A program made the translations under genes and the position numbers. A stretch of 62,444 nucleotides of DNA from a virus. The stretch is from positions 1 to 62,444 of IMG/VR virus record IMGVR_UViG_3300009702_000014; one strand, 5' to 3'. The notes under the pieces are model-generated. The model did not search any database, was not told where the DNA came from, and was given only the letters and a program-made list of their open reading frames with translations. The first letter of the stretch is position 1, and each line of letters opens with the position of its first letter. This document shows positions 1 to 62,444 of the stretch, in pieces.

Positions 1-1895
1 AAAACTATATCATTAGTAAGTGTTTTTTGCCCGCTAATTGTTTGGTTAGTGGTTGTGTCTAAAAAGTACGTGCTATCATGCCCATCGAGTAAGTCTGCAT
101 CTAAGCCAGAAGCGGCACCATCAACCGTTTTTATTTTGGCAAGCACGTCAGCAGCCGTATAGGAGGACGAAGCCAAAGCCCCAATGTCTGTCAGGACTTG
201 CGCTGGAGTACGCTGCTGCAAGGTACTCGCGCTGAGGGCGTTTATGTAATTACCAGCCGTATAGGAAGCTATACCCGTACCACCGCGCACGACACCTAAT
301 GTCCCGGAAGTTAATATACTGGTACTTAAATTGGGAATGTCAGCGGCGATTAGAGACTGGAAGGCAGCGGTAGTTGTACCTGTGGCGCGTAGTACCTGGC
401 CCGCAGTAAGACCACTAACGGTGTGCTCGGCCCCAAGTGCTGTCGTTGTTGCTAAAACGTGAGCAGACGGGGCAAAGGTTGAGGGAACGCCTGTGAGATT
501 GGCCCAAGCTAGATAATAACTGCCAGTTTGTGCATCTAGTAAATCCGCGTCTAACCCTGAGCCAGCGCCATCCACCGTTTTAATCTTAGTTAGGATATCT
601 GACGCTGTATATGACGACGCGGCCAGAGCACCGATATCTGACAATACTTGCGTTGGGGTGCGCTGTTGTAGGGTAGTGCCTGTGGCGGCATTTATATAAT
701 TGCCCGCCGTATAAGCAGTAAGTCCGGTCCCACCATACGGAACAGTGATGGTTGGGATGCGAGCCAATCCAAAAGTACCAGTTGTAATCTTTCCGGCGTC
801 AAGGTTTGGAATATCTGCCGCAATTAGATTCTGAAAGGCTGCCGTGGTTGCTCCCGTGGCACGCAAAACTTGGCCTGCCGTCAACCCACTCGTGGTATGT
901 TGCGCACCGAGCCCGGTCGTAGTTGCTAACACGTGTGAAGAAGGTGCAAAAGTTGATGGAACTCCTGTTAGGTTTGCGTAGGCCAGGTAGTATGTTCCTT
1001 GTTGTCCGTCTAACAAATCCGCATCCAACCCACTACTTGCACCGTCGTTAGCAGCCGTCCATACAGGACTACCAGCTAGAGTCAAAGCCGTCGTAGCCGT
1101 TACAGTATCAGCGGATAGTGTTCCCGTAACAGCCGCATTATTTCCTACTGAAAGATTCGTTGTACTTGGTATAACAACAGAGCCAAGCGTAGAACCTAAT
1201 ATCAAATCTCCCTGCTCAGCTTGAACCCATAAATCCAAGGTTGAGGAAACACTATCTCCAATGTAGCCTGTTCTTACTGTATTACCAGAGTCATAGAAAC
1301 CAACCCAAGCTGTATTATTTGCGGCACCAGATGCGTTTCCAAGAACATGTACGCCGCCTGGTACTGTCAAAGTCCCCGTTAGCGTTAATGCTCCTATTCC
1401 CGTATCCCCAGCTTTATTAATGGGAGTATACCCTAGACGACTAATAGTGTCTGCGTACCAGGCACCTTGTTGTCCATCTAAAAGGTCTGCGTCTAATCCT
1501 GAATTAGCACCATCCACCGTTTCTATTTTTGCCAAAACATCGGCAGCGGTATAACTAGAAACAGGGAGATAATAGCTACCTTGCTGGCCGTCAAGTAAAT
1601 CAGCATCTAAACCGGAACCGGCCCCGTCAACTGTCTTAACTTTTGTCAATACATCGGTAGCGGTGTAGGAAGACACCGGCAAATAATAGCTGCCTTGCTG
1701 CCCGTCGAGTAAGTCTGCGTCAAGGCCGGAAGCGGCCCCATCGTTACCAGAAGTCCATACAGAAAAGCCACCCACTTTTACGTCTGTGGCGGCATAGATA
1801 GTCGCCCAGGCAAGCGAGGAGCTTCCTAAATTACGAGTATTATTAGTTTCTGGGGTTACAGCCCCGTCCACCTGTATGGCTTCTAGAATTAGCAT
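1..1895 (-). CDS. Repeat-rich tail fibre protein (C-terminus beyond window)
   Basis: About 631 N-terminal residues of a fibre that runs off the left edge in an open frame. It begins MLILEAIQVDGAV and contains at least six modules with the core GLDADLLDGQQGSYYL or variants, alternating with stretches such as SYTAADVLAKIKTVDGA and TLQQRTPAQVLTDIGAL. LDADLLDG repeats are common in phage fibres and tail-tip proteins and are thought to form trimeric beta-structured shafts. The ATG lies four bases past the stop of the preceding fibre gene, so it is the next cistron of the tail operon. The repeats are also similar at DNA level, so copy number could change by recombination. Confidence 0.9.
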   Translation of the reverse strand, partial: MLILEAIQVDGAVTPETNNTRNLGSSSLAWATIYAATDVKVGGFSVWTSGNDGAASGLDADLLDGQQGSYYLPVSSYTATDVLTKVKTVDGAGSGLDADLLDGQQGSYYLPVSSYTAADVLAKIETVDGANSGLDADLLDGQQGAWYADTISRLGYTPINKAGDTGIGALTLTGTLTVPGGVHVLGNASGAANNTAWVGFYDSGNTVRTGYIGDSVSSTLDLWVQAEQGDLILGSTLGSVVIPSTTNLSVGNNAAVTGTLSADTVTATTALTLAGSPVWTAANDGASSGLDADLLDGQQGTYYLAYANLTGVPSTFAPSSHVLATTTGLGAQHTTSGLTAGQVLRATGATTAAFQNLIAADIPNLDAGKITTGTFGLARIPTITVPYGGTGLTAYTAGNYINAATGTTLQQRTPTQVLSDIGALAASSYTASDILTKIKTVDGAGSGLDADLLDAQTGSYYLAWANLTGVPSTFAPSAHVLATTTALGAEHTVSGLTAGQVLRATGTTTAAFQSLIAADIPNLSTSILTSGTLGVVRGGTGIASYTAGNYINALSASTLQQRTPAQVLTDIGALASSSYTAADVLAKIKTVDGAASGLDADLLDGHDSTYFLDTTTNQTISGQKTLTNDIV

Positions 1896-1898
1896 GTA

Positions 1899-3350
1899 TT
1901 ATCCGACAACAACGACTCGATATTGGTTTGTGGTTGGTGCCGTGGCAAAGACAATAGTAGCACTGCTCACTGTGGTTGCTTCAACGTCTGGAATAACCTG
2001 TGAGTAAGGAGAAGCTGCCTGTCTAACCATCACCACGATATCTTGCGTGTTTAAGTTATGGTTGACTACAAAAGAGGTAGTAGTACCGTCTCCGATGCTG
2101 GCACTGAATTTTCCTGTAGCCCCGAGATTGACACGGGCACCACTGGCTGTTGTAGCTCCGGTACCACCGTATGCAACTCCGATGGTAGTAGCGTTCCATA
2201 CACCACCTGTAATTGTACCAAGGGTAGTGATAGAGGTTTGTCCAGAATAGCTAGCAGAGATTTGAACAGTACTTGCATTGACCGTAATACCAGGGCCCGC
2301 CCCCACAGCAAAAGTGGTTCCAGACAGAGTTAAACCTGCACCGGCTGTGTATGTTCCAGCGCCAGAAAATTGAGCAAAGGTTAACGCTGTGGTTCCAACG
2401 GTAATAGGGTCAGGAGTTGTCAAAATCCAACTTGTTGTGGCATTTGCTGTACCATTTTCAACGAAAGTGAACATACCTGAGACGATATCAGCGTTTGTTG
2501 CAGCGTCAGGAGCACGAGTCATAGCGGAAGCTGAGCCGTTGAAGATATAAATACCGTTTTCAGAAGCAGTTGTCTGGTTCTTCAAAAGTACTCTGTCTCC
2601 AGTTGCAAGAGTATATCCATCAATAGCTGTTCCTGGCCCGGAAATTGTGACATTGGCAGTTGATGCAGCTTCTACAGCTTCTTTTACCACTAGCCCCTGA
2701 GCAACGGAATCAACATAATTCTTTGTAGCTGCGTCTTGGGCATTCGTTGGGTCTGCAACATTAATAATTTTGTTGGCATTCATGCTAACATTAGCAAGAG
2801 GGGCAGCAAATGTGTCTAGGGTATAGCTGGTAACTACCGTTTGCAAGTCAGAAATGGTGCTAGCAACCTGTGTACCAGTCATATTGGCACGGCTTAGGTA
2901 GTAGCTCGGGGCTTGTCCATTTAAGTTAGAAGCGTTTGTAGCGCTAGAAGCATTACCGGCCAGGGCAGCAGTAATCGTGCCTGCGGAAAAATTACCGCTT
3001 GTATCTCGGAAAACAAGAGTACTTGCCGTATTGACATTGGTAGCCGCATCCAGTTTAGCCTTGTCGGCTGCACTCATGGAACCGGCTGCGCTACCAGTAG
3101 CCGCTGTAATTCCAATTGTGGCAACGCCGCCGCTGATAGTAGCAGTAATAGGTGCCGTCGGAGTAACGCTTGAGAGCCACGCATCAGAGATAGTGACCCA
3201 TGCAACTCCATTCCAAACCTGAGCCGCATTGCTGGTAGTGTTATAGTATATCCTACCTACGCCTGGGCTTGAAGGAGCTGAAGCCAGGTTTTGTAGAGCA
3301 ACGTTTTGAATTTCGTTGGTCGTTAAATCAATTGCTGTAAGAAACTTCAT
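1899..3350 (-). CDS. Tail fibre protein
   Basis: A 483-residue fibre. The N-terminus contains the phage-fibre phrase RIYYNTTSNAAQVWNGVAW, which often follows a virion-attachment segment. The middle is Ala/Thr/Gly-rich. Around residues 205-330 a segment (AATKNYVDSVAQGL onward) resembles T4-type short or long fibre repeats. The C-terminus, beginning VNHNLNTQDIVV, resembles small beta-sandwich tips shared by many fibre proteins. It probably takes part in host recognition. AGGAGAGATAATG places a good ribosome binding site before the chosen start. Confidence 0.88.
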   Translation of the reverse strand: MKFLTAIDLTTNEIQNVALQNLASAPSSPGVGRIYYNTTSNAAQVWNGVAWVTISDAWLSSVTPTAPITATISGGVATIGITAATGSAAGSMSAADKAKLDAATNVNTASTLVFRDTSGNFSAGTITAALAGNASSATNASNLNGQAPSYYLSRANMTGTQVASTISDLQTVVTSYTLDTFAAPLANVSMNANKIINVADPTNAQDAATKNYVDSVAQGLVVKEAVEAASTANVTISGPGTAIDGYTLATGDRVLLKNQTTASENGIYIFNGSASAMTRAPDAATNADIVSGMFTFVENGTANATTSWILTTPDPITVGTTALTFAQFSGAGTYTAGAGLTLSGTTFAVGAGPGITVNASTVQISASYSGQTSITTLGTITGGVWNATTIGVAYGGTGATTASGARVNLGATGKFSASIGDGTTTSFVVNHNLNTQDIVVMVRQAASPYSQVIPDVEATTVSSATIVFATAPTTNQYRVVVVG

Positions 3351-3358
3351 TATCTCTC

Positions 3359-3895
3359 CTAGTTAAAATAGGCAGCCCCGCTGAATGGGGCGCTGAAATT
3401 TAGCCGAACATTGTTGTCGTCAATGTATAAATACTCTCCATAAACTACGGTTCCTGCTGAATCTACCACTTCAATCGCGGGCCGTTTACCTAAATTATGG
3501 GCAACGGACCAAGATGCGGAAGGAGAAGGCTGTGTGTAAACAAACCTAGCATCTCCTCCCGCAGGAACAATAGTGGCGTCAATAAGACTATGCACAAATT
3601 CTGTAGTAGCAATCCTTGTAGAGCGGTCACTGTTTACTGTTGTCGTAGCACTAGGAGTTCCTGTTAGCTGAGCATTATTAAAAACAGCATTAGCCAGGGT
3701 AGTTTCTAAGTCCAGCAATGTTTGTGTAACCGGCGTATCATACGCGAGGGTGCCTTTTAAATCTTTTAACACAGAGCGAAGAAAGTTCAAATCCTCTTCT
3801 AAGTCATGAAGACTAGCATACCCCAGCAAATCCAGGGTATCATCAATGTTGCTACTTTTCGCTATCTGGTATTGTTTGAGGATTGTTTGGGACAT
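3359..3895 (-). CDS. Small tail fibre or fibre-tip protein
   Basis: A 178-residue protein. Its last 60 residues (SVAHNLGKRPAIEV onward, ending GAAYFN) resemble the same fibre-tip domain seen at the end of the adjacent 483-residue fibre, so the two may share a fold or binding role. The N-terminal half is helical, and RSTRIATTEFVHSL resembles a T4-like fibre repeat. The start lies inside the 3' end of the small coiled-coil gene upstream, an overlap of 44 bases, which suggests coupled translation. Confidence 0.82.
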   Translation of the reverse strand: MSQTILKQYQIAKSSNIDDTLDLLGYASLHDLEEDLNFLRSVLKDLKGTLAYDTPVTQTLLDLETTLANAVFNNAQLTGTPSATTTVNSDRSTRIATTEFVHSLIDATIVPAGGDARFVYTQPSPSASWSVAHNLGKRPAIEVVDSAGTVVYGEYLYIDDNNVRLNFSAPFSGAAYFN

Positions 3896-4058
3896 TTTGC
3901 TGCTGTTGCCTCATGTAGTCAAGTAAATCTTTATTATGCTCTTTCTTAGCCTGAATTTTTAGTAATTCTTCTTTGAGCATTTCGAGGCGTCCTCGGAGTT
4001 CAGCTTCCCGAGTGTCAAGTGCTTGGTTGTTTTGTGATAGAATCGGTTCTAAGTCCAT
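3852..4058 (-). CDS. Small coiled-coil protein in tail operon
   Basis: A 68-residue charged helical protein with a heptad-like middle (REAELRGRLEMLKEEL) and a Gln/Pro-rich tail. No family is recognised. It starts 17 nt after the stop of the 199-residue tail protein, behind AAGGAAGG, and overlaps the next gene. Its position suggests a linker or chaperone for fibre assembly, which is inference only. Confidence 0.68.
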   Translation of the reverse strand: MDLEPILSQNNQALDTREAELRGRLEMLKEELLKIQAKKEHNKDLLDYMRQQQQNVPNNPQTIPDSEK

Positions 4059-4075
4059 AAATTACCTTCCTTTCC

Positions 4076-4675
4076 TTATATCTTGTACTGAATGAGAACT
4101 AAGTCATTAAGAGCCGGAGCGATGTTAAACTCTATTGTATTCGCGTTTAAAAGTACGTAATCCCCTGTTGTTCCGGGGCTTTGAAGAACTCCGTTTAGGG
4201 CAACAAGATAAATGTCTCCCGGCGCGGTAAAAATTCGGGTTGCACCGTCTGCTGTAAATGCTTCCCAGGTGAATGTTCCGGCATAATCATTTGGCACGGT
4301 AACTGGTGAAGTGTTGATGTTTTTGTTGAGGCCGCCGAGAAGAGGAGTGCGCAGGGCAGGCATAATGTAATCTGTCAAATTATCAAAGTTAATCACAGAA
4401 AGGGAAGAAGGAACAATCTTATTGTAATAGGTTGTCGTGTCCATTACAATCTTGAAGGTATACCAATTTTCTCTAACTGCATCTGAAGTACTCGGAGATA
4501 AGTTCAAATAAAAGGTTCCATAGGAGTTTGTGTAAGTTCTGTCTGCTAGATTGCCTATCGTGGCTCCTGAATAAATCATTTGTGTATTTAGATAGACTTC
4601 TATCAAGGCCCCCTCGTAAAGGAGACCTTGCGCATCCCTAAGCACTCCTTGAATTGGTGTAGTTGCAACAGCCAT
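4076..4675 (-). CDS. Putative tail or baseplate protein
   Basis: A 199-residue protein. The N-terminal part (TPIQGVLRDAQGLLYEG, then DRTYTNSYGTFYLNL) looks like an Ig-like or carboxypeptidase-regulatory-like beta-sandwich. The C-terminal 60 residues (IFTAPGDIYLVALNGVL, ending LVLIQYKI) resemble fibre head domains that mediate trimer contacts or receptor binding. It sits between two other small beta-rich virion proteins, so a tail adapter or decoration role is likely. Confidence 0.78.
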   Translation of the reverse strand: MAVATTPIQGVLRDAQGLLYEGALIEVYLNTQMIYSGATIGNLADRTYTNSYGTFYLNLSPSTSDAVRENWYTFKIVMDTTTYYNKIVPSSLSVINFDNLTDYIMPALRTPLLGGLNKNINTSPVTVPNDYAGTFTWEAFTADGATRIFTAPGDIYLVALNGVLQSPGTTGDYVLLNANTIEFNIAPALNDLVLIQYKI

Positions 4676-4684
4676 AAATTATCC

Positions 4685-5302
4685 TTATGGTACGTAGCTT
4701 AAAAGTGCCTGTGAAGTCAACTCGACAGAAGCAACACTCGGAACATAGCCTTTCACGGTAAAGCCAATGATGGGAATATTGATTGTTACATCTAGGCCAG
4801 TTACCAGAGGTAGTTCGAAATATCCAGTCTCGTCGGTAAGAGTGCTCGCAGCTTCTCCAATAATACCAGACTTGGATACGAAATATCCAGCACGATTCAA
4901 CTCAGCTTTAACTGGCTGATTGGCGAGTGGTGTACCAGACACATCAAGAAGGGTACCATAAACAATACAACGAGAGGGAGAATTAATGACCTCAGAGCCG
5001 CCCCAAATATGACGTTCCCAGGTTGTAACACCATTGTCCGTATAAATGAAAAGCAAGTCCTGTACTGTGTCAGGAAGGGTAGCAAGTGTTAAAGTGACAA
5101 GGGTGGTATCAAAAAGAGCAGTAAATGCATACGTGTATTGTCCATTTCCAGCGTTAATGGCGTTATAAGCTTCGAATACCGATGTAGAAGTATTCCAATA
5201 ATACCCATCGCTATTACGACGAATAACCAAAGTCAGGGCCGACACCTGCTCTTTGATAAGCACGACCCTCTCATTAATCTTATGAAAATACTCCTGAATC
5301 AT
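4685..5302 (-). CDS. Putative tail protein with carboxypeptidase-like Ig domain
   Basis: A 205-residue protein. Residues about 115-195 (CIVYGTLLDVSGTPLANQPV, then TLTDETGYFELPL) match the pattern of a carboxypeptidase-regulatory-like domain, a beta-sandwich found in many virion proteins. The first half is also beta-rich. AGGAGTACC precedes the ATG, and a TTGAAT-N18-TATAAT promoter lies immediately upstream, so this gene may start its own transcript for the distal tail genes. Confidence 0.8.
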   Translation of the reverse strand: MIQEYFHKINERVVLIKEQVSALTLVIRRNSDGYYWNTSTSVFEAYNAINAGNGQYTYAFTALFDTTLVTLTLATLPDTVQDLLFIYTDNGVTTWERHIWGGSEVINSPSRCIVYGTLLDVSGTPLANQPVKAELNRAGYFVSKSGIIGEAASTLTDETGYFELPLVTGLDVTINIPIIGFTVKGYVPSVASVELTSQALLSYVP

Positions 5303-5311
5303 GGTACTCCT

Positions 5312-5341
5312 ATTATAAGTGAATTAGGCCGAATTATTCAA
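5312..5341 (-). promoter_or_regulatory. Promoter for the tail sub-operon
   Basis: On the minus strand there is TTGAAT, an 18-base spacer and a consensus TATAAT ending 9 nt before the ATG of the 205-residue tail protein. It overlaps the 3' end of the CCA-adding enzyme gene, so it could raise fibre expression relative to upstream genes. Confidence 0.55.
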
Positions 5342-7085
5342 GCATTTGCTTTATTTGCTCTACCGGCAATTTCATTATTTGGGCTTCGGTTAACCCCTGT
5401 TCGTTTGCTGAGGAGACAAGCTTCTCCTTGTCCTCGCGTGTAAGAGCAGCTAAGAAATTAAGCGTGGAATAAATGTCGCTGGTTTCGGGGTCGAGAAAGA
5501 TGCTTTTCAAATAGTCGATACCTTCCTCATAAGTATCAAAAGCCCCATCAATCTGAGCATTGAATAGAGTATTGATAAGCTGTCCGAAGTGAGGACCCCC
5601 TCGACTATATTCCGAAGGAATTTCTCCAGCCTTGGCAAGTTGAATTAAATCCTTACCGCCGATAAGGGGTGCAGGCTTATCCTCTTGTACTCGTAATTGA
5701 TGGGCCATTGCGACCATCTGCTGAGCGGCTTTCGGCATTCCTTTAGGAAGCGGCGGACGACCAGAATGGTCAGCTTCGATTACAAGACTAAGCATATCAA
5801 TATTAGCAGGAACAAGCCTTAATGCAAGGCGTCGAATGCTACGTGGATTTATGTCGTTTAGGTGTGCCATGTGTTCCTTTACCAATGGCAAAATACGCTC
5901 GATAATGTCTCTCGGAGCACCTATCGACTCTAGAAACTCCTCCGTCGGGACAACCCCTTCAACAGGATGGGCGGGAGCACGCCAGCGCCCCTCAATTACG
6001 GCGGTCATTGCTGGCTTTCCAAAATCGTGACAAAGGGAGGCTAGTAGCAGAACAGCCCTGTCCTTACCCTCCAAACCCTCACGATTTGCAATTTCAACAG
6101 CCGCATCCGTCACATGCAAGGTGTGATGCCACACATCTCCTTCGGGATGCCATTGGGGGTCTTGAGGAATTCCGATTAAATTGTTTAGCTGAGGAAATAA
6201 TTCGACCCATCCTGTTTCCCTCAGCACTGTTAGTCCTGCACTTGGCTTCGTGGATTTTGTAGCCCATTTGTAAAATTCCCCCCAAATACGTTCTACGGCA
6301 AGCGTTCTAAATTCTCTACGCAACTCGCTTGCTAATTGAGCAGTAGCAGGGTCAATCTTTAGATTAAATCTCCCTGCAAATTGAAAGCCTCTCAAAACCC
6401 GCAAAGGGTCTTCTGCGAATCTTTCAGAAGTATGCCGGAGGGTACCTTCCTTTAGATTCTTTACCCCTTCGTAAAAATCAAGCAATTCCCCCTGGGGAGT
6501 CATAGCCAGCGCATTAAAGGTAAAGTCTCTACGAGACGCCGCTTCCTTTGGAGTCATAGTGTGGTCGGGCTCAACAATAAATCCTCTGTGACCTTCACCT
6601 TGTTTGCTTTCTCGCCGGGGTAGAGTAAAATCATAGTCCTGGTTTGGAGTCGTCAGCTTTATAACACCAAAGCTGGCTCCAACAGTATCCACCTTTCCGA
6701 AATTCGAAAGAACCTGAGTTAGTGTAGAGGCATCAAGACCATAGATTTCTACGTCAATGTCCTTGCTGGAAGCCCCGTAGACTTTATCTCGGACAACTCC
6801 TCCCACGAAGAGAGGCTTTCCTCCAGCCTTCTGAATAGCATTTATAATACCATATAATTCCTGGTCTATCTGGATAGGGTCATATTGCGTCTGTAGATTA
6901 TCTTCTAGCTTGCGCAATTCCCATGAGTCAACCACACCATTCAAAACATCTTGAAAAGTGTAGGAACCCCCCGAATAGTCTCCCGGCTGTTTCACCGTTT
7001 GTCCTTTCGGGCCATTTATAACGAGTTCATAGCCTTTAGGGACTATGAACCCTTTAAACACAAAGCTATTCAATCTTTGAGCCAT
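5334..7085 (-). CDS. CCA-adding enzyme (class II tRNA nucleotidyltransferase) with HD domain
   Basis: This enzyme would add or repair the 3' CCA of tRNAs. Numbered from the ATG used here, residues 94-116 carry the class II signature GGVVRD followed by DIDVEIYG, with catalytic Asp 109 and 111. RRDFTFNALAM near 185 and EDPLRVLRGFQF near 225 are further conserved motifs, and an HD phosphohydrolase domain follows (HHTLHV, then LCHDFGKP near 351). About 85 extra N-terminal residues precede the catalytic core and begin with VFKGFIVPKGY, a motif shared with the adjacent 1065-residue protein. An upstream TTG at 7100 is possible, but the ATG aligns better with that shared motif. Location inside the structural operon is unusual for a tRNA enzyme. 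It could be packaged in the virion or simply expressed late. Confidence 0.93.
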   Translation of the reverse strand: MAQRLNSFVFKGFIVPKGYELVINGPKGQTVKQPGDYSGGSYTFQDVLNGVVDSWELRKLEDNLQTQYDPIQIDQELYGIINAIQKAGGKPLFVGGVVRDKVYGASSKDIDVEIYGLDASTLTQVLSNFGKVDTVGASFGVIKLTTPNQDYDFTLPRRESKQGEGHRGFIVEPDHTMTPKEAASRRDFTFNALAMTPQGELLDFYEGVKNLKEGTLRHTSERFAEDPLRVLRGFQFAGRFNLKIDPATAQLASELRREFRTLAVERIWGEFYKWATKSTKPSAGLTVLRETGWVELFPQLNNLIGIPQDPQWHPEGDVWHHTLHVTDAAVEIANREGLEGKDRAVLLLASLCHDFGKPAMTAVIEGRWRAPAHPVEGVVPTEEFLESIGAPRDIIERILPLVKEHMAHLNDINPRSIRRLALRLVPANIDMLSLVIEADHSGRPPLPKGMPKAAQQMVAMAHQLRVQEDKPAPLIGGKDLIQLAKAGEIPSEYSRGGPHFGQLINTLFNAQIDGAFDTYEEGIDYLKSIFLDPETSDIYSTLNFLAALTREDKEKLVSSANEQGLTEAQIMKLPVEQIKQMLE

Positions 7086-7171
7086 CGTAATTACGTCCAA
7101 TCAAGGAGGCCAGCACACTTGGCATCTGTTTCGGTGGAGACACTCCTTCTAGGTAAGTTTTAGTATTAAGC

Positions 7172-7981
7172 CTATCCGTTAGCTTCTGCATTGTCTCCAT
7201 GAGCAGGTTGTCTAGACTTCTTACGGTCATGGGTTTCTTCATCTTTGCCCGCCTTATTTGTAAGTTTGCCTTCTAAATCCTGGCGTTCTAGAGCCTGGGC
7301 AAAACCGCCAGCAGCGGCAATAGCTTTAGCAATGTCAACCTTTAGATATACTCTGCCTTTTTTCATAACAATATTCGGATTTCCTTCAAGCAGATAGGTT
7401 GGTATTCCAGTAATATCCAGAGGGCTAACCATCTTCTCTATATCCATTGGAATACTTTTGATGGTGTCTTCATTATACTCTTTCCCTAGAATATAAGCTA
7501 CTGCTTTGGGCGCGAATGCTTCATATGCCTCTATAACTGGCGTATGGTCTAAGTACTGATATGTGTCGTCGTTGTCGATACCGCCTAAAAATGCGGAGGC
7601 CAAGAATTGAAACAGGAATAAGGATGCGGCAAAGGAGTCGGAGCGGAATAGAGCTATAAATGCCCAGTCGGCTTTCTTTTCTAAATCTGGAACATCAATC
7701 TTGACAGCATCGTAGGTATCAAATCCCCAGCTTGGATAATCCCCGTTATTAGCTATAATATTATCATATCTTTGCAGGGCACTCATAAAATCGAATGAAT
7801 AATCATATTGGAGTTGCTCTAGCTCCTCGATAAAGGGTGCGAAGTCATAATCGGCCTCCCCAAAGGCCCTCTTAACCTCCTCAAAAATGCGGAGCCCAAT
7901 AAAATCATCTTGTATATCGAGCCTCATTGCCTCAGCGGCTTGACGTTTGATATAGTCCACGGCCCGTAGGTTAATATTCAT
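7172..7981 (-). CDS. Conserved phage protein of unknown function, next to portal module
   Basis: A 269-residue mostly helical, acidic protein with no recognised motif. A hydrophobic stretch near residues 110-130 (DSFAASLFLFQFLASAF) could be a buried helix. The C-terminal 40 residues are charged and probably disordered. Its ATG overlaps the stop of the 1065-residue gene (TAATG), implying translational coupling. Position after the portal and a giant protein suggests a head-morphogenesis or scaffold-like role, but nothing in the sequence proves it. Confidence 0.78.
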   Translation of the reverse strand: MNINLRAVDYIKRQAAEAMRLDIQDDFIGLRIFEEVKRAFGEADYDFAPFIEELEQLQYDYSFDFMSALQRYDNIIANNGDYPSWGFDTYDAVKIDVPDLEKKADWAFIALFRSDSFAASLFLFQFLASAFLGGIDNDDTYQYLDHTPVIEAYEAFAPKAVAYILGKEYNEDTIKSIPMDIEKMVSPLDITGIPTYLLEGNPNIVMKKGRVYLKVDIAKAIAAAGGFAQALERQDLEGKLTNKAGKDEETHDRKKSRQPAHGDNAEANG

Positions 7982-10900
7982 TAGGCTCGACTCCCTTCTG
8001 TACGAAAGCCCCCGCTAAAGATATTGGCAAGCACCGGGTTAGTGCGCTGATTCACCGTCGATGTGTCTATTTGCCCCGTTTGTGTGTGGTTAATATTTCT
8101 CATCTCCCTCATAGTGACTTTGGGCAATGCCCCTCCACGTCTAGCCTGAGCATACTTCATAGTTTCTCCTAGCTGACGGAAAAATGTAGATAGCCCCGCT
8201 TGGTGTGCATAGGCCAATCCTTCTTCCATCTTAGCCTCATAGGGCGTTACCTCAATAGTACCATAATCCGATGAGATTTTTGTGTGGGAGTAATCAACCG
8301 CATCCCCTGTTTGTCCCTCGGGGCTGCCAAAAAGATGGATGCTCCCATCCTTATCTTGCCAGGTAAAGCCCTCCATCCCATAAAGACCATTTATATCTTT
8401 GCCTTTTTCCGGGTCAAAAGGCAATCCTTCCTTAGGTGAGATACGACGGAAGGTTCCCTCTGCTGGGGAAGAAGTCTCTAGATGTGACATAAGTGGTCCA
8501 AGCTGTGTTAGAAATTCAAACCTTTGGCCGAATTGTGCTCCCTGCTTTCTTGGTATGCAGAAAGACTCTGCCTTACTCTTTAATTCATTACTATAGTGGT
8601 CTAAAAGTGTCTGTTTTACATCCTCAGCCATTTGGGAGGTTGTTAATGAGTTTTCAAAGGAAGAGTGAAACTCTTGCACGAGGGCATCAATTTGAGGTTG
8701 TGCTTCTTTTTGGGTTTGATTCGTAATATCCACCAATCGTGCAATCATGTTATTGGGCCCGCTGCCAAGGATTTTATCTGCATGACCGCGAATTGTATCC
8801 AAGTTGTTAGGCTCACTAGAGATATAGGGAGACGAGGAGATATCAGCTTCGTTTACTTCGTCTTTCGTAAACATCATCGTATCCCCACGACTATCCGCAG
8901 GAATATGACCAAGGGTACGAACAAGCGAGTTACGAAGCTGCTGACTATAACTCATTTGTCCCCCATTCAGAGTATGAGTCAGTAGCACGTCTGATATGAC
9001 TTCTTTATCCTGTAGTTTGGAAATATCCTCACCATGATAACCCGCTGCATCTAATAGCGCTCTGGCTTGGTGGTCTTCCCACTTAATATCTCCATTGGCC
9101 ACCTGATAGGGAACGCCCCGGAACATAGCAGGAAGCATCATGCTTAGCACTCTTTCTCGGTAGCGACCGCTCTCCAAGGTGCCAATGGAAGCATTAGGGA
9201 TTGTCTCTTGTAGGAAATGGCTACTAAAATCACTAAAGATTGCATAATTAGCATCCTCTGGAGAGGATGGTGCGCTTAACATGTGGTGGGAAAGTGTTGA
9301 AACAGTATATGTCGTGAATGCGAGATTAGCTGTAGAAGATAGGGTATAGGCGTGTTTTTCAATCACCTTATTTTCTACAATAGCGTTTCGTATAGAGCGG
9401 GCACCCTCTTCTAGATTATGTTCATTATAGCTGAGAATCAATCCCTCGGAAAGGGCACTATTGACAGCATCATGTACGCTAGTGCTTACATTATGTGAGA
9501 GATGTCCACGGTTGCTAGCAGTATTTTTCAAAGTTAGACTCTCGGTAATAGAAGCAGCTATGTGGTCGTATACATCTTCCTTTTTTACGCCAGGAGCAAG
9601 ACGCATTTCTAACGTATTCATCATACCGGCGAATTTTTCATTGCCCTCGCGTGGGCCAAGGAAGTGGCGAATGTCAGATAACATACCAGTATTACGCTTT
9701 GGCAACATCCCTTTATCTCTACCCACTAAGTCTCTGTAAATGGCTTGTAAGCGTGCTACTCCCCCTTGCCGAGGGATTAAAATATAATTTCCAAACAATT
9801 CCCCTAGCTGGTTTGGTTGTAAGTTCATCGAAGCAGCGGTCGGTGTAGCACCTAACTCTTTTTGCTCTGTACCACCCTCATCCACTGCAAAAGTGAAATG
9901 TCTATCCAAGAAAGCGCGGATTCTGGCCTTGTCCTTCACGAGTTGGAACAGACCTTCGACGAAATACTGTCCTCGACGGTCGCGTGTGGCCGTAGGAACA
10001 GCTTCCTGAACCTTTCCAAAATTCGATGTAATATCTTCCTCCGTGCTAGAGGAGTCTTTTTCGCCGGTCAGAATCGCGTCCATTTGGCTCTTATGGTTTT
10101 TAACAAGCTCACGAAAGTCTTTAAGAGCCATAGTTGCAGCTTGTTCCTCTGCCTGCCCTGTACTCTTCTTCATATATTGCTTGAGGTATGTAGCGGTGGC
10201 AAGAGACAAATCGAAAGAGTCATTGAATTCCTTATTTTCTAAAGTGCGACCCATAGCGAAAGTCAATCCCTCGGTGAAGACCTGGCGCTGATTTTCTGGT
10301 ACGTCAGAAAGAAAAGGAAAGAGTGAGTTGAAGGGGATAGGCTGTGTAGTCTTTACTCCACCAGAGATAACTTTTTTCAGCCTCGCTAAGTTACCCTCGG
10401 GGATGCCTAACCCAACAAGTGCAGCGTAAAGGGAGCGTCCATCAACGGTGTGGGGCCCTTCTTTCTTCTTCGTAAAGTTGACTTTGAAGTCCATGTCCCC
10501 CTTCCAGTCATTATATGAAACAAAGACAGTGGAAGAGTCGGGGTTGGAATCAAGGGTCTGAGAAATACGAGAGATTTCTACTTGGCTAAGAGTCTGAGTC
10601 ACTTTTTCTACGGACTCTTCTCTCGCACGGCTATTTAAAGCTGTGAGTATCTGTTCGATTTGAGTACCAAATTGTTCCTTTTGCTCAGGAGGCAAAAACT
10701 GTTGCGCATCTTCTCCGTAGCCTTGAATAACCTGAGCATCCCTCTCGTAGTCAGTATTCTCTACAGCGTGGTCAAATTCAGCTTGTACAGAATCCATAAG
10801 GGCCTGTGCTGCTTGCCCGTCTACTTGCTGAGTCTCATCAGGCATTTCAGCCTCTTGTGTCTCCTCGATGCGCCACCCTTTTTGCTGGCCTTCCTCAGAG

Positions 10901-11178
10901 ACATACTGCTCAAAGGATTGCCAATCAGGATGATTGGCCCCCGGAATAATCTGACCACCCACATACACGTGCCCTGCGGGGCTTGTTACACGAAATCCAG
11001 GCTCTACTCGAACACTTTTAATCGTGTAAAGCAGGAGTGTAGCATCGTCAGAGAGACCCAATTTACGTAGATATTGTTCCGCGTCAAATGGGTCCATTGC
11101 ACCCGAAGCATACCCTTGTGGTACTGTGATACCTTTAAAAACAGTGAGTTTATAGTTAGAGTCCAAGAATCTCACCAA
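7981..11178 (-). CDS. Large virion-associated protein of unknown function (1065 aa)
   Basis: The gene begins inside the last codons of the portal gene (23-base overlap) and is among the largest in the window. The first 25 residues contain VFKGITVPQGY, closely matching the N-terminus of the CCA-adding enzyme two genes on. Residues about 25-100 may form a small beta domain (GFRVTSPAGHVYVGGQIIPG). A Gln/Glu-rich helical segment follows, and the remainder is mixed. No catalytic motif was recognised. It could be a minor head or portal-associated protein, or an injected internal protein. Confidence 0.85.
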   Translation of the reverse strand: MVRFLDSNYKLTVFKGITVPQGYASGAMDPFDAEQYLRKLGLSDDATLLLYTIKSVRVEPGFRVTSPAGHVYVGGQIIPGANHPDWQSFEQYVSEEGQQKGWRIEETQEAEMPDETQQVDGQAAQALMDSVQAEFDHAVENTDYERDAQVIQGYGEDAQQFLPPEQKEQFGTQIEQILTALNSRAREESVEKVTQTLSQVEISRISQTLDSNPDSSTVFVSYNDWKGDMDFKVNFTKKKEGPHTVDGRSLYAALVGLGIPEGNLARLKKVISGGVKTTQPIPFNSLFPFLSDVPENQRQVFTEGLTFAMGRTLENKEFNDSFDLSLATATYLKQYMKKSTGQAEEQAATMALKDFRELVKNHKSQMDAILTGEKDSSSTEEDITSNFGKVQEAVPTATRDRRGQYFVEGLFQLVKDKARIRAFLDRHFTFAVDEGGTEQKELGATPTAASMNLQPNQLGELFGNYILIPRQGGVARLQAIYRDLVGRDKGMLPKRNTGMLSDIRHFLGPREGNEKFAGMMNTLEMRLAPGVKKEDVYDHIAASITESLTLKNTASNRGHLSHNVSTSVHDAVNSALSEGLILSYNEHNLEEGARSIRNAIVENKVIEKHAYTLSSTANLAFTTYTVSTLSHHMLSAPSSPEDANYAIFSDFSSHFLQETIPNASIGTLESGRYRERVLSMMLPAMFRGVPYQVANGDIKWEDHQARALLDAAGYHGEDISKLQDKEVISDVLLTHTLNGGQMSYSQQLRNSLVRTLGHIPADSRGDTMMFTKDEVNEADISSSPYISSEPNNLDTIRGHADKILGSGPNNMIARLVDITNQTQKEAQPQIDALVQEFHSSFENSLTTSQMAEDVKQTLLDHYSNELKSKAESFCIPRKQGAQFGQRFEFLTQLGPLMSHLETSSPAEGTFRRISPKEGLPFDPEKGKDINGLYGMEGFTWQDKDGSIHLFGSPEGQTGDAVDYSHTKISSDYGTIEVTPYEAKMEEGLAYAHQAGLSTFFRQLGETMKYAQARRGGALPKVTMREMRNINHTQTGQIDTSTVNQRTNPVLANIFSGGFRTEGSRA

Positions 11179-12946
11179 CTTGCTCTATTTGTGCATCTGT
11201 TAATTCTGTTGGCTTGAATTTATAAAAGTCCTCATAAAGAGCTTCACGCAGAGTCGGGTCTAGGCTCTTGTAAATAGCACGTTCTACACTTTCTAGTACG
11301 TGCTCCTCGCCGCCAACGGCAGCGATGCTCTGCTTTGTGCCCTCGTCCATGTTGTCAATAGCGGCTTTGGACATATTACGAATGAGCGGAGCGTCTCCAT
11401 CCTCACTCACAGTAACGATACCATTACCATCATAGCGTGAGAATTTAAACGGGTCTCTATCCTCTTCCTCGGAGACTACAGACTTTTGTATCATAATCCC
11501 TAATGAGGGATGTGAATTAATAAAGTAGTCATAGGATTCTTCTGGACTACGTAGCCATTCTCCGCCGGGGTAATTATGGATATCATGTAATTCTAGGAAG
11601 TCACCAAAATTAGATGAAGCATCATACATCTCTGTAAAACCTTTAATCATCAATTCTTCGGCTTCTTCTTCGGTTGCTGCGTGCATGGAGAAGAATTGGC
11701 TAGACTTTAGATTGGTCGGAGAACCAATAGGGCTCGCTCCACCAGGAGGTTGTGGAGGGCCACCAGCCCCAGGGTTCTCTCCTCCCACTGCACCATTAGG
11801 ATTAGCGGCCAGCCCACCACCCCCAATCTGAGGTAGTGGTGGTAGTCCACCAGGGAGTCCACCTTCATTTTTATCTTCGGGTTCCCAATTCCTGAGTCCT
11901 TGTAGTGGCGTATTTCCCCAAGGAACCGGGTGCTGCCCTTGTGACGCACGATATTGGTTGACGCTGAGCGCACCGCTAACAAGTTTCTGCTGAGCGATAG
12001 TCCATTCAGCCTTCTTTTTATCCAAGTCGTCGTCCTCAAACCACAGCATCAAATCTCGCTCTGGACGTAGCTCATTTATAATATGCTGAGTTACGTATTC
12101 AGAAATAGTACGCATCAGTGTTTCAAGTCCCTTGCTCTTGGTCATTTCGGCCTGAGTTTGAGACGTGGAACGATTAACGTCAGAAATAATACCTACATCT
12201 TGTGGTGAGACTTGGAATACAGCACAAATCTTACGAGTTAGATATTCAGCTAATTCCTTATACTGCATGTCACGACGACGGCCTTTGAAATCAATATAAG
12301 AAACTTTACCACCGGAAATAATAGGAACTTGAGTATAGTCCCCCATCATAATAGATTGCAGGTGACGCTGGAATGTTTCCAACGTCTCTTGGTTAATCTG
12401 AGACTGAGCAGAATCCTTACCACCGCTCATAGGCTCAACAGAAATAAAACCCTCTGGAATGGAACCACCCTTGCGATAGAAGTCTAGCTGCCCCTTGTCA
12501 ATAAAGATGTCAGCCAGGGAATCTGTGTAAAGGGTTTCCATGTTGGACAAACCATAACCGAAATACTTCATATCGGTCATAGGATTCATCTTCATGATAA
12601 CCATGTCCCGCCTTTTAAAATAAACCTGGGGAGAGCCGTGGACTACCTGTACATACGCTTTCTCATTGTCATATGTGCCATATTCATTAATCAATGGGCG
12701 AACTGTTGAGCCATCCATCGGCATAAGGCCCCGAATTCTTTCATTCTCATCCCGGACGAGTACGAATGTGCCCCTGTCGAGAATCAGCAAGTCCATGAGG
12801 ATGCTTTTTAGGAATTGTCCCCAAGAGCGGGTGTCTGTAAACCACGGGTCCGGGTCGTCAAGAATTTCTTTAATTTCTTTAATATCATTGGCCCGTTTTC
12901 TATAGAAGGCATCATGCTTCTCCTGTAAGTGCTCAACCGTAGCCAA
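11156..12946 (-). CDS. Portal protein, C-terminal frame
   Basis: This frame holds most of the portal: SWGQFLKSILMDLLILDRGT near the start, VIMKMNPMTD and YGLSNMETLYTD in the middle, and AVFQVSPQDVGIISDVNRS near residue 245. These phrases are typical of the portal ring that gates DNA packaging. The C-terminal third has a Pro/Gly-rich linker and a helical tail. The only nearby start is a TTG directly after an in-frame stop, and the true N-terminus lies in the overlapping frame to the right. The portal is therefore either frameshifted at about 12.8-12.95 kb or made as two chains. Confidence 0.88.
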   Translation of the reverse strand: MATVEHLQEKHDAFYRKRANDIKEIKEILDDPDPWFTDTRSWGQFLKSILMDLLILDRGTFVLVRDENERIRGLMPMDGSTVRPLINEYGTYDNEKAYVQVVHGSPQVYFKRRDMVIMKMNPMTDMKYFGYGLSNMETLYTDSLADIFIDKGQLDFYRKGGSIPEGFISVEPMSGGKDSAQSQINQETLETFQRHLQSIMMGDYTQVPIISGGKVSYIDFKGRRRDMQYKELAEYLTRKICAVFQVSPQDVGIISDVNRSTSQTQAEMTKSKGLETLMRTISEYVTQHIINELRPERDLMLWFEDDDLDKKKAEWTIAQQKLVSGALSVNQYRASQGQHPVPWGNTPLQGLRNWEPEDKNEGGLPGGLPPLPQIGGGGLAANPNGAVGGENPGAGGPPQPPGGASPIGSPTNLKSSQFFSMHAATEEEAEELMIKGFTEMYDASSNFGDFLELHDIHNYPGGEWLRSPEESYDYFINSHPSLGIMIQKSVVSEEEDRDPFKFSRYDGNGIVTVSEDGDAPLIRNMSKAAIDNMDEGTKQSIAAVGGEEHVLESVERAIYKSLDPTLREALYEDFYKFKPTELTDAQIEQVGEILGL

Positions 12947-13440
12947 TTAGCAGGTGTAAAGTCCTCTTTCTTTTCTTCAAAAAGTTCCTTTTTGTCTGCG
13001 ATGTATGATTTAGGGTCCAACTTTTCATAAATTTTTCGCAGAAAGGCAACTTCCGCAGCATCGAATGCCGGGTGGTCGTCCAAATCATATACACTATACT
13101 CTAAAATACTAATCTGACGCGGTGGCTCTTTATCATCCCTCGGCATAATCTTATATGGTAATTTAGCTACTTGGTGGGCTCTAAGGGTAAGAATAGCCCG
13201 AACGACAGTACTGTTATAGGCAAGAACCCTCTGAGTATTAAAGTTGATACGTCCTGGGTAGGGTTTACCACTAATATCATTCCTATAATACTCTGACGAA
13301 ATGTATACACCTTCATTACCAGTGATGTTGCTACCTTTTTGTCCAGTCCCGGCTATCTGAATGCGGCCCGCTGGAGTAGCTCGTTTGGCAAGTCGTGTAT
13401 TCACGATTAGTTTCTTACCCTTGATTTCTATTTCTGCCAT
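12808..13440 (-). CDS. Portal protein, N-terminal frame
   Basis: A 210-residue frame whose first 150 residues look like a portal N-terminus: RINFNTQRVLAYNSTVVRAI and LRAHQVAKLPYKIMPRD match the region before the portal wing. After FEEKKEDFTPA the portal-like sequence continues in the -1 frame (VEHLQEKHDAFYRKRANDIK), while this frame becomes unlike a portal and stops at 12808. The ATG has ATAGGAG upstream and a promoter near 13.48 kb, so this is the first gene of the late operon. Confidence 0.85.
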   Translation of the reverse strand: MAEIEIKGKKLIVNTRLAKRATPAGRIQIAGTGQKGSNITGNEGVYISSEYYRNDISGKPYPGRINFNTQRVLAYNSTVVRAILTLRAHQVAKLPYKIMPRDDKEPPRQISILEYSVYDLDDHPAFDAAEVAFLRKIYEKLDPKSYIADKKELFEEKKEDFTPANWLRLSTYRRSMMPSIENGPMILKKLKKFLTTRTRGLQTPALGDNS

Positions 13441-13466
13441 GTAAGATTTCTCCTATAACTACAGCC

Positions 13467-13496
13467 ATTATAACATGCATAATGGGCATACGACAA
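13467..13496 (-). promoter_or_regulatory. Promoter of the late structural operon
   Basis: On the minus strand there is TTGTCG, an 18-base spacer and a consensus TATAAT, followed by an AGGAG site and the portal ATG. It lies just downstream of the polymerase terminator, separating the polymerase transcript from the structural transcript. Confidence 0.65.
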
Positions 13497-13510
13497 GGCA
13501 AAATCATGAA

Positions 13511-13539
13511 AAAATAAAAAAGCGCCCATTGAGGACGCT
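13511..13539 (-). terminator. Intrinsic terminator after DNA polymerase
   Basis: The minus strand reads AGCGTCC, a five-base loop and GGGCGCT, followed by a run of T interrupted once. It sits 28 bases past the polymerase stop codon and before the portal promoter. Confidence 0.75.
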
Positions 13540-13566
13540 ATACCAATTTTTTTGATTGTAAATTGC

Positions 13567-16428
13567 TTAAACGGGGCTAGAATGCAACTTTTGAATATTC
13601 TGCACTGCTTCGACTATATCGTGGTTTTCTTGGTGCCACTCCTCGGGCTGAGTTTTGATATAATTTTCCAAGAATACGAAGCAAGCATTAAAATCTTGGA
13701 CATTGATACCATGTTTGAGCATGATAGCACCTACGCGAGGCTCCAAAATCTTAGAATTAACTTCAAGCTTTCTTTCCTTAAAGTCGTATTCGTGGCTGTA
13801 TACAGAATAAGGCAAACCTGTAACCTTGCAATACCTCTTTTCTTTGTGCCCAACGTCGATATCTACAGGGGCAACCATTCCGGGGAAAATCTTCTCAGCC
13901 GCCGCTTCCATAATCTCCTTGATTCGAGCAATCGTCTCGTCCGCGTGGTCCTTGTAAATCTCAAAGATTACAGAATCGTGAACTGTAAGAACAATGTAGC
14001 CGTAGCCTGTTTCTTTTAGGTAAGCGAGAAGGTCCACCATAGCTTGCTTTGTGACATTCGCAGACATGGACTGAATCTTGTGGTTTTGTGCCTGTCTAGC
14101 TGCGCCGCCCTGTAAACGCCGGTGCTCTTCTTCTCCTACCTCTTCTTCGGAAGGAATCTCGTACCAACGGATACGTCCAAATGGGTCTTGTGTGTAGCCG
14201 CGTGTAAGCGCCTCGGCCACAGAGCGTTTTAGGAATTTATTTACATCAGGGTATTGCCCCAGGAACCCATCAATCATATCTTGTCCCTGGTCAGCATTTT
14301 CTGCAAAACCTCTGTTCACAAGGCCAACTGCGGAAATGCCATATGGAATCAGCTTATCCAATATTGCTATTGGGCTAGACTATACCTTTATTGAATAGTT
14401 TTATTCAATACCTGCCGTATTATGCTTTCGCATCCAGCTTCACCCATATCTTTTGACGTAGGGCAGCGTGAGTCGTTGAACCATTTGGAAGCCTTTCGGC
14501 TAACTCTGGCTGCTGATTGCCCATGTAGGGTTTCCAGCAATTGAGCAGGTTTTATTTCGGCTATTCTATTAACCGAAAGATACTCCTTTTGACATTCGCC
14601 TCAGTTCTTCACCACTGAGGCTTTTCCCATCTACACTGAACACCCCTTTTCTGAAGGCATCCTCTGGAAGCTTGAAAATATTCTTGGCATTTTCCCAGTG
14701 TACATCTTGTGAGTTAACTGCCTTGATGAAATTCTTATCCCCCGAGGCATACGCTAGAATACGAGATTCCACGGAAGAATAGTCAGCAAAGACAAGAATT
14801 TTGTCATCCTCGGTGGTGAGGAAACTCTTTAACATGTCAGGAGGGATATTTTGTAGGTTAGGTTTGCGGGAAGAGTTGTGTACACATATTTTATTTGCAA
14901 TGAAATTGTGAGTCTCTTCTACCTCTATGTCATAGACATCGACAACTTCGCCTGGGTACTCAACAGAAGTAATTCTGTGGTTATATGGAGTTTCATCATA
15001 GAACCATTCCTGAATATCTCTGACTACTCGGCCAGCATTTATATCTCCAGATAAAGCTAATACCCTGTCATTAGGCTTAAGGTCTTTAGCTTCTTTGTAC
15101 GTACCGTCTACTAAGCGTATCTTATGGTCTGCTGTCACTTTTAGTGAGCCGGTGTGCTTATTACCTTGACCAGTCCAGTTTACCTCGACTACTTCTTTGT
15201 GGCCTGTTTTTCCTGCCCAAGTGACGGGTTTAACAACAAGATTCAAAGAATCGTCGTATGAGTAAACTAAATCACCCGGTCTAATATCCTCAATTGGAAC
15301 ACCTTTAGGGGATACATCTCTAATAGACTCCACAAGGGAGCCTTTAGCTACACAAAACCGTCCGGTTGCTGTTTCAGCTTGAATTAGCAAGGAGTGAATT
15401 CTTCCATCGGGCCAAATCAAATCAATGTACCCTTTACCATAAGTAGAAGAAATCTTAGAGGCTTCTTTATAGTCCAGAAGTTTAGGCACAAGAGGGTGGT
15501 CGATGGTACGCAACACCTGTTCATCTGCCTTCTCTAGCCCAAAAAAGTCAGCAATCTGCTTTGGAGAGCTAACTTTAAATGCCTTGGGAACAAAGGTATT
15601 AAACAGGGAAATGACTCCTTCTCTTTGAGCTAATTCCTTACCAAAGCTCTGATTTAATACCCCTTCTAACAAAGCGGCCTTGTTACCATATTCCCCAGCC
15701 GCGTCACTCCAAGCGCTCTTGTTAATTTTTACTCCTCGATACTTCATTTCGGCGGCCGCAAAGATAACATCCATTTCTAGCTCAATAACCTTCTCTAGCC
15801 CGAATCGTTTCACAAACTTCCATTGATTACGGGCAATCTCAATCATGTAGCGAACATCGTCTCTGGCGTACCTAATCTGCTCCTCAGAGAGCGGTCGGTG
15901 GGCCCAATCCGAAGTCCCCTGGTCTTTCTGGATAATTGCTTTATTCGCATAGCGGTATACTGTGGCTTGCAATGAGTGAGAGAACTTGCGATTATGTTTT
16001 GTGTTGAATTCTAAGTTGTCGTCCTTTTCTTCCAAAAGCGGCTCCCATTGCCCTAGGTGCTCCATGCTCTTGGCAGAGACTTTACCAGAAATGCGAGTTG
16101 CTTCATCTGGCTGCCTCTTACCAGCATTAAGAACCTGAGAGGCAACCATCGTACACCAAACTTTCTTAAATTGTAGGTCCGTCTTGATGTTGAACCAATC
16201 CAATTCGAATACCGCTTGATGAATTAGAAAGCGATAGTCTTCATCAATCAGGCGTTGTAGCAAATCATGGGTTTCTTCGTTCCAGTCATGTAATTCAATA
16301 GTTCCATCTTCGTAGGCCAATTGCACGAGTGCAATCTGTGCCTCGGGGTTGCGAGGCTCAAGTGTGCCTCGACCATAGCCATCTGTCGTTTCAATATCTA
16401 ATGCTACAAGCTTTTCATTATCAATCAT
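13567..16428 (-). CDS. DNA polymerase I-like (family A) polymerase with intein, split by a group I intron
   Basis: The replicative polymerase is encoded in two exons, 16428-14572 and 14349-13567. Exon 1 opens with a DEDDy proofreading exonuclease: LDIETTDG (Exo I, residue 10), LIHQAVFELDWF (Exo II), RYARDDVRYM (Exo III). The polymerase domain has TGRF/SSRKPNLQNIP, motif A ADYSSVESR near 548 and motif B RRMSKGVSFG, which is completed by IPYGISAVGL in exon 2. Motif C TVHDSVIFE is in exon 2. The intein occupies residues 359-518 between TGRF and SSRK. After RNA and protein splicing the enzyme would be about 720 residues, a normal length. Its ATG overlaps the stop of the upstream 118-residue gene. 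Confidence 0.95.
14350..14571 (-). ncRNA. Group I intron in the polymerase gene, ORF-less
   Basis: The 222-nt interruption has group I hallmarks. The upstream exon ends UUCGGU, which pairs with GCCGAA a few bases into the intron, leaving a U-G pair at the 5' splice site. The core has AACGACUC and the late partner GGUAUAGUCUA, as in P7. The intron ends in G just before AUUCCAUAUGG. Removing it joins SFG to IPYG and restores polymerase motif B exactly. There is no endonuclease ORF, so it is probably not mobile by itself. Confidence 0.9.
14875..15354 (-). other. Mini-intein coding segment within polymerase
   Basis: The 160 residues run from Cys 359 (CVAKGSLVES, block A) to Asn 518. Block B is VTADHKIRL. 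Block F/G is VEETHNFIANKICVHN, ending His-Asn before a Ser +1. This is a complete set of splicing residues. Only about 60 residues separate blocks B and F, so there is no homing-endonuclease domain. The insertion point is in front of the PNLQNIP motif of the polymerase active site. Confidence 0.93.
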
Positions 16429-16781
16429 TTAGATAGCACTCCTAGTAATCGTGTTGCTAAACGTGTCCAAAAAGTGTTGCCGGATATCATTAGAAGATAA
16501 TTTCTAGTATGAAGCCAGTCCGCTAGCGGAGTTAGGCTCTTATAAAATCCCCACCATCCTCTCGATAGTACTATTGGCATAATCAAGTCTTGCCTCGTTT
16601 GTAATAGCTGAAATATAGCAGTTCCTTCATCCCCATCCAAACTGACGAGGGTTATAGACCATTCCCCGATGCCAAATCGGACACCGGGGTCCATAAACGT
16701 GTCGGGTTCAAGGCTACGCAAGTACTCCTGAACGCTTTTCAGAAAGGGCACTATGTTGTCTTTTCCCACGAGTTCTTTCAC
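16425..16781 (-). CDS. Hypothetical protein upstream of polymerase
   Basis: A 118-residue protein of no recognised family. It has an N-terminal helix (VPFLKSVQEYLRSLE), a beta segment (GEWSITLVSLDGDEGTA) and a Trp-rich, moderately hydrophobic C-terminal half. Its start overlaps the stop of the SLOG-like gene by one base and its stop overlaps the polymerase ATG (ATGA), so the three genes form one coupled operon. Confidence 0.75.
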   Translation of the reverse strand: MKELVGKDNIVPFLKSVQEYLRSLEPDTFMDPGVRFGIGEWSITLVSLDGDEGTAIFQLLQTRQDLIMPIVLSRGWWGFYKSLTPLADWLHTRNYLLMISGNTFWTRLATRLLGVLSK

Positions 16782-17230
16782 TAAAATCCTCCATATAAGT
16801 TGAAAACAGGCTTTGAGGCTTTCAATCTTATCATGAGGGAGTGTGAGAAGGATGAGCTTTGGGGAGGGTAATACGTTAGCACACTGTTACTAAAATTATC
16901 GAGCCAGTCTATATACGTCTTTTGCTTTGAGTGTTGAAATTCCTCTAGCGTGGCTGCAAATATAGTATTGGTACGAGCATGACGTTCTGCGGTTGTCCTA
17001 CGCTCCACATAGACCGGTGGCCAGACAGATAACTTCTCAGAAAAAGGAACAGCCCCAATCACAGAAATACCCATCTCTTGAGCAACTTCTGCAACTAGCA
17101 GATTCCAACCAACATCATAGTCGCTAATAACTTGATTGGGGGCTAAGGACTGGAGCGCCATTTTTATCTTTTGTTTTAAAACGTCGATAGGGTGCTGTAG
17201 AGTACGACTTCCTAAGGCGAGCACATTCAT
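16781..17230 (-). CDS. SLOG/YpsA-like nucleotide-binding protein
   Basis: A 149-residue Rossmann-like protein. VLALGSRTL at the N-terminus, ISDYDVGWNLLVAEVAQEMG near 55 and VIGAVPFSE with a following Trp near 80 match the arrangement in the YpsA branch of the SLOG superfamily, which binds nucleotides or nucleotide-derived ligands. The specific ligand is unknown. It is the first gene of the polymerase operon. TAGAAT lies six bases before the ATG, so the mRNA is probably leaderless. Confidence 0.65.
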   Translation of the reverse strand: MNVLALGSRTLQHPIDVLKQKIKMALQSLAPNQVISDYDVGWNLLVAEVAQEMGISVIGAVPFSEKLSVWPPVYVERRTTAERHARTNTIFAATLEEFQHSKQKTYIDWLDNFSNSVLTYYPPQSSSFSHSLMIRLKASKPVFNLYGGF

Positions 17231-17236
17231 AGTTTC

Positions 17237-17265
17237 ATTCTACTCCGGCCCTTTCCTGCTGTCAA
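17237..17265 (-). promoter_or_regulatory. Promoter of the polymerase operon
   Basis: On the minus strand there is a perfect TTGACA, a 17-base spacer, TAGAAT, and only six bases before the ATG. It is divergent from the plus-strand genes starting at 17323. Confidence 0.8.
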
Positions 17266-17322
17266 GTAGCTTGTGTTTCTCGGGGAATTGTAGTAGACTA
17301 TAGATAGAAAGGATAGGCAAAA

Positions 17323-17556
17323 ATGCTCATATTTGGTTTTCCTATCACAGAAAGCGACAATTGGGGCGACGACCCATTTGCCGATGGTGAAATAAGCCCC
17401 GAAGAGTTGATTTGTGAGGCGTGCCATATCTATGAGAGTAGTGACGGGGCTAAGTACATTGGGTTTAACCTAAATTTGGGGCTAGATGAAGTCTCTATGA
17501 GGGAATATTTGGCCCGGTTTTCGTTGGATTTAAAAATAAGAAAGGTCGTTAAATAA
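17323..17556 (+). CDS. Hypothetical acidic protein
   Basis: A 77-residue protein with an acidic N-terminal half (WGDDPFADGEISPEEL) and a possible single metal-binding motif CEAC; one pair of cysteines is not enough to call a zinc finger. AAAGGATAGG precedes the ATG. It is the first of seven head-to-tail small genes divergent from the polymerase operon. Confidence 0.7.
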   Translation: MLIFGFPITESDNWGDDPFADGEISPEELICEACHIYESSDGAKYIGFNLNLGLDEVSMREYLARFSLDLKIRKVVK

Positions 17557-17557
17557 T

Positions 17558-17803
17558 ATGAAGAAATTGCTTGTGACTGACGTGGACATGATTGATTCTG
17601 GCACGGTGGATAAGGTGCAAGAATATCTGTCTCTGCAAATGTCCTATGGGCTTTACGACTTTAACACAGAAAGATTAGTAGATGATGTGTGCAGACATTT
17701 TAACCTAAAAGTAGTAGGAACTGCTCATCCAGAAATTTACTTAGGTGACGAGGCGGGCGGCACACTAACGCTCACCTTCAAGGACGAATATCTTGGTTAT
17801 TGA
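17558..17803 (+). CDS. Hypothetical protein
   Basis: An 81-residue protein of unknown function, starting one base after the previous stop. It has mixed helix and strand character with a C-terminal strand-rich stretch (GGTLTLTFKDEYLGY). It overlaps the next reading frame by eleven bases. Confidence 0.7.
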   Translation: MKKLLVTDVDMIDSGTVDKVQEYLSLQMSYGLYDFNTERLVDDVCRHFNLKVVGTAHPEIYLGDEAGGTLTLTFKDEYLGY

Positions 17804-17987
17804 ACATTCCCTTCGAATACACTATACCCGATTTGGAGCGTTGGTAGAGCCTATCATCCCGACAATTCAATTCGATTATAACCATGTGTATAATTCTGTA
17901 AGTGATGTCATTACCGATTTCAAATTGCACGGATGGGAGATGGTGAATCAAACGAACGATATCTATACATTTCAAAAGGTAGTGTAA
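17793..17987 (+). CDS. Hypothetical protein with TTG start
   Basis: A 64-residue protein of unknown function; no in-frame ATG is available near the start, so TTG is inferred. The sequence ends in a WEMVNQTNDIYTFQ segment typical of short phage proteins that adopt small alpha/beta folds. Tight packing between neighbours supports it being real. Confidence 0.6.
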   Translation: MVIEHSLRIHYTRFGALVEPIIPTIQFDYNHVYNSVSDVITDFKLHGWEMVNQTNDIYTFQKVV

Positions 17988-17988
17988 C

Positions 17989-18333
17989 ATGACAATAGAT
18001 TTAAAGTCTCTGCTTGTCCCAATTGGAGCTATTGGAAGTGCCGTTATCGGTGGTATAATCACATTACTAGCCTCTAAAAGAGAAAGAAAAACAAAGCTGG
18101 ATATGCAAGACAAGGAGATGTTGGAACATCAACTTGCCGCTAAGGATAGGGCTCTCAATGATTTACGTCAGCAAAATATGGATTTACGAGATTTGAAGTA
18201 TGAATTGATGCTGAAAATCGAAAGCCTCAAACACGAAAATGATGAGATACAGCAAAAACTCAATGACTCACAGACTGAAAATGTACATCTGCACGAGAAA
18301 ATTTTAAAGCTGGAGGGGGCTTCAAATGATTGA
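17989..18333 (+). CDS. Membrane-anchored coiled-coil protein
   Basis: Residues 8-28 (LVPIGAIGSAVIGGIITLLA) form one transmembrane helix, followed by a basic SKRERK stop-transfer and about 75 residues of coiled coil. Such short anchor-plus-coil proteins occur in phage lysis and exclusion cassettes, but no lysis neighbours are present, so a function cannot be assigned. The stop overlaps the next gene by eight bases. Confidence 0.72.
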   Translation: MTIDLKSLLVPIGAIGSAVIGGIITLLASKRERKTKLDMQDKEMLEHQLAAKDRALNDLRQQNMDLRDLKYELMLKIESLKHENDEIQQKLNDSQTENVHLHEKILKLEGASND

Positions 18334-18709
18334 TACGGATATCAGTAAAATCTATTCCCTCAAAAACTTCTCAACCTCCTCGCATATACAGTTGAAGCAT
18401 ATGATTCGGTATATTTCGACGCTTCCGAATGATACGGCTATTCGGAATTCCATAGAACTCCTGGGTCGGTTGTATGCTGAGGATTTTCCTCCACAGCGCA
18501 TCTTTCCAGCAGGAGGTTTGGGTGGCGGCGTTGGTTTTATGTATTACAATAGTTTAGAGCAGCCCGCGATGTTCGAAGTAGAAAATGAAGGTAAAATTTG
18601 GGCGGGCTATCTAACCGAAGACACTTCTTTTGTCCAACGTATTAACCTGGAGAATAAAGAGGAAACCCAAGAGGTTATCAAAAAGCTCAAAAACTTTATC
18701 AGCAACTAA
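18326..18709 (+). CDS. Hypothetical protein
   Basis: A 127-residue protein of no recognised family. A glycine-rich turn (AGGLGGGVGFMYY) near residue 70 is flanked by helical regions. The start lies inside the coiled-coil gene and GGAGGGGG is well placed as a ribosome binding site. Confidence 0.72.
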   Translation: MIDTDISKIYSLKNFSTSSHIQLKHMIRYISTLPNDTAIRNSIELLGRLYAEDFPPQRIFPAGGLGGGVGFMYYNSLEQPAMFEVENEGKIWAGYLTEDTSFVQRINLENKEETQEVIKKLKNFISN

Positions 18710-18742
18710 TATTTCTCATGTTCATATCACTATAATGTAGGT

Positions 18743-19216
18743 ATGAACATCTTTGTTTTGGATAACTCCCCATACAAAGCAGCAGAGTACCACAACAACA
18801 AACATGTTGTGAAGATGATTTTAGAGACGGGACAACTTCTTTCCACCGCCCATCATGTTTTGGACGACGGAAAGGAACTCTCGCCTTTGTTATTTAAGCC
18901 CTCCCATATCAACCATAAATGTGCTGTGTGGGCTTGTGAGTCTATCATGAATTACGTTTGGCTATGGCACCTTGGTCAGGGCCTTCTCCAGGAATACACA
19001 AAAAGATACGGGCGCGTACACGCCCGCACAGAGACTCTGGAATACCTCCAAAGGTGCCCTTTAAATATCCCCCGAAAACGTATGACCCCTTTTGCTCAGG
19101 CGATGCCTGATGAATACAAGAATGAAGATGCTGTAACTGCTTACCGGAATTACTACATGGGCGCAAAAAGGCACCTAGCCCAATGGAACACTAAGGTGCC
19201 GGATTGGTGGGTATGA
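18743..19216 (+). CDS. Conserved phage protein with KHVVKMILET motif
   Basis: A 157-residue protein. The phrases MNIFVLD, HNNKHVVKMILETGQLLSTAHH and the ending DWWV belong to a family I recall from many large phages and some bacteria, usually annotated only as hypothetical. Conserved His and Lys residues suggest an enzyme active site. A TATAAT-like box ends about seven bases before the ATG, so the message may be leaderless. Confidence 0.78.
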   Translation: MNIFVLDNSPYKAAEYHNNKHVVKMILETGQLLSTAHHVLDDGKELSPLLFKPSHINHKCAVWACESIMNYVWLWHLGQGLLQEYTKRYGRVHARTETLEYLQRCPLNIPRKRMTPFAQAMPDEYKNEDAVTAYRNYYMGAKRHLAQWNTKVPDWWV

Positions 19217-19515
19217 TGCAAATTAAAATTGTGATGGATATGGTAGGTCAGATTAATGCCCCTATTAGTGGGTATGAGGTCCATATAGTTGATAGCGGGG
19301 AATTAGAAGGGCTGACCGAAAAAGAAGATATCATTGAGTATCTATTTACCAAGGTTCCTATTGATAAGGACCGGCACGTACGCTATGGGTATGAGGAGTA
19401 TTTTATTGACTGGTCTGAGGTTACATTAAAATTAGACCTAAACCCCGGTTCAGAGTCGTTGTTTGACGAGTCCGAAGTACCGGAGTCTTGGTTGCTACAT
19501 GAGGAAACTCTCTAA
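19213..19515 (+). CDS. Hypothetical protein
   Basis: A 100-residue acidic protein of unknown function. I take the ATG that overlaps the stop of the preceding gene (ATGA) rather than an upstream non-ATG codon. It meets the convergent 270-residue gene tail to tail with a four-base overlap. Confidence 0.65.
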   Translation: MMQIKIVMDMVGQINAPISGYEVHIVDSGELEGLTEKEDIIEYLFTKVPIDKDRHVRYGYEEYFIDWSEVTLKLDLNPGSESLFDESEVPESWLLHEETL

Positions 19516-20324
19516 ACACCAAGTGCTTTCTTTAGCTGCCTTCCTACTACAGTAAGTTTGTTTTTATCAGTAAAGATATTACAAAACTTCTGAAACATCC
19601 TTTTTCCACCACAATTCATCATATTATAGCGTAGGCTCCAAATTGCTACTCCTAGCAGCTTGGGGTCTTTGCTCTTTTCTACCCAATAAGGAATATTCTC
19701 GTGAAAGATATAATTTTCCAATGGATAACTAAGTAATGTATTCTGGCAGAACGGGAAAAGCAATGGATTTACCGGGTGGGGACTAAAAATCCATTTCCTG
19801 TCTGTGTATGTATTAAGTACTCGGTCAATTTCTGCATGACGATTACTTTCAGGATTAAAAGCATTATATTCGGCCCCTCGTAGTAAAGGCATCATTTTAT
19901 TGTAGTAGTCATCATCAAACTTGACATTATTAGTAATGTAGGATAATTTTCCTGTTGGAACGCCCACTAGTCCCATTGTACTTACTGGAATCCCGGCTGC
20001 ATGGAGAATGTCATAGAGGGGATTATACTCATCTGCATACTTTTGTGGACTCCAATAGTTACCTGATGGCCCTCCATTTACAGAGTTTCTCTCATCGAGC
20101 ACGATGGCTGCATCAATCTTTCCACCCTTATTAACAGTCTGCACAAGCTGAGTAGCAGCTCCCCCGTCACCTACGTAGGCCATCCACTTACCAGGGGCCA
20201 AGGACATATCATAATTTTTCTGGTAGAGAATTCCACCGACTTTACCTTTAAATGCCCCTAGAAGTTTAGGAATATCCTGGTTATCTACATCGTATATCCA
20301 AGCATAAAGTTTAGGGTCAGCCAT
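19512..20324 (-). CDS. Putative TIM-barrel glycosidase-like tail protein
   Basis: A 270-residue protein with alternating strands and helices. LDERNSVNGGPSGNYWSPQK near residue 95 and AAGIPVSTMGLVG near 130 resemble glycoside-hydrolase-like barrels carried on phage tails. The exact catalytic pair could not be identified, so enzymatic activity is inference. It is the last gene of the 25.0-19.5 kb tail operon and overlaps the nuclease gene upstream by eight bases. Confidence 0.6.
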   Translation of the reverse strand: MADPKLYAWIYDVDNQDIPKLLGAFKGKVGGILYQKNYDMSLAPGKWMAYVGDGGAATQLVQTVNKGGKIDAAIVLDERNSVNGGPSGNYWSPQKYADEYNPLYDILHAAGIPVSTMGLVGVPTGKLSYITNNVKFDDDYYNKMMPLLRGAEYNAFNPESNRHAEIDRVLNTYTDRKWIFSPHPVNPLLFPFCQNTLLSYPLENYIFHENIPYWVEKSKDPKLLGVAIWSLRYNMMNCGGKRMFQKFCNIFTDKNKLTVVGRQLKKALGV

Positions 20325-20706
20325 TAACTACCTCCGTTTTGGGAACAAGGCGTCCCATGAATGGTACTGCTAGCCCTTTATCTAGAAGTTCCTGGTTTAG
20401 CATAACGTCGTCTACGTAAACTTCGGCCAAGTATCTACCATACTTTCCTGTCTTAGTCTTGTAATCATCAACACGAAAAGTTAGAATCTCAATCTTTTTG
20501 GCGTCGTTTAGCCTTTTTGCTACATAGTCTCTAGAGGCGATTCCTTCATCGTGGCTTGCTCCGTGTAACTCAGGAGCATTGACACCATAGAATCTGAGAA
20601 TTTCAGTAACAGTAACGTTGAAACCTAAGTCAATTTCAACAGTAATTGTGTCTCCGTCATAAACTTCAACAACCTTATGTACTTTATATATCTTTGGAAC
20701 GCTCAT
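20317..20706 (-). CDS. Staphylococcal-nuclease-like (thermonuclease) protein
   Basis: A 129-residue SNase domain. VYDGDTITVEIDLGF holds the calcium-binding Asp, ILRFYGVNAPEL the catalytic Arg and Glu, and GKYGRYLAEVYV the second Arg; QELLDKGLAVPF closes the fold. All expected catalytic residues are present. No signal peptide is seen. Being in a tail operon rather than a DNA-metabolism operon is odd: it may be virion-borne and act on extracellular nucleic acid or host DNA at entry. Confidence 0.9.
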   Translation of the reverse strand: MSVPKIYKVHKVVEVYDGDTITVEIDLGFNVTVTEILRFYGVNAPELHGASHDEGIASRDYVAKRLNDAKKIEILTFRVDDYKTKTGKYGRYLAEVYVDDVMLNQELLDKGLAVPFMGRLVPKTEVVNG

Positions 20707-22667
20707 TACACCACCCCGATGCTCATAGCCAAATCATGATAACCAGTAGCTGTATCGTACATACCGGTATTAAATGTACGGAACATGCTTCCCACACTAG
20801 CGTTCAATGCAGGGTCAGGGTCAGGCATCTTGAACTTGATGGCATATGTCTTTCCCGACTGTAGACCAGTTGGGGCATTAAAGGTTAGGCTTAATGTCGA
20901 AGTTTGTCCTGCACGCGGTAGAGCAGCGCGTGGGTCAGCCAAAGCAATAACGTCAAAGGGACCGCCAGGACCGTCAAAAACCATCACAAACTCGTGGTTA
21001 AGGCTCATGCTGGAGTAGCCCACATTCTTCATGCTAATAGAAACATCCATACTAGCCCCAGCGGTAACTGATTGCGGAACGACAGCATTTAACACGACAA
21101 AGCGAGCACCAAGTTTTCGACAAACATCTGCTAATTGCGCATTTGTCCAATTCTGGTACCAAGCTGGGTAGCTGGCGTGAAGGGCAGCCTGGTTAGCCTC
21201 TGTAAAGTAGGTTGAAACCGCACTGTAGGTATTGTATGCAGTAGCAGTTCCGCTTCCACAGCCTTCTCCTACTATCGGTACATAAGGAGCAAAGGCATCG
21301 AGCACAGAGTGCCTATGAGAGACAGTCATGCCATCCCCTGTATAAAAAGTTGAGCCCATAGTAGCACCATCACCAATACAGTCGTTATAAAAGCCAAGAC
21401 GAGATTGATTGGAACCATTGAAAGCGTTTGCAGAATTAAAGAGTGTGTTGAAAAGTCCCCAGGGCATACTTGTTGACTGGTCTAGTGGTCCAAAAAATAG
21501 AAGATTTCGGAGCCCAACAAAGATGCTGGGGTCTAGATTGGCCAAGGCCGCATTTATAATTTGGCCTAGTAACCAACCACCACTATCCGTTCCACGAACT
21601 AGATTATTTTGACTTTCCCCTATGCCAATGTGACATTCTCCCCAAGGCCCAGCAAAACCAATTTGAAAGAGAGCGATTGCCGCTTTTTTTGCATTAATGA
21701 TGGGAGCCATTTGTTGAATGTGACGGATAGCTTGTGCCTTAGTGGCGTCTGTATTCGCAGAAGAATTAGAATACCTTGGTCTAAGAATAACTTTTACATC
21801 GCCCGCAATCATAGAATCCAATAAGGTACTCATTCTAGTCAACTCACTGGCGGAAATATCTGTATTGACCCAGTTTAATAATTCCCAATTAATCCACTGT
21901 ACTTTCATACCATTGGCAACATTGCTCCACGGAGCAGCAGGGGTTGGGTTGTTGAGGGCGCTCGTGCTAAACAAGCCCTGACCAGGGAGGAAAGAGATGG
22001 TCGTCGTGTCTTCTTGATATGTTTTAGTTTGGGTGCCGGAAGGAATTGGAGTAGGGGACGGAGGCGGTGCTGTACCACTGCTAGTGTTCTGGTAAGTCCA
22101 TAGTTGTGTTCCTTGCGTAAGTTGGCCAAATCCTATCTTTGCAGTAAAGGATGCAGTATTACGATACCAGTTCTCGACAATAACAGTGGCCTGTGTAGCG
22201 GGGGGAATAGGGTCAGTAACAAGGCTGTAACGAACCTCTCCGTCTATTGGATTATAGGGCCAGAATATTTCTGTATATGGCTCGTTATTCCATGTACCAT
22301 CTAGATGCAGGTAATAAGAAACCCCGTCTTCATCTACATGTATAGCATATTTTAAAAAGTTGGCTTTATTGCTAGACATAGCAAAGCTGTAATTATACTG
22401 TACTCCAGGCACCACAGCAATGTCACGACGAGCAACCACATATACAACCTCACTGCCTGAACCCTCATTCCATGTAACGACATTCCCGGAAATTCCTGCA
22501 ATAGTTCCATTTCCATGTGAGACGGTTGTAGTACCTGTGGTACCAACGTAATCATTCAGAAAATCACTATCAGGAAATAGATTTGATGTAGCAGTCGGAG
22601 GAGCGGGCGTACCACCCCCGCCTGTATGCTTTTTACGTGTGTATATCCAACGAATAAGTCCTGACAT
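20706..22667 (-). CDS. Tail protein with DUF4874/DUF4832-like barrel
   Basis: A 653-residue protein. A basic start and a Gly/Pro linker lead into a carbohydrate-binding-like beta domain (residues about 30-195). A Pro/Thr linker and a barrel follow: VQWINWELLNWVNT and VKVILRPRYS, then GFAGPWGECH, resemble DUF4874 followed by DUF4832. The last 120 residues look like an Ig-like beta domain. The DUF4874/4832 pair is glycosidase-like but uncharacterised, so a surface-polysaccharide depolymerase role is plausible, not shown. Confidence 0.72.
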   Translation of the reverse strand: MSGLIRWIYTRKKHTGGGGTPAPPTATSNLFPDSDFLNDYVGTTGTTTVSHGNGTIAGISGNVVTWNEGSGSEVVYVVARRDIAVVPGVQYNYSFAMSSNKANFLKYAIHVDEDGVSYYLHLDGTWNNEPYTEIFWPYNPIDGEVRYSLVTDPIPPATQATVIVENWYRNTASFTAKIGFGQLTQGTQLWTYQNTSSGTAPPPSPTPIPSGTQTKTYQEDTTTISFLPGQGLFSTSALNNPTPAAPWSNVANGMKVQWINWELLNWVNTDISASELTRMSTLLDSMIAGDVKVILRPRYSNSSANTDATKAQAIRHIQQMAPIINAKKAAIALFQIGFAGPWGECHIGIGESQNNLVRGTDSGGWLLGQIINAALANLDPSIFVGLRNLLFFGPLDQSTSMPWGLFNTLFNSANAFNGSNQSRLGFYNDCIGDGATMGSTFYTGDGMTVSHRHSVLDAFAPYVPIVGEGCGSGTATAYNTYSAVSTYFTEANQAALHASYPAWYQNWTNAQLADVCRKLGARFVVLNAVVPQSVTAGASMDVSISMKNVGYSSMSLNHEFVMVFDGPGGPFDVIALADPRAALPRAGQTSTLSLTFNAPTGLQSGKTYAIKFKMPDPDPALNASVGSMFRTFNTGMYDTATGYHDLAMSIGVV

Positions 22668-22682
22668 TATTTTCTCCTAGCC

Positions 22683-24683
22683 TTAGCTCGGTACATAAGG
22701 GTGTAGAGTAGGCCCTTCTGTGACTTGCAAAAGAGCCAGCTCTGTCGTAAAGGTGGCAGATACATTTCTATATGCAGCAGACATCGTAAGAGTAGCTGTA
22801 GTGCCTGCCGGTACAGGATTTGTTGCAGTACTGTACCTAGTCCACGTATTATTGGCCAAGAAAGGAGGAGCGTATTCGTAAGATGTTGTTGACCATGTAA
22901 CCCCGTCGGGGTTTAACCAGTAAGTTGTACTATCCACTACTATCGCTATCTGATGTTTCATGCAATTAGCATATCCAGCTTTTGCATACCAACTGAAATT
23001 AAGTGCAACACCCGGCGTCACGGAAATACCCGTACGATAATCAATGACATTCAATACATCAGAGCCGGTTTGATTCCAAACTACCATATTAACAGTACCA
23101 TAAGGGGAGATAATCCCTGTGGTATGTGAAGCCGTTGACGTGCCAACTACTCCTACGGCATCCGTAGCAAGAGAGCTATTCGGAAAGAGATTAACGATAG
23201 CGGCAGTTGTTAGTTGTCCACTTAGTAACCACGTATTCGCTGATAGTTTAGTTAAAAAGAGAGCCACATACTGTGCAGCAGGAGTCAGGTAATTAGTTTC
23301 GCTAAGGATGGTTACTCCATACCCTGCGGCCAACGTAACTGCTCCAGCACCTAGCTGAGCGACACGCACCGTAGAGCCTATAGGGAAAACTACGTCAGTA
23401 TCAGACGGGATGGTGACAATACTAGGTGCAGCATTATTCATGGTTACAAGTGCACCTGCATCAGCCAAGGTTAAGGTATAGTTGGTTCCGGTCTGTGCGT
23501 TTACAGTATTTCCGCTACCAACAAGGGTCGTGCCAACACGCTGTAGGTATTGGCCGTCGCTAACGGCTCCCAAAAGAAGTGTTGTTGGCCCCGATGTTTC
23601 AGTTAATCCGTTTGAGGTAGCAGAAACATCAACAATTCCGTCTGCATTCTTATCATAGACGGATTTATACATGTCGCCACCGCTAACAGTAAACGCCCCC
23701 AAATCTCCCAAAGCATGAAAAATATCTCCGGCCTTGGAATAAACATAAGCCGCTGCATCCTTGGTTTCTAAGGTAGTAGCAAGAGCATCGAGAGTAGCGC
23801 CTGAGCCAGCAGCTAGTGTGATGATGCCGGTGCCCACATTAACTACTCCCACTTCAAATCCAACACTTAGATTTACAGGAAATGTCACAGTAAATGTTCC
23901 AGTGCATTCTAGGGTGCTGCCATTATCGGCTTGAGTAACAATGTATGCGCCTGTGAGCGCCTTTGTAACAGCACTACGATACTCCAAACCCGAAGGTTGG
24001 GCAGAATTTGCTACTATCGACTCACCATCCGCACCCACGGGCAGGCGTACTGGGGAGGTGTCGTAGCTTATTATGTCACCGGGAGTAGTTAGCAAAGAGG
24101 CGAACGGGCTCGACCACGCAATGCCACCAGCACCATCCGCTTTAGGTACATCGCCCGAAGCCCCAGGGGTGCTACTTAATACTGTTAAGAGAGCGCCCGG
24201 TTGTACAGCCGTGGCCCCTGCGCTGGATGCTACAGCATTTTCAGCCAAGGCACCTTCTACATCAGTAGAAGCGAAATGCCCCGCCAAATCTGTAATGCCA
24301 ATATCGGATGCTTTTAAGACTATTGTACCTGTTTTCCCGTTAACAGAATCAATAATGCTAGCCTGTTTAAGCTTAGTCCAATTTGTACCATTAAAAATAA
24401 CCCAGTCACCAACCCCCCAAGAAGAAATTCCGCCAAGGAGGGTTGTTCCTGCCACAGCTACTACATAATAGTCTCCAGGAAGGCCAGTGCTGTCCACAAG
24501 TGTCGGAACATTTAGTGAAGCATCCCAAGCCCCCACATATTTAATGCCCCCGGCACTTGCAATAGCGGTTTCTAGAGCATTGTGTGCAACTCGGAGTGTT
24601 TCTAGATTTGTGTTAAGTATGGTTTTACCGTCGGAAAGGGTTGTTGTTGATAAAATTTGTGTAAGTGTTGGAATGTTAGCCAT
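22683..24683 (-). CDS. Tail fibre protein with C-terminal carbohydrate-binding-like domain
   Basis: A 666-residue fibre. The N-terminal 200 residues (MANIPTLTQIL, WGVGDWVIFNGTNWTKL, SVNGKTGTIVLKASDIG) are typical of phage fibres. The middle has repeated beta segments with TLTLADAGALVTMNN and VTLAAGYGVTIL phrases. The last 150 residues (NLFPNSSLATDAVGVVG onward) are related to residues 28-190 of the neighbouring DUF4874 protein, which begins NLFPDSDFLNDYVGTTG, pointing to a shared domain in adjacent genes. Confidence 0.85.
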   Translation of the reverse strand: MANIPTLTQILSTTTLSDGKTILNTNLETLRVAHNALETAIASAGGIKYVGAWDASLNVPTLVDSTGLPGDYYVVAVAGTTLLGGISSWGVGDWVIFNGTNWTKLKQASIIDSVNGKTGTIVLKASDIGITDLAGHFASTDVEGALAENAVASSAGATAVQPGALLTVLSSTPGASGDVPKADGAGGIAWSSPFASLLTTPGDIISYDTSPVRLPVGADGESIVANSAQPSGLEYRSAVTKALTGAYIVTQADNGSTLECTGTFTVTFPVNLSVGFEVGVVNVGTGIITLAAGSGATLDALATTLETKDAAAYVYSKAGDIFHALGDLGAFTVSGGDMYKSVYDKNADGIVDVSATSNGLTETSGPTTLLLGAVSDGQYLQRVGTTLVGSGNTVNAQTGTNYTLTLADAGALVTMNNAAPSIVTIPSDTDVVFPIGSTVRVAQLGAGAVTLAAGYGVTILSETNYLTPAAQYVALFLTKLSANTWLLSGQLTTAAIVNLFPNSSLATDAVGVVGTSTASHTTGIISPYGTVNMVVWNQTGSDVLNVIDYRTGISVTPGVALNFSWYAKAGYANCMKHQIAIVVDSTTYWLNPDGVTWSTTSYEYAPPFLANNTWTRYSTATNPVPAGTTATLTMSAAYRNVSATFTTELALLQVTEGPTLHPYVPS

Positions 24684-25018
24684 TATACTTGCGTCCCCGC
24701 AAAGGTGTAAGGGGAGGAAAAAGTTAGAATAGTGCTATTCCAAAGGACAGTACCCCTCAAGAAGGTGTCAACGCTGAAAACCAGCATCTCATTGCCGTAC
24801 TCTACATACATGATTTTAAAATCCACCCCAAGTTTATCAATAAGGGGTTGGCAGATAATGGTCCCATTAGCGTAGGCAGACAACTCTGTGGAGTCATATG
24901 CGACTTCAAATACGCTATTGGCGAAATCAACAATAACTACCTTGGGATAGTAATTATTTACATTACTACTTCCCTTAGTAGTTATTTCCCCTTTTGCTCT
25001 TAGCTTAACAGAGAACAT
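24683..25018 (-). CDS. Small tail-module protein
   Basis: A 111-residue beta-rich protein of no recognised family and the first gene of the downstream tail operon. Its stop shares a base with the fibre start codon. TACAAT lies six bases before the ATG, so the message is probably leaderless. Confidence 0.75.
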   Translation of the reverse strand: MFSVKLRAKGEITTKGSSNVNNYYPKVVIVDFANSVFEVAYDSTELSAYANGTIICQPLIDKLGVDFKIMYVEYGNEMLVFSVDTFLRGTVLWNSTILTFSSPYTFAGTQV

Positions 25019-25024
25019 GACTAT

Positions 25025-25053
25025 ATTGTACCCGAGTGGCGTGGATAATCCAA
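25025..25053 (-). promoter_or_regulatory. Promoter for the 25.0-19.5 kb tail operon
   Basis: On the minus strand there is TTGGAT, a 17-base spacer and TACAAT, with six bases to the ATG. The two boxes and the spacing fit a sigma70-type promoter. Confidence 0.65.
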
Positions 25054-25058
25054 CTGCG

Positions 25059-25400
25059 TTACATATTAGACAGAGGTATGCGGGTTGCGCGAAAATCCTT
25101 ATCTAGGAGCAAGTTCATGATGTTTTTGGCCCCCACAGGATTCATCGAATGCACAATGAAATTTATAGTGGTAGGGTCTACTTCGGAAAAGTCTATCTTT
25201 TTCAACTCATCGTAAACATCAACACCACCTAAATCGTGGTCTAGGAACACAATGTCGGCCCCAAGAACCAAGTCCTCACGAAATTCCGGGCTGTGAGTAA
25301 CATCAAATTCATCATCCAACTGGATATTACGTTTAATCCAATTAAGAATAGTAGCTAGTCGGCTCATTTCATCATCAATCACAACAACTCGTATCATCAC
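25059..25400 (-). CDS. cREC-like receiver protein (predicted cyclic-phosphate processing)
   Basis: A 113-residue single receiver domain. VVVIDDE begins the fold as in response regulators. The middle carries FLDHDLGGVDVY, and VHSMNPVGAKNIM follows. The LDHDLGG and HSxNxxGxxNM signatures distinguish the cREC branch, predicted from genome context to process cyclic phosphates at cleaved RNA ends, from ordinary two-component receivers. No output domain or partner kinase is nearby. If the prediction holds, it would fit with the RNA ligase and CCA-adding enzyme in an RNA-repair set. Confidence 0.72.
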   Translation of the reverse strand: MMIRVVVIDDEMSRLATILNWIKRNIQLDDEFDVTHSPEFREDLVLGADIVFLDHDLGGVDVYDELKKIDFSEVDPTTINFIVHSMNPVGAKNIMNLLLDKDFRATRIPLSNM

Positions 25401-25406
25401 TACTCC

Positions 25407-25616
25407 TTAGGGGTCTTGTGGAAATCTTAGAAAAGTAACTACAATGGGAGGAATGGTTAAATATTTTCCCCACGGTAAAGTATATGGAGGCTTAAAGGCA
25501 AAGGTGTCTACGGGATTTTCAACTTTCTGAATAACAACCCTGTCTTTATTTACTTGATACCATGCATCATATTCTACCTCAGACGCGAATTCTAGTGTCT
25601 CACTCTGTACCATCAT
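25407..25616 (-). CDS. Small hypothetical protein, paralogue of the adjacent gene
   Basis: A 69-residue protein related to the 63-residue protein upstream: both start with a TLEF or TVEF phrase, have Asp or Glu plus AW near residue 15, VVIQ or VIIQ near 27, and end in TFLRFP or TYLEFP. This is a tandem duplication. The stop of the upstream copy overlaps this start. Function is unknown. Confidence 0.72.
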   Translation of the reverse strand: MMVQSETLEFASEVEYDAWYQVNKDRVVIQKVENPVDTFAFKPPYTLPWGKYLTIPPIVVTFLRFPQDP

Positions 25617-25804
25617 GAATCCCTGGGAAACTCTAGATAGGTAACTGTCATGGCAGGTATCGGAGAGTTGTAACCAATGATGAGGGGGTACGCGAAGGTA
25701 ATGTTAGCATAGGCTATGTTTTGGATTATTACAAAGCCCTCATTTAACTCCCTCCACGCTTCGTAGGCCCTTGTGGAATTAAACTCTACCGTCTTTTGAA
25801 TCAT
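25613..25804 (-). CDS. Small hypothetical protein, upstream copy of the tandem pair
   Basis: A 63-residue protein, the first copy of the duplicated pair described for its neighbour. It has an EFNSTRAYEAWREL helix and a C-terminal strand TVTYLEFPRD. Tight coupling to its paralogue and then to the cREC gene suggests one transcript. Confidence 0.72.
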   Translation of the reverse strand: MIQKTVEFNSTRAYEAWRELNEGFVIIQNIAYANITFAYPLIIGYNSPIPAMTVTYLEFPRDS

Positions 25805-25901
25805 GTTACCTCATCCTTTTGTGAAAATTATGAGATTGCTCTCAAGTGTTACTCCAAGAAAGACTCATCTTTCTAATATGTGATGTGTTAAAATACTGTT
25901 T

Positions 25902-26129
25902 ATGACAAAAGAAAAGTTTAATTTAAAGATGGCCGAAGCCTTAGGCTGGGTAGATTTTTGGCAGGATAGACGTACCGGAAAATGGTATGCTTACCGTGAC
26001 GAATATCTTCAAGGCCCGCATGGATATGAAGCGGAACGCGGTCCTATTCCCGACTTCACAGATTTTCAACAGATTCAAGAGTTGGACTGGCTTTGGAGTA
26101 CGTGGGTTGCAAAGCTCACACCCGAGTGA
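25902..26129 (+). CDS. Small protein resembling phage ABA-sandwich family
   Basis: A 75-residue protein. NLKMAEALGWVDFWQDRRTG followed by WYAYRDEY resembles small phage proteins annotated as ABA sandwich, whose role is unknown. TAAAATACTG lies close to the ATG, so translation may be leaderless or nearly so. Confidence 0.65.
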   Translation: MTKEKFNLKMAEALGWVDFWQDRRTGKWYAYRDEYLQGPHGYEAERGPIPDFTDFQQIQELDWLWSTWVAKLTPE

Positions 26130-26157
26130 CATAATGTATTCTTTAGGGGTGATACAA

Positions 26158-26319
26158 ATGGGAGACCCATTTGAACCGGATGAACCGGATGAAACTTTAA
26201 GTATTCTTCAAGCAGGAGAAGAAGATGCACTCACTTTTGAAGAGGCTATTGGACACTGGCTTAATACCATCGTGGATGAGATTGAGGCACAAACCAGAAA
26301 AACAAAGCCAGGAGGATAA
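26158..26319 (+). CDS. Small acidic hypothetical protein
   Basis: A 53-residue, strongly acidic protein (DPFEPDEPDETL). I chose the ATG behind TAGGGGTG rather than farther upstream codons that would overlap the preceding gene. Function is unknown. Confidence 0.5.
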   Translation: MGDPFEPDEPDETLSILQAGEEDALTFEEAIGHWLNTIVDEIEAQTRKTKPGG

Positions 26320-26449
26320 AATTCTTCACCCACTATTTGAATATCTAATGAGAGAGGATTGAGAAGTCCTCTCCTTTAATTATAGCCCGACGCGGCTGAG
26401 AAAACAACTCTCACGATTCTAATTTATAAGCTGATATAATAGTGAAAAC

Positions 26450-26514
26450 GAGCCCCAAAAGATGTGCAAGCAGTCTCCTGGGGCTCCTTCTCAAGTATAC
26501 TGAAAGGAGTATAC
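26450..26514 (+). promoter_or_regulatory. Structured leader of the lipoprotein gene
   Basis: A hairpin GAGCCCC/GGGGCTC with a 23-base loop lies between a TATAAT-like box (26435) and the lipoprotein gene, followed by CTTCTC, so it resembles an attenuator. Next comes GTATACT, gaaagg, AGTATAC, which places the ribosome binding site in the loop of a second 7-bp hairpin. This predicts control of translation, possibly by temperature or a ligand. Confidence 0.45.
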
Positions 26515-26518
26515 CATA

Positions 26519-26878
26519 ATGAAAAAGTTTAGTCTAATTGCTATATTTGTAGTGCTTGTAGGAATTTTGAGTAGTTGTACAATTCTCATTTCTCCCGCCA
26601 ACTCTACATTTGCTAGCTACTCAGCCGTCAACAACAACACTATCGTACTTTATGGCGTTACAGTAGACAGGGCTCAGTCAGTGACTATCGACGCCACCTG
26701 TAATGACGCGGGCCAGAGTTACAACCTTTATCTACAAGGTCATGCATATTTGAATCAAATTCCGCGAGACGTTACTCTAAGAATGGACAATGGTGACACC
26801 TTTAATAGCCTCACCATCTATTGTAGCTTTTGGGCTATAAATTCGATTACAGGCAGATACATAAGGATTAACTATTAA
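26519..26878 (+). CDS. Phage-encoded lipoprotein
   Basis: A 119-residue protein with a Sec signal (MKKFSLIAIFVVLVGILSS) and a lipobox with Cys at 20 (LSSC). The remaining 100 residues are beta-rich with two further Cys that might pair. Phage lipoproteins frequently act in superinfection exclusion or block DNA entry at the membrane; that role is inferred from the class only. Confidence 0.85.
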   Translation: MKKFSLIAIFVVLVGILSSCTILISPANSTFASYSAVNNNTIVLYGVTVDRAQSVTIDATCNDAGQSYNLYLQGHAYLNQIPRDVTLRMDNGDTFNSLTIYCSFWAINSITGRYIRINY

Positions 26879-26930
26879 TCCGGTGTAACGACCTTTTGGT
26901 TTATACTCATGAAATTAGAGCTGATAACGT

Positions 26931-27248
26931 ATGACAAAGGATAAAACCATAGAATCGAGCTTCGCGGACATGATTAAAATTGTAAACTATTCTGTAGTAC
27001 TGGACGAATACCCGGATGAGGCTTCCACTGTGCCTATGGATTATGTAAAGGACACACCAAACCAACTCATGCCTGAGTTACGTGCTACACAACAGCACCT
27101 ACATAATATAAAGAAAACAGGCATTAGCACAAATCTCTCCCTTATAGACGCTAAAGAGGCTATGCAGGTTTTGGCCCTGATAAGAAAGACGCTGGATACT
27201 ATAATCGACCAAGCTAACAACAAACTAACAATCAAGGAAATTCCATGA
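26931..27248 (+). CDS. Hypothetical helical protein
   Basis: A 105-residue protein of unknown function, predicted all-helical in its second half (MPELRATQQHLHNIKKTG and AMQVLALIRKTLDT). The stop overlaps the ATG of a short basic ORF. Confidence 0.68.
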   Translation: MTKDKTIESSFADMIKIVNYSVVLDEYPDEASTVPMDYVKDTPNQLMPELRATQQHLHNIKKTGISTNLSLIDAKEAMQVLALIRKTLDTIIDQANNKLTIKEIP

Positions 27249-27367
27249 GGCTACTCAAAAGAAAGCCCCATTATATCAATACAGCAGGATACCTGCTTAT
27301 CAAAAAAAAAAAGGAAAATTCTGTTTTTACAAGCCAAAAAAGAAACATGATTAGTTCTAGAGCATGA
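27245..27367 (+). CDS. Possible small basic peptide gene
   Basis: A 40-residue, Lys-rich ORF whose ATG overlaps the preceding stop (ATGA). Nine consecutive A fall in the Lys codons, a possible slippage site. It has no ribosome binding site of its own and no recognised family, so it is uncertain. Confidence 0.3.
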   Translation: MRLLKRKPHYINTAGYLLIKKKKENSVFTSQKRNMISSRA

Positions 27368-27395
27368 AATAGATGCGGATGGAGGATACAGGCCA

Positions 27396-27593
27396 ATGAT
27401 TAAGCCAATAGGTTTTTTAATATTAGCAACTCTAACAGGTCTTGTTTTCATAGTTGCTTCTCAGGCAACGATATGGGCAGCCCTCGGAATGGTTTGTCTA
27501 TGGCTCGCTGTCCTGGTGTTCCTGCTGGATATCTTTAAAAACGGAGGACACCCGGTCTCTTTGAAACTGAATTACGGGGGAAATAAATGGTAA
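27396..27593 (+). CDS. Small two-helix membrane protein
   Basis: A 65-residue protein with two predicted transmembrane helices (residues 5-24 and 27-46) and a short polar tail. GGAGG stands eleven bases before the ATG. It overlaps the next membrane-protein gene by seven bases. A holin-like or membrane-modulating role is possible but unsupported. Confidence 0.7.
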   Translation: MIKPIGFLILATLTGLVFIVASQATIWAALGMVCLWLAVLVFLLDIFKNGGHPVSLKLNYGGNKW

Positions 27594-27901
27594 TAGCTAT
27601 TCTTTTATGGTTGAGCGTGGTACTGATTTTAATATCTGCTGCCATAATTTCTTTAGGAGTTATTTGGCCCAGGATTAGGCGGCTGAGAAACGTACTACGG
27701 AAACCCTTACAGCGCAAATTGGTGATAGTTAGAGTTGAAACTATTATAGGCAACTACTATACGATTATTTCAGTAGACTCCTTTCAGCCTTCTGTTGGTT
27801 TTGTTATCCCAGCCTCAAGTCTTGCAGAGGCTAAAAAAGAAGCAGCAAAAATCTTTGAAAAGGATTATCCAATTGATGTATTTAAATGGGTGGAGAAGTA
27901 A
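27587..27901 (+). CDS. Membrane-anchored small protein
   Basis: A 104-residue protein. One N-terminal transmembrane helix (IAILLWLSVVLILISAAIIS) precedes a basic segment and a C-terminal domain of about 55 residues with IISVDSFQPSVGF and a helix of Ala/Lys. It is coupled to the previous two-helix protein and may form a complex with it. Confidence 0.7.
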   Translation: MVIAILLWLSVVLILISAAIISLGVIWPRIRRLRNVLRKPLQRKLVIVRVETIIGNYYTIISVDSFQPSVGFVIPASSLAEAKKEAAKIFEKDYPIDVFKWVEK

Positions 27902-27916
27902 GCTAACCGCCCTAAA

Positions 27917-28648
27917 TTAGAAACTAAACTTTCCTATATCTACTCCATAGTTAGACATATAGAAAGAATTACTATCTATTGCAGACAACACATAGCCTGC
28001 CGCTGTTCCTATACCAGCCACAGGTGTGACACCATTCATAATAGGAACTGAGGATGCAAGTCCATTTACATCTGAAACAAAAGCATACATATTTGGTACA
28101 GAGTCTTCGTATAGTTTTACAAACAAACCATTCTCTGTAATGAATGCTCCAGTGTAACTTTGCGAAGGAAGTGGAGAAACTGCGTTTCCGCTTGTCAAAG
28201 CTCCAGTGGATAGAGTAACAATCTGTGGTTTTCCAGTTACATCGTTTAATGTCATAAACACGTCATGACTTAAAGAAAAGGCTCCTAGATGGCTTATGTC
28301 TAGATTGGTTATCTGTACTCTTGGGTATACATCAGAACCATCTACACCACTAATAGCATGTAGATAAGTATTAGGGGATGTTCCACCATATACAAGATAT
28401 AAAATGTCTTTTGTTTCGTCATAGGCTGAATTATAAAGCTCCGTGCTCCACCCATATGTTGTGACCATATCTTTGAACCAGGCACGTGTGTAAGGAGTTT
28501 GATTACTCAATGCCTCTATCATAACATTATATTGTGCCACACCAGAAGAAGAAGTAGCAGTCGCACATTGACCCACTACATAGGCCATTTTCTTACTGCT
28601 ATTGTAGTAGCTTCCGTAAATATTTGGAGGATAAGTAAATACTGGCAT
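27917..28648 (-). CDS. Propeller-like virion protein, downstream half
   Basis: A 243-residue protein made of recurring strand patterns such as LYLVYGGTSPNTYLHAISG and VFMTLNDVTGKPQIVTLST, suggestive of beta-propeller blades. The start codon shares a base with the stop of the upstream 272-residue gene (TGATG), so the two halves may assemble into one propeller. Likely a surface-exposed virion component; no homologue is recognised with certainty. Confidence 0.65.
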   Translation of the reverse strand: MPVFTYPPNIYGSYYNSSKKMAYVVGQCATATSSSGVAQYNVMIEALSNQTPYTRAWFKDMVTTYGWSTELYNSAYDETKDILYLVYGGTSPNTYLHAISGVDGSDVYPRVQITNLDISHLGAFSLSHDVFMTLNDVTGKPQIVTLSTGALTSGNAVSPLPSQSYTGAFITENGLFVKLYEDSVPNMYAFVSDVNGLASSVPIMNGVTPVAGIGTAAGYVLSAIDSNSFYMSNYGVDIGKFSF

Positions 28649-29466
28649 CAGAATGCACCTGCCATAATGTCAGAAGTTCCGGCTGTTGTCATATTAACAG
28701 TTGTTTTATTAACTAAATCCACTGCGTAGACAGCATCTCCTGGAACCTCCGCAAGAATAGTGCCTGAATCGAAATACTCTAGGTGAGTACCTGCATTTTG
28801 GCCTGTTGAGCCACTAACTACTCCAATCGGAATGGTGTATTGGTCTGTTCCATCGACCGGATTTAACTTTACAATACTGTAATTAGAACTTCCGTCTATA
28901 TTGATATAGAACATACCCTCTTTCGTAGAGAAAGAGGAGAAAGCAGTTGACGGAAGAGTACGAGTCCAGGCAGTCGTTGTATCCATATGTAGAGCATACA
29001 CTGTTAGTGCAGTAGAACCTAACGCAGATATTCCTCTATCTGTGAAAATGTAAATTAAACTACCATCCGTAGTTGCTATTGTTTGGGTGGTAAAGGTGGT
29101 ATCTGCTACTACAGACGCATGGCTAATTTGAGTAGCCGTGCCTAAGGTACTCATACTACCCTTGTACTCAAAAGAGAATCTGTCTGGAGTACTTCCTGCG
29201 GTAAAGTACCAATAAGCAGGAGTCGGTTTTTGATACTTAATTACATATGCACCTGTAGAATCTGAATAGGTGAGGTAGTCATAGGTAGCACCAAAATTAC
29301 TATCTGGCGGCTGTAGAAAAAATTTCTCATTAGATGAGAGGGTAACAGTACCACTAGTTACAGCCCTAGCAGTCCCAGTTTTATCATCAATTACAATTTT
29401 AGGAAAATTGGGATTCGCGTTTGCAGGAATCTCTTCCCGTTCTCCTTTCTTAAATTTCCACTCCAT
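28648..29466 (-). CDS. Propeller-like virion protein, upstream half
   Basis: A 272-residue protein. After a charged N-terminus, blade-like repeats appear: GSLIYIFTDRGISALGS, YALHMDTTTAWTRTLPS, GMFYINIDGSS and DAVYAVDLVNKTT, patterns seen in PQQ/WD-like propellers. AGGAGAGTGAA provides the ribosome binding site. See the coupled downstream gene. Confidence 0.65.
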   Translation of the reverse strand: MEWKFKKGEREEIPANANPNFPKIVIDDKTGTARAVTSGTVTLSSNEKFFLQPPDSNFGATYDYLTYSDSTGAYVIKYQKPTPAYWYFTAGSTPDRFSFEYKGSMSTLGTATQISHASVVADTTFTTQTIATTDGSLIYIFTDRGISALGSTALTVYALHMDTTTAWTRTLPSTAFSSFSTKEGMFYINIDGSSNYSIVKLNPVDGTDQYTIPIGVVSGSTGQNAGTHLEYFDSGTILAEVPGDAVYAVDLVNKTTVNMTTAGTSDIMAGAF

Positions 29467-29589
29467 TTCACTCTCCTACCGTATACCGTACTCTGTTAAA
29501 GGATAGGTTAATTATAAAGGATGTGCTCTGAATAAGCAAAGGACTATGCTATAATGTTTTATGAATAACCACCGGCGAAGGAGAATAAA

Positions 29590-29766
29590 ATGGACCGAAT
29601 ATACATAATCGAAGTAAGAGGAACAGATTTCACGGTTGTTTCTAACGATGGAACACCACGGGTAAGAATTCACCTACAAGCAAAAACCCCAGATGAAGCT
29701 GAGAAGGAAGCTCAAATTGTACTGGAAGACACCTATCCTAACATCACCTGGAAACCTCACCCATAA
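29590..29766 (+). CDS. Small hypothetical protein
   Basis: A 58-residue protein starting MDRIYIIEVRG behind GAAGGAG. The fold is probably a beta-alpha-beta unit with a PDEAEKEAQ helix. Function is unknown. A CTATAATG box lies upstream, and the stop is 10 bases before the zinc-ribbon gene, so the two form a small operon. Confidence 0.75.
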   Translation: MDRIYIIEVRGTDFTVVSNDGTPRVRIHLQAKTPDEAEKEAQIVLEDTYPNITWKPHP

Positions 29767-29776
29767 GGAGAAGAAT

Positions 29777-29953
29777 ATGTTTTTATGCGAAAAGTGTCTC
29801 GAAGAAAACAATGTGCCGCTTATACCCGCCCCCAATTCTTATGGCCCGTGCGAAGCTTGCGGGAAAATAACCTCCACGGTAGATATCCCTACCGAGTTTT
29901 TAATCGCGCGGGCAAAAGAAAAGCGGGAGATACGTAACTATAATTCCATGTAA
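29777..29953 (+). CDS. Small zinc-ribbon protein
   Basis: A 58-residue protein with CEKC near the N-terminus and CEAC about 30 residues later, a four-cysteine zinc ribbon, then a charged helix. I use the ATG with AAGGAGAAG at the right spacing rather than a far-upstream codon. It may bind nucleic acid or a protein. Confidence 0.78.
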   Translation: MFLCEKCLEENNVPLIPAPNSYGPCEACGKITSTVDIPTEFLIARAKEKREIRNYNSM

Positions 29954-29998
29954 CTATACTTACATGCAACTATACTTGCACGCAACTATACTTGCATG
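29947..29998 (+). repeat. Three tandem 16-bp palindromic repeats
   Basis: Three overlapping 20-base palindromes at 16-base spacing share their outer arms: CATGTAACTATACTTACATG, then CATGCAACTATACTTGCACG, then CACGCAACTATACTTGCATG. The loop is always CTATAC, and arm changes between copies are mostly compensated, which supports conserved pairing. It lies between convergent genes, where it could terminate both or bind a regulator. Confidence 0.8.
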
Positions 29999-30005
29999 GA
30001 CTAAT

Positions 30006-32852
30006 CTACAATAACGTAATTTTCTGTAATTCTGCTAACCAAGCGGTATGCGCATTGCTAATTTCGGTAGCAGTCCATACTCTATTGTCTATAAATGGAA
30101 TATCTAACAAGTTAGAGCCGAGTCCTAGAAACGCAAATGGGGAATTATTGTTGTGGGGGGCAGTTAGAGCCCCTACCCATAAGTGAGATGGTGATATGAC
30201 AAGGGAGGACGTAACTTGTTGTACGAAAGAGCCGTTGATATACAGGCTATACACATTACTAGCATCCTTCGTAACGGTAGATACTAACCACGCCTTAGGC
30301 GCTATGGTACCGGCAACGGCAAAAGTCCCATTATTAAGGGCAAACTCAAGTACTCCATTACGGGCAAATAACCACGCTTCATCCGTTCGGTCATTGCTCG
30401 CATTCTGGAAAGCCCACATAGACGGATAATAAACGGTTTCATTACCTTCTAGGTATATGGCCGTGTGTATACTCATATTGGATGTGGAATCTAACTGCGC
30501 CCCCACATTAGGTACGTCGATAGACTCAATTGCTCTAGTTGCCGCCGTTCCTGTGGTAGGAATGTAGCTAGAGGGGAAAGAGGCTTGCTCTAATTGTGGA
30601 TAGGCAAAAGTAGCCGTACCTGTATAGGAAGGGCTATAACCCCAATCATAAGCAAAATGTGCTGGAAACAAAGCCATAAACATATGTTCTGTGTCCGACG
30701 GAGCTAAGAAAACAAACGCAACCTTCCAATACTGGCCGCTATCAGAGATGGTAACAGTCGATATATAGGATGCACCGTTGGCAACTTGATACCTCCCCGT
30801 ATCAGGACGCATCTTAATCCCTATATAGAAAGTACCCAGGGAAGGGGAATAAGCTTGGATACGCATATACGGTGCTACTGTCTGCGACCCTTCCTTTTTA
30901 ATATAGATGCTAGCAGTGTACGCTGTATCAGAGGGTAGACTCACATAAGCTATTGGGCCGTTTAAGGCTTGTGGACTAGTTGTAGAAGTGTCCGTAGTTG
31001 TCACTACGTCATTAGTAGAACCATAGGATAAGGTTAAACCGCTACCATTGCCCCAAGTAGAGAAGTACGTAGAAGGAATTATGTTAGTCCTCTGTCCTTC
31101 GATTAGTACTACTGGGCTCTTTGTGGTTGTTCCAAACACACGAAGCTCATTAGCTTTTACCTGTATTCCTCCGGCCCCGGTTGCGGTACTGTTACGTGTA
31201 AACGTTCCTATGCCTTTAGCATAAGGGGCCCATGTAACTACTCCAGAAGTATTTCTAAATAGATAATTTAATGTTGGTGTTGCTCCGACCCTCGTTGCTA
31301 AATGGGTAACAGAGGCATAAGCATCATCCGCTTGGGTATCTGTTAATGCTGTATTATATCTGCTATGGGCCAAAAATTTACCTAAGAATCCCCCGGCAGT
31401 ATCATACCCGGACGGGCTAAACGTAAATACATCATTTGCAAGAGCAAAGGTATCTCCAGCAGCAGTAGGGACACCACTTATATAGTCACTAACTCCGTTA
31501 AATAGAAGCCCATCAGGAGTCCAGGAAGGAGTATGTGAGTCTGTATATGAAGCTGCATGAATAGTCCAAACTTCCCCTGTGGCTTTGGATATGAAATTGT
31601 TTGTATCCCCCGGAGAATCCTTCGGAGTAAATCGGGCTATAACATCAATACCGTTATGTAATTGCATAAGATATATGCGACCAGCCAACGGTGCAGAGGC
31701 ACCTGCATCATATGCCCCTACTGCTATAGGCTCGGTTGATGGATTTATAGTTGTTACTCCGGCTGTTGTTACCGTTGTTCCAAGTTGTGTCCAGGTAATA
31801 CCAGTTGTTGATGTGTAGAATTTGATTACATGATTTCCAGCACCATCATTTACCTGCATCGTCACACGCACATAGCCGTCTGCTCCATCAGCAAACGACA
31901 CAGCACTTGAAGTTTGCGTAAATGTTGTAGTCCCGTCATTCCAGTAAAAATTTATAGCCCCCGCCGTTTCAGAGGTTACGAGCCAACTCAAGGTGGTGCC
32001 CCATTTAGACGCTAAAGCTACACGGGTAGTTTGCCAGGTTGTTGCGGCATGGATACGAATGTCTATATCTCCTGTAACATTTATAGAAGGAGTACTAGCA
32101 TAATTTCCAGCAACTCCGGGCAACCATAAATACTTACCTACAGGATTTATCGCAGCCCCGCCGTTACTTCCAAGATAGGCGTCATTCCCTGCCCCCGAAT
32201 AATCATAAAGTAGTTTTTTATGGGTTGTGGGGACAGAAACCTTCTTACCATTATAGGAACCTGAATACAACTGTAAATTTCTTATATAAATGGTTCCTAC
32301 TCCTGCCACATCAGCGGCGGCTGTAACAGTCGAAGCAATGGCAGGACTAATTGTTATTCTTACAGAAGTATTACCGGCAGAAAGAACAGGAAATGTCAAA
32401 GCTAATTGCCATGACTCTCCTAAGTCTGTTACGGTTACAGTTTGTGTGGCAGGGGGTGTTCCGGCTGCTCCTGTTGCCCCCGTAACGGGATTAATACGTG
32501 TCTGGCTATATACAGCAGAATCTTGTGGATTATACTGAATATCAATCTCGGGAACATAGGAAGAAGAAGTTTCTTTCTTTATTTCCAAGGATACAGTATA
32601 AATGTCACCAGCAGACAACGGAAGGGTAACATCTTGATAAGAGTTCCCGGTATTAGCTGCATCATTGTCGGTAAGCTCAACCCAACCATTTACCCAGCTA
32701 GCTGTAACATAGGTATTCACCCAGGGAGACTGCGACAAGTCCTCACTATATTGCAGGAGATTCTGTGTCTCTATATTCATATGATAATGGCTTAGCAGGC
32801 TTGTACCGCTATCCGGCAAGGAGGGTGCTTGTAGCCAAGGGTGTTGTAGCAT
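30006..32852 (-). CDS. Large tail protein with lectin-like (concanavalin/LamG) domains
   Basis: A 948-residue beta-rich protein. Several jelly-roll segments are evident: YVRVTMQVNDGAGNHVIKFY near residue 340, and SMSIHTAIYLEGNET with AWLVSTVTKDASNVYSLYIN near 830-870, typical of LamG/concanavalin-like folds in phage fibres. Two further beta sandwiches (near 45-190 and 640-790) have carbohydrate-binding-like features. It probably binds a host glycan. TATAAT lies six bases from the ATG, so the message is leaderless. Confidence 0.83.
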   Translation of the reverse strand: MLQHPWLQAPSLPDSGTSLLSHYHMNIETQNLLQYSEDLSQSPWVNTYVTASWVNGWVELTDNDAANTGNSYQDVTLPLSAGDIYTVSLEIKKETSSSYVPEIDIQYNPQDSAVYSQTRINPVTGATGAAGTPPATQTVTVTDLGESWQLALTFPVLSAGNTSVRITISPAIASTVTAAADVAGVGTIYIRNLQLYSGSYNGKKVSVPTTHKKLLYDYSGAGNDAYLGSNGGAAINPVGKYLWLPGVAGNYASTPSINVTGDIDIRIHAATTWQTTRVALASKWGTTLSWLVTSETAGAINFYWNDGTTTFTQTSSAVSFADGADGYVRVTMQVNDGAGNHVIKFYTSTTGITWTQLGTTVTTAGVTTINPSTEPIAVGAYDAGASAPLAGRIYLMQLHNGIDVIARFTPKDSPGDTNNFISKATGEVWTIHAASYTDSHTPSWTPDGLLFNGVSDYISGVPTAAGDTFALANDVFTFSPSGYDTAGGFLGKFLAHSRYNTALTDTQADDAYASVTHLATRVGATPTLNYLFRNTSGVVTWAPYAKGIGTFTRNSTATGAGGIQVKANELRVFGTTTKSPVVLIEGQRTNIIPSTYFSTWGNGSGLTLSYGSTNDVVTTTDTSTTSPQALNGPIAYVSLPSDTAYTASIYIKKEGSQTVAPYMRIQAYSPSLGTFYIGIKMRPDTGRYQVANGASYISTVTISDSGQYWKVAFVFLAPSDTEHMFMALFPAHFAYDWGYSPSYTGTATFAYPQLEQASFPSSYIPTTGTAATRAIESIDVPNVGAQLDSTSNMSIHTAIYLEGNETVYYPSMWAFQNASNDRTDEAWLFARNGVLEFALNNGTFAVAGTIAPKAWLVSTVTKDASNVYSLYINGSFVQQVTSSLVISPSHLWVGALTAPHNNNSPFAFLGLGSNLLDIPFIDNRVWTATEISNAHTAWLAELQKITLL

Positions 32853-32858
32853 TCTATT

Positions 32859-32887
32859 ATTATAACGAAATATGTAGGCATTCGCAA
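32859..32887 (-). promoter_or_regulatory. Promoter of the lectin-like tail gene
   Basis: On the minus strand there is TTGCGA, a 17-base spacer and a consensus TATAAT, then six bases to the ATG. It is a leaderless design in a late gene. Confidence 0.7.
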
Positions 32888-32951
32888 TTCCGTGCAGGAT
32901 ACCCCTATTGAACGAGGGGAGTTATATAATGTTAAAATACGAAGGAGAATC

Positions 32952-33158
32952 ATGAATGACGACAAAGAAACACAAGACGAAATCTTCTCTCAGACTATCT
33001 ATGAAAGCGCCAAAGCATTCATAGAAAGCGGCCAAGCTGCAAGTCCGGGGGTTAAAAACTCAATATCATTGACACCTTCACCCGGAAAAGAAAGAGAAGT
33101 ATTAACGTGGCCTATATCGACTTATGAAAAGAATGTTTCTCCTGGAATTCGGGGCTAA
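32952..33158 (+). CDS. Small hypothetical protein
   Basis: A 68-residue acidic, partly disordered protein (ETQDEIFSQTIYESAKAFIE then a Pro/Ser/Gly tail). The ATG is set by GAAGGAG at eight bases. Function is unknown. It overlaps nothing important and is the last plus-strand structural-side gene but one. Confidence 0.6.
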   Translation: MNDDKETQDEIFSQTIYESAKAFIESGQAASPGVKNSISLTPSPGKEREVLTWPISTYEKNVSPGIRG

Positions 33159-33162
33159 AAAG

Positions 33163-33324
33163 ATGTCTAAATTAAATTGGGATAGGCTTAAAAATGAAAA
33201 GAAACTCAAGAATAATGTAACTAGGATAAAACGCTCTCGCCAACCAACGCCAAAGCAAAAATTATGGGGCAGAAGATACATGCTTGGGTTTCTCAAGAGT
33301 AAATATAAAAGACTTATCAGATGA
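33163..33324 (+). CDS. Small basic protein
   Basis: A 53-residue, Lys/Arg-rich protein (KNEKKLKNNVTRIKRSRQ) suited to nucleic-acid binding. The start is uncertain: an ATG at 33124 is also in frame but overlaps the previous gene. It is adjacent to the putative origin. Confidence 0.5.
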   Translation: MSKLNWDRLKNEKKLKNNVTRIKRSRQPTPKQKLWGRRYMLGFLKSKYKRLIR

Positions 33325-33429
33325 AGAATTGGCTGTGAGCAAGCGGCAATACGTTCCTAGAAGTTTTTGATGCAGTCAGTTTTAGCCCGAAATCTTTTGT
33401 TGGTATAAATATATATGAAACCCTACACA

Positions 33430-34260
33430 TACTATGTACAGATATTTTTATAGCGTTTTTTTTTGTAATTCTAGCCTTTTTTATGGCGTTTTTTTTACGG
33501 ATTTTCTTAGCCTTTATTTTAATTTTATGGGTTTTTTGATAGGATTGTTTTATATAATGTTTGTTTTTAGGGTGTTTTTAATTCTTTTGATGGGTTTTAT
33601 ATATATTGTGTTTGTTTTGTTGGGAAATTGTGTGTAGGCGTCTGATAGGGGGAGGGCGGGCCATTATGAGAATTGGGACTCCGGGTTTGTTAAAAAACCC
33701 CAGGGGGTGTGAGTGGACGGTGAGAATCAGATGAGAATCATGAGAAAACCCTCCAAAATGGGGGTCCTAAATGAGAAAGATTAATTTGATGAAATTCTGA
33801 TGAGAGTCAGATGAGAGAAAATTAAGAATCCACAGGGTTATCCACAGGTTTTATGAGAGTTTGATGAGAGAAATGGCCTTTTATGAGAGTTCTCATGTTT
33901 CTCAGTTAACCATCATGAGAAGATTGGCTTGTGTACTTCTCATATATGAGAGGTTTATGAGAAAGTGGATTATGAGAGGTTTATGAGAGAAATGAGAGAA
34001 AAGAGGGGGTTATATGAGAATTATGAGATTTTCTCGTCGCATTCTCATAAAGCAATTTTTGAGTTACGTCTTGCTATTTTTCTAATTTTAATGTGTGTCT
34101 GTGACGGCATTTCTCGGCTTTTATGAGGGCCCCGGAAAATTAGCCGGATTGGATTTTATGAGAATATGAGAGAAAAATGAGAGCTTTCTAAGATGAGAAT
34201 AGAGCCTTGCATGTATTCATTGATAGCCCGGATTATGAGAGAAAACGGTGTTCTCATGTT
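33430..34260 (+). other. Candidate replication origin or control centre: T-rich tract, DnaA box, ATGAGA array
   Basis: There is no credible gene here. 33430-33640 is extremely T-rich on the plus strand. TTATCCACA at about 33840 matches the DnaA-box consensus. From 33660 to 34260 I count about 22 direct ATGAGA hexamers and four inverted copies (TCTCAT), many spaced 10-16 bases apart, such as ATGAGAGGTTTATGAGA. AT-rich DNA next to iterons and a DnaA box is the usual origin layout. The same heptamer also marks the early promoters downstream. Confidence 0.6.
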
Positions 34261-34395
34261 GGATTGCGTCCCTCACGCAAAAAACGGCCGCACAGAATGG
34301 CCGTGGCGGCCCTACAGCGGACCCCGTGGACTCTAGTGCCCGAAAACGCTCAAGGCCCGTATAGAGGCCCTCAGTGCGTCACAGGAGGTTCAACT

Positions 34396-34440
34396 ATGCA
34401 GGATTCGATGAAAACCCTGCATATAATGAGAGTTTGGTGA
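34396..34440 (+). CDS. Possible 14-residue leader peptide
   Basis: ACAGGAGG is ideally placed six bases before an ATG that opens a 14-codon ORF (MQDSMKTLHIMRVW). The strong ribosome binding site is unusual among these genes. It could be a leader peptide or chance. Confidence 0.3.
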   Translation: MQDSMKTLHIMRVW

Positions 34441-34451
34441 GATTCGGCCGC

Positions 34452-34470
34452 TTGTGACAGTTTTCACGAG
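34452..34470. repeat. Boundary palindrome copy 1
   Basis: TTGTGACAGTTTTCACGAG, a divergent copy of the 24-member family, lies beyond the terminator of the minus-strand gene. Confidence 0.75.
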
Positions 34471-34478
34471 CGGGGCCA

Positions 34479-34502
34479 GAAAAAAGCCCCCTTTCGGGGG
34501 CC
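34479..34502 (-). terminator. Intrinsic terminator
   Basis: The minus strand reads GGCCCCCGAAAGGGGGC followed by six T, 8 bases past the stop of the 85-residue gene. Confidence 0.8.
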
Positions 34503-34510
34503 TGTGTGTG

Positions 34511-34768
34511 TCAGCTACATGTGGTAATGATGCTCCCGAACGCCATAGCGTCCGACACCGCCTCGATAACCTCCTTATAGCTTGAGTGCTTAGTGTGCGC
34601 GACGGCGCCCGTATCATACCGGTATTCCACAATGTACCGGCCGCGTCCGCCGACCTCCAGGGTATGATAGACGCGCACCGCATGGCCCGTGTCCGTATCA
34701 TGCTTGAAGTCGTGGCCCGTGATGGAGATTTCCCGCTCCAGCATGTAGTTGCTCAGGTCGTAAACCAT
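34511..34768 (-). CDS. Small hypothetical protein, leaderless
   Basis: An 85-residue protein with beta-rich GRGRYIVEYRYDTGA and a C-terminal helix (YKEVIEAVSDAMAFG), a compact alpha/beta fold of unknown function. TTTACA-N17-TATATT ends five bases before the ATG, so there is no room for a ribosome binding site. It is among the first genes after the putative origin. Confidence 0.78.
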   Translation of the reverse strand: MVYDLSNYMLEREISITGHDFKHDTDTGHAVRVYHTLEVGGRGRYIVEYRYDTGAVAHTKHSSYKEVIEAVSDAMAFGSIITTCS

Positions 34769-34857
34769 GCCTAAATATACCCTGATGGTCTTGGGTTTGT
34801 AAAGAGGGAGAGCCTTACTCGTTTTCTCATGTTTCTCTCATCTTCGGCGGCGTTGCT

Positions 34858-34876
34858 TTGTGAGATATTTCACTAA
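34858..34876. repeat. Boundary palindrome copy 2 (divergent)
   Basis: TTGTGAGATATTTCACTAA keeps the TGTGA-N6-TCAC core but the outer arms are degraded. Confidence 0.6.
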
Positions 34877-35045
34877 TAATTATACACACAATGTATAAGT
34901 AGGGCATATTTCCTAGGGCATCGTCGGGAAATATACACAATATAGAAATATTATGCATAATCATCCCACTACTACCTCTAGAGAATGCGTCATAGACGCA
35001 CACAATGGCCCGGAATTGCATACACATAGGCCATACATTCGCCGC

Positions 35046-35065
35046 TTTGTGACAATTTTCACGAG
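35046..35065. repeat. Boundary palindrome copy 3
   Basis: TTTGTGACAATTTTCACGAG, one mismatch per arm, precedes the promoter of the 112-residue gene by about 130 bases. Confidence 0.75.
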
Positions 35066-35193
35066 CGCGGGCCGCGCAAGATGAGAATTATGAGACTAGA
35101 AACCGCGTCACACACGCAAAGAGTGCCTTTGACGTATGTCAGCGCCTAGAAACACCGTCCTGCACGGCATTAAAGTATTAAGGCCCAAGTGGC

Positions 35194-35221
35194 TTGACGT
35201 GTTGGCAAAGTGTGCTAATAT
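35194..35221 (+). promoter_or_regulatory. P1-type promoter, leaderless gene
   Basis: TTGACG, 16 bases, TAATAT, then five bases to the ATG. ATTAAGG sits upstream, as in other P1 promoters. Confidence 0.7.
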
Positions 35222-35226
35222 CAGAT

Positions 35227-35565
35227 ATGGCCCTCTACCACAAAGACATTTTTCTCCCGGCTGCCGCCCGTGCGCTCCGCTTCGCAGTTATGCTGCGCTA
35301 CAGCGCCCACGCCCGCCGTGCTGCTACGAATGACCGTTACGGTGATATCAACCTCCCGCGCGTGTTCAATTCCGACAATGCCGAACTGGTAGAGGCAGAA
35401 GTCGAAAACGGCAAAGTTCGGAAGATGGTCTATCGCCAACCGTACAATGGTGAAAATGACCTAGTTATCGTGTTGAACCCCGACGGTTTGGTGCGCACCG
35501 TTTGGCTTAATCAAACTAACGACTCGCACCGCACGCTGGACACAACTAAATACGCCACGGCCTAA
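35227..35565 (+). CDS. Conserved small phage protein, leaderless
   Basis: A 112-residue protein. The C-terminal half (VRKMVYRQPYNGENDLVIVL, then VRTVWLNQTNDSHRTLD) resembles a domain I associate with actinophage and prophage proteins, some suspected ribonuclease-like; I cannot name the family. His and Thr in NDSHRTLD could be functional. An upstream TTG would lie inside the -35 box, so the promoter-adjacent ATG is preferred. Confidence 0.72.
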   Translation: MALYHKDIFLPAAARALRFAVMLRYSAHARRAATNDRYGDINLPRVFNSDNAELVEAEVENGKVRKMVYRQPYNGENDLVIVLNPDGLVRTVWLNQTNDSHRTLDTTKYATA

Positions 35566-35612
35566 ATTAGCGTGAGGGACGGAAAAACTGTCGAGTCCCT
35601 CGGCCTTCCCCG

Positions 35613-35632
35613 CTTGTGAAAAATTTCACAAG
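35613..35632. repeat. Boundary palindrome copy 4
   Basis: CTTGTGAAAAATTTCACAAG, nearly perfect, starts 48 bases after a stop codon. Confidence 0.9.
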
Positions 35633-35937
35633 CTCGCGGGCATTCAACCTATCATATTATGTCAGGATGAGAGTAGGATTAGAAAACGGCACCCACATTC
35701 TCATGTTGAATTGCGTCACAGACACGAAAAACGGACCTACAGGATGGCCGTTAACAGGGGTCTAACGACTTCCAAGGGTACTAATACCAGAAACTCGGCA
35801 AACGCCGTAAAACGCCTCTCAGCACGTCCTAGGGGCATTCTACTATACAGAAAATAATGTAAACAACGTATAAATGGCGTTGCCGAATTGTGACATTTAC
35901 CACTGACATTTAGCTCCAGATACCCTACAAAATTAGG

Positions 35938-35957
35938 CTTGTGAAAAGATTCACAAG
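35938..35957. repeat. Boundary palindrome copy 5
   Basis: CTTGTGAAAAGATTCACAAG lies about 40 bases before the -35 box of the next cassette. Confidence 0.9.
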
Positions 35958-35999
35958 CCGAGGCCGCCGAATTATGAGAAAATCATTAAGGTTTACGTC

Positions 36000-36028
36000 T
36001 TGACAACCAAGAGTCGCTGTAGTATCCT
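36000..36028 (+). promoter_or_regulatory. P1-type promoter, leaderless gene
   Basis: TTGACA, 17 bases, TATCCT, five bases to the ATG. TATGAGAAAATCATTAAG starts 27 bases before the -35 box and is shared with other P1 promoters. Confidence 0.85.
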
Positions 36029-36033
36029 CAGGT

Positions 36034-36264
36034 ATGCCCTACTTCGATGTAGTTGTCACGGTATGCGGACCCGAAGGCGACCCCGACGATTGGTTTGACG
36101 GCGTGGTATATATCGACCACGACAACGCACCTACGGACACCGAACTCACGTTGGCGGCACGCGACGAATACGGCAACACGGTGTATTCCGCCGAACGTAT
36201 CTACCTCGCAGACACCAACAACCTCGGAACGGCTCACCCGAACTATGACAGCATGGCAGACTAG
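36034..36264 (+). CDS. Small hypothetical protein, leaderless
   Basis: A 76-residue acidic beta-rich protein (YFDVVVTVCGPEGDP, VVYIDHDNAPTDTELTLAAR). Function is unknown. The start is fixed by the promoter five bases upstream; a hairpin GGGGGC/GCCCC follows the stop. Confidence 0.78.
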   Translation: MPYFDVVVTVCGPEGDPDDWFDGVVYIDHDNAPTDTELTLAARDEYGNTVYSAERIYLADTNNLGTAHPNYDSMAD

Positions 36265-36286
36265 GGGGCTTTTGCCCCTTGGTCGC

Positions 36287-36305
36287 ATGTGAAATTTTTC
36301 ACAAG
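36287..36305. repeat. Boundary palindrome copy 6
   Basis: ATGTGAAATTTTTCACAAG, 23 bases after the stop codon. Confidence 0.85.
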
Positions 36306-36445
36306 CATGAAAGGGGAAGCTTTCGGCCATTTCCGTCGTGGGGTGGGACGTACTTTGGTTTACTTGCTAGGCCCTTTTTCTGTCTGTAGAATAGCGCGGG
36401 CCGAAATGAGTAACATGAGAAAACACCCCTCTTATCTTAATCAAC

Positions 36446-36464
36446 TAGTGAAAGTTTTCACAAA
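36446..36464. repeat. Boundary palindrome copy 7
   Basis: TAGTGAAAGTTTTCACAAA, about 40 bases before the next -35 box. Confidence 0.8.
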
Positions 36465-36494
36465 GTCTCGGCGCGAGAACTTCAACATAAAAGC

Positions 36495-36523
36495 TTGACA
36501 GACTAGTTTTTATGGTGTAGACT
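36495..36523 (+). promoter_or_regulatory. P1-type promoter, leaderless gene
   Basis: TTGACA, 17 bases, TAGACT, five bases to the ATG. The usual upstream ATGAGA block is missing here. Confidence 0.8.
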
Positions 36524-36528
36524 ACCTT

Positions 36529-36750
36529 ATGAGCATTTACCGTGTTTACATCCTTGGCTATGAGGCCGCGTTCTGGTACTCTACCGTCACTCATGCCCCG
36601 GCGCTCATGTGGTGGGGACCTACGTCGGGTGTCGCGTGGCCCCTTATTAACCGACTGGCACGTAACCTCGGGGTCCGTAAAGTTAGCCTCGGGAGTTTCG
36701 CTACGAAAGTTCCCCCAAAGTTTCAAGAGCCGGGGCGGCATATCCTCTAA
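36529..36750 (+). CDS. Small hypothetical protein, leaderless
   Basis: A 73-residue protein of unknown function, Trp/Tyr-rich in its first half (YRVYILGYEAAFWYS) and basic at the end. It is placed by the promoter. The next promoter begins only 28 bases after the stop. Confidence 0.75.
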   Translation: MSIYRVYILGYEAAFWYSTVTHAPALMWWGPTSGVAWPLINRLARNLGVRKVSLGSFATKVPPKFQEPGRHIL

Positions 36751-36777
36751 ATAAAAGTTTGATTAAGGCCCGAGCTA

Positions 36778-36806
36778 TTGACAGACTCGGGCCATTTGTG
36801 TATTAT
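36778..36806 (+). promoter_or_regulatory. P1-type promoter, leaderless gene
   Basis: TTGACA, 17 bases, TATTAT, five bases to the ATG; GTTTGATTAAGGC upstream is the P1 block without its ATGAGA part. Confidence 0.8.
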
Positions 36807-36811
36807 CAGAT

Positions 36812-36991
36812 ATGCCTTTTATACGCCGTACCTCCGCATTCGACGATTTTCATAAGACAGTTAGCGTGGCGACCGAAACAGAGCTTAAGCGTATGCGGGT
36901 CCGTTTGTCACAACAGCACCCACACTATGACGCAAAACTCCGCATGATTGATAAGCGTATTGCCATTTTCCACGGTTTCACAGGTGCTTAG
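36812..36991 (+). CDS. Small basic protein, leaderless
   Basis: A 59-residue helical, basic protein (MPFIRRTSAFDDFHKTVSV, TELKRMRVRLSQQHPHYDAK). Function is unknown. A full promoter ends five bases from this ATG, and a CCCTC/GAGGG hairpin follows directly after TAG. Confidence 0.75.
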   Translation: MPFIRRTSAFDDFHKTVSVATETELKRMRVRLSQQHPHYDAKLRMIDKRIAIFHGFTGA

Positions 36992-37007
36992 CCCTCTTAG
37001 GAGGGTT
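36992..37007 (+). terminator. Short hairpin after the stop codon
   Basis: CCCTCTTAGGAGGG followed by TTGTG; weak as an intrinsic terminator because the T-run is short. Confidence 0.5.
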
Positions 37008-37013
37008 GTGGGT

Positions 37014-37032
37014 TTGTGAAATATTTCACTTG
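37014..37032. repeat. Boundary palindrome copy 8
   Basis: TTGTGAAATATTTCACTTG, 23 bases after the stop codon and 30 before the next -35 box. Confidence 0.88.
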
Positions 37033-37061
37033 ATTATGAGAAAATGATTAAGACTTTTTTG

Positions 37062-37090
37062 TTGACGGCCCCCGCCCTATGTGCTATGGT
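37062..37090 (+). promoter_or_regulatory. P1-type promoter, leaderless gene
   Basis: TTGACG, 17 bases, TATGGT, six bases to the ATG; preceded by TATGAGAAAATGATTAAG. Confidence 0.85.
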
Positions 37091-37096
37091 TGGGGC

Positions 37097-37381
37097 ATGA
37101 AAAACACTTTCGTTGTGTTCGTCCAGAGGCTTTGTGCTACTAGTGATAGCAACGGCAATCCGCGCCGAGTTTTCCAAGTGGTCCGTGAGGAAACGGCGTC
37201 GAATGTGTATTCCCACCGTGGTATTACCAAAGTAAACGCCCCCGTGGAATACTATGAGGAAGGGTATATTGGCCCGGACGTAGTGCCTCATGACCACGCC
37301 CATACCTACATCAACCTTCCCGACGTGCAAATCAGCGTGTCAGAGTATAACAAGATTCGCAAGCTTGCGAAGCCGAGTTAA
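37097..37381 (+). CDS. Small hypothetical protein, leaderless
   Basis: A 94-residue protein with strand-rich FVVFVQRLCATSDSNG, HDHAHTYINLPDVQI and a short C-terminal helix. Function is unknown. The reading frame also runs upstream through the -10 box, but the ATG six bases after it is the likely start. Confidence 0.77.
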   Translation: MKNTFVVFVQRLCATSDSNGNPRRVFQVVREETASNVYSHRGITKVNAPVEYYEEGYIGPDVVPHDHAHTYINLPDVQISVSEYNKIRKLAKPS

Positions 37382-37397
37382 TTCTCGGCTCCTGTGT

Positions 37398-37416
37398 TTG
37401 TGAAATAATTCACAAG
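37398..37416. repeat. Boundary palindrome copy 9
   Basis: TTGTGAAATAATTCACAAG, 17 bases after the stop, running straight into TTCTCACAATTCT of the next promoter. Confidence 0.9.
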
Positions 37417-37455
37417 TTCTCACAATTCTAATAAAAGGCTATGATATTGTCAGTT

Positions 37456-37695
37456 ATGAGCAAATTCCAAATAAAGCGTGCTTCCCATGCTTCGAATGCC
37501 TCTGTCTGGTACGTGGACATCACTCCGCAAAAGGCGCGGGCGGTCCTCACTCGACTCATGGACCGACGCACACGGTTGCCGCGTGTTGGTAACTTGCTAG
37601 TGCTCCCGACAGTGGGACGTGTTTTTCTCACTAATCGAGGTAATGGATACTCGCTAGAGGGCACTAATCGAGAGGAACTGTCCGGGCTACTTTAA
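37456..37695 (+). CDS. Small basic protein, leaderless
   Basis: A 79-residue basic protein (ITPQKARAVLTRLMDRRTR). TATTGT ends five bases before the ATG. The last codons overlap a GGGCTAC/GTAGCCC hairpin that contains the stop in its loop. Function is unknown. Confidence 0.75.
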   Translation: MSKFQIKRASHASNASVWYVDITPQKARAVLTRLMDRRTRLPRVGNLLVLPTVGRVFLTNRGNGYSLEGTNREELSGLL

Positions 37696-37702
37696 GTAGC
37701 CC
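37684..37702 (+). terminator. Hairpin with the stop codon in its loop
   Basis: GGGCTAC tttaa GTAGCCC; the TAA stop is inside the loop. Confidence 0.65.
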
Positions 37703-37711
37703 CGAAAGAGT

Positions 37712-37730
37712 TTGTGAAATGTTTCACAAG
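37712..37730. repeat. Boundary palindrome copy 10
   Basis: TTGTGAAATGTTTCACAAG, 17 bases after the stop codon. Confidence 0.92.
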
Positions 37731-37771
37731 CCGAGTTCGCCGTTTATGAGAGTTAGATTAAGATTTTAGGG

Positions 37772-37799
37772 TTGACATACACTCTCAGTATGCTATACT
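37772..37799 (+). promoter_or_regulatory. P1-type promoter, leaderless gene
   Basis: TTGACA, 16 bases, TATACT, six bases to the ATG; TATGAGAGTTAGATTAAG begins 27 bases before the -35 box. Confidence 0.85.
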
Positions 37800-37805
37800 C
37801 AGGAC

Positions 37806-37961
37806 ATGGAAAACAACCTTCCCAAATACGACGGCGGCATGGACACTCTCGTTATCAAGTCGCGTGCGGGCGTACCGTTCGCCACGAAGCGCGTCCACCC
37901 CGACCGCGAAACCCCGAAGTACCCCGAAGGCGCGAGTGTAGAGCGCGTCAAGGCCAAGTGA
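37806..37961 (+). CDS. Small basic protein, leaderless
   Basis: A 51-residue protein (MENNLPKYDGGMDTLVIKSR then Lys/Arg-rich). The TGA stop forms the loop of a GCCAAGT/ACTTGGC hairpin. Function is unknown. Confidence 0.78.
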   Translation: MENNLPKYDGGMDTLVIKSRAGVPFATKRVHPDRETPKYPEGASVERVKAK

Positions 37962-37970
37962 AAACTTGGC
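37953..37970 (+). terminator. Hairpin with the stop codon in its loop
   Basis: GCCAAG tgaaaa CTTGGC, then TTGTCTG; the TGA stop is in the loop. Confidence 0.65.
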
Positions 37971-37978
37971 TTGTCTGT

Positions 37979-37997
37979 TTGTGAAATCCTTCACGAG
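37979..37997. repeat. Boundary palindrome copy 11
   Basis: TTGTGAAATCCTTCACGAG, 18 bases after the stop codon and directly before TTCTCACAATTC. Confidence 0.85.
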
Positions 37998-38050
37998 TTC
38001 TCACAATTCCCATACTCAGAGTGATATAGTGTTTTTGAAAGGGGCACTAA

Positions 38051-38212
38051 ATGACGTTTAAAGCTTGGATGAAAAAGGTGGATGCCGCCGTATCAGTTAC
38101 CGCAGGACTAAGCGTTTACGATTTGCCAGACATGCCTTTCTATGACATGTTTAACGACGACTATACTCCCGAAGAGGCCGCCGAGGAAACACTCATGAAC
38201 GCGGGGTGGTAA
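38051..38212 (+). CDS. Small acidic protein with DUF5419-like features
   Basis: A 53-residue protein. It has a WMKKVDAAVSVTAGL start, LPDMPFYDMFNDDYTPEEAA and a final acidic helix, a layout common to small actinophage and bacterial proteins of unknown role. Unlike its neighbours it has a leader: a TATAGT box is followed 20 bases on by AAAGGGGC and the ATG. Confidence 0.78.
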   Translation: MTFKAWMKKVDAAVSVTAGLSVYDLPDMPFYDMFNDDYTPEEAAEETLMNAGW

Positions 38213-38220
38213 ACCCACCC
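38204..38220 (+). terminator. Hairpin overlapping the stop codon
   Basis: GGGTGG taaa CCCACCC with the TAA in its loop. Confidence 0.6.
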
Positions 38221-38227
38221 TGTGTCT

Positions 38228-38246
38228 TTGTGAAATATTTCACGAG
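38228..38246. repeat. Boundary palindrome copy 12
   Basis: TTGTGAAATATTTCACGAG, 16 bases after the stop codon. Confidence 0.9.
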
Positions 38247-38316
38247 CTTAATCCATCCCACTAACAATAACCTACATTTAAATGAGTATAGTGAGAGTTT
38301 CATTAAGGATACGGGC

Positions 38317-38345
38317 TTGACAGTCTGGCACATAGAGAGTACACT
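38317..38345 (+). promoter_or_regulatory. P1-type promoter, leaderless gene
   Basis: TTGACA, 17 bases, TACACT, five bases to the ATG; GTGAGAGTTTCATTAAGG is the upstream block. Confidence 0.83.
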
Positions 38346-38350
38346 AGGTC

Positions 38351-38551
38351 ATGACAGTCAACGGAAAGTTCCTTATCACCAAAGAATTTCGCGGCTTTCT
38401 TACTGTGCTTCGTAATCTCCAAGACAGGACGGGATATGAAACCCGCACCGTTTGGTCCGACTGGTACGCCCGTAAGCAATACGATGTTCAGGAATGCTTC
38501 GAAAAGGGCATGACTCCGCAAGAGACATTTTTGCAGGTTGGTAGTGAATAA
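38351..38551 (+). CDS. Small hypothetical protein, leaderless
   Basis: A 66-residue alpha/beta protein (GKFLITKEFRGFLTVLRNLQ, then FEKGMTPQETFLQVG). Function is unknown. A strong tetraloop terminator follows immediately. Confidence 0.78.
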   Translation: MTVNGKFLITKEFRGFLTVLRNLQDRTGYETRTVWSDWYARKQYDVQECFEKGMTPQETFLQVGSE

Positions 38552-38570
38552 AGCCCTTCGGGGCTTTTTT
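38551..38570 (+). terminator. Intrinsic terminator
   Basis: AAGCCCTTCGGGGCTTTTTT: GC-rich stem, UUCG-type loop and six T. Confidence 0.88.
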
Positions 38571-38581
38571 CATTCCTGCGT

Positions 38582-38600
38582 TTGTGAATTATTTCACATG
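38582..38600. repeat. Boundary palindrome copy 13
   Basis: TTGTGAATTATTTCACATG, twelve bases beyond the terminator T-run, showing it is separate from the terminator. Confidence 0.85.
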
Positions 38601-38623
38601 AACATTAAGATTGGCATGTTGTT

Positions 38624-38657
38624 TTCTCATATTTCTAACATAGCCCGCCGCTATACT
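38624..38657 (+). promoter_or_regulatory. P2-type promoter, leaderless gene
   Basis: TTCTCAT, then TAGCCCGCC within the spacer, then TATACT and six bases to the ATG. There is no TTGACA-like -35 box. Confidence 0.78.
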
Positions 38658-38663
38658 TAAACC

Positions 38664-39008
38664 ATGAACGAATACCTGATTACCTTTAAGCGCGGTGCCG
38701 TGGTGGATTATGCCATTGTGATTATCCGACTCCTACGTTTACTCTGCCATCTAGACCTACGTAGTGCAAAGGATATCGTGTGGCCGTATAAGGCAAAAGG
38801 TCAGGCACTCACGGTACGTGTCTCTGCCGCACAGTTGGCCCACTTTACCTCGCACTTGTTGGCACGGGCACAGGCGCGAGGGGTGGGGCTAGATAATGCC
38901 GGGTACTTTACTATCCAAAGCATTGAGCCCGTCCCGGCCGAAACTGCAGTGAATCTGGTAAAGCTCGGCCTCAGCGAGGTAGAAGCGCCCACTACCGATT
39001 TTTACTGA
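38664..39008 (+). CDS. Hypothetical protein, leaderless
   Basis: A 114-residue, mostly helical protein (AIVIIRLLRLLCHLDLRSAK and AAQLAHFTSHLLARAQARG). Function is unknown. It is the longest of the nearby cassette genes, and a GAGCCCTTCGGGGCTC hairpin starts at its stop codon. Confidence 0.78.
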   Translation: MNEYLITFKRGAVVDYAIVIIRLLRLLCHLDLRSAKDIVWPYKAKGQALTVRVSAAQLAHFTSHLLARAQARGVGLDNAGYFTIQSIEPVPAETAVNLVKLGLSEVEAPTTDFY

Positions 39009-39024
39009 GCCCTTCGGGGCTCTT
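39007..39024 (+). terminator. Intrinsic terminator overlapping the stop
   Basis: GAGCCCTTCGGGGCTC followed by TTTC, starting at the stop codon. Confidence 0.8.
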
Positions 39025-39035
39025 TCAACTTGTGG

Positions 39036-39057
39036 GCTTGTGAATTATTTCACAAGC
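39036..39057. repeat. Boundary palindrome copy 14
   Basis: GCTTGTGAATTATTTCACAAGC (shown in two parts: GCTTGTGAATT and ATTTCACAAGC) is the longest perfect arm pair in the family. Confidence 0.93.
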
Positions 39058-39062
39058 AAAAT

Positions 39063-39250
39063 AGCGCCCCTGTAGGTTAGGGGCGCTTGTTCATTAATTA
39101 AGGTAAACTTTTTTATTCTAACCATTGTGAGTTAAGAAATTAGGCGCATTAGCCTCGCCGCATAACTTTGCTCCCCTCGTTTGACTAGGTGGCTTCGATG
39201 GGTCTGTCCCATCGCCTACGTTCCTAGAGTACACCTACCAAAAGTGAGAG
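39063..39250 (+). other. Gene-free stretch with two strong hairpins
   Basis: There is no ORF. AGCGCCCC/GGGGCGCT (39063-39088) followed by TTGTT looks like a terminator. A second structure at 39186-39229 has an outer CTAGG/CCTAG pair and an inner perfect CGATGGG/CCCATCG stem with loop TCTGT. The second could be a small RNA or protein-binding element. Confidence 0.5.
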
Positions 39251-39278
39251 TTATGAGAGTTAGATTAAGATTCAGGGG

Positions 39279-39307
39279 TTGACAGCCTTAGCAGCGTGGT
39301 TTATAGT
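39279..39307 (+). promoter_or_regulatory. P1-type promoter, leaderless gene
   Basis: TTGACA, 17 bases, TATAGT, five bases to the ATG; upstream block TATGAGAGTTAGATTAAG is identical to the one at 37745. Confidence 0.87.
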
Positions 39308-39312
39308 AAGTC

Positions 39313-39384
39313 ATGGTTCTCACCACGGCAATTGTCCTTGTTATCATGCTTGTTTTAATCCCGTGGGTGTTTCGTTGGGAGTAA
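39313..39384 (+). CDS. 23-residue membrane peptide, leaderless
   Basis: MVLTTAIVLVIMLVLIPWVF followed by RWE is a single transmembrane helix with a short charged end. A complete P1 promoter ends five bases before the ATG, and the next gene starts two bases after its stop with its own GGGAG, so the two form a dicistronic unit. It may inhibit or modify a membrane protein. Confidence 0.65.
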   Translation: MVLTTAIVLVIMLVLIPWVFRWE

Positions 39385-39386
39385 CT

Positions 39387-39578
39387 ATGGAACAGCCTAT
39401 CCGTCGGGAAACCTATACGTATGGGTATCTCGACTTGTACGAGAACAGGATTGTAGTTTGCCCCGCGTCCTACGCGACAGAGGAACAGATAGAGTCGTTA
39501 ATGGAAGATGCTAGAACATATGTGGCACTTGCTACAAAACCGGTCAGGATTCACGTTTCTCACAAAGATAAGGAATAG
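39387..39578 (+). CDS. Small hypothetical protein
   Basis: A 63-residue protein with beta-rich YTYGYLDLYENRIVV and a helical EEQIESLMEDARTYV. The ATG is preceded by TTGGGAG, part of the previous ORF. Function is unknown. Confidence 0.75.
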   Translation: MEQPIRRETYTYGYLDLYENRIVVCPASYATEEQIESLMEDARTYVALATKPVRIHVSHKDKE

Positions 39579-39586
39579 GATAAGTC

Positions 39587-39769
39587 ATGAGCGTTTTCAT
39601 TTTCGAGGAAATGATACCCTATGGTGTAAGGTGCTATGTGGTAGTGGCGGAGACGCGTGAGCAAGCATGGGCACACCTCAGTTCCGGGGATATGCCATCA
39701 CACGGTTGGACAGTAGCGGAAATTCCGATAGAAGATGGGGCAGTATATGAGACAATCTGGAGCGAGTGA
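39587..39769 (+). CDS. Small hypothetical protein
   Basis: A 60-residue protein (FIFEEMIPYGVRCYVVVAET, then a helix AWAHLSSGDM) reading like a single beta-alpha unit. It is the third gene of the operon begun by the membrane peptide. The stop is embedded in a GCGAG/CTCGC hairpin. Confidence 0.75.
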   Translation: MSVFIFEEMIPYGVRCYVVVAETREQAWAHLSSGDMPSHGWTVAEIPIEDGAVYETIWSE

Positions 39770-39778
39770 AAACTCGCC
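39763..39778 (+). terminator. Hairpin with the stop codon in its loop
   Basis: GCGAG tgaaaa CTCGC; TGA is in the loop. Confidence 0.6.
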
Positions 39779-39784
39779 CCTGCC

Positions 39785-39804
39785 CTTGTGAAATTTTTCA
39801 CAAG
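39785..39804. repeat. Boundary palindrome copy 15
   Basis: CTTGTGAAATTTTTCACAAG between convergent genes, downstream of both. Confidence 0.92.
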
Positions 39805-39817
39805 GCTGTCTCCACCC

Positions 39818-39982
39818 TCACAAATATGAGGGTGACGTGAGGGCGTCCCATTCTTCCTCGCTCAACTGTTTTTCCTCGCCGTACACCAGCAACGCGCTGT
39901 CAAGTTCCTCTGCGTCATTCGTGAGGAACCCGTTTTCGTCCGCCCACCGTTGAAACTCGTCCTTAATTTCTTCTTTGTTCAT
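39818..39982 (-). CDS. Small acidic protein, leaderless
   Basis: A 54-residue acidic helical protein (MNKEEIKDEFQRWADENGF, EEEWDAL). TAGTAT ends five bases before the ATG, and TTCTCATG stands upstream as in P2 promoters. The ATGAGAA heptamer is shared with the divergent P1 promoter at 40041. Function is unknown. Confidence 0.72.
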   Translation of the reverse strand: MNKEEIKDEFQRWADENGFLTNDAEELDSALLVYGEEKQLSEEEWDALTSPSYL

Positions 39983-40040
39983 GCCTTATACTATCATGCC
40001 AAACATGAGAATGGGTGAGAAAATCATTAAGATTTAGGGC

Positions 40041-40069
40041 TTGACAGCCTGAGCGGTAGGGAGTAGACT
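40041..40069 (+). promoter_or_regulatory. P1-type promoter, leaderless gene
   Basis: TTGACA, 17 bases, TAGACT, six bases to the ATG; GTGAGAAAATCATTAAG precedes it. Confidence 0.86.
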
Positions 40070-40075
40070 ACATGC

Positions 40076-40336
40076 ATGGAACCGACCTACGATATCCAAC
40101 TGCACGTGCAGGCCATTCTCAAGGATGACGACGGCGATAACTTCTACGACGAAACGGACTTCTATTACAAGGGCGTAGAAGTGATGCTGCGCGGGACCGA
40201 GGATATCAGCGACATTACCCTACTTGAAGATTTGCCCTATGTGTTCGATTGCAAGACGGCCCCGAAGATGCGCGATGATGTCGAGAACTTCGTTGGTGAC
40301 GGAGAATTGACTGATTTGTGGGTGGATTTCGATTAG
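40076..40336 (+). CDS. Small acidic hypothetical protein, leaderless
   Basis: An 86-residue, strongly acidic protein (AILKDDDGDNFYDETDFYYK). Its charge could let it mimic DNA, as with some phage anti-restriction proteins, but that is speculation. It begins a three-gene unit. Confidence 0.78.
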   Translation: MEPTYDIQLHVQAILKDDDGDNFYDETDFYYKGVEVMLRGTEDISDITLLEDLPYVFDCKTAPKMRDDVENFVGDGELTDLWVDFD

Positions 40337-40377
40337 TCCGCTCATTTTCCTCAGTTAGCGAAAGGATACACTAAGCT

Positions 40378-40578
40378 ATGTTCAACTACACGGATGCAAA
40401 AGACTTCCTGCCCGCACTTCCCAACAACAAGGCTATCACAGTTTCCACGGAGTATGACCGCCCCGACAAGCTGACGCCCTTTGTATCCCCCGTGGTACTG
40501 CGTCGGCTCCAAGCTGAGGGGAAGGTTACGGCAAGCAAGCAGAAGGGCTCCTACCTTTATTTGGTACAGAAGAAATGA
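40378..40578 (+). CDS. Small basic protein, leaderless
   Basis: A 66-residue protein. VVLRRLQAEGKVTASKQKG resembles the wing region of small winged-helix DNA-binding proteins. TACACT ends five bases before the ATG. Its stop overlaps the start of the nucleotidyltransferase remnant. Confidence 0.72.
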   Translation: MFNYTDAKDFLPALPNNKAITVSTEYDRPDKLTPFVSPVVLRRLQAEGKVTASKQKGSYLYLVQKK

Positions 40579-40786
40579 TACCGGAACAGCTAAGCACCCT
40601 TCCCAACGTACAGGTGGGGCTTACGGGCTCTCACCTGTACGGGCTGGATACGCCCAACTCTGACGAGGATTATGGCGCTGTATTCCATGAGGGACCGGAA
40701 GTTTGATAAGCTTCCTACCAATGAGAGATTAAAGCTTGCTGCTAGCGACTACTTTCTGAGGTTGTTTGAAGTCGCGGCCTTGTGAA
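40575..40786 (+). pseudogene. Remnant of an MJ0435/polymerase-beta-type nucleotidyltransferase
   Basis: The first 43 codons (VGLTGSHLYGLDTPNSDEDY) keep the GS and SDxD motifs of minimal nucleotidyltransferases found in large phages, normally more than 200 residues long. The frame then stops. A second frame from about 40688 reads RKFDKLPTNERLKLAASDYF, which looks like the end of such a protein. An internal deletion with frameshift is the simplest explanation. Confidence 0.65.
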
Positions 40787-40797
40787 AAGATTCACTA
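40779..40797. repeat. Boundary palindrome copy 16
   Basis: CTTGTGAAAAGATTCACTA with a degraded right arm, ending the remnant gene. Confidence 0.75.
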
Positions 40798-40813
40798 TCT
40801 TCATGAAGGTTAT

Positions 40814-40847
40814 TTCTCATGTTTTTCATTTAGCCCCGCCGTATCAT
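40814..40847 (+). promoter_or_regulatory. P2-type promoter, leaderless gene
   Basis: TTCTCATGTTTTTCAT, then TTAGCCCCGCCG, then TATCAT and five bases to the ATG. Confidence 0.78.
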
Positions 40848-40852
40848 AAAGC

Positions 40853-41311
40853 ATGAACGCGAAGGGGATAATCCAAGGTGTGAGATTTGCCCGTAAAATA
40901 CTTCCTGTCCTTGCCGAGGATTTGGGGCTTCCTACTGATAAAGTGTCCCTTAAGATTGTGTCTAATGGTGGTTCTCAGGCGGTTCGGGCTTCTACTGAGT
41001 ACGGCTACCGTTATCGTGTTGAGTTAGACTTCAATCAGACTAGGGATTTGCGGGACGTGTTGTTTATCTTGGCTCACGAGTTGCGGCATATCTGGCAATT
41101 CATAAATGGTGTAAATCTTGGTAGCAAAGAAGCACGAGCGGCGACGAAGGGTAAGCCTGTCCTGTATCGTGGTATGCAAGACGAGAAAGACGCCGACGAG
41201 TATGCCCTCATGATGGAGCGGAGCTACAAGTACACAAATACCCGTATAAATCCCGACGCCCATAGTCTGTACATTCACGTCAAGATTGCACGGCACACGC
41301 TCGGTTTCTAA
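40853..41311 (+). CDS. Putative zinc metallopeptidase with HELRH motif, leaderless
   Basis: A 152-residue protein. VLFILAHELRHIWQF carries the zinc-peptidase signature HExxH, and KDADEYALMMER about 40 residues later can supply the third ligand, an arrangement as in SprT/ImmA-like peptidases. No signal peptide is present, so it would act in the cytoplasm, perhaps on a host regulator. Family assignment is uncertain. Confidence 0.72.
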   Translation: MNAKGIIQGVRFARKILPVLAEDLGLPTDKVSLKIVSNGGSQAVRASTEYGYRYRVELDFNQTRDLRDVLFILAHELRHIWQFINGVNLGSKEARAATKGKPVLYRGMQDEKDADEYALMMERSYKYTNTRINPDAHSLYIHVKIARHTLGF

Positions 41312-41314
41312 TCA

Positions 41315-41339
41315 TTCTCATAAAAGAAACGGATAATAT
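41315..41339 (+). promoter_or_regulatory. P2-type promoter, leaderless gene
   Basis: TTCTCAT, a 12-base spacer, TAATAT, five bases to the ATG. It lacks the AGCCCCGC tract. Confidence 0.65.
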
Positions 41340-41344
41340 AGGTC

Positions 41345-41590
41345 ATGAGCGAAACCAAGGAAGTTCCCACTGTTGACAACCTCCACGGGCATTATATTTC
41401 CCTGGCGATGATTATGTACGGCGGCGGTTTCATGAAGCACCTTGGGGAAGCTTTGGCAGTGGCCGACGCTCATAACTACCGGCTCATTGTTGCTACCTGG
41501 AGGCTGCAAATCAATCACTGTATCGAGATTTGGTGGAGACGGAACGGGTGCCAAATGAACCAAAGCGACATTAGGAAGGATTTGGGATAG
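41345..41590 (+). CDS. Small hypothetical protein, leaderless
   Basis: An 81-residue protein. MIMYGGGFMKHLGEALAVAD reads as a helix, and the Trp-rich IEIWWRRNGCQ is its most unusual part. Function is unknown. Confidence 0.72.
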   Translation: MSETKEVPTVDNLHGHYISLAMIMYGGGFMKHLGEALAVADAHNYRLIVATWRLQINHCIEIWWRRNGCQMNQSDIRKDLG

Positions 41591-41598
41591 CAAAAATG

Positions 41599-41617
41599 CC
41601 GGGAATCAAATCCCGGC
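41599..41617 (+). terminator. Intrinsic terminator
   Basis: GCCGGGA atcaa TCCCGGC-like stem, then GTTCTTTT. Confidence 0.8.
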
Positions 41618-41623
41618 GTTCTT

Positions 41624-41641
41624 TTGTGAAAACTTTCACGA
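41624..41641. repeat. Boundary palindrome copy 17
   Basis: TTGTGAAAACTTTCACGA, directly after the terminator. Confidence 0.85.
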
Positions 41642-41654
41642 TTTTTCTTGTGGG

Positions 41655-41674
41655 CTTGTGAAATAATTCACGAG
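41655..41674. repeat. Boundary palindrome copy 18
   Basis: CTTGTGAAATAATTCACGAG, 14 bases after copy 17. The pair separates the plus gene from the convergent minus gene. Confidence 0.9.
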
Positions 41675-41772
41675 CAGTAAAAAGGGGCTTTCTTCCTTTT
41701 CCGCGTCCCGTTCCGCGTACTTGGGTTTACTCGCCCGGACTTGACACATATTAGCACATACTATTGAGCCTG

Positions 41773-42021
41773 TCAATCACTCCCAGCCACGGACAGCACG
41801 GCACGGTTGGTATTTTGACTCAGCAAACGTGCACCGCCCAAATCCCAGTAAGTCCCGAAGTGAGCGCCAAGTGTACGGAGGCTAGGCCATTCCCCATCCT
41901 CCGACAGAAGGTGAAGGTAGTACTTAGTGAAGCCGTAGTAATTCTCGATACGCTCCACCACAATGTCATGACCGTTGATATTCTCTTGCCTATGAGGGTT
42001 AGACACAAACTCTGGCTTCAT
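41773..42021 (-). CDS. Small hypothetical protein, leaderless
   Basis: An 82-residue protein (NINGHDIVVERIENYYGFTK) with many aromatic residues. Function is unknown. Its promoter is the clearest P2 example on the minus strand. Confidence 0.75.
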   Translation of the reverse strand: MKPEFVSNPHRQENINGHDIVVERIENYYGFTKYYLHLLSEDGEWPSLRTLGAHFGTYWDLGGARLLSQNTNRAVLSVAGSD

Positions 42022-42026
42022 GACTT

Positions 42027-42051
42027 ACTATAGAACGGGGCTAAATGAGAA
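42027..42051 (-). promoter_or_regulatory. P2-type promoter, leaderless gene
   Basis: On the minus strand, TTCTCATTTAGCCCCG then TATAGT, five bases to the ATG. Confidence 0.78.
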
Positions 42052-42059
42052 TGATGAAC

Positions 42060-42218
42060 TCACTCCTCTTCATCCAAAAATCCCATTAGCAAGTCCTCTT
42101 CCCCATCCAAAAAGCTCAGCAAGTCGGGAAGCAAATCCCTTGTGACAATGAAATCCAACACAAGGAGAAGCAAGGATGCACTCTTCCGATACCTGTTTAG
42201 AATCTCTTGTTCGGTCAT
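42060..42218 (-). CDS. Small acidic protein
   Basis: A 52-residue protein with a hydrophobic, Leu-rich middle (SASLLLLVLDFIVTRDLLPD) and an acidic tail. A GATACT box lies eight bases before the ATG. The Leu-rich part could be an amphipathic or membrane helix. Confidence 0.6.
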   Translation of the reverse strand: MTEQEILNRYRKSASLLLLVLDFIVTRDLLPDLLSFLDGEEDLLMGFLDEEE

Positions 42219-42261
42219 ATGTAGAGAGTATCCTCTTAGTAGATGAAAAACATTAGAGAAA

Positions 42262-42297
42262 TTCTCTCACAATTCTTATATAGCCCCGCGCTAAACT
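42262..42297 (+). promoter_or_regulatory. P2-type promoter, leaderless gene
   Basis: TTCTCTCACAATTCT, TATAGCCCCGCGC, TAAACT, six bases to the ATG. Confidence 0.75.
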
Positions 42298-42303
42298 ACG
42301 TAC

Positions 42304-42495
42304 ATGCCTAAGGAATGGTTGTCCTCAAAGCCCGACAAATACAACGACAATCCCCGTGCGGAATACGTTATCCTGTATCGCACGGAGGACGTTGGAGAGT
42401 GCAAGATGCAAGTGTCTAAGGAGCTGCTTATGGACATGGTTGCTACGATTCTCATGGCGAGCGGGGAAGTTACCGCCGTCATGCCCCGGTACTAA
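42304..42495 (+). CDS. Small hypothetical protein, leaderless
   Basis: A 63-residue protein with a strand (AEYVILYRTEDVG) and a C-terminal helix (KELLMDMVATILMAS). Function is unknown. Two bases separate it from the next gene. Confidence 0.75.
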   Translation: MPKEWLSSKPDKYNDNPRAEYVILYRTEDVGECKMQVSKELLMDMVATILMASGEVTAVMPRY

Positions 42496-42497
42496 AT

Positions 42498-42701
42498 ATG
42501 ACTCGACGTGAAAAGCTGGAATACTTTGCCGCCATCATCTATGGTCACATTCTCCAAAGTGAGGATGATGTAAGCAATGGTCGCTATAGTTGTGATGAGG
42601 ACCGTGCTGGAGTAGCGGTGTCGGGAGCAGTTGCCGTTATTGACGCTGTAAACTCCCTTCCTTTCGATGTATTACATTGTAACAACATTCCAAACTCTTA
42701 A
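42498..42701 (+). CDS. Small hypothetical protein
   Basis: A 67-residue helical protein (REKLEYFAAIIYGHILQSED) of unknown function, translated from the same message as the previous gene. Confidence 0.72.
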   Translation: MTRREKLEYFAAIIYGHILQSEDDVSNGRYSCDEDRAGVAVSGAVAVIDAVNSLPFDVLHCNNIPNS

Positions 42702-42710
42702 GGAGAAAGC

Positions 42711-43475
42711 ATGAGTAACTATATCACAGCATACAAAGCTGTGCGGCTGGACATGACCAGCCATTATGACCGCAAGACGCCCTGGGAGCCCGGCGTGCCG
42801 GTGCGCGTGGAGAATCCCGACTCGCCCACCGAGAATGGGTGTGGGCGCGGCATCCACGTTAGCCGCACGCTGCTCGGCACCATCAGGCACCAGTTCAGCC
42901 CGAGCGAGTACCTGACGGTCGAGGTAGACTCCAGGCACATCATCCAGGAGACCGAGAAACTGAGGGTGTCGGAATGCCTGCCCGTGCGGGTGCTCTCCGC
43001 GGAAGAACAGGATGCGCTTGCCGGGTTCCGGTTGTGGGAGGCGAATCACCCCGTCAACCCGTTGCTGGTGGAGGGCGCGGAATTGCCGGACGAGGACTTG
43101 CGGCGCCTACTCGCAGATTGGGCCTCGGTCCGGGGCTCGGACTTGGTCTGGGCCTCAGTCCGGGGCTCGGACTTGGTCTGGGACTTGGTCTGGGGCTCGG
43201 TCGGGGCCTCGGTCTGGGACTTGGTCCGCGACTTGGTCCGCGACTTGGTCCGCGACTTGGCTTTTACCTCGGTCCGGGACTCGGCCTGGGCTTACGCTTG
43301 CTCGCTATTCCCCAATGTCACGTCCTGGAGGGGAACCGACCGCGAGCACCCGTGGGACAGCCTACGCGCCCTATGGCTCGCCGGGTACGTACCCTCGCTC
43401 GACGGAACTACATGGAGGCTGCACCGAGGGCCGGAGGCTAAAGTGGTGCTGAGCGTGCCAGCGACACTTCAATGA
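42711..43475 (+). CDS. DUF7666-like protein with pentapeptide-style repeats
   Basis: A 254-residue protein. The first 80 residues ([36 protein letters not shown]) resemble a domain I know from actinobacteriophage proteins. Residues 137-192 are a run of five-residue units ([31 protein letters not shown]). The segment 130-195 may form a pentapeptide-like helix that mimics DNA, but the repeat differs from the classical consensus. Base composition is much richer in G+C than the surroundings, suggesting recent acquisition. AAGGAG is present. Confidence 0.78.
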
Positions 43476-43515
43476 CGAGATTATCAATCCTACTTCCTTG
43501 GATAAAGTCTAATCC

Positions 43516-43540
43516 TTCTCATAGAAGGGCCTGATAGGAT
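43516..43540 (+). promoter_or_regulatory. P2-type promoter
   Basis: TTCTCAT, 12 bases, TAGGAT, six bases to the ATG of the frameshifted basic gene. Confidence 0.6.
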
Positions 43541-43546
43541 AAAGAC

Positions 43547-43710
43547 ATGGGAAAGACAAAGCGGTACCACGTTGGCACAATCGAACCGGATTCAACCTGC
43601 CGAAGGGGCATGAATTTGGTAAGGGGCGCGGAACTCGCATCCTTAGGGATAAGCGTTCCAAGCGGGGCAAGGAACGTCAGGCTATCAAAAACGAGTTGAG
43701 AGGTTATTGA
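43547..43710 (+). CDS. Small basic phage protein, interrupted by a frameshift
   Basis: The promoter-proximal ATG opens MGKTKRYH, but after about eight codons the protein-like sequence continues in another frame: RWHNRTGFNLPKGHEFGKGR, then an Arg/Lys-rich tail ending at TGA 43710, which overlaps the next ATG (TGATG). That coupling and the composition argue that the second frame is the real product, so one base has been gained or lost near 43570. The product would be about 54 residues and nucleic-acid binding. Confidence 0.6.
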
Positions 43711-43913
43711 TGGAAAAGAGGACACCGATGCCTGACCTCGACAAGCTGGAGCGTCTTGCACTGAAGGTCCGGGAAGTTGAGAATCTTCCTAAGACGCGAG
43801 AAAACGACCCTATGCGCTTTGCCGCATGGCGTGCCCTGTACACATCCTTGGACGCCGACGTGGTACTGGCCCTCATTCGGCGCATCCGAGAACAAGGCCG
43901 AGTAATCGCCTAG
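43710..43913 (+). CDS. Small helical protein
   Basis: A 67-residue protein (LDKLERLALKVREVENL, then WRALYTSLDADVVLALI) of unknown function, coupled to the preceding gene by TGATG. Confidence 0.73.
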   Translation: MEKRTPMPDLDKLERLALKVREVENLPKTRENDPMRFAAWRALYTSLDADVVLALIRRIREQGRVIA

Positions 43914-44011
43914 ATGGATACCTTTTTCACCGACACGATGCACGAACTACTTTCGGAGAAGTGACTGTATGGTGTGGCGCCTGCTCGTCATTGACAGCGT
44001 GGCGTTCTGGG

Positions 44012-44031
44012 CTTGTGAAAAGTTTCACAAA
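44012..44031. repeat. Boundary palindrome copy 19
   Basis: CTTGTGAAAAGTTTCACAAA just before a terminator. Confidence 0.88.
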
Positions 44032-44036
44032 GAAAT

Positions 44037-44058
44037 CCCCAGGCTCTAGAACCTGGGG
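44037..44058 (+). terminator. Intrinsic terminator
   Basis: CCCCAGG ctctagaa CCTGGGG; here the hairpin follows the palindrome instead of preceding it. T-run weak. Confidence 0.6.
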
Positions 44059-44259
44059 TGTGGCCCAAGAAACAACAGGGTCATGACTCCCTGAGGGGCC
44101 AGAGCGGAGGTTTCCCGGATGTGGGCTGAGGGTGCGACCCTAACTCCCGTCCGCTCATGAACCAAGTATAGCAGTTCCAGGATGAGAGGCATGAGAGTAC
44201 TTCCCTCATCATTTTCATAAAGCCCCGCGCTATTATTAGTCAAGAAAGGGAGGCACCAA

Positions 44260-44601
44260 ATGTCCCGTTACGCGCAAATCCTGGAAACCGGTGACGTGAA
44301 TATTCTCAACCTGGAAACTCTGGAGGACTTGCAGGGCGCTGTCGGTGGGTTTATCGAGGCGATTCCAGTGCAGCCGGGTGCTTCCCTCCCTCAGACTCTT
44401 ACCGTGTACGGTAATGAGGAAGGTCGGCTAATTGGCATGGATATCAATGTCCTTGCTACTCGGGTATTGAACTTCCCTTACCCGCTCGTGGGGCCGGTTA
44501 TCATCGGTGGGCCGTTGAACGACGACGGCGAAAGCACAAACCTCCCTGCCTCTTGGGCTAACTACCTTCAAAGCCTCTCTGTGCAGATTGTTGTGCTCTA
44601 A
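44260..44601 (+). CDS. DUF3846-like protein
   Basis: A 113-residue protein. LEDLQGAVGGFIEAIPV, VYGNEEGRLIGMDINVLAT and VGPVIIGGPLNDDG match the order of motifs in DUF3846, small proteins common in phages and plasmids with unknown role. This gene has a leader with AAAGGGAGG, a TATTAT box and AGCCCCGCGC upstream. Confidence 0.8.
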   Translation: MSRYAQILETGDVNILNLETLEDLQGAVGGFIEAIPVQPGASLPQTLTVYGNEEGRLIGMDINVLATRVLNFPYPLVGPVIIGGPLNDDGESTNLPASWANYLQSLSVQIVVL

Positions 44602-44604
44602 CAC

Positions 44605-44629
44605 TTCTCATTCCAGGAAGGGATACCAT
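44605..44629 (+). promoter_or_regulatory. P2-type promoter, leaderless gene
   Basis: TTCTCAT, 12 bases, TACCAT, five bases to the ATG. Confidence 0.68.
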
Positions 44630-44634
44630 AAGTC

Positions 44635-44802
44635 ATGGACGACTTCGATATCGGCCCGCAGATTGATGAGCACCTTGAAGCAGAGTACGAGGGCGAATGG
44701 GAGGATGATTTTCCTCTCTACCTGGAATACCCCGGTGAGGAACCCATGTTTCAACACTCGGATGGATTCGGGTACAACTTCGAGGAAGAATGGGGCGAGT
44801 GA
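44635..44802 (+). CDS. Small highly acidic protein, leaderless
   Basis: A 55-residue protein of which roughly one third is Asp or Glu (DEHLEAEYEGEWEDDFPLYL). Such small acidic phage proteins often mimic DNA, but that is inference. The stop lies in the loop of a GGCGAG/CTCGCC hairpin. Confidence 0.75.
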   Translation: MDDFDIGPQIDEHLEAEYEGEWEDDFPLYLEYPGEEPMFQHSDGFGYNFEEEWGE

Positions 44803-44811
44803 AAACTCGCC
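44794..44811 (+). terminator. Hairpin with the stop codon in its loop
   Basis: GGCGAG tgaaaa CTCGCC; TGA in the loop, same design as at 39763. Confidence 0.65.
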
Positions 44812-44819
44812 TTGTCTCT

Positions 44820-44838
44820 TTGTGAAAAGTTTCACAAG
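44820..44838. repeat. Boundary palindrome copy 20
   Basis: TTGTGAAAAGTTTCACAAG, 17 bases after the stop and downstream of the convergent minus gene. Confidence 0.92.
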
Positions 44839-44867
44839 ACAAAATAAAAGGCCACTTTCGTAGCCCT

Positions 44868-45215
44868 CTAGTAACGTTGACTGTATCTGATATTAGGCCG
44901 TCCAGTTTTCGAGTCAAGCATGTCGCATTCTACGCGGTAACTAAAATCTGCTCCGAAGTCCCCCTCACTCGGAATAACACCAACACTCAGAAAATCCATC
45001 TGTGCCGCATTCTCGTGCCGGTATTCATTCGCCAGAAAGACAACGAATTTTGCCGCGAGGTAAGGGGCGTCGGAGAAGCGCGTGTCTCCCGTTTCCGCCT
45101 CTACCGTGTCAAAGAATCGTTCAAACAAGGGAAGCATTTCCTCAGGGTAGCCGTCCCAGTGCTTATAGATTCGCCCACCGTCGGGGCCAAACGTAACCGT
45201 ACAGGGAGTAGACAT
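44868..45215 (-). CDS. Hypothetical protein
   Basis: A 115-residue alpha/beta protein (TVTFGPDGGRIYKHWDGYPE, YLAAKFVVFLANEYR). Similar sequences occur in many phages and plasmids without assigned role. It has a leader with AAAGGGG. The TATACT promoter shares the plus-strand ATGAGG...ATGAG region near 45255. Confidence 0.77.
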   Translation of the reverse strand: MSTPCTVTFGPDGGRIYKHWDGYPEEMLPLFERFFDTVEAETGDTRFSDAPYLAAKFVVFLANEYRHENAAQMDFLSVGVIPSEGDFGADFSYRVECDMLDSKTGRPNIRYSQRY

Positions 45216-45278
45216 TGTTTCCCCTTTCGTTGCTTAAGTATAGGCCAGACAACTATGAGGATTATGAGCCAGGGGTGG

Positions 45279-45298
45279 CTTGTGAATTTTTTCACAAA
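45279..45298. repeat. Boundary palindrome copy 21
   Basis: CTTGTGAATTTTTTCACAAA, followed by a CCGGGCTTG/CAAGCCCGG hairpin at 45304-45331. Confidence 0.88.
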
Positions 45299-45341
45299 CC
45301 TCTCCGGGCTTGCACCTTAACACAAGCCCGGATTAAAATTG

Positions 45342-45530
45342 TCAGCCCACACGGCGCTTGAGAACGACCGCTCCGTTGTTGGTTGTATGAGTAGTGTGAG
45401 GGTAGGAAAGCTTCTCGATGCGGCCCGAAGGCGGAAGGAACGTACCATCCGGGCGGCGATTCTGAGCGACCGTATTGATTCGTCCGTCGGAAACGTGGAA
45501 CGCAATATGAGGCTTGTTCAGTCGGAACAT
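45342..45530 (-). CDS. Small basic hypothetical protein
   Basis: A 62-residue protein (MFRLNKPHIAFHVSDGRIN, then a basic end). The ATG has GAAAGGAAGG upstream and a TAAACT box with TTCTCAT; those signals favour this strand over the longer plus-strand frame across the same DNA. Function is unknown. Confidence 0.7.
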   Translation of the reverse strand: MFRLNKPHIAFHVSDGRINTVAQNRRPDGTFLPPSGRIEKLSYPHTTHTTNNGAVVLKRRVG

Positions 45531-45579
45531 TTTTCCTTCCTTTCGATTCTTAGTTTAGCCCGAGAATTTATGAGAAGGG

Positions 45580-45783
45580 TTAGAAGGCATGCTCCGGTCG
45601 GTAGTATTCTGCCATATCTTCAGGAATCTCATTATCCCTAAGGTATTGTTCGGCCTCTTTCTGGTCACCCCGGAAGTAGGCGTGGTAGCCGTTTCTATCA
45701 CAAATATGATAGTGGCCTTTCTTTAGCTTTTCGATAAACCCCACCGGGTTCTTATCCTTATCATAAACGGTGTGCGGAATCAT
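45580..45783 (-). CDS. Small hypothetical protein, leaderless
   Basis: A 67-residue protein (HYHICDRNGYHAYFRGDQKE) of unknown function. TAGGAT lies six bases before the ATG, preceded by TTCTCAT. Confidence 0.73.
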   Translation of the reverse strand: MIPHTVYDKDKNPVGFIEKLKKGHYHICDRNGYHAYFRGDQKEAEQYLRDNEIPEDMAEYYRPEHAF

Positions 45784-45817
45784 GTTTATATCCTATTCTA
45801 TAGATGTATGAGAAGGA

Positions 45818-46295
45818 TTAGTAATTCTGCTGTACCGTTACAGGCATATGGCACTTTACACAGATACCCCCGCGATACCTAGCTGTAAGGCGGTTAATGT
45901 ACCCAAGGATTCCATGATTAGGACATACAACAGTATATTTAGCTGTAGCAGCACGTACCTCTTTAACTAAGTCCTTGGGCACGCTTTCCGCTGTGCGGTG
46001 AGGGTCGGCCCCGATACGCCGACATGCTTGCTTCCAAACTGCATCATGGCCGTGTCCTGGAGTCAGGGCGTGGGCAATCTCGTGCAGAACGGTGTCTCTA
46101 ACTTGCTCCTCGGGAAGATATTTAACCCAAACGGTAGAGGCGGATGCGGGCGGGCACTAAATCCCCCGCCCCGTCGTACCTGTAGGAACAGTCCCCAAGG
46201 GCACCTTTGCGCGACGAGTATTCGAATTTAACGTACCCCAAACCGTGCTCGTTCATAAGCTTACGGGCGAGTTTCGCTGCATCCGTCTTTTTCAT
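45818..46295 (-). CDS. SprT-like zinc metalloprotease, interrupted by a frameshift
   Basis: The leaderless ATG (TATCCT six bases before it) opens KKTDAAKLARKLMNEHGLGY in a frame that stops at 46122. The rest is in another frame: YLPEEQVRDTVLHEIAHALT with HExxH, then GHDAVWKQACRRIGA and a zinc-ribbon-like end with CPNHG and CVKCH. Together they give a 150-160 residue SprT-like protein, the fold of DNA-protein crosslink proteases. The frames join around 46135-46150 by a one-base shift. It is either broken, frameshift-regulated or mis-sequenced. Confidence 0.75.
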
Positions 46296-46333
46296 GTCTC
46301 TAGGATAGACTTTCTTTTTATGAGATTTATTAG

Positions 46334-46366
46334 TCTCACAATTCTTAGAATCCCCGCGCCTATACT
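46334..46366 (+). promoter_or_regulatory. P2-type promoter, leaderless gene
   Basis: TCTCACAATTCTTAGAAT, CCCCGCGCC, TATACT, six bases to the ATG. Confidence 0.75.
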
Positions 46367-46372
46367 TAATCC

Positions 46373-47068
46373 ATGAACGAGGGACTGAGAGTTACCCTAA
46401 AGCCGACCGGCAATAAAAAGCTCGTGGGGGACAATAAGCGTCTGCCCTTCTACGCTACCTATCGTGAGGTTGGTATGTCTTGTCCTAGCACGTGCGCCCT
46501 GTTGAACAACGGGTGCTATGCACAGTTTGGACATGTTGCAATCCAAATGCACGGGCAGTATTCCGATAATGACGGCGACATTTTCCTCCGGGAATTGAAC
46601 CGCATTCCTCAGGGTGCCGCACTCCGGCTGCACGTGTCCGGGGACGTTATGCGGGACGGTGGCAAGGACGGTAGCAACGTCCTGGATGTTGAATACCTGA
46701 ATGCACTAATCGAAGGTGCTAAGCGGCGTCCTGACGTTAGCATGTACGGGTACACTCACGCATGGCGGCAAATCGACCGTAACGAATTCGTGTTTCCCTC
46801 CAACCTGACGTTGAATGCGTCGTGTGACACGCAAGAGGACGTGGCAGAGGCGCGGGCAGCGGGCTGGGATACCACCACGGTTGTTCCGGCCGAGACTCCA
46901 GGCAAGCGTTACGGGGACACGGTGGTATGCCAGAATAAGACGACGGGCCTCACGTGTGACAAGTGCCGCCTGTGCTTCAAGTCTAACCGCTCCCTCACGG
47001 TTGCGTTCAAGGCCCACGGGGTTAGCAAGCGTAAGGTGTCAAAAAGGGCTAGCCTACCTACCGCATGA
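46373..47068 (+). CDS. Conserved cysteine-rich phage protein, leaderless
   Basis: A 231-residue protein. GMSCPSTCALLNNGCYAQFG near residue 34, ALRLHVSGDVMRDGG near 82 and LTCDKCRLCFKS near 195 give two cysteine clusters that could hold a metal or iron-sulfur cluster. The first resembles the GCYA phrase of Gp37/Gp68-type phage proteins. I know the family from actinophages but no activity. It is among the longest genes of this region. Confidence 0.75.
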   Translation: MNEGLRVTLKPTGNKKLVGDNKRLPFYATYREVGMSCPSTCALLNNGCYAQFGHVAIQMHGQYSDNDGDIFLRELNRIPQGAALRLHVSGDVMRDGGKDGSNVLDVEYLNALIEGAKRRPDVSMYGYTHAWRQIDRNEFVFPSNLTLNASCDTQEDVAEARAAGWDTTTVVPAETPGKRYGDTVVCQNKTTGLTCDKCRLCFKSNRSLTVAFKAHGVSKRKVSKRASLPTA

Positions 47069-47139
47069 ACAAGCCTACTCTCATAAACCTCACGAAGCTC
47101 TAGGGTATAATACTAACATAGGAAAGGAGCGGGAAAATA

Positions 47140-47367
47140 ATGACTAACGTCAGAGAAAACCGCCGAATCCTTAAGGAAGCACAGAGTCAAGGTGTGATTG
47201 TCCGGTTTGTGTACCATACGAAGAGCACGGGGGAACTTGTGCCGCGTGTTGGTACCGTCCGGGAGTTCACCGACGAGAATCATGTTGTCCTGAATGACTT
47301 GGGTCACGACGGCGCGATTCGGAGTGCAATCCTTGACAGGATTCATGGTAGCGTCCGAATCGGATAA
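47140..47367 (+). CDS. Small SH3-barrel-like protein
   Basis: A 75-residue protein. VIVRFVYHTKSTGELVPR, GTVREFTDENHVVLND and a final RIHGSVRIG suggest a five-strand barrel like the WYL fold core. It could bind nucleic acid. It has a leader with GAAAGGAGC and a GGTATAATAC box upstream. Confidence 0.7.
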   Translation: MTNVRENRRILKEAQSQGVIVRFVYHTKSTGELVPRVGTVREFTDENHVVLNDLGHDGAIRSAILDRIHGSVRIG

Positions 47368-47380
47368 TCTACCACAACTT

Positions 47381-47399
47381 GCCACTTATAAGAAGTGGC
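47381..47399 (+). terminator. Hairpin after the SH3-like gene
   Basis: GCCACTT ataag AAGTGGC, thirteen bases after the stop; no T-run directly after it. Confidence 0.55.
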
Positions 47400-47406
47400 T
47401 CAGGGC

Positions 47407-47426
47407 CTTGTGAAATATTTCACGAG
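47407..47426. repeat. Boundary palindrome copy 22
   Basis: CTTGTGAAATATTTCACGAG, followed by GTCTTTTTT, so this copy could also act as a terminator. Confidence 0.9.
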
Positions 47427-47505
47427 GTCTTTTTTCATGGCCCGGTTAAATTCATAAACCTCATTTAGGAAAAGGCTACAATAAGGAAGTCGAAAGGAGC
47501 TTTAC

Positions 47506-47886
47506 ATGGAACGCAACATTACTTGTAAGGTCTGCGGTGCTGAGTTTTACCACAAGCAGGAAGGACGTGGCCGTCCTCCCACGAAGTGTCCCACGTGCCG
47601 TACTGTCAAGGCGGGTGCTCCGAAGCGGCGTGGCCGTCCCCCGAAGAAGGTTGTGACGGTGGGTACGGGCGAGCACGTCCTGGTCCCTGTGGCCGGTCCT
47701 ATCGAAGCGGGCGATACTGTGGTGCGTCCCCTGGATATGTTCAAGAGCCGAGAAAGTGCCATCAAGTATGCTACCCCGTTCCGGGTTATCGCGGTGACGG
47801 ATACCGAGGCGTTGCTGGATTTCGAAAAGAATGGCGCTATCGTAGCCCTGGAAAAGCTGGTCAAGGTGGCGCTCCAGGGGGCATGA
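47506..47886 (+). CDS. Zinc-ribbon and AT-hook-like DNA-binding protein
   Basis: A 126-residue protein. ITCKVCGAEFYHK and PTKCPTCRTVK form a four-Cys ribbon; RGRPPT and RRGRPPKK are AT-hook cores. The C-terminal 70 residues (AIKYATPFRVIAVTDTEALL) look like a small beta barrel. It is a good candidate for a phage transcription or replication factor. It has GAAAGGAGC before the ATG. Confidence 0.8.
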   Translation: MERNITCKVCGAEFYHKQEGRGRPPTKCPTCRTVKAGAPKRRGRPPKKVVTVGTGEHVLVPVAGPIEAGDTVVRPLDMFKSRESAIKYATPFRVIAVTDTEALLDFEKNGAIVALEKLVKVALQGA

Positions 47887-48158
47887 TTAGCCTATCCCCT
47901 TACGTGATGCAAGAGTTGGGTGCCGATGGTACAGTCGTCGGTACCCATATTAAGGTTCGGGTAGTCAACGGCACACGGGCTAGGTTTGTGGGGGATTTTG
48001 AGATTGTAGCAGAAGCGTTGTCTAAGTGTCGCCCGGAAAACGTTCTAGACTTCCTGAGGACTAACAAAGGCCCCTGTGAGGACGTAGAGAAGCAAGGGGC
48101 CATGCTCTGTGGTGTGTATTACAGCCCCGCTCAGTTTTCTCATGAAGAAGCAGGATAG
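47883..48158 (+). CDS. Hypothetical protein
   Basis: A 91-residue protein (VVGTHIKVRVVNGTRARFVG) of unknown function. Its ATG overlaps the previous stop (ATGA), so it is co-translated with the AT-hook protein. Its last codons hold TTCTCAT of the next promoter. Confidence 0.75.
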   Translation: MISLSPYVMQELGADGTVVGTHIKVRVVNGTRARFVGDFEIVAEALSKCRPENVLDFLRTNKGPCEDVEKQGAMLCGVYYSPAQFSHEEAG

Positions 48159-48166
48159 GATGAGTC

Positions 48167-48523
48167 ATGGAATCTTTTGAAGTTACCCAACAGGATGAAG
48201 GTATGGTGGTATCCACGTGGGACGTGTTTGTCCTCGTGTTCACAGGTCGGGGTATCAGCATTTATGACGTTGACGGCCTCCAGACGGAACCTAAGTTGGA
48301 GGTTGCATGGGGATTCGAGTGTGACGGCGTAGAAGATGCCTTTGTCGAGTCCGAACACGGCGAAAGCCGACTCTATATGAGCGCCCTTGTGGATGGTGGT
48401 ACGCTGTCCGTAGAAGTTAAGCGGAGCGACGTTGGCTTTATCATCGACGTGTTCGAGGATGATGAATGCCTGTTCACCTATCCCATTTGGGACTCCGACA
48501 TTGGGATTGACAGTGAGGAATAG
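48167..48523 (+). CDS. Acidic hypothetical protein, leaderless
   Basis: A 118-residue acidic beta-rich protein (VFVLVFTGRGISIYDVDG, FECDGVEDAFVESEHGE). TAGGAT, overlapping the previous stop, ends five bases before the ATG. Function is unknown. Confidence 0.75.
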   Translation: MESFEVTQQDEGMVVSTWDVFVLVFTGRGISIYDVDGLQTEPKLEVAWGFECDGVEDAFVESEHGESRLYMSALVDGGTLSVEVKRSDVGFIIDVFEDDECLFTYPIWDSDIGIDSEE

Positions 48524-48541
48524 ATAAGGTACACTAACAGT

Positions 48542-55230: not shown

Positions 55231-55374
55231 CTATTTAAGCGGCTTATCCTTGATATAGAGAAAGACCACGTATAGAACTGCCACAAATATTCCTATCTGT
55301 CCATATCCGGCAACAACAAAGCCTACCATCAGCAGAAACGTTACAATTGCAAGTATTTCTTCAAGTTGGGTCAT
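55231..55374 (-). CDS. Small two-helix membrane protein
   Basis: A 47-residue protein (LEEILAIVTFLLMVGFVVA, GIFVAVLYVVFLYI). Its ATG overlaps the stop of the upstream secreted protein (ATGA), so I reject the longer frame starting at 55473. Confidence 0.68.
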   Translation of the reverse strand: MTQLEEILAIVTFLLMVGFVVAGYGQIGIFVAVLYVVFLYIKDKPLK

Positions 55375-55856
55375 GGTATGTATCCTGGGAATAATTGAAA
55401 TCCACGCGCAGAGGACACGCGAAAAACAGGGTAATTTTGTTGAGTTGTTGGGGGCATCCATGCGTTTGTCCACGGCAGCCTGTCGGCATTCTTATTGTTT
55501 TGCCATTCATAAGGTTCAAAAGCATTTCCGTTACTAACCACATAAGCTATCCAAAACCAAGGCCCTAGATAAAGGCTTTGCCGATAATGGTGTAATTCAT
55601 GCGCCTGCACTTCAAGCGAATTTGTAGGCACGGACGAAAGTCCACGAATATCGTTGGTGGCATAAACTTCCGGGTCATACAATGTAATTAATGGAAAAGT
55701 GGTTGCAGAAGCTCCCCACAGGCGATGTGTAGGAAAGGGCATCCAAATCTGAGGACTAGCATCGAATTGCCACGAGCCCAAAGACCAAGACGCAGTGCCA
55801 CCAAGAGGGCTTGAAAAATGTAAAGTTAATGTAAGGGTAATCGCAAGCAAGCTCAT
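55371..55856 (-). CDS. Secreted protein with HELHH metal-binding motif, leaderless
   Basis: A 161-residue protein. A short hydrophobic start (LLAITLTLTLHFSSPL) suggests export. QAHELHHYRQSLYLGPWFW near residue 85 has His-Glu-x-x-His, followed by a Trp-rich tail. It may be a zinc-dependent hydrolase of the cell surface; the family is unclear. A CATAGT box lies six bases before the ATG. Confidence 0.65.
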   Translation of the reverse strand: MSLLAITLTLTLHFSSPLGGTASWSLGSWQFDASPQIWMPFPTHRLWGASATTFPLITLYDPEVYATNDIRGLSSVPTNSLEVQAHELHHYRQSLYLGPWFWIAYVVSNGNAFEPYEWQNNKNADRLPWTNAWMPPTTQQNYPVFRVSSARGFQLFPGYIP

Positions 55857-55890
55857 ATCCCTACTATGACAGGGAGATAGATTAGAAATA

Positions 55891-56904
55891 TTAGTTGAAT
55901 TCCTCGCCTGTCTCTTTATACTTTTTGTTTAGGATTTTTACCATCAGCCGCGTACCATCCGAAGCAAGCCTGTCCGGGGAGGGGCGTATAACGATTCCCT
56001 CGTTAATGTGTAATCCCTGACCACTGACCCGTTCCGTACCATCGGCAAGCCGTTTTAGGTTGACGTCTTTTAATGGCCCGGTATAGTAAAGCGGCGCCCA
56101 ATACTCAAAAATTGCATCAGGGATATCTCCGAGGCTAAGACTCTCACCATTTACACGCACATCAAAAAACAACACAGTAAGCTTTTGCTGACCATACTTA
56201 AATCCCTTTTGCAGAGGAATTACTTCACCAAAGAGTTGCACATCGTCCTCTGGCAAAAATTCATCGAACATGTCAAAGGCCCCCACATTGCGGCCAGCAG
56301 TCCAGTAAGCATTTGACGCAGACTCTTCTAGTACCATATCCCGACTCAGCAGCCCTTTCGACGTAACAAATATCTCACCCGCAGCCGTGCGGCCATAAAT
56401 AACCTGGCTACCGTGAATTTTCTCACTGATATTGACGCGCTCGTCCTCCGAGAATTCATGGCGGTAAATACCAAATTGCTCTACGTCATGTTGTGTGAAT
56501 CGACCCTCCGGCAACTTTTTGACTTGGCCCAAAAGGGACTGTGGGATAGGAGGCTCATACTTATGGATATTAAGCCTCTCGCTCACGTCCTCACCATAAG
56601 GGACATCAGCCAATTCGGGGAAGAATTTATCCGAGGGAGAGACAGCCCCCATCGACAACTCTCCACGTAGGCGAATTTCTCGCACGCGGTCCTTATGCGG
56701 ACCACCAAGATATTCCTTCCACGGTGCTTGCAATTCCTCAGGCAACACAGACTTGGCCGGGATAAAAATTACATCTTCCCCGCCTTCGTAAATACCTTTC
56801 TGCACCACGACCTGAAACTGCCCTACCTTACCCAGCATCAGCTTGTCGGCATTCGGGTGGGGGAATAATTCAATTTTGTCTTTAAACACTTTCCACTGTG
56901 CCAT
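55891..56904 (-). CDS. RNA ligase (DRB0094/Rnl5 type)
   Basis: A 337-residue ATP-dependent RNA ligase. The N-terminal 110 residues form an OB-like domain (HPNADKLMLGKVGQFQVVVQ, IPAKSVLPEEL). The nucleotidyl-transferase domain has motif I EKIHGS with catalytic Lys 162, motif IIIa-like LFGEVIPL, motif IV EGIVIRP and motif V LMVKILNKKYKE. The domain order matches Deinococcus RNA ligase. With the tRNA array, CCA-adding enzyme and a cREC protein, tRNA repair after anticodon cleavage is the likely task, though not proven. Confidence 0.9.
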   Translation of the reverse strand: MAQWKVFKDKIELFPHPNADKLMLGKVGQFQVVVQKGIYEGGEDVIFIPAKSVLPEELQAPWKEYLGGPHKDRVREIRLRGELSMGAVSPSDKFFPELADVPYGEDVSERLNIHKYEPPIPQSLLGQVKKLPEGRFTQHDVEQFGIYRHEFSEDERVNISEKIHGSQVIYGRTAAGEIFVTSKGLLSRDMVLEESASNAYWTAGRNVGAFDMFDEFLPEDDVQLFGEVIPLQKGFKYGQQKLTVLFFDVRVNGESLSLGDIPDAIFEYWAPLYYTGPLKDVNLKRLADGTERVSGQGLHINEGIVIRPSPDRLASDGTRLMVKILNKKYKETGEEFN

Positions 56905-56926
56905 GATATTACTCTACTCTTTCTGA

Positions 56927-57193
56927 CTATGAGAATGCTGAAAACGCATTAACCTCTTCTTTGTCGTTCAACTCTCTCACATGCAGACCTATAAATGGGT
57001 TTTCGTCATGTCCTATTGCATAGGTATGATATCCACGTGGGTAGTGCTTTTTGAACGTCTTAATACTACGTCCGCGAGCCTTATTTTTACTCGGAGCCTC
57101 GACCATCACTACATCTATACAAAATTCGGGAGGTTCATAATAACTTTTTCCGGGCAATTTATATAAGGGTGTAGTTACTAACCATTTTCTCAT
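56927..57193 (-). CDS. Hypothetical protein
   Basis: An 88-residue protein (MRKWLVTTPLYKLPGKSYYE, GYHTYAIGHDENPFIG) of unknown function. The ATG behind GAAAGGAG, which overlaps the stop of the RNase H gene, is preferred over a farther in-frame codon. Confidence 0.7.
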   Translation of the reverse strand: MRKWLVTTPLYKLPGKSYYEPPEFCIDVVMVEAPSKNKARGRSIKTFKKHYPRGYHTYAIGHDENPFIGLHVRELNDKEEVNAFSAFS

Positions 57194-57585
57194 AACACTC
57201 GACTCCTTTCGTCGGCCCGAGAATTCTCGTGCCGAGGTACCCACCGGAGCGTATAATTCGGCATCAAATTCAGCAGCCTCTTAGCTTCTGCATGGAGAGG
57301 CTTCAAATGCTTCGCACGGCACCTGAAACGCCCTTCAAGCTGATAAATAATTAACTGCGAGTCTCCTATGATTTCAATATCACTGATACCCAAGTCGATA
57401 GCCTTTTTCAAACCTGCAATCAATCCATAATATTCAGCAACATTGTTAGTTTGTTCTAATTCCCTGGGAATATAATCTGTATTTTCAGCAAAGATAGAGG
57501 ACTCAAGCACATAGCCATAACTGGCGAGACGCCCCTTATGCGGGCTAGAAGAACCGTCAAAATACAGTTTTGCCTTCATTTTCAC
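57190..57585 (-). CDS. RNase HI-like protein
   Basis: A 131-residue RNase H fold. KLYFDGSSSPHKG provides the first catalytic Asp, LEQTNNVAEYYGLI the Glu, IEIIGDSQLIIYQLEG the second Asp, and HENSRADERS the last Asp. All four carboxylates are in place, so it should degrade RNA in RNA-DNA hybrids, for example lagging-strand primers. Confidence 0.9.
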   Translation of the reverse strand: MKMKAKLYFDGSSSPHKGRLASYGYVLESSIFAENTDYIPRELEQTNNVAEYYGLIAGLKKAIDLGISDIEIIGDSQLIIYQLEGRFRCRAKHLKPLHAEAKRLLNLMPNYTLRWVPRHENSRADERSRVL

Positions 57586-57729
57586 CCCACCCTTTCAACC
57601 TATGATAGCAGTTTTCAATATTAGAATAATGAGTGCCTGGTGCGCTTTGGAGTCCCCTCTATTTTATTTCATAAGGTAAAGGCTCATAGGCATCTTCTTA
57701 CAAAAAGAAAAATCCCCTGAGCCTTTCAG

Positions 57730-57765
57730 TGGTGGTAACGGTAGGAATCGAACCTACATGTATCC
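57730..57765 (-). tRNA. 3' half of a tRNA (probable pseudo-tRNA)
   Basis: A T-arm GTAGG/CCTAC with loop TTCGATT, acceptor strand CGTTACC, discriminator A and CCA are present, but no anticodon arm can be folded upstream; the DNA there codes for the end of the next protein. GGTAGCG at 57803-57809 could pair with the acceptor strand. Confidence 0.5.
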
Positions 57766-57767
57766 AA

Positions 57768-58118
57768 TTACTCTTTCAAGTCTTTAGGAGAGACAGGAGA
57801 TACGCTACCACGTCGTTTCCGCAAATCATATCCTAGCTTATCTGCCCAAGCCTTAAGAATTTCCTCGTCTGTGTAGTAACCAAACAATTTAAAGGCTTGA
57901 TGCCCTGTATTCTGTCCTACAATAATAACTTGGGTTTCATCCGCATGTCCAACACCAACACATTGGAGGCCGTGGTCATAATAATTAGGATAAGTGTGGT
58001 TTGGATTAGGCCAACCTTTTTCTGTAATAGCCCGCCAAATTTCCTTTCCCACACTCTTATCTTCCTCAATTTCATGCAGCCTGTCATTAAGCACAACCAT
58101 CACACTATTAAATCCCAT
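57768..58118 (-). CDS. Hypothetical protein
   Basis: A 116-residue protein (ITEKGWPNPNHTYPNYYDHG, ETQVIIVGQNTGHQAFKLFG) of unknown function. The C-terminal region ends next to the tRNA fragment, so its last codons may overlap former tRNA sequence. Confidence 0.73.
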   Translation of the reverse strand: MGFNSVMVVLNDRLHEIEEDKSVGKEIWRAITEKGWPNPNHTYPNYYDHGLQCVGVGHADETQVIIVGQNTGHQAFKLFGYYTDEEILKAWADKLGYDLRKRRGSVSPVSPKDLKE

Positions 58119-58134
58119 TTTATCTCCCTTGTTT

Positions 58135-58209
58135 TGGTGGCCCCTGTAGGAATCGAACCCACGTCCCTGCGTTCGAAGCGCAGAATCCTGTCCGTTGAAC
58201 GAAGGAGCC
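58135..58209 (-). tRNA. tRNA-Arg (UCG)
   Basis: Acceptor GGCTCCT/AGGGGCC with one G-U pair, anticodon stem CTGCG/CGCAG with loop CTTCGAA, encoded CCA. Confidence 0.95.
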
Positions 58210-58211
58210 TA

Positions 58212-58511
58212 TCAAGAAAATGTATCGAGTAATGCATCGCGTACATCATCAGGAGTAATTTCAACGATGTGCCGTCGGTTGTTTTGAGCATTAAACGCTA
58301 GTTTCACCCCAAGAATGGTTGAAAAAGCATTCCCTTCCTCAAAGTCGAGTCCTTCACTCCAAACATTCTCCCACTCTTCCTCAACGAGATTATCAATTTC
58401 CCCGGCAGAGATAGACTGTCGGTAGAGAGGAGCATCATACCCGAACATCGCATCTTGGATTGTTTCTCGTGCATTATCGCGTTCTGAAAGGACATAAACA
58501 GTAGAAAGCAT
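58212..58511 (-). CDS. Hypothetical protein
   Basis: A 99-residue acidic alpha/beta protein (MLSTVYVLSERDNARETIQD, AFNAQNNRRHIVEITPDDVR) of unknown function, two bases before tRNA-Arg. Confidence 0.73.
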   Translation of the reverse strand: MLSTVYVLSERDNARETIQDAMFGYDAPLYRQSISAGEIDNLVEEEWENVWSEGLDFEEGNAFSTILGVKLAFNAQNNRRHIVEITPDDVRDALLDTFS

Positions 58512-58721
58512 GGTTTCTCCCCTCTCTTAAACTGTACAACTAGAGATAATGAGAAAGATGTGACAGTTTGATTCGGCACTGCCAAGCCAAAGGGTATGAT
58601 TCGCTTCACCTGCGTCTGAGGTATTTAGTACACGCGCCTTAACGTCGTGTTTCTCACTGACTGTACCGGGTAGCTAATCCGTCTTTAGTCTTTTTCAGTA
58701 GGGCGAGTGATTCACCCCATT

Positions 58722-58798
58722 TGGAGTCCCGTGCAGGATTCGAACCCGCGATTCCTGAGTTAGAAGCTCAGAGCCTTAGTCCACTAGACGAACGGGAC
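58722..58798 (-). tRNA. tRNA-Arg (UCU)
   Basis: Acceptor GTCCCGT/ACGGGAC is perfect, anticodon stem CTGAG/CTCAG with loop CTTCTAA, discriminator U, encoded CCA. Confidence 0.95.
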
Positions 58799-58923
58799 AT
58801 GCCTGGAAAGCATTTGATAACGGAGGGCCTTCCTCGCCCTCTTCGGTCCCCGAGTGCTTACGTGATATCCCGCTTGCCCTCGGTTGAGGACTGACTAGAG
58901 TCTATACACTAGGTTTATGAGAA

Positions 58924-59011
58924 TGGTGGCAGCGATAGGATTCGAACCTACAAAGTCGTTATGACAAACAAAGTCTCAGCCTGTCCCGTATGCCAATTCC
59001 ACCATCTGAGC
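58924..59011 (-). tRNA. tRNA-Leu (GAG) with unpaired acceptor stem
   Basis: The D-arm GGTGGAATTGG, anticodon loop CTGAGAC, variable arm GTC/GAC and T-arm are Leu-like, and a CCA is encoded. The 5' strand GCTCAGA cannot pair with 3' CGCTGCC, so the gene is decayed, chimeric or mis-bounded. Confidence 0.65.
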
Positions 59012-59158
59012 AAAAAGCCTGACTTTCACAGTCGCAGAAATAGCCTACTGCTACAGGTACGGGAGTCTTACTGTTCGGTGCTTGGCGTGCAAAATAGCAC
59101 GCTCCCTGGGTTTTCTTATCCCGTCATTTACGGCGCTCCACCAAAGGCCGTGACTTCT

Positions 59159-59232
59159 TGGATGCGGGGCAGGAGTCGAACCTGCCTTTCGTGGATATGA
59201 ACCACGCATAGTCGCCGGACTATTTCTCCGCA
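59159..59232 (-). tRNA. tRNA with CAU anticodon (Met or Ile2), copy 1
   Basis: Acceptor TGCGGAG/CCCCGCA with one A-C mismatch, anticodon stem CGTGG/CCACG, loop TTCATAT, encoded CCA. Confidence 0.85.
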
Positions 59233-59236
59233 ATAG

Positions 59237-59315
59237 TGGTTGCAGGGGTTGGAATCGAACCAACAACGACGTGCTTATGAGACACGTAAGGCGAACCAAT
59301 AGCCTTCTCCCTGCC
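59237..59315 (-). tRNA. tRNA with CAU anticodon, copy 2
   Basis: Acceptor GGCAGGG/CCCTGCA has a G-A opposition at 1-72, which recalls the unpaired first position of initiator tRNAs. Anticodon loop CTCATAA, encoded CCA. Confidence 0.82.
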
Positions 59316-59348
59316 ATAAAATTGTAACCTAGAGAAACATGAGGAGGG

Positions 59349-59425
59349 TGAGTGCGCGGGATTTGAACCCGCAAACGACTGTTAGTTGGACAGTTTGATA
59401 ACCATTATCGGAGTAACCCTATCTC
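59349..59425 (-). tRNA. tRNA-like locus, anticodon uncertain, acceptor unpaired, no CCA
   Basis: The T-arm GCGGG/CCCGC with TTCAAAT is good, and an ACTGT/ACAGT stem has loop CCAACTA (AAC if standard, but with C at position 33). The acceptor strands do not pair and no CCA follows. Either degenerate or incorrectly bounded. Confidence 0.5.
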
Positions 59426-59441
59426 CTGGCTGCTAGGCTTT

Positions 59442-59513
59442 TGGTACCGTGGAAGGGAAACGAACCCTTATGCTGTCGCTTATGAGACGAAGCCCTCACC
59501 TTGAGTCCACGGC
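59442..59513 (-). tRNA. tRNA with CAU anticodon, copy 3
   Basis: Acceptor GCCGTGG/CCACGGT with a G-U first pair, loop CTCATAA in a 4-bp stem, only 72 nt long, encoded CCA. The three CAU tRNAs could be elongator Met, initiator Met and Ile2. Confidence 0.78.
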
Positions 59514-59666
59514 ATAAATGCGGGTTTTTCTGCGGCCCCGCACCGCAGCCCTGTCGTCACGCAGGGACTTACAATCCTCAACGCCACGTTCCAGTTTGGA
59601 CTTTCACCGTGTCGGACGCTATTTATCGGTAGAATTTGAAGCCATTAACCGAGCGAATGAGGAATA

Positions 59667-59741
59667 TGGTAGGCCCGCTCGGACTTGAACCGAGAACTTC
59701 CACTTTGTAGGAGTGGCACTCTGCCTTTGAGTTACGGGCCT
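59667..59741 (-). tRNA. tRNA-Val (UAC), with C at position 33
   Basis: Acceptor AGGCCCG/CGGGCCT is perfect; stem CCACT/AGTGG closes loop CCTACAA. Position 33, nearly always U, is C. CCA is encoded. Confidence 0.85.
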
Positions 59742-59882
59742 GAGCAGGGGGTTTTTCTAAGGGAACCCCTTAACCCTGCGGAAATCTGAGGTATTGCCCT
59801 AAGCCGCATTCCGCTGTAAGCTTCCGGGCCCCCTGTAAAAATTATTATGGAGGACTTTTGTACGTCGGAGCCTCCTTCCGAC

Positions 59883-59957
59883 TGGTACGCCCACCAGGAT
59901 TCGAACCTGGATTAGCTGGATATAAGCCAGATGCTCTTACCGTTGAACTATGGGCGC
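59883..59957 (-). tRNA. tRNA-Ile (UAU)
   Basis: Acceptor GCGCCCA/TGGGCGT with a G-U first pair, loop CTTATAT, encoded CCA. It would read the AUA codon. Confidence 0.9.
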
Positions 59958-59968
59958 ACAAATGGTGT

Positions 59969-60047
59969 GCTTAGGATAGGCGTGCTGTGACGCCTCGTTT
60001 TACGTCTGGTTCCAATTCGCACACGTGCCGGATTGGTTCTCCTAAGC
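59969..60047. ncRNA. Candidate structured RNA between tRNA genes
   Basis: A perfect 8-bp outer stem GCTTAGGA/TCCTAAGC encloses a perfect AGGCGT/ACGCCT hairpin and a CCAAT/ATTGG hairpin, a three-way-junction shape. It does not match a tRNA. It may be a separate small RNA or a processing signal; which strand is transcribed is unknown, minus is likely. Confidence 0.45.
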
Positions 60048-60068
60048 CTGATTACTAGCCACCCTTTG

Positions 60069-60332
60069 CTAGATTATAATATTATCTAACGCTGGTCTTA
60101 ATGAAGTATCAGAAATCATAGCATCGAGAAATCTTTCTGCTTCGTTGATTTCTTCGCTCTCAAGGGTCACAAAAGGTGTAGCTGCTTCACGATGAATCCC
60201 TACATGAGTAATTCCAAAATAACCAGTGTCTAAGATGGGTTCCTTTCCTGTGAGCATACCATCATTCTTTCGATTCGTCAAGTATTCAACCAAGTCGTCG
60301 ACCGTAAAAATAAGCATATCTTCGGCGTCCAT
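60069..60332 (-). CDS. Hypothetical protein
   Basis: An 87-residue acidic protein (MLIFTVDDLVEYLTNRKNDG, VTLESEEINEAERFLDAMI) of unknown function. AAAGGAAGG precedes the ATG. Confidence 0.72.
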   Translation of the reverse strand: MDAEDMLIFTVDDLVEYLTNRKNDGMLTGKEPILDTGYFGITHVGIHREAATPFVTLESEEINEAERFLDAMISDTSLRPALDNIII

Positions 60333-60361
60333 AGCATCCTTCCTTTCATAGTCATATCTTA

Positions 60362-60835
60362 TCAGAAAGAAAGTGAGAAGGATGAGACTGTTTTCTCAGC
60401 CTCTTTTACTCTATTTTCAACCTCAGGAATATGTGGATAATGCCCACGTTGCTGATAGACCCAATAAAGCAAACCGTAATATCCAAACCTCCTTACAAGG
60501 TTAAAAACTTCGTCATATTTTTCTGTAGGAATTTCTTCTTTATCTGAGGAAGAATAATACCATGTGTCACTTAGATTAACATACCATTTATCATCCATAT
60601 GAAGAAACATATCTTCATATAATAGAAACATTGTTTCGGCCCTAGAAATTTCTAATTCGGCTTTGCGAAGAATTTCCCATAGAGCTTGGTAAACTTCTCT
60701 GCTTCCATCGTTCCAGCCCTTTTTGTAATCATCCCTTTCCTCATAATCAATTTCAGGATTACCCGTCTTTACAGCCTTAGGATAAATCCCAACATCAATT
60801 TGAAACAATTCATCTATGAGTTCCTGGTTTGTCAT
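60362..60835 (-). CDS. Hypothetical protein
   Basis: A 157-residue acidic, helical protein (MTNQELIDELFQIDVGIYPK, EILRKAELEISRAETMFLLY). No family is recognised. It lies between tRNA genes and probably shares their transcript. Confidence 0.73.
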   Translation of the reverse strand: MTNQELIDELFQIDVGIYPKAVKTGNPEIDYEERDDYKKGWNDGSREVYQALWEILRKAELEISRAETMFLLYEDMFLHMDDKWYVNLSDTWYYSSSDKEEIPTEKYDEVFNLVRRFGYYGLLYWVYQQRGHYPHIPEVENRVKEAEKTVSSFSLSF

Positions 60836-60855
60836 AAACAGCCTTTCACAAGACT

Positions 60856-60935
60856 TGGTAGGGGCGGTTGGAGTCGAACCAACGTGTGACCGGCTAACCT
60901 TTCAATCGGATATCAGCCGAAGGGTATACGCCCCT
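60856..60935 (-). tRNA. tRNA of uncertain identity with unusual middle region
   Basis: Acceptor AGGGGCG/CGCCCCT and T-arm GTTGG/CCAAC are perfect, and CCA is encoded. The middle can form TCGG/CCGA with loop CTGATAT (GAU, Ile), but then no D-arm fits; an alternative puts GAA (Phe) in an oversized loop. Confidence 0.6.
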
Positions 60936-60954
60936 GCGAAAAGCATTGCTTTGT

Positions 60955-61029
60955 TGGCTGCCCATCCAGGATTCGAACCTAGAAATACGGATTCAGAGTC
61001 CGCTGTTTTGCCAGTTAGACTAATGGGCA
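60955..61029 (-). tRNA. tRNA-Gln (CUG)
   Basis: Acceptor TGCCCAT/ATGGGCA is perfect, stem GCGGA/TCCGT, loop CTCTGAA, discriminator G, encoded CCA. Confidence 0.95.
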
Positions 61030-61043
61030 ATGGGGTAGATACA

Positions 61044-61202
61044 CTAATAGTCGTCGCCTAATCTTTCCCGCTTGAATCGAATAGCTTCTTCCATTCCTCC
61101 CCAATTATCTACACCAGCCCGTCGTAAATCTCGAAGCCATTCAACTTTCTCTAAGAGTTCTTCATATTCCGCTTTGCGGATTGTCACAGTTTCTTCATCC
61201 AT
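61044..61202 (-). CDS. Small charged helical protein
   Basis: A 52-residue coiled-coil-like protein (TIRKAEYEELLEKVEWLRDL). The frame is open upstream but there it runs through tRNA-Leu sequence, so the ATG at 61202 with AGAGG upstream is preferred. Confidence 0.65.
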   Translation of the reverse strand: MDEETVTIRKAEYEELLEKVEWLRDLRRAGVDNWGGMEEAIRFKRERLGDDY

Positions 61203-61217
61203 AGCTAGACCTCTAGT

Positions 61218-61305
61218 TGGTGGGGACGGTGGGAATCGAACCCACACGGCCTCTCGGCCACTTGTTTTTGAAACAAGCATGTCTACCTAATTACATCACG
61301 TCCCC
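61218..61305 (-). tRNA. tRNA-Leu (CAA)
   Basis: Class II: acceptor GGGGACG/CGTCCCC, loop TTCAAAA, long variable arm GGCCGAGAGGCC, encoded CCA. Confidence 0.94.
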
Positions 61306-61323
61306 CGCACCCGTTGCAAGTGA

Positions 61324-61411
61324 TGGGGCCGAGGGTGGGATTCGAACCCACGAGAGGAATTACCCTACCGGTTTACAAGACCGGTGCTATCAACCGCTAA
61401 GCGACCTCGGC
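61324..61411 (-). tRNA. tRNA-Thr (UGU) with long variable arm
   Basis: Acceptor GCCGAGG/CCTCGGC is perfect, anticodon stem CCGGT/ACCGG, loop CTTGTAA. The variable region is about 17 bases long, a class II feature unexpected for Thr. Discriminator C, encoded CCA. Confidence 0.82.
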
Positions 61412-61547
61412 ATGGCGCTGGCATTAGGCTTTTTACCGCTCCTATTTATCCGGCCCAGCTATGTCCGGTAGGAAGTTTCTCATTAAGGTAGTAGGTACCT
61501 ACTCACTTAACGATAAGTAATCATAACATAGATAAATATGAGAATTA

Positions 61548-61883
61548 TTAGGCAGTATATTTGCCTATTGTCTTTCCTGAATCATTTAGAAGGTAGGCGT
61601 AAGTATTAAAAATTACCTGTTGGACTGAACTATCCGTAAACCATAATTCTAGCAGATGAACTGTACGCTCGGATTCTTCCAGAGAAGTACCTAAATCATA
61701 ATTTGCGCCGTGGGCATCCCAAGCAGCTTGGTCTGAATTTTTGTCATATGGTTGGTTTCTGTCATATAGTCGATTATGTTCATCCATGTAGGCCAACCCA
61801 CGGTCTACGGCTTTACGAATATTATCATAATGTGTAAATTGCTCTATTTCGTTTGAAGAGCCTGTGTGTATCTTTAGTATCAT
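61548..61883 (-). CDS. Hypothetical protein
   Basis: A 111-residue protein (EQFTHYDNIRKAVDRGLAYM, NDSGKTIGKYTA) of unknown function. The transcript could begin near 61.9 kb. Confidence 0.72.
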   Translation of the reverse strand: MILKIHTGSSNEIEQFTHYDNIRKAVDRGLAYMDEHNRLYDRNQPYDKNSDQAAWDAHGANYDLGTSLEESERTVHLLELWFTDSSVQQVIFNTYAYLLNDSGKTIGKYTA

Positions 61884-61920
61884 GTGTGTCTCCTGTGTGT
61901 GTATCTATCTATGTCATAAC

Positions 61921-61997
61921 TGGTCGCGGAGGTAGGACTCGAACCTACAACCTTACCTGTCCAGGAGGCATAATCTAGCCAATTGATATACTCCGCG
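61921..61997 (-). tRNA. tRNA-Pro (UGG), with C at position 33
   Basis: Acceptor CGCGGAG/CTCCGCG is perfect, anticodon stem TGCCT/AGGTA with loop CCTGGAC, encoded CCA. C33 replaces U33. Confidence 0.8.
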
Positions 61998-61999
61998 AT

Positions 62000-62074
62000 A
62001 TCAGCGGTGTTGGAATCGAACCAACCTATATCTCCTATCCAACAGGAGCGACCCTCCTTGAGTCTGACCGCTGA
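62000..62074 (-). tRNA. tRNA-Pro (UGG), no encoded CCA
   Basis: Acceptor TCAGCGG/CCGCTGA is perfect, stem CTCCT/AGGAG, loop GTTGGAT. The 3' end is followed by ATC rather than CCA, so a CCA-adding enzyme is required. It abuts both neighbours. Confidence 0.88.
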
Positions 62075-62151
62075 TGGGGTAAATGAAGGGAATCGAACCC
62101 TCTACTCCCGAGTCACAGTCGGGTGCCTCAACCTTTTCGGCATCATTTACC
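62075..62151 (-). tRNA. tRNA-His (GUG)
   Basis: Acceptor GTAAATG/CATTTAC with an encoded G at -1 and C73, the His identity elements; stem CCCGA/TCGGG, loop CTGTGAC; encoded CCA. No spacer separates it from tRNA-Pro. Confidence 0.95.
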
Positions 62152-62156
62152 ATAAA

Positions 62157-62233
62157 TGGTGGCTCCCCTCGGAATCGAACCAAGTCCTTGAGTGCTTCAA
62201 ACCCACGTGCGTCACCAGATACACCTGAGAGCC
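62157..62233 (-). tRNA. tRNA-Phe (GAA)
   Basis: Acceptor GGCTCTC/GGGAGCC, anticodon stem TGGGT/ACTCA with loop TTGAAGC, encoded CCA. The stem has a G-U pair. Confidence 0.88.
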
Positions 62234-62274
62234 ATACTATTTAATCTTGGGAATTTGATTTGGCTTTATTTCAT

Positions 62275-62444
62275 TCACTCTCCCGGCTCAACTCTAATTT
62301 CTCCCCGAACATTCGCGTAGGGAACGAATCTAAAGTTTAGGCCGCTATCATCCATCATAAGTGTAATCCCTGTAGGTACACCGTCGCGGATATCATAGCA
62401 TTCTATAACTCGTTCATGCGGCGCTTCGTTTTTAAGAGTGTAAG
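62275..62444 (-). CDS. Hypothetical protein (N-terminus beyond window)
   Basis: The last 55 codons or so of a gene that enters from the right edge (ECYDIRDGVPTGITLMMDD, FVPYANVRGEIRVEPGE). Function is unknown; the frame is open to the edge. Confidence 0.65.
   Translation of the reverse strand, partial: YTLKNEAPHERVIECYDIRDGVPTGITLMMDDSGLNFRFVPYANVRGEIRVEPGE

What the first reader, a model, noticed from the sequence alone, without database searches (positions are those of the whole stretch)
5334..11178. Shared N-terminal motif VFKG-VP-GY in the CCA-adding enzyme and a giant late protein
The enzyme starts with FVFKGFIVPKGY and the 1065-residue protein with LTVFKGITVPQGY at the same distance from the N-terminus. 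The enzyme has about 85 residues more than needed ahead of its catalytic core. A common sorting, packaging or cleavage tag for loading proteins into the virion would explain this and the location of a tRNA enzyme in the structural operon.
Basis: partly seen in the sequence, partly recalled or inferred. Interest (0 to 1): 0.75.

Follow-up and report, generated by a model that had tools for sequence, protein, structure and literature searches.

The report
Shared module on phage head-cluster proteins
In a group of large phages related to Thermus phage phiYS40, a tRNA-end repair enzyme, a DNA-helicase-like protein and several giant proteins encoded beside the head genes carry the same small protein module, which may be a docking tag for loading them into the virus particle; loading itself has not been shown.

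Summary
The motif is real: VFKGFIVPKGY at residues 9-19 of the CCA-adding enzyme and VFKGITVPQGY at 13-23 of the 1065-aa protein. In this genome alone the match is unremarkable (7 of 44,850 N-terminal ORF pairs score as high). Relatives settle it: the motif is kept in related phage contigs and opens a 45-60-residue module (VPxGYxL..G...WxL, predicted beta-beta-alpha-beta). The module occurs twice in a helicase beside the capsid and head-protease genes. In phiYS40 and TMA it occurs once in each of four proteins: the portal neighbour, two giant proteins and the head-cluster helicase. No other protein in the genomes searched has it. Eighty cellular relatives of the CCA enzyme lack it, as does the CCA enzyme of another large phage whose gene lies among metabolism genes. 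Most likely it is a docking module that brings late proteins into the prohead, the CCA enzyme being carried for tRNA repair (27 of 29 phage tRNA genes already encode CCA). Homology and gene context are shown here; packaging is inferred. A cleavage tag is not supported. Verdict: observation confirmed, interpretation partly supported; a new variant of the capsid-targeting idea.

The parts
5334..7085 (-). CCA-adding enzyme (tRNA nucleotidyltransferase), 583 aa from the ATG, carrying the N-terminal module
   Evidence: Pfam PF01743 1e-18, PF12627, HD domain; phrog_2244 4e-66; Foldseek best hits are CCA/A-adding enzymes
6900..7067 (-). Module in the CCA enzyme, residues 7-62
   Evidence: Conserved in L012 and L013; hit 2e-11 in the full profile (which includes it); when CCA copies are left out, the G002 CCA copy is the top-ranked non-training hit, E 0.13
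7029..7061 (-). Motif VFKGFIVPKGY
6435..6809 (-). Nucleotidyltransferase core (PolyA_pol head domain) with GGxxRD, DxD, RRD
7172..7981 (-). 269-aa protein of unknown function between the large protein and the CCA enzyme; orthologs at the same place in L012, L013, L014; no module
7981..11178 (-). 1065-aa portal-adjacent protein, positional counterpart of phiYS40 gp2
   Evidence: Foldseek top viral hit 881 aa long, E 1.2e-4
11110..11142 (-). Motif VFKGITVPQGY, upstream half-copy of the module
10858..11025 (-). Full module in the 1065-aa protein, residues 52-107
   Evidence: Lies in the most conserved part of the protein in four phages; predicted beta-beta-alpha-beta, pLDDT about 64-76
8230..8295 (-). 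Invariant D-x-E-x-K type signature near the C-terminus, PD-(D/E)XK-like (weak)
   Evidence: Alignment A5; phiYS40 gp2 has a similar D..ELK; no Pfam match
11156..13440 (-). Portal gene, frame broken near 12947 (two ORFs, 11156-12946 and 12808-13440)
   Evidence: Pfam PF04860, phrog_37955; a single ORF in relatives

Best explanation
Phages of the phiYS40 kind carry a 45-60-residue module (a VPxGYx[LV] strand, a second strand, usually a short helix, and a closing WxL strand), placed upstream of the catalytic or main body of a few late proteins. It probably docks these proteins to a common partner in the prohead (portal, scaffold or inner capsid face) so that they are built into the head and travel with the DNA. 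In the window phage it has been joined to an ordinary bacterial-type CCA-adding enzyme, which would enter the cell with the genome and repair tRNA 3' ends from the first minutes of infection. Shown here: the motif, its conservation, the wider module, its presence in several unrelated proteins, the gene contexts, and its absence from the CCA enzymes examined elsewhere. Inferred: docking, packaging, delivery and repair.
For: Both motifs are conserved in L012 and L013, and in the large protein of L014; profile-profile P 1.3e-5 to 8e-7. The module occurs twice in a helicase at 188769-192998 of the same record. A profile built without them found the phiYS40 helicase YS40_079 (E 5e-4), YS40_076 (1e-3 to 0.012) and YS40_077 (0.11) as the best non-training hits in that genome. 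The same four carriers appear in phiYS40, TMA and G005. Leave-one-family-out over 2,865 ORFs: CCA, phiYS40 gp2, 076 and 077 rank first, the large protein second, the helicase third. phiYS40 gp2 finds the helicase module of another phage by plain blastp, E 0.004. Carriers lie beside the portal or near the head protease and major capsid protein genes. No module in 80 cellular CCA relatives, nor in the 231-kb phage G008, whose CCA gene lies among metabolism genes. 27 of 29 tRNA genes encode CCA, which favours repair over maturation.
Against: No virion proteomics could be read, so packaging rests on gene neighbourhood. The helicase copies are internal, unlike classical N-terminal targeting sequences. 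L015 and L017, which have a portal of this group, show no module, although those contigs are fragments. Individual pairwise similarities are short; with CCA copies left out only the G002 copy ranks first (E 0.13), the L012 copy ranks 12th and the window copy is not recovered. The structure models of the module are of low confidence (pLDDT about 40-76).
Confidence: 0.5

Rival explanations
1. The module is a general-purpose domain, for example nucleic-acid binding or oligomerisation, that serves DNA- and RNA-handling late proteins inside the cell; it has nothing to do with packaging.
For: Carriers include a tRNA enzyme, a helicase and a protein with a nuclease-like signature; copies in the helicase are internal and doubled.
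Against: Other nucleic-acid enzymes of these genomes (polymerase, DnaB, primase, DEAD helicase YS40_027, terminase) do not appear among the profile hits; carriers include two giant proteins of unknown function in the head cluster.
Confidence: 0.3
2. The similarity is chance: a short strand-turn-strand pattern that arises repeatedly.
For: In one genome the motif pair is not exceptional; exact DNA-pattern scans of the viral collection mostly find unrelated internal or non-coding matches.
Against: Conservation in both families, best leave-one-out ranks 1, 1, 1, 1, 2, 3 among 2,865 ORFs, a closing WxL that was not part of the search pattern (background about 10% per window), and rediscovery in independent genomes.
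Confidence: 0.1
3. The N-terminal stretch is a propeptide cut off by the head maturation protease.
For: A head maturation protease gene lies near the helicase; giant phages have long propeptides on head proteins (PMC5694885).
Against: Helicase copies are internal and doubled; the conserved part looks like a folded module rather than a cleavage site. Cleavage sites were not searched for systematically.
Confidence: 0.07

Closest known systems
Capsid targeting sequence of phage T4 internal proteins and Alt (described in PMC5694885 and PMC9024508)
   Same: A shared N-terminal element on several otherwise different proteins, proposed to bring them into the prohead
   Different: T4 sequences are 10-20 residues and are cut off; here the element is 45-60 residues, probably folded, sometimes internal, with no evidence of cleavage, and incorporation is untested
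N-terminal packaging signal of P1 DarB (PMC9024508)
   Same: A large late protein with a packaging signal at its N-terminus; portal and prohead protease are neighbouring ORFs in P1
   Different: The authors found no consensus among the N-termini of P1 Dar proteins; here several proteins share a recognisable sequence
Class II CCA-adding enzymes
   Same: Nucleotidyltransferase head, RNA-binding and HD domains; best cellular relatives about 36-54% identical
   Different: About 70-90 extra N-terminal residues with the module; gene lies between portal and tail-fibre-like genes
Polyvalent proteins of phages (PMC5512222)
   Same: Late-gene location and proposed delivery with the DNA
   Different: No MuF, peptidase, ART or LPD domains found; the CCA enzyme is a single-activity protein plus a module

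Membership tests
CCA-adding enzyme (class II tRNA nucleotidyltransferase) | Nucleotidyltransferase core with GGxxRD, DxD, RRD, EDxxR and ERxxxE motifs | tested here: met
   GGVVRD, KDIDVE, SRRDF, EDPLR, ERIWGE in the window protein; Pfam PF01743 1e-18. The list of motifs is from general knowledge
CCA-adding enzyme (class II tRNA nucleotidyltransferase) | Overall fold of solved CCA/A-adding enzymes | tested here: met
   Best 26 Foldseek hits are tRNA nucleotidyltransferases, E down to 2.4e-6, despite a low-confidence model
CCA-adding enzyme (class II tRNA nucleotidyltransferase) | CCA addition to tRNA | not testable with these tools
   Needs enzymology
Capsid targeting sequence | Shared element on several unrelated proteins of one phage | tested here: met
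   Three carriers in the window phage, four in phiYS40
Capsid targeting sequence | N-terminal position | tested here: inconclusive
   True for CCA, the portal neighbour, 076 and 077; helicase copies start at residue 129 or later
Capsid targeting sequence | Carriers are in the virion; element necessary and sufficient for incorporation | not testable with these tools
   No virion proteome of this group is held; needs fusion and deletion tests
Capsid targeting sequence | Removal by the prohead protease (T4 type) | not tested
   Protease gene present; N-termini unknown
Polyvalent protein | Several conflict-related catalytic domains in one chain | tested here: not met
   Pfam and PHROGs scans of the carriers show none

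The most novel reading that the evidence does not exclude
A folded, reusable head-loading module, distinct from T4-type targeting sequences, lets phiYS40-like phages put enzymes into the virion, and has recruited a CCA-adding enzyme so that tRNA 3'-end repair is delivered with the genome before any host tRNA-cleaving defence can stop translation.
Probability: 0.35. Interest if true: 0.82.

Novelty: new variant of a known kind. Interest (0 to 1): 0.58.

Why it matters
It would predict the virion cargo of a whole phage group and could serve as a tag for cargo loading. A CCA-adding enzyme in the virion would be a ready-made answer to defences that cut tRNA tails, such as Cas12a3 (PMC12851939), and would explain why a phage whose tRNA genes already encode CCA keeps the enzyme beside its portal.

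Tried and rejected
Direct viral-collection searches with the 1065-aa protein and the N-terminal portal piece found nothing; the C-terminal portal piece did. H22 (MT835871) proved to be a bacterial contig with a chromosomal CCA gene. Exact-motif scans of the viral collection gave mostly unrelated internal or non-coding matches; two contigs (L049, L054) hold a 60-residue frame beginning MIFKGYVVPFGY, not followed up. A G003 hit (FVVKGAPVPVGGSLVVIGG) in a small protein among fibre-like genes was judged chance: it disappears when more module copies are used. PDB and Pfam searches with the module gave no credible relative; 1k5c at E 0.0027 with a three-row profile was discarded as unrelated. Foldseek of the large protein against PDB gave nothing significant. 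The 1080-aa neighbour of the helicase (185301-188540) has a vaguely similar stretch at residue 549 but no profile support. Papers on the phiYS40 and TMA virion proteomes were sought and are not held.

Full report
OBSERVATION. The window is the first 62,444 bases of a 201,951-bp IMG/VR phage record. On the minus strand, 5334-7085 encodes a CCA-adding enzyme (Pfam PolyA_pol, RNA-binding and HD domains) and 7981-11178 a 1065-aa protein without significant database relatives. The two motifs are exactly as quoted, at residues 9-19 and 13-23, and are the only two matches in the record. DNA identity over the 33 bases is 25/33, and the first 400 bases of the two genes share no 9-mer, so a recent copy is not evident. 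Scored against all N-terminal pairs of 300 ORFs the match is not exceptional: 7 of 44,850 pairs score 45 or more, including likely paralogs and low-complexity pairs.

RELATIVES. The portal gene led to related contigs: L012 (79% identity), L013 (62%), L014 (61%), and the phiYS40/TMA group (46-50%). The order portal, large protein, ~270-aa protein, CCA enzyme, fibre-like genes is kept in L012 and L013. The CCA motif reads LKGFRVPPGY and LKGFVVPSGY there; the large-protein motif reads FKGMTVPQGY, FKSMTVPSGY and, in L014, YKGFVVPEEY. In the CCA extension K, G, F, V, P, G and Y are invariant, together with SGG, F, V and a closing W-x-L. In the large protein the N-terminal 110 residues are far better conserved than the rest in L013 and L014 (39-40% identity there, with only short weaker matches further on). 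Profile-profile comparison gives P 1.3e-5 for the two N-termini, 8e-7 for CCA against the first copy and 4.5e-5 against the second.

THE MODULE. The alignments show that the motif opens a larger unit: VPxGYx[LV], a second strand, a variable insert, and WxL. The large protein has a half-copy (13-23) and a full copy (52-107). AlphaFold2 models from only three or four sequences are poor overall (pLDDT 51.6 and 47.2), but give the same order of elements: E19-25, E28-32, H44-48, E54-59 in the CCA enzyme and E61-64, E70-72, H85-96, E102-105 in the large protein. In the same record, an ORF at 188769-192998 has two copies (residues 129-176 and 253-300), as does its counterpart in G002. It is homologous to the phiYS40 helicase YS40_079 (phmmer 1.3e-10), which carries SNF2 and Helicase_C domains.

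TESTS OF HOMOLOGY. A profile built from CCA, large-protein, helicase and phiYS40 gp2 copies was run on phiYS40. After gp2 itself, the best hits were YS40_079 (5e-4), YS40_076 (1e-3 to 0.012) and YS40_077 (0.11), the latter two at residues 17-71 of 1528- and 1747-residue frames. The full profile separates members (E below 1e-8) from everything else (E above 1) among 2,865 ORFs of five genomes; the best reversed and shuffled sequences reach only 2 and 0.22. Those member values are partly circular, since members are in the profile. The non-circular test leaves out whole families: the missing family then ranks first for CCA (E 0.13, through G002; the L012 copy ranks 12th and the window copy is not recovered), gp2 (7e-4), 076 (1.5e-5) and 077 (0.3), second for the large protein (2.5) and third for the helicase (3.3). 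phiYS40 gp2 finds the G002 helicase module by blastp at E 0.004. The pattern anchor did not include the closing W-x-hydrophobic, which occurs by chance in 10% of such windows and is present in every family. A genome-level search found four carriers each in phiYS40, TMA and G005, three carrier proteins each in the window phage and G002, and none in G004, G006 or G008.

CONTEXT. In phiYS40, 076, 077 and 079 lie together close to the major structural protein (073), and gp2 is next to the portal. In the window phage the helicase is followed, in the direction of transcription, by a 1080-aa gene, the head maturation protease (phrog_32465) and the SU10-type major capsid protein. The large protein is the positional counterpart of gp2. 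By structure its best viral match is an 881-residue protein (E 1.2e-4), the same length as phiYS40-type gp2; I could not confirm the accession. Direct profile comparison of the two families is not significant.

CONTROLS. Eighty relatives of the CCA enzyme from a collection of 84,980 bacterial and archaeal species have a median of 29 residues before the core, against 92 here, and none has the module. Other phage CCA genes checked (GAP31, Tunturi_5) lie among small genes annotated as hypothetical. The CCA gene of G008 lies near an alanyl-tRNA synthetase and other metabolic genes and lacks the module.

HOW IT MOST LIKELY WORKS. Inference: the module docks late proteins to a prohead component, so that they are enclosed and delivered with DNA. 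The CCA enzyme keeps its catalytic motifs. Since 27 of 29 tRNA genes encode CCA (29 of 32 in G001, 31 of 31 in G002), it is more likely used for end repair than for maturation. Defences that trim tRNA tails exist, for example Cas12a3 (PMC12851939). phiYS40, with three tRNA genes, has no CCA gene by the Pfam search. The known parallels are the T4 capsid targeting sequence and the 30-residue DarB signal of P1, where the authors found no consensus among Dar N-termini (PMC9024508), and the long propeptides of SPN3US (PMC5694885). Membership in these is not claimed, because incorporation was not testable.

LIMITS. The rival that the module binds nucleic acid inside the cell stays open at about 0.3.

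Noticed in passing
window 13567-16428 (-): DNA polymerase gene holds both an intein (Pfam PF14890, residues 377-518 of ORF 14569-16428) and a group I intron (Rfam RF00028 at 14357-14581, 75 bits).
   Followed up: partly
window 12808-13440 and 11156-12946 (-): Portal gene is split in two frames near 12947 while relatives have a single ORF; a natural frameshift or an assembly error.
   Followed up: partly
G000:188769-192998 (-), outside the window: Helicase-like gene carries a LAGLIDADG intein that seems to interrupt its Walker A motif (GLGKG...TAVVTG).
   Followed up: no
L014 13626-14798: In this relative the CCA homolog has lost both the module and the catalytic head domain, keeping only the RNA-binding/HD part at the same locus.
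   Followed up: partly
window 8230-8295 (-): Invariant D...E-x-K in the C-terminal part of the 1065-aa protein, resembling a PD-(D/E)XK nuclease signature; phiYS40 gp2 has a similar D...ELK.
   Followed up: partly
window 50717-62233 and G000 to about 66900: About 29 tRNA genes, 27 with an encoded CCA; the L012 and L013 phages have 32 and 31, phiYS40 only 3.
   Followed up: yes
L024 7977-9365: A 231-kb phage contig carries a CCA enzyme 46% identical to this one, without the extension, near an alanyl-tRNA synthetase gene.
   Followed up: partly
L049 and L054, motif at 5675 and 90: 60-residue frames with MIFKGYVVPFGYMGLVEGHYILFATENEYVEYIRD near the N-terminus; small proteins with a similar motif in otherwise unrelated contigs.
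   Followed up: no
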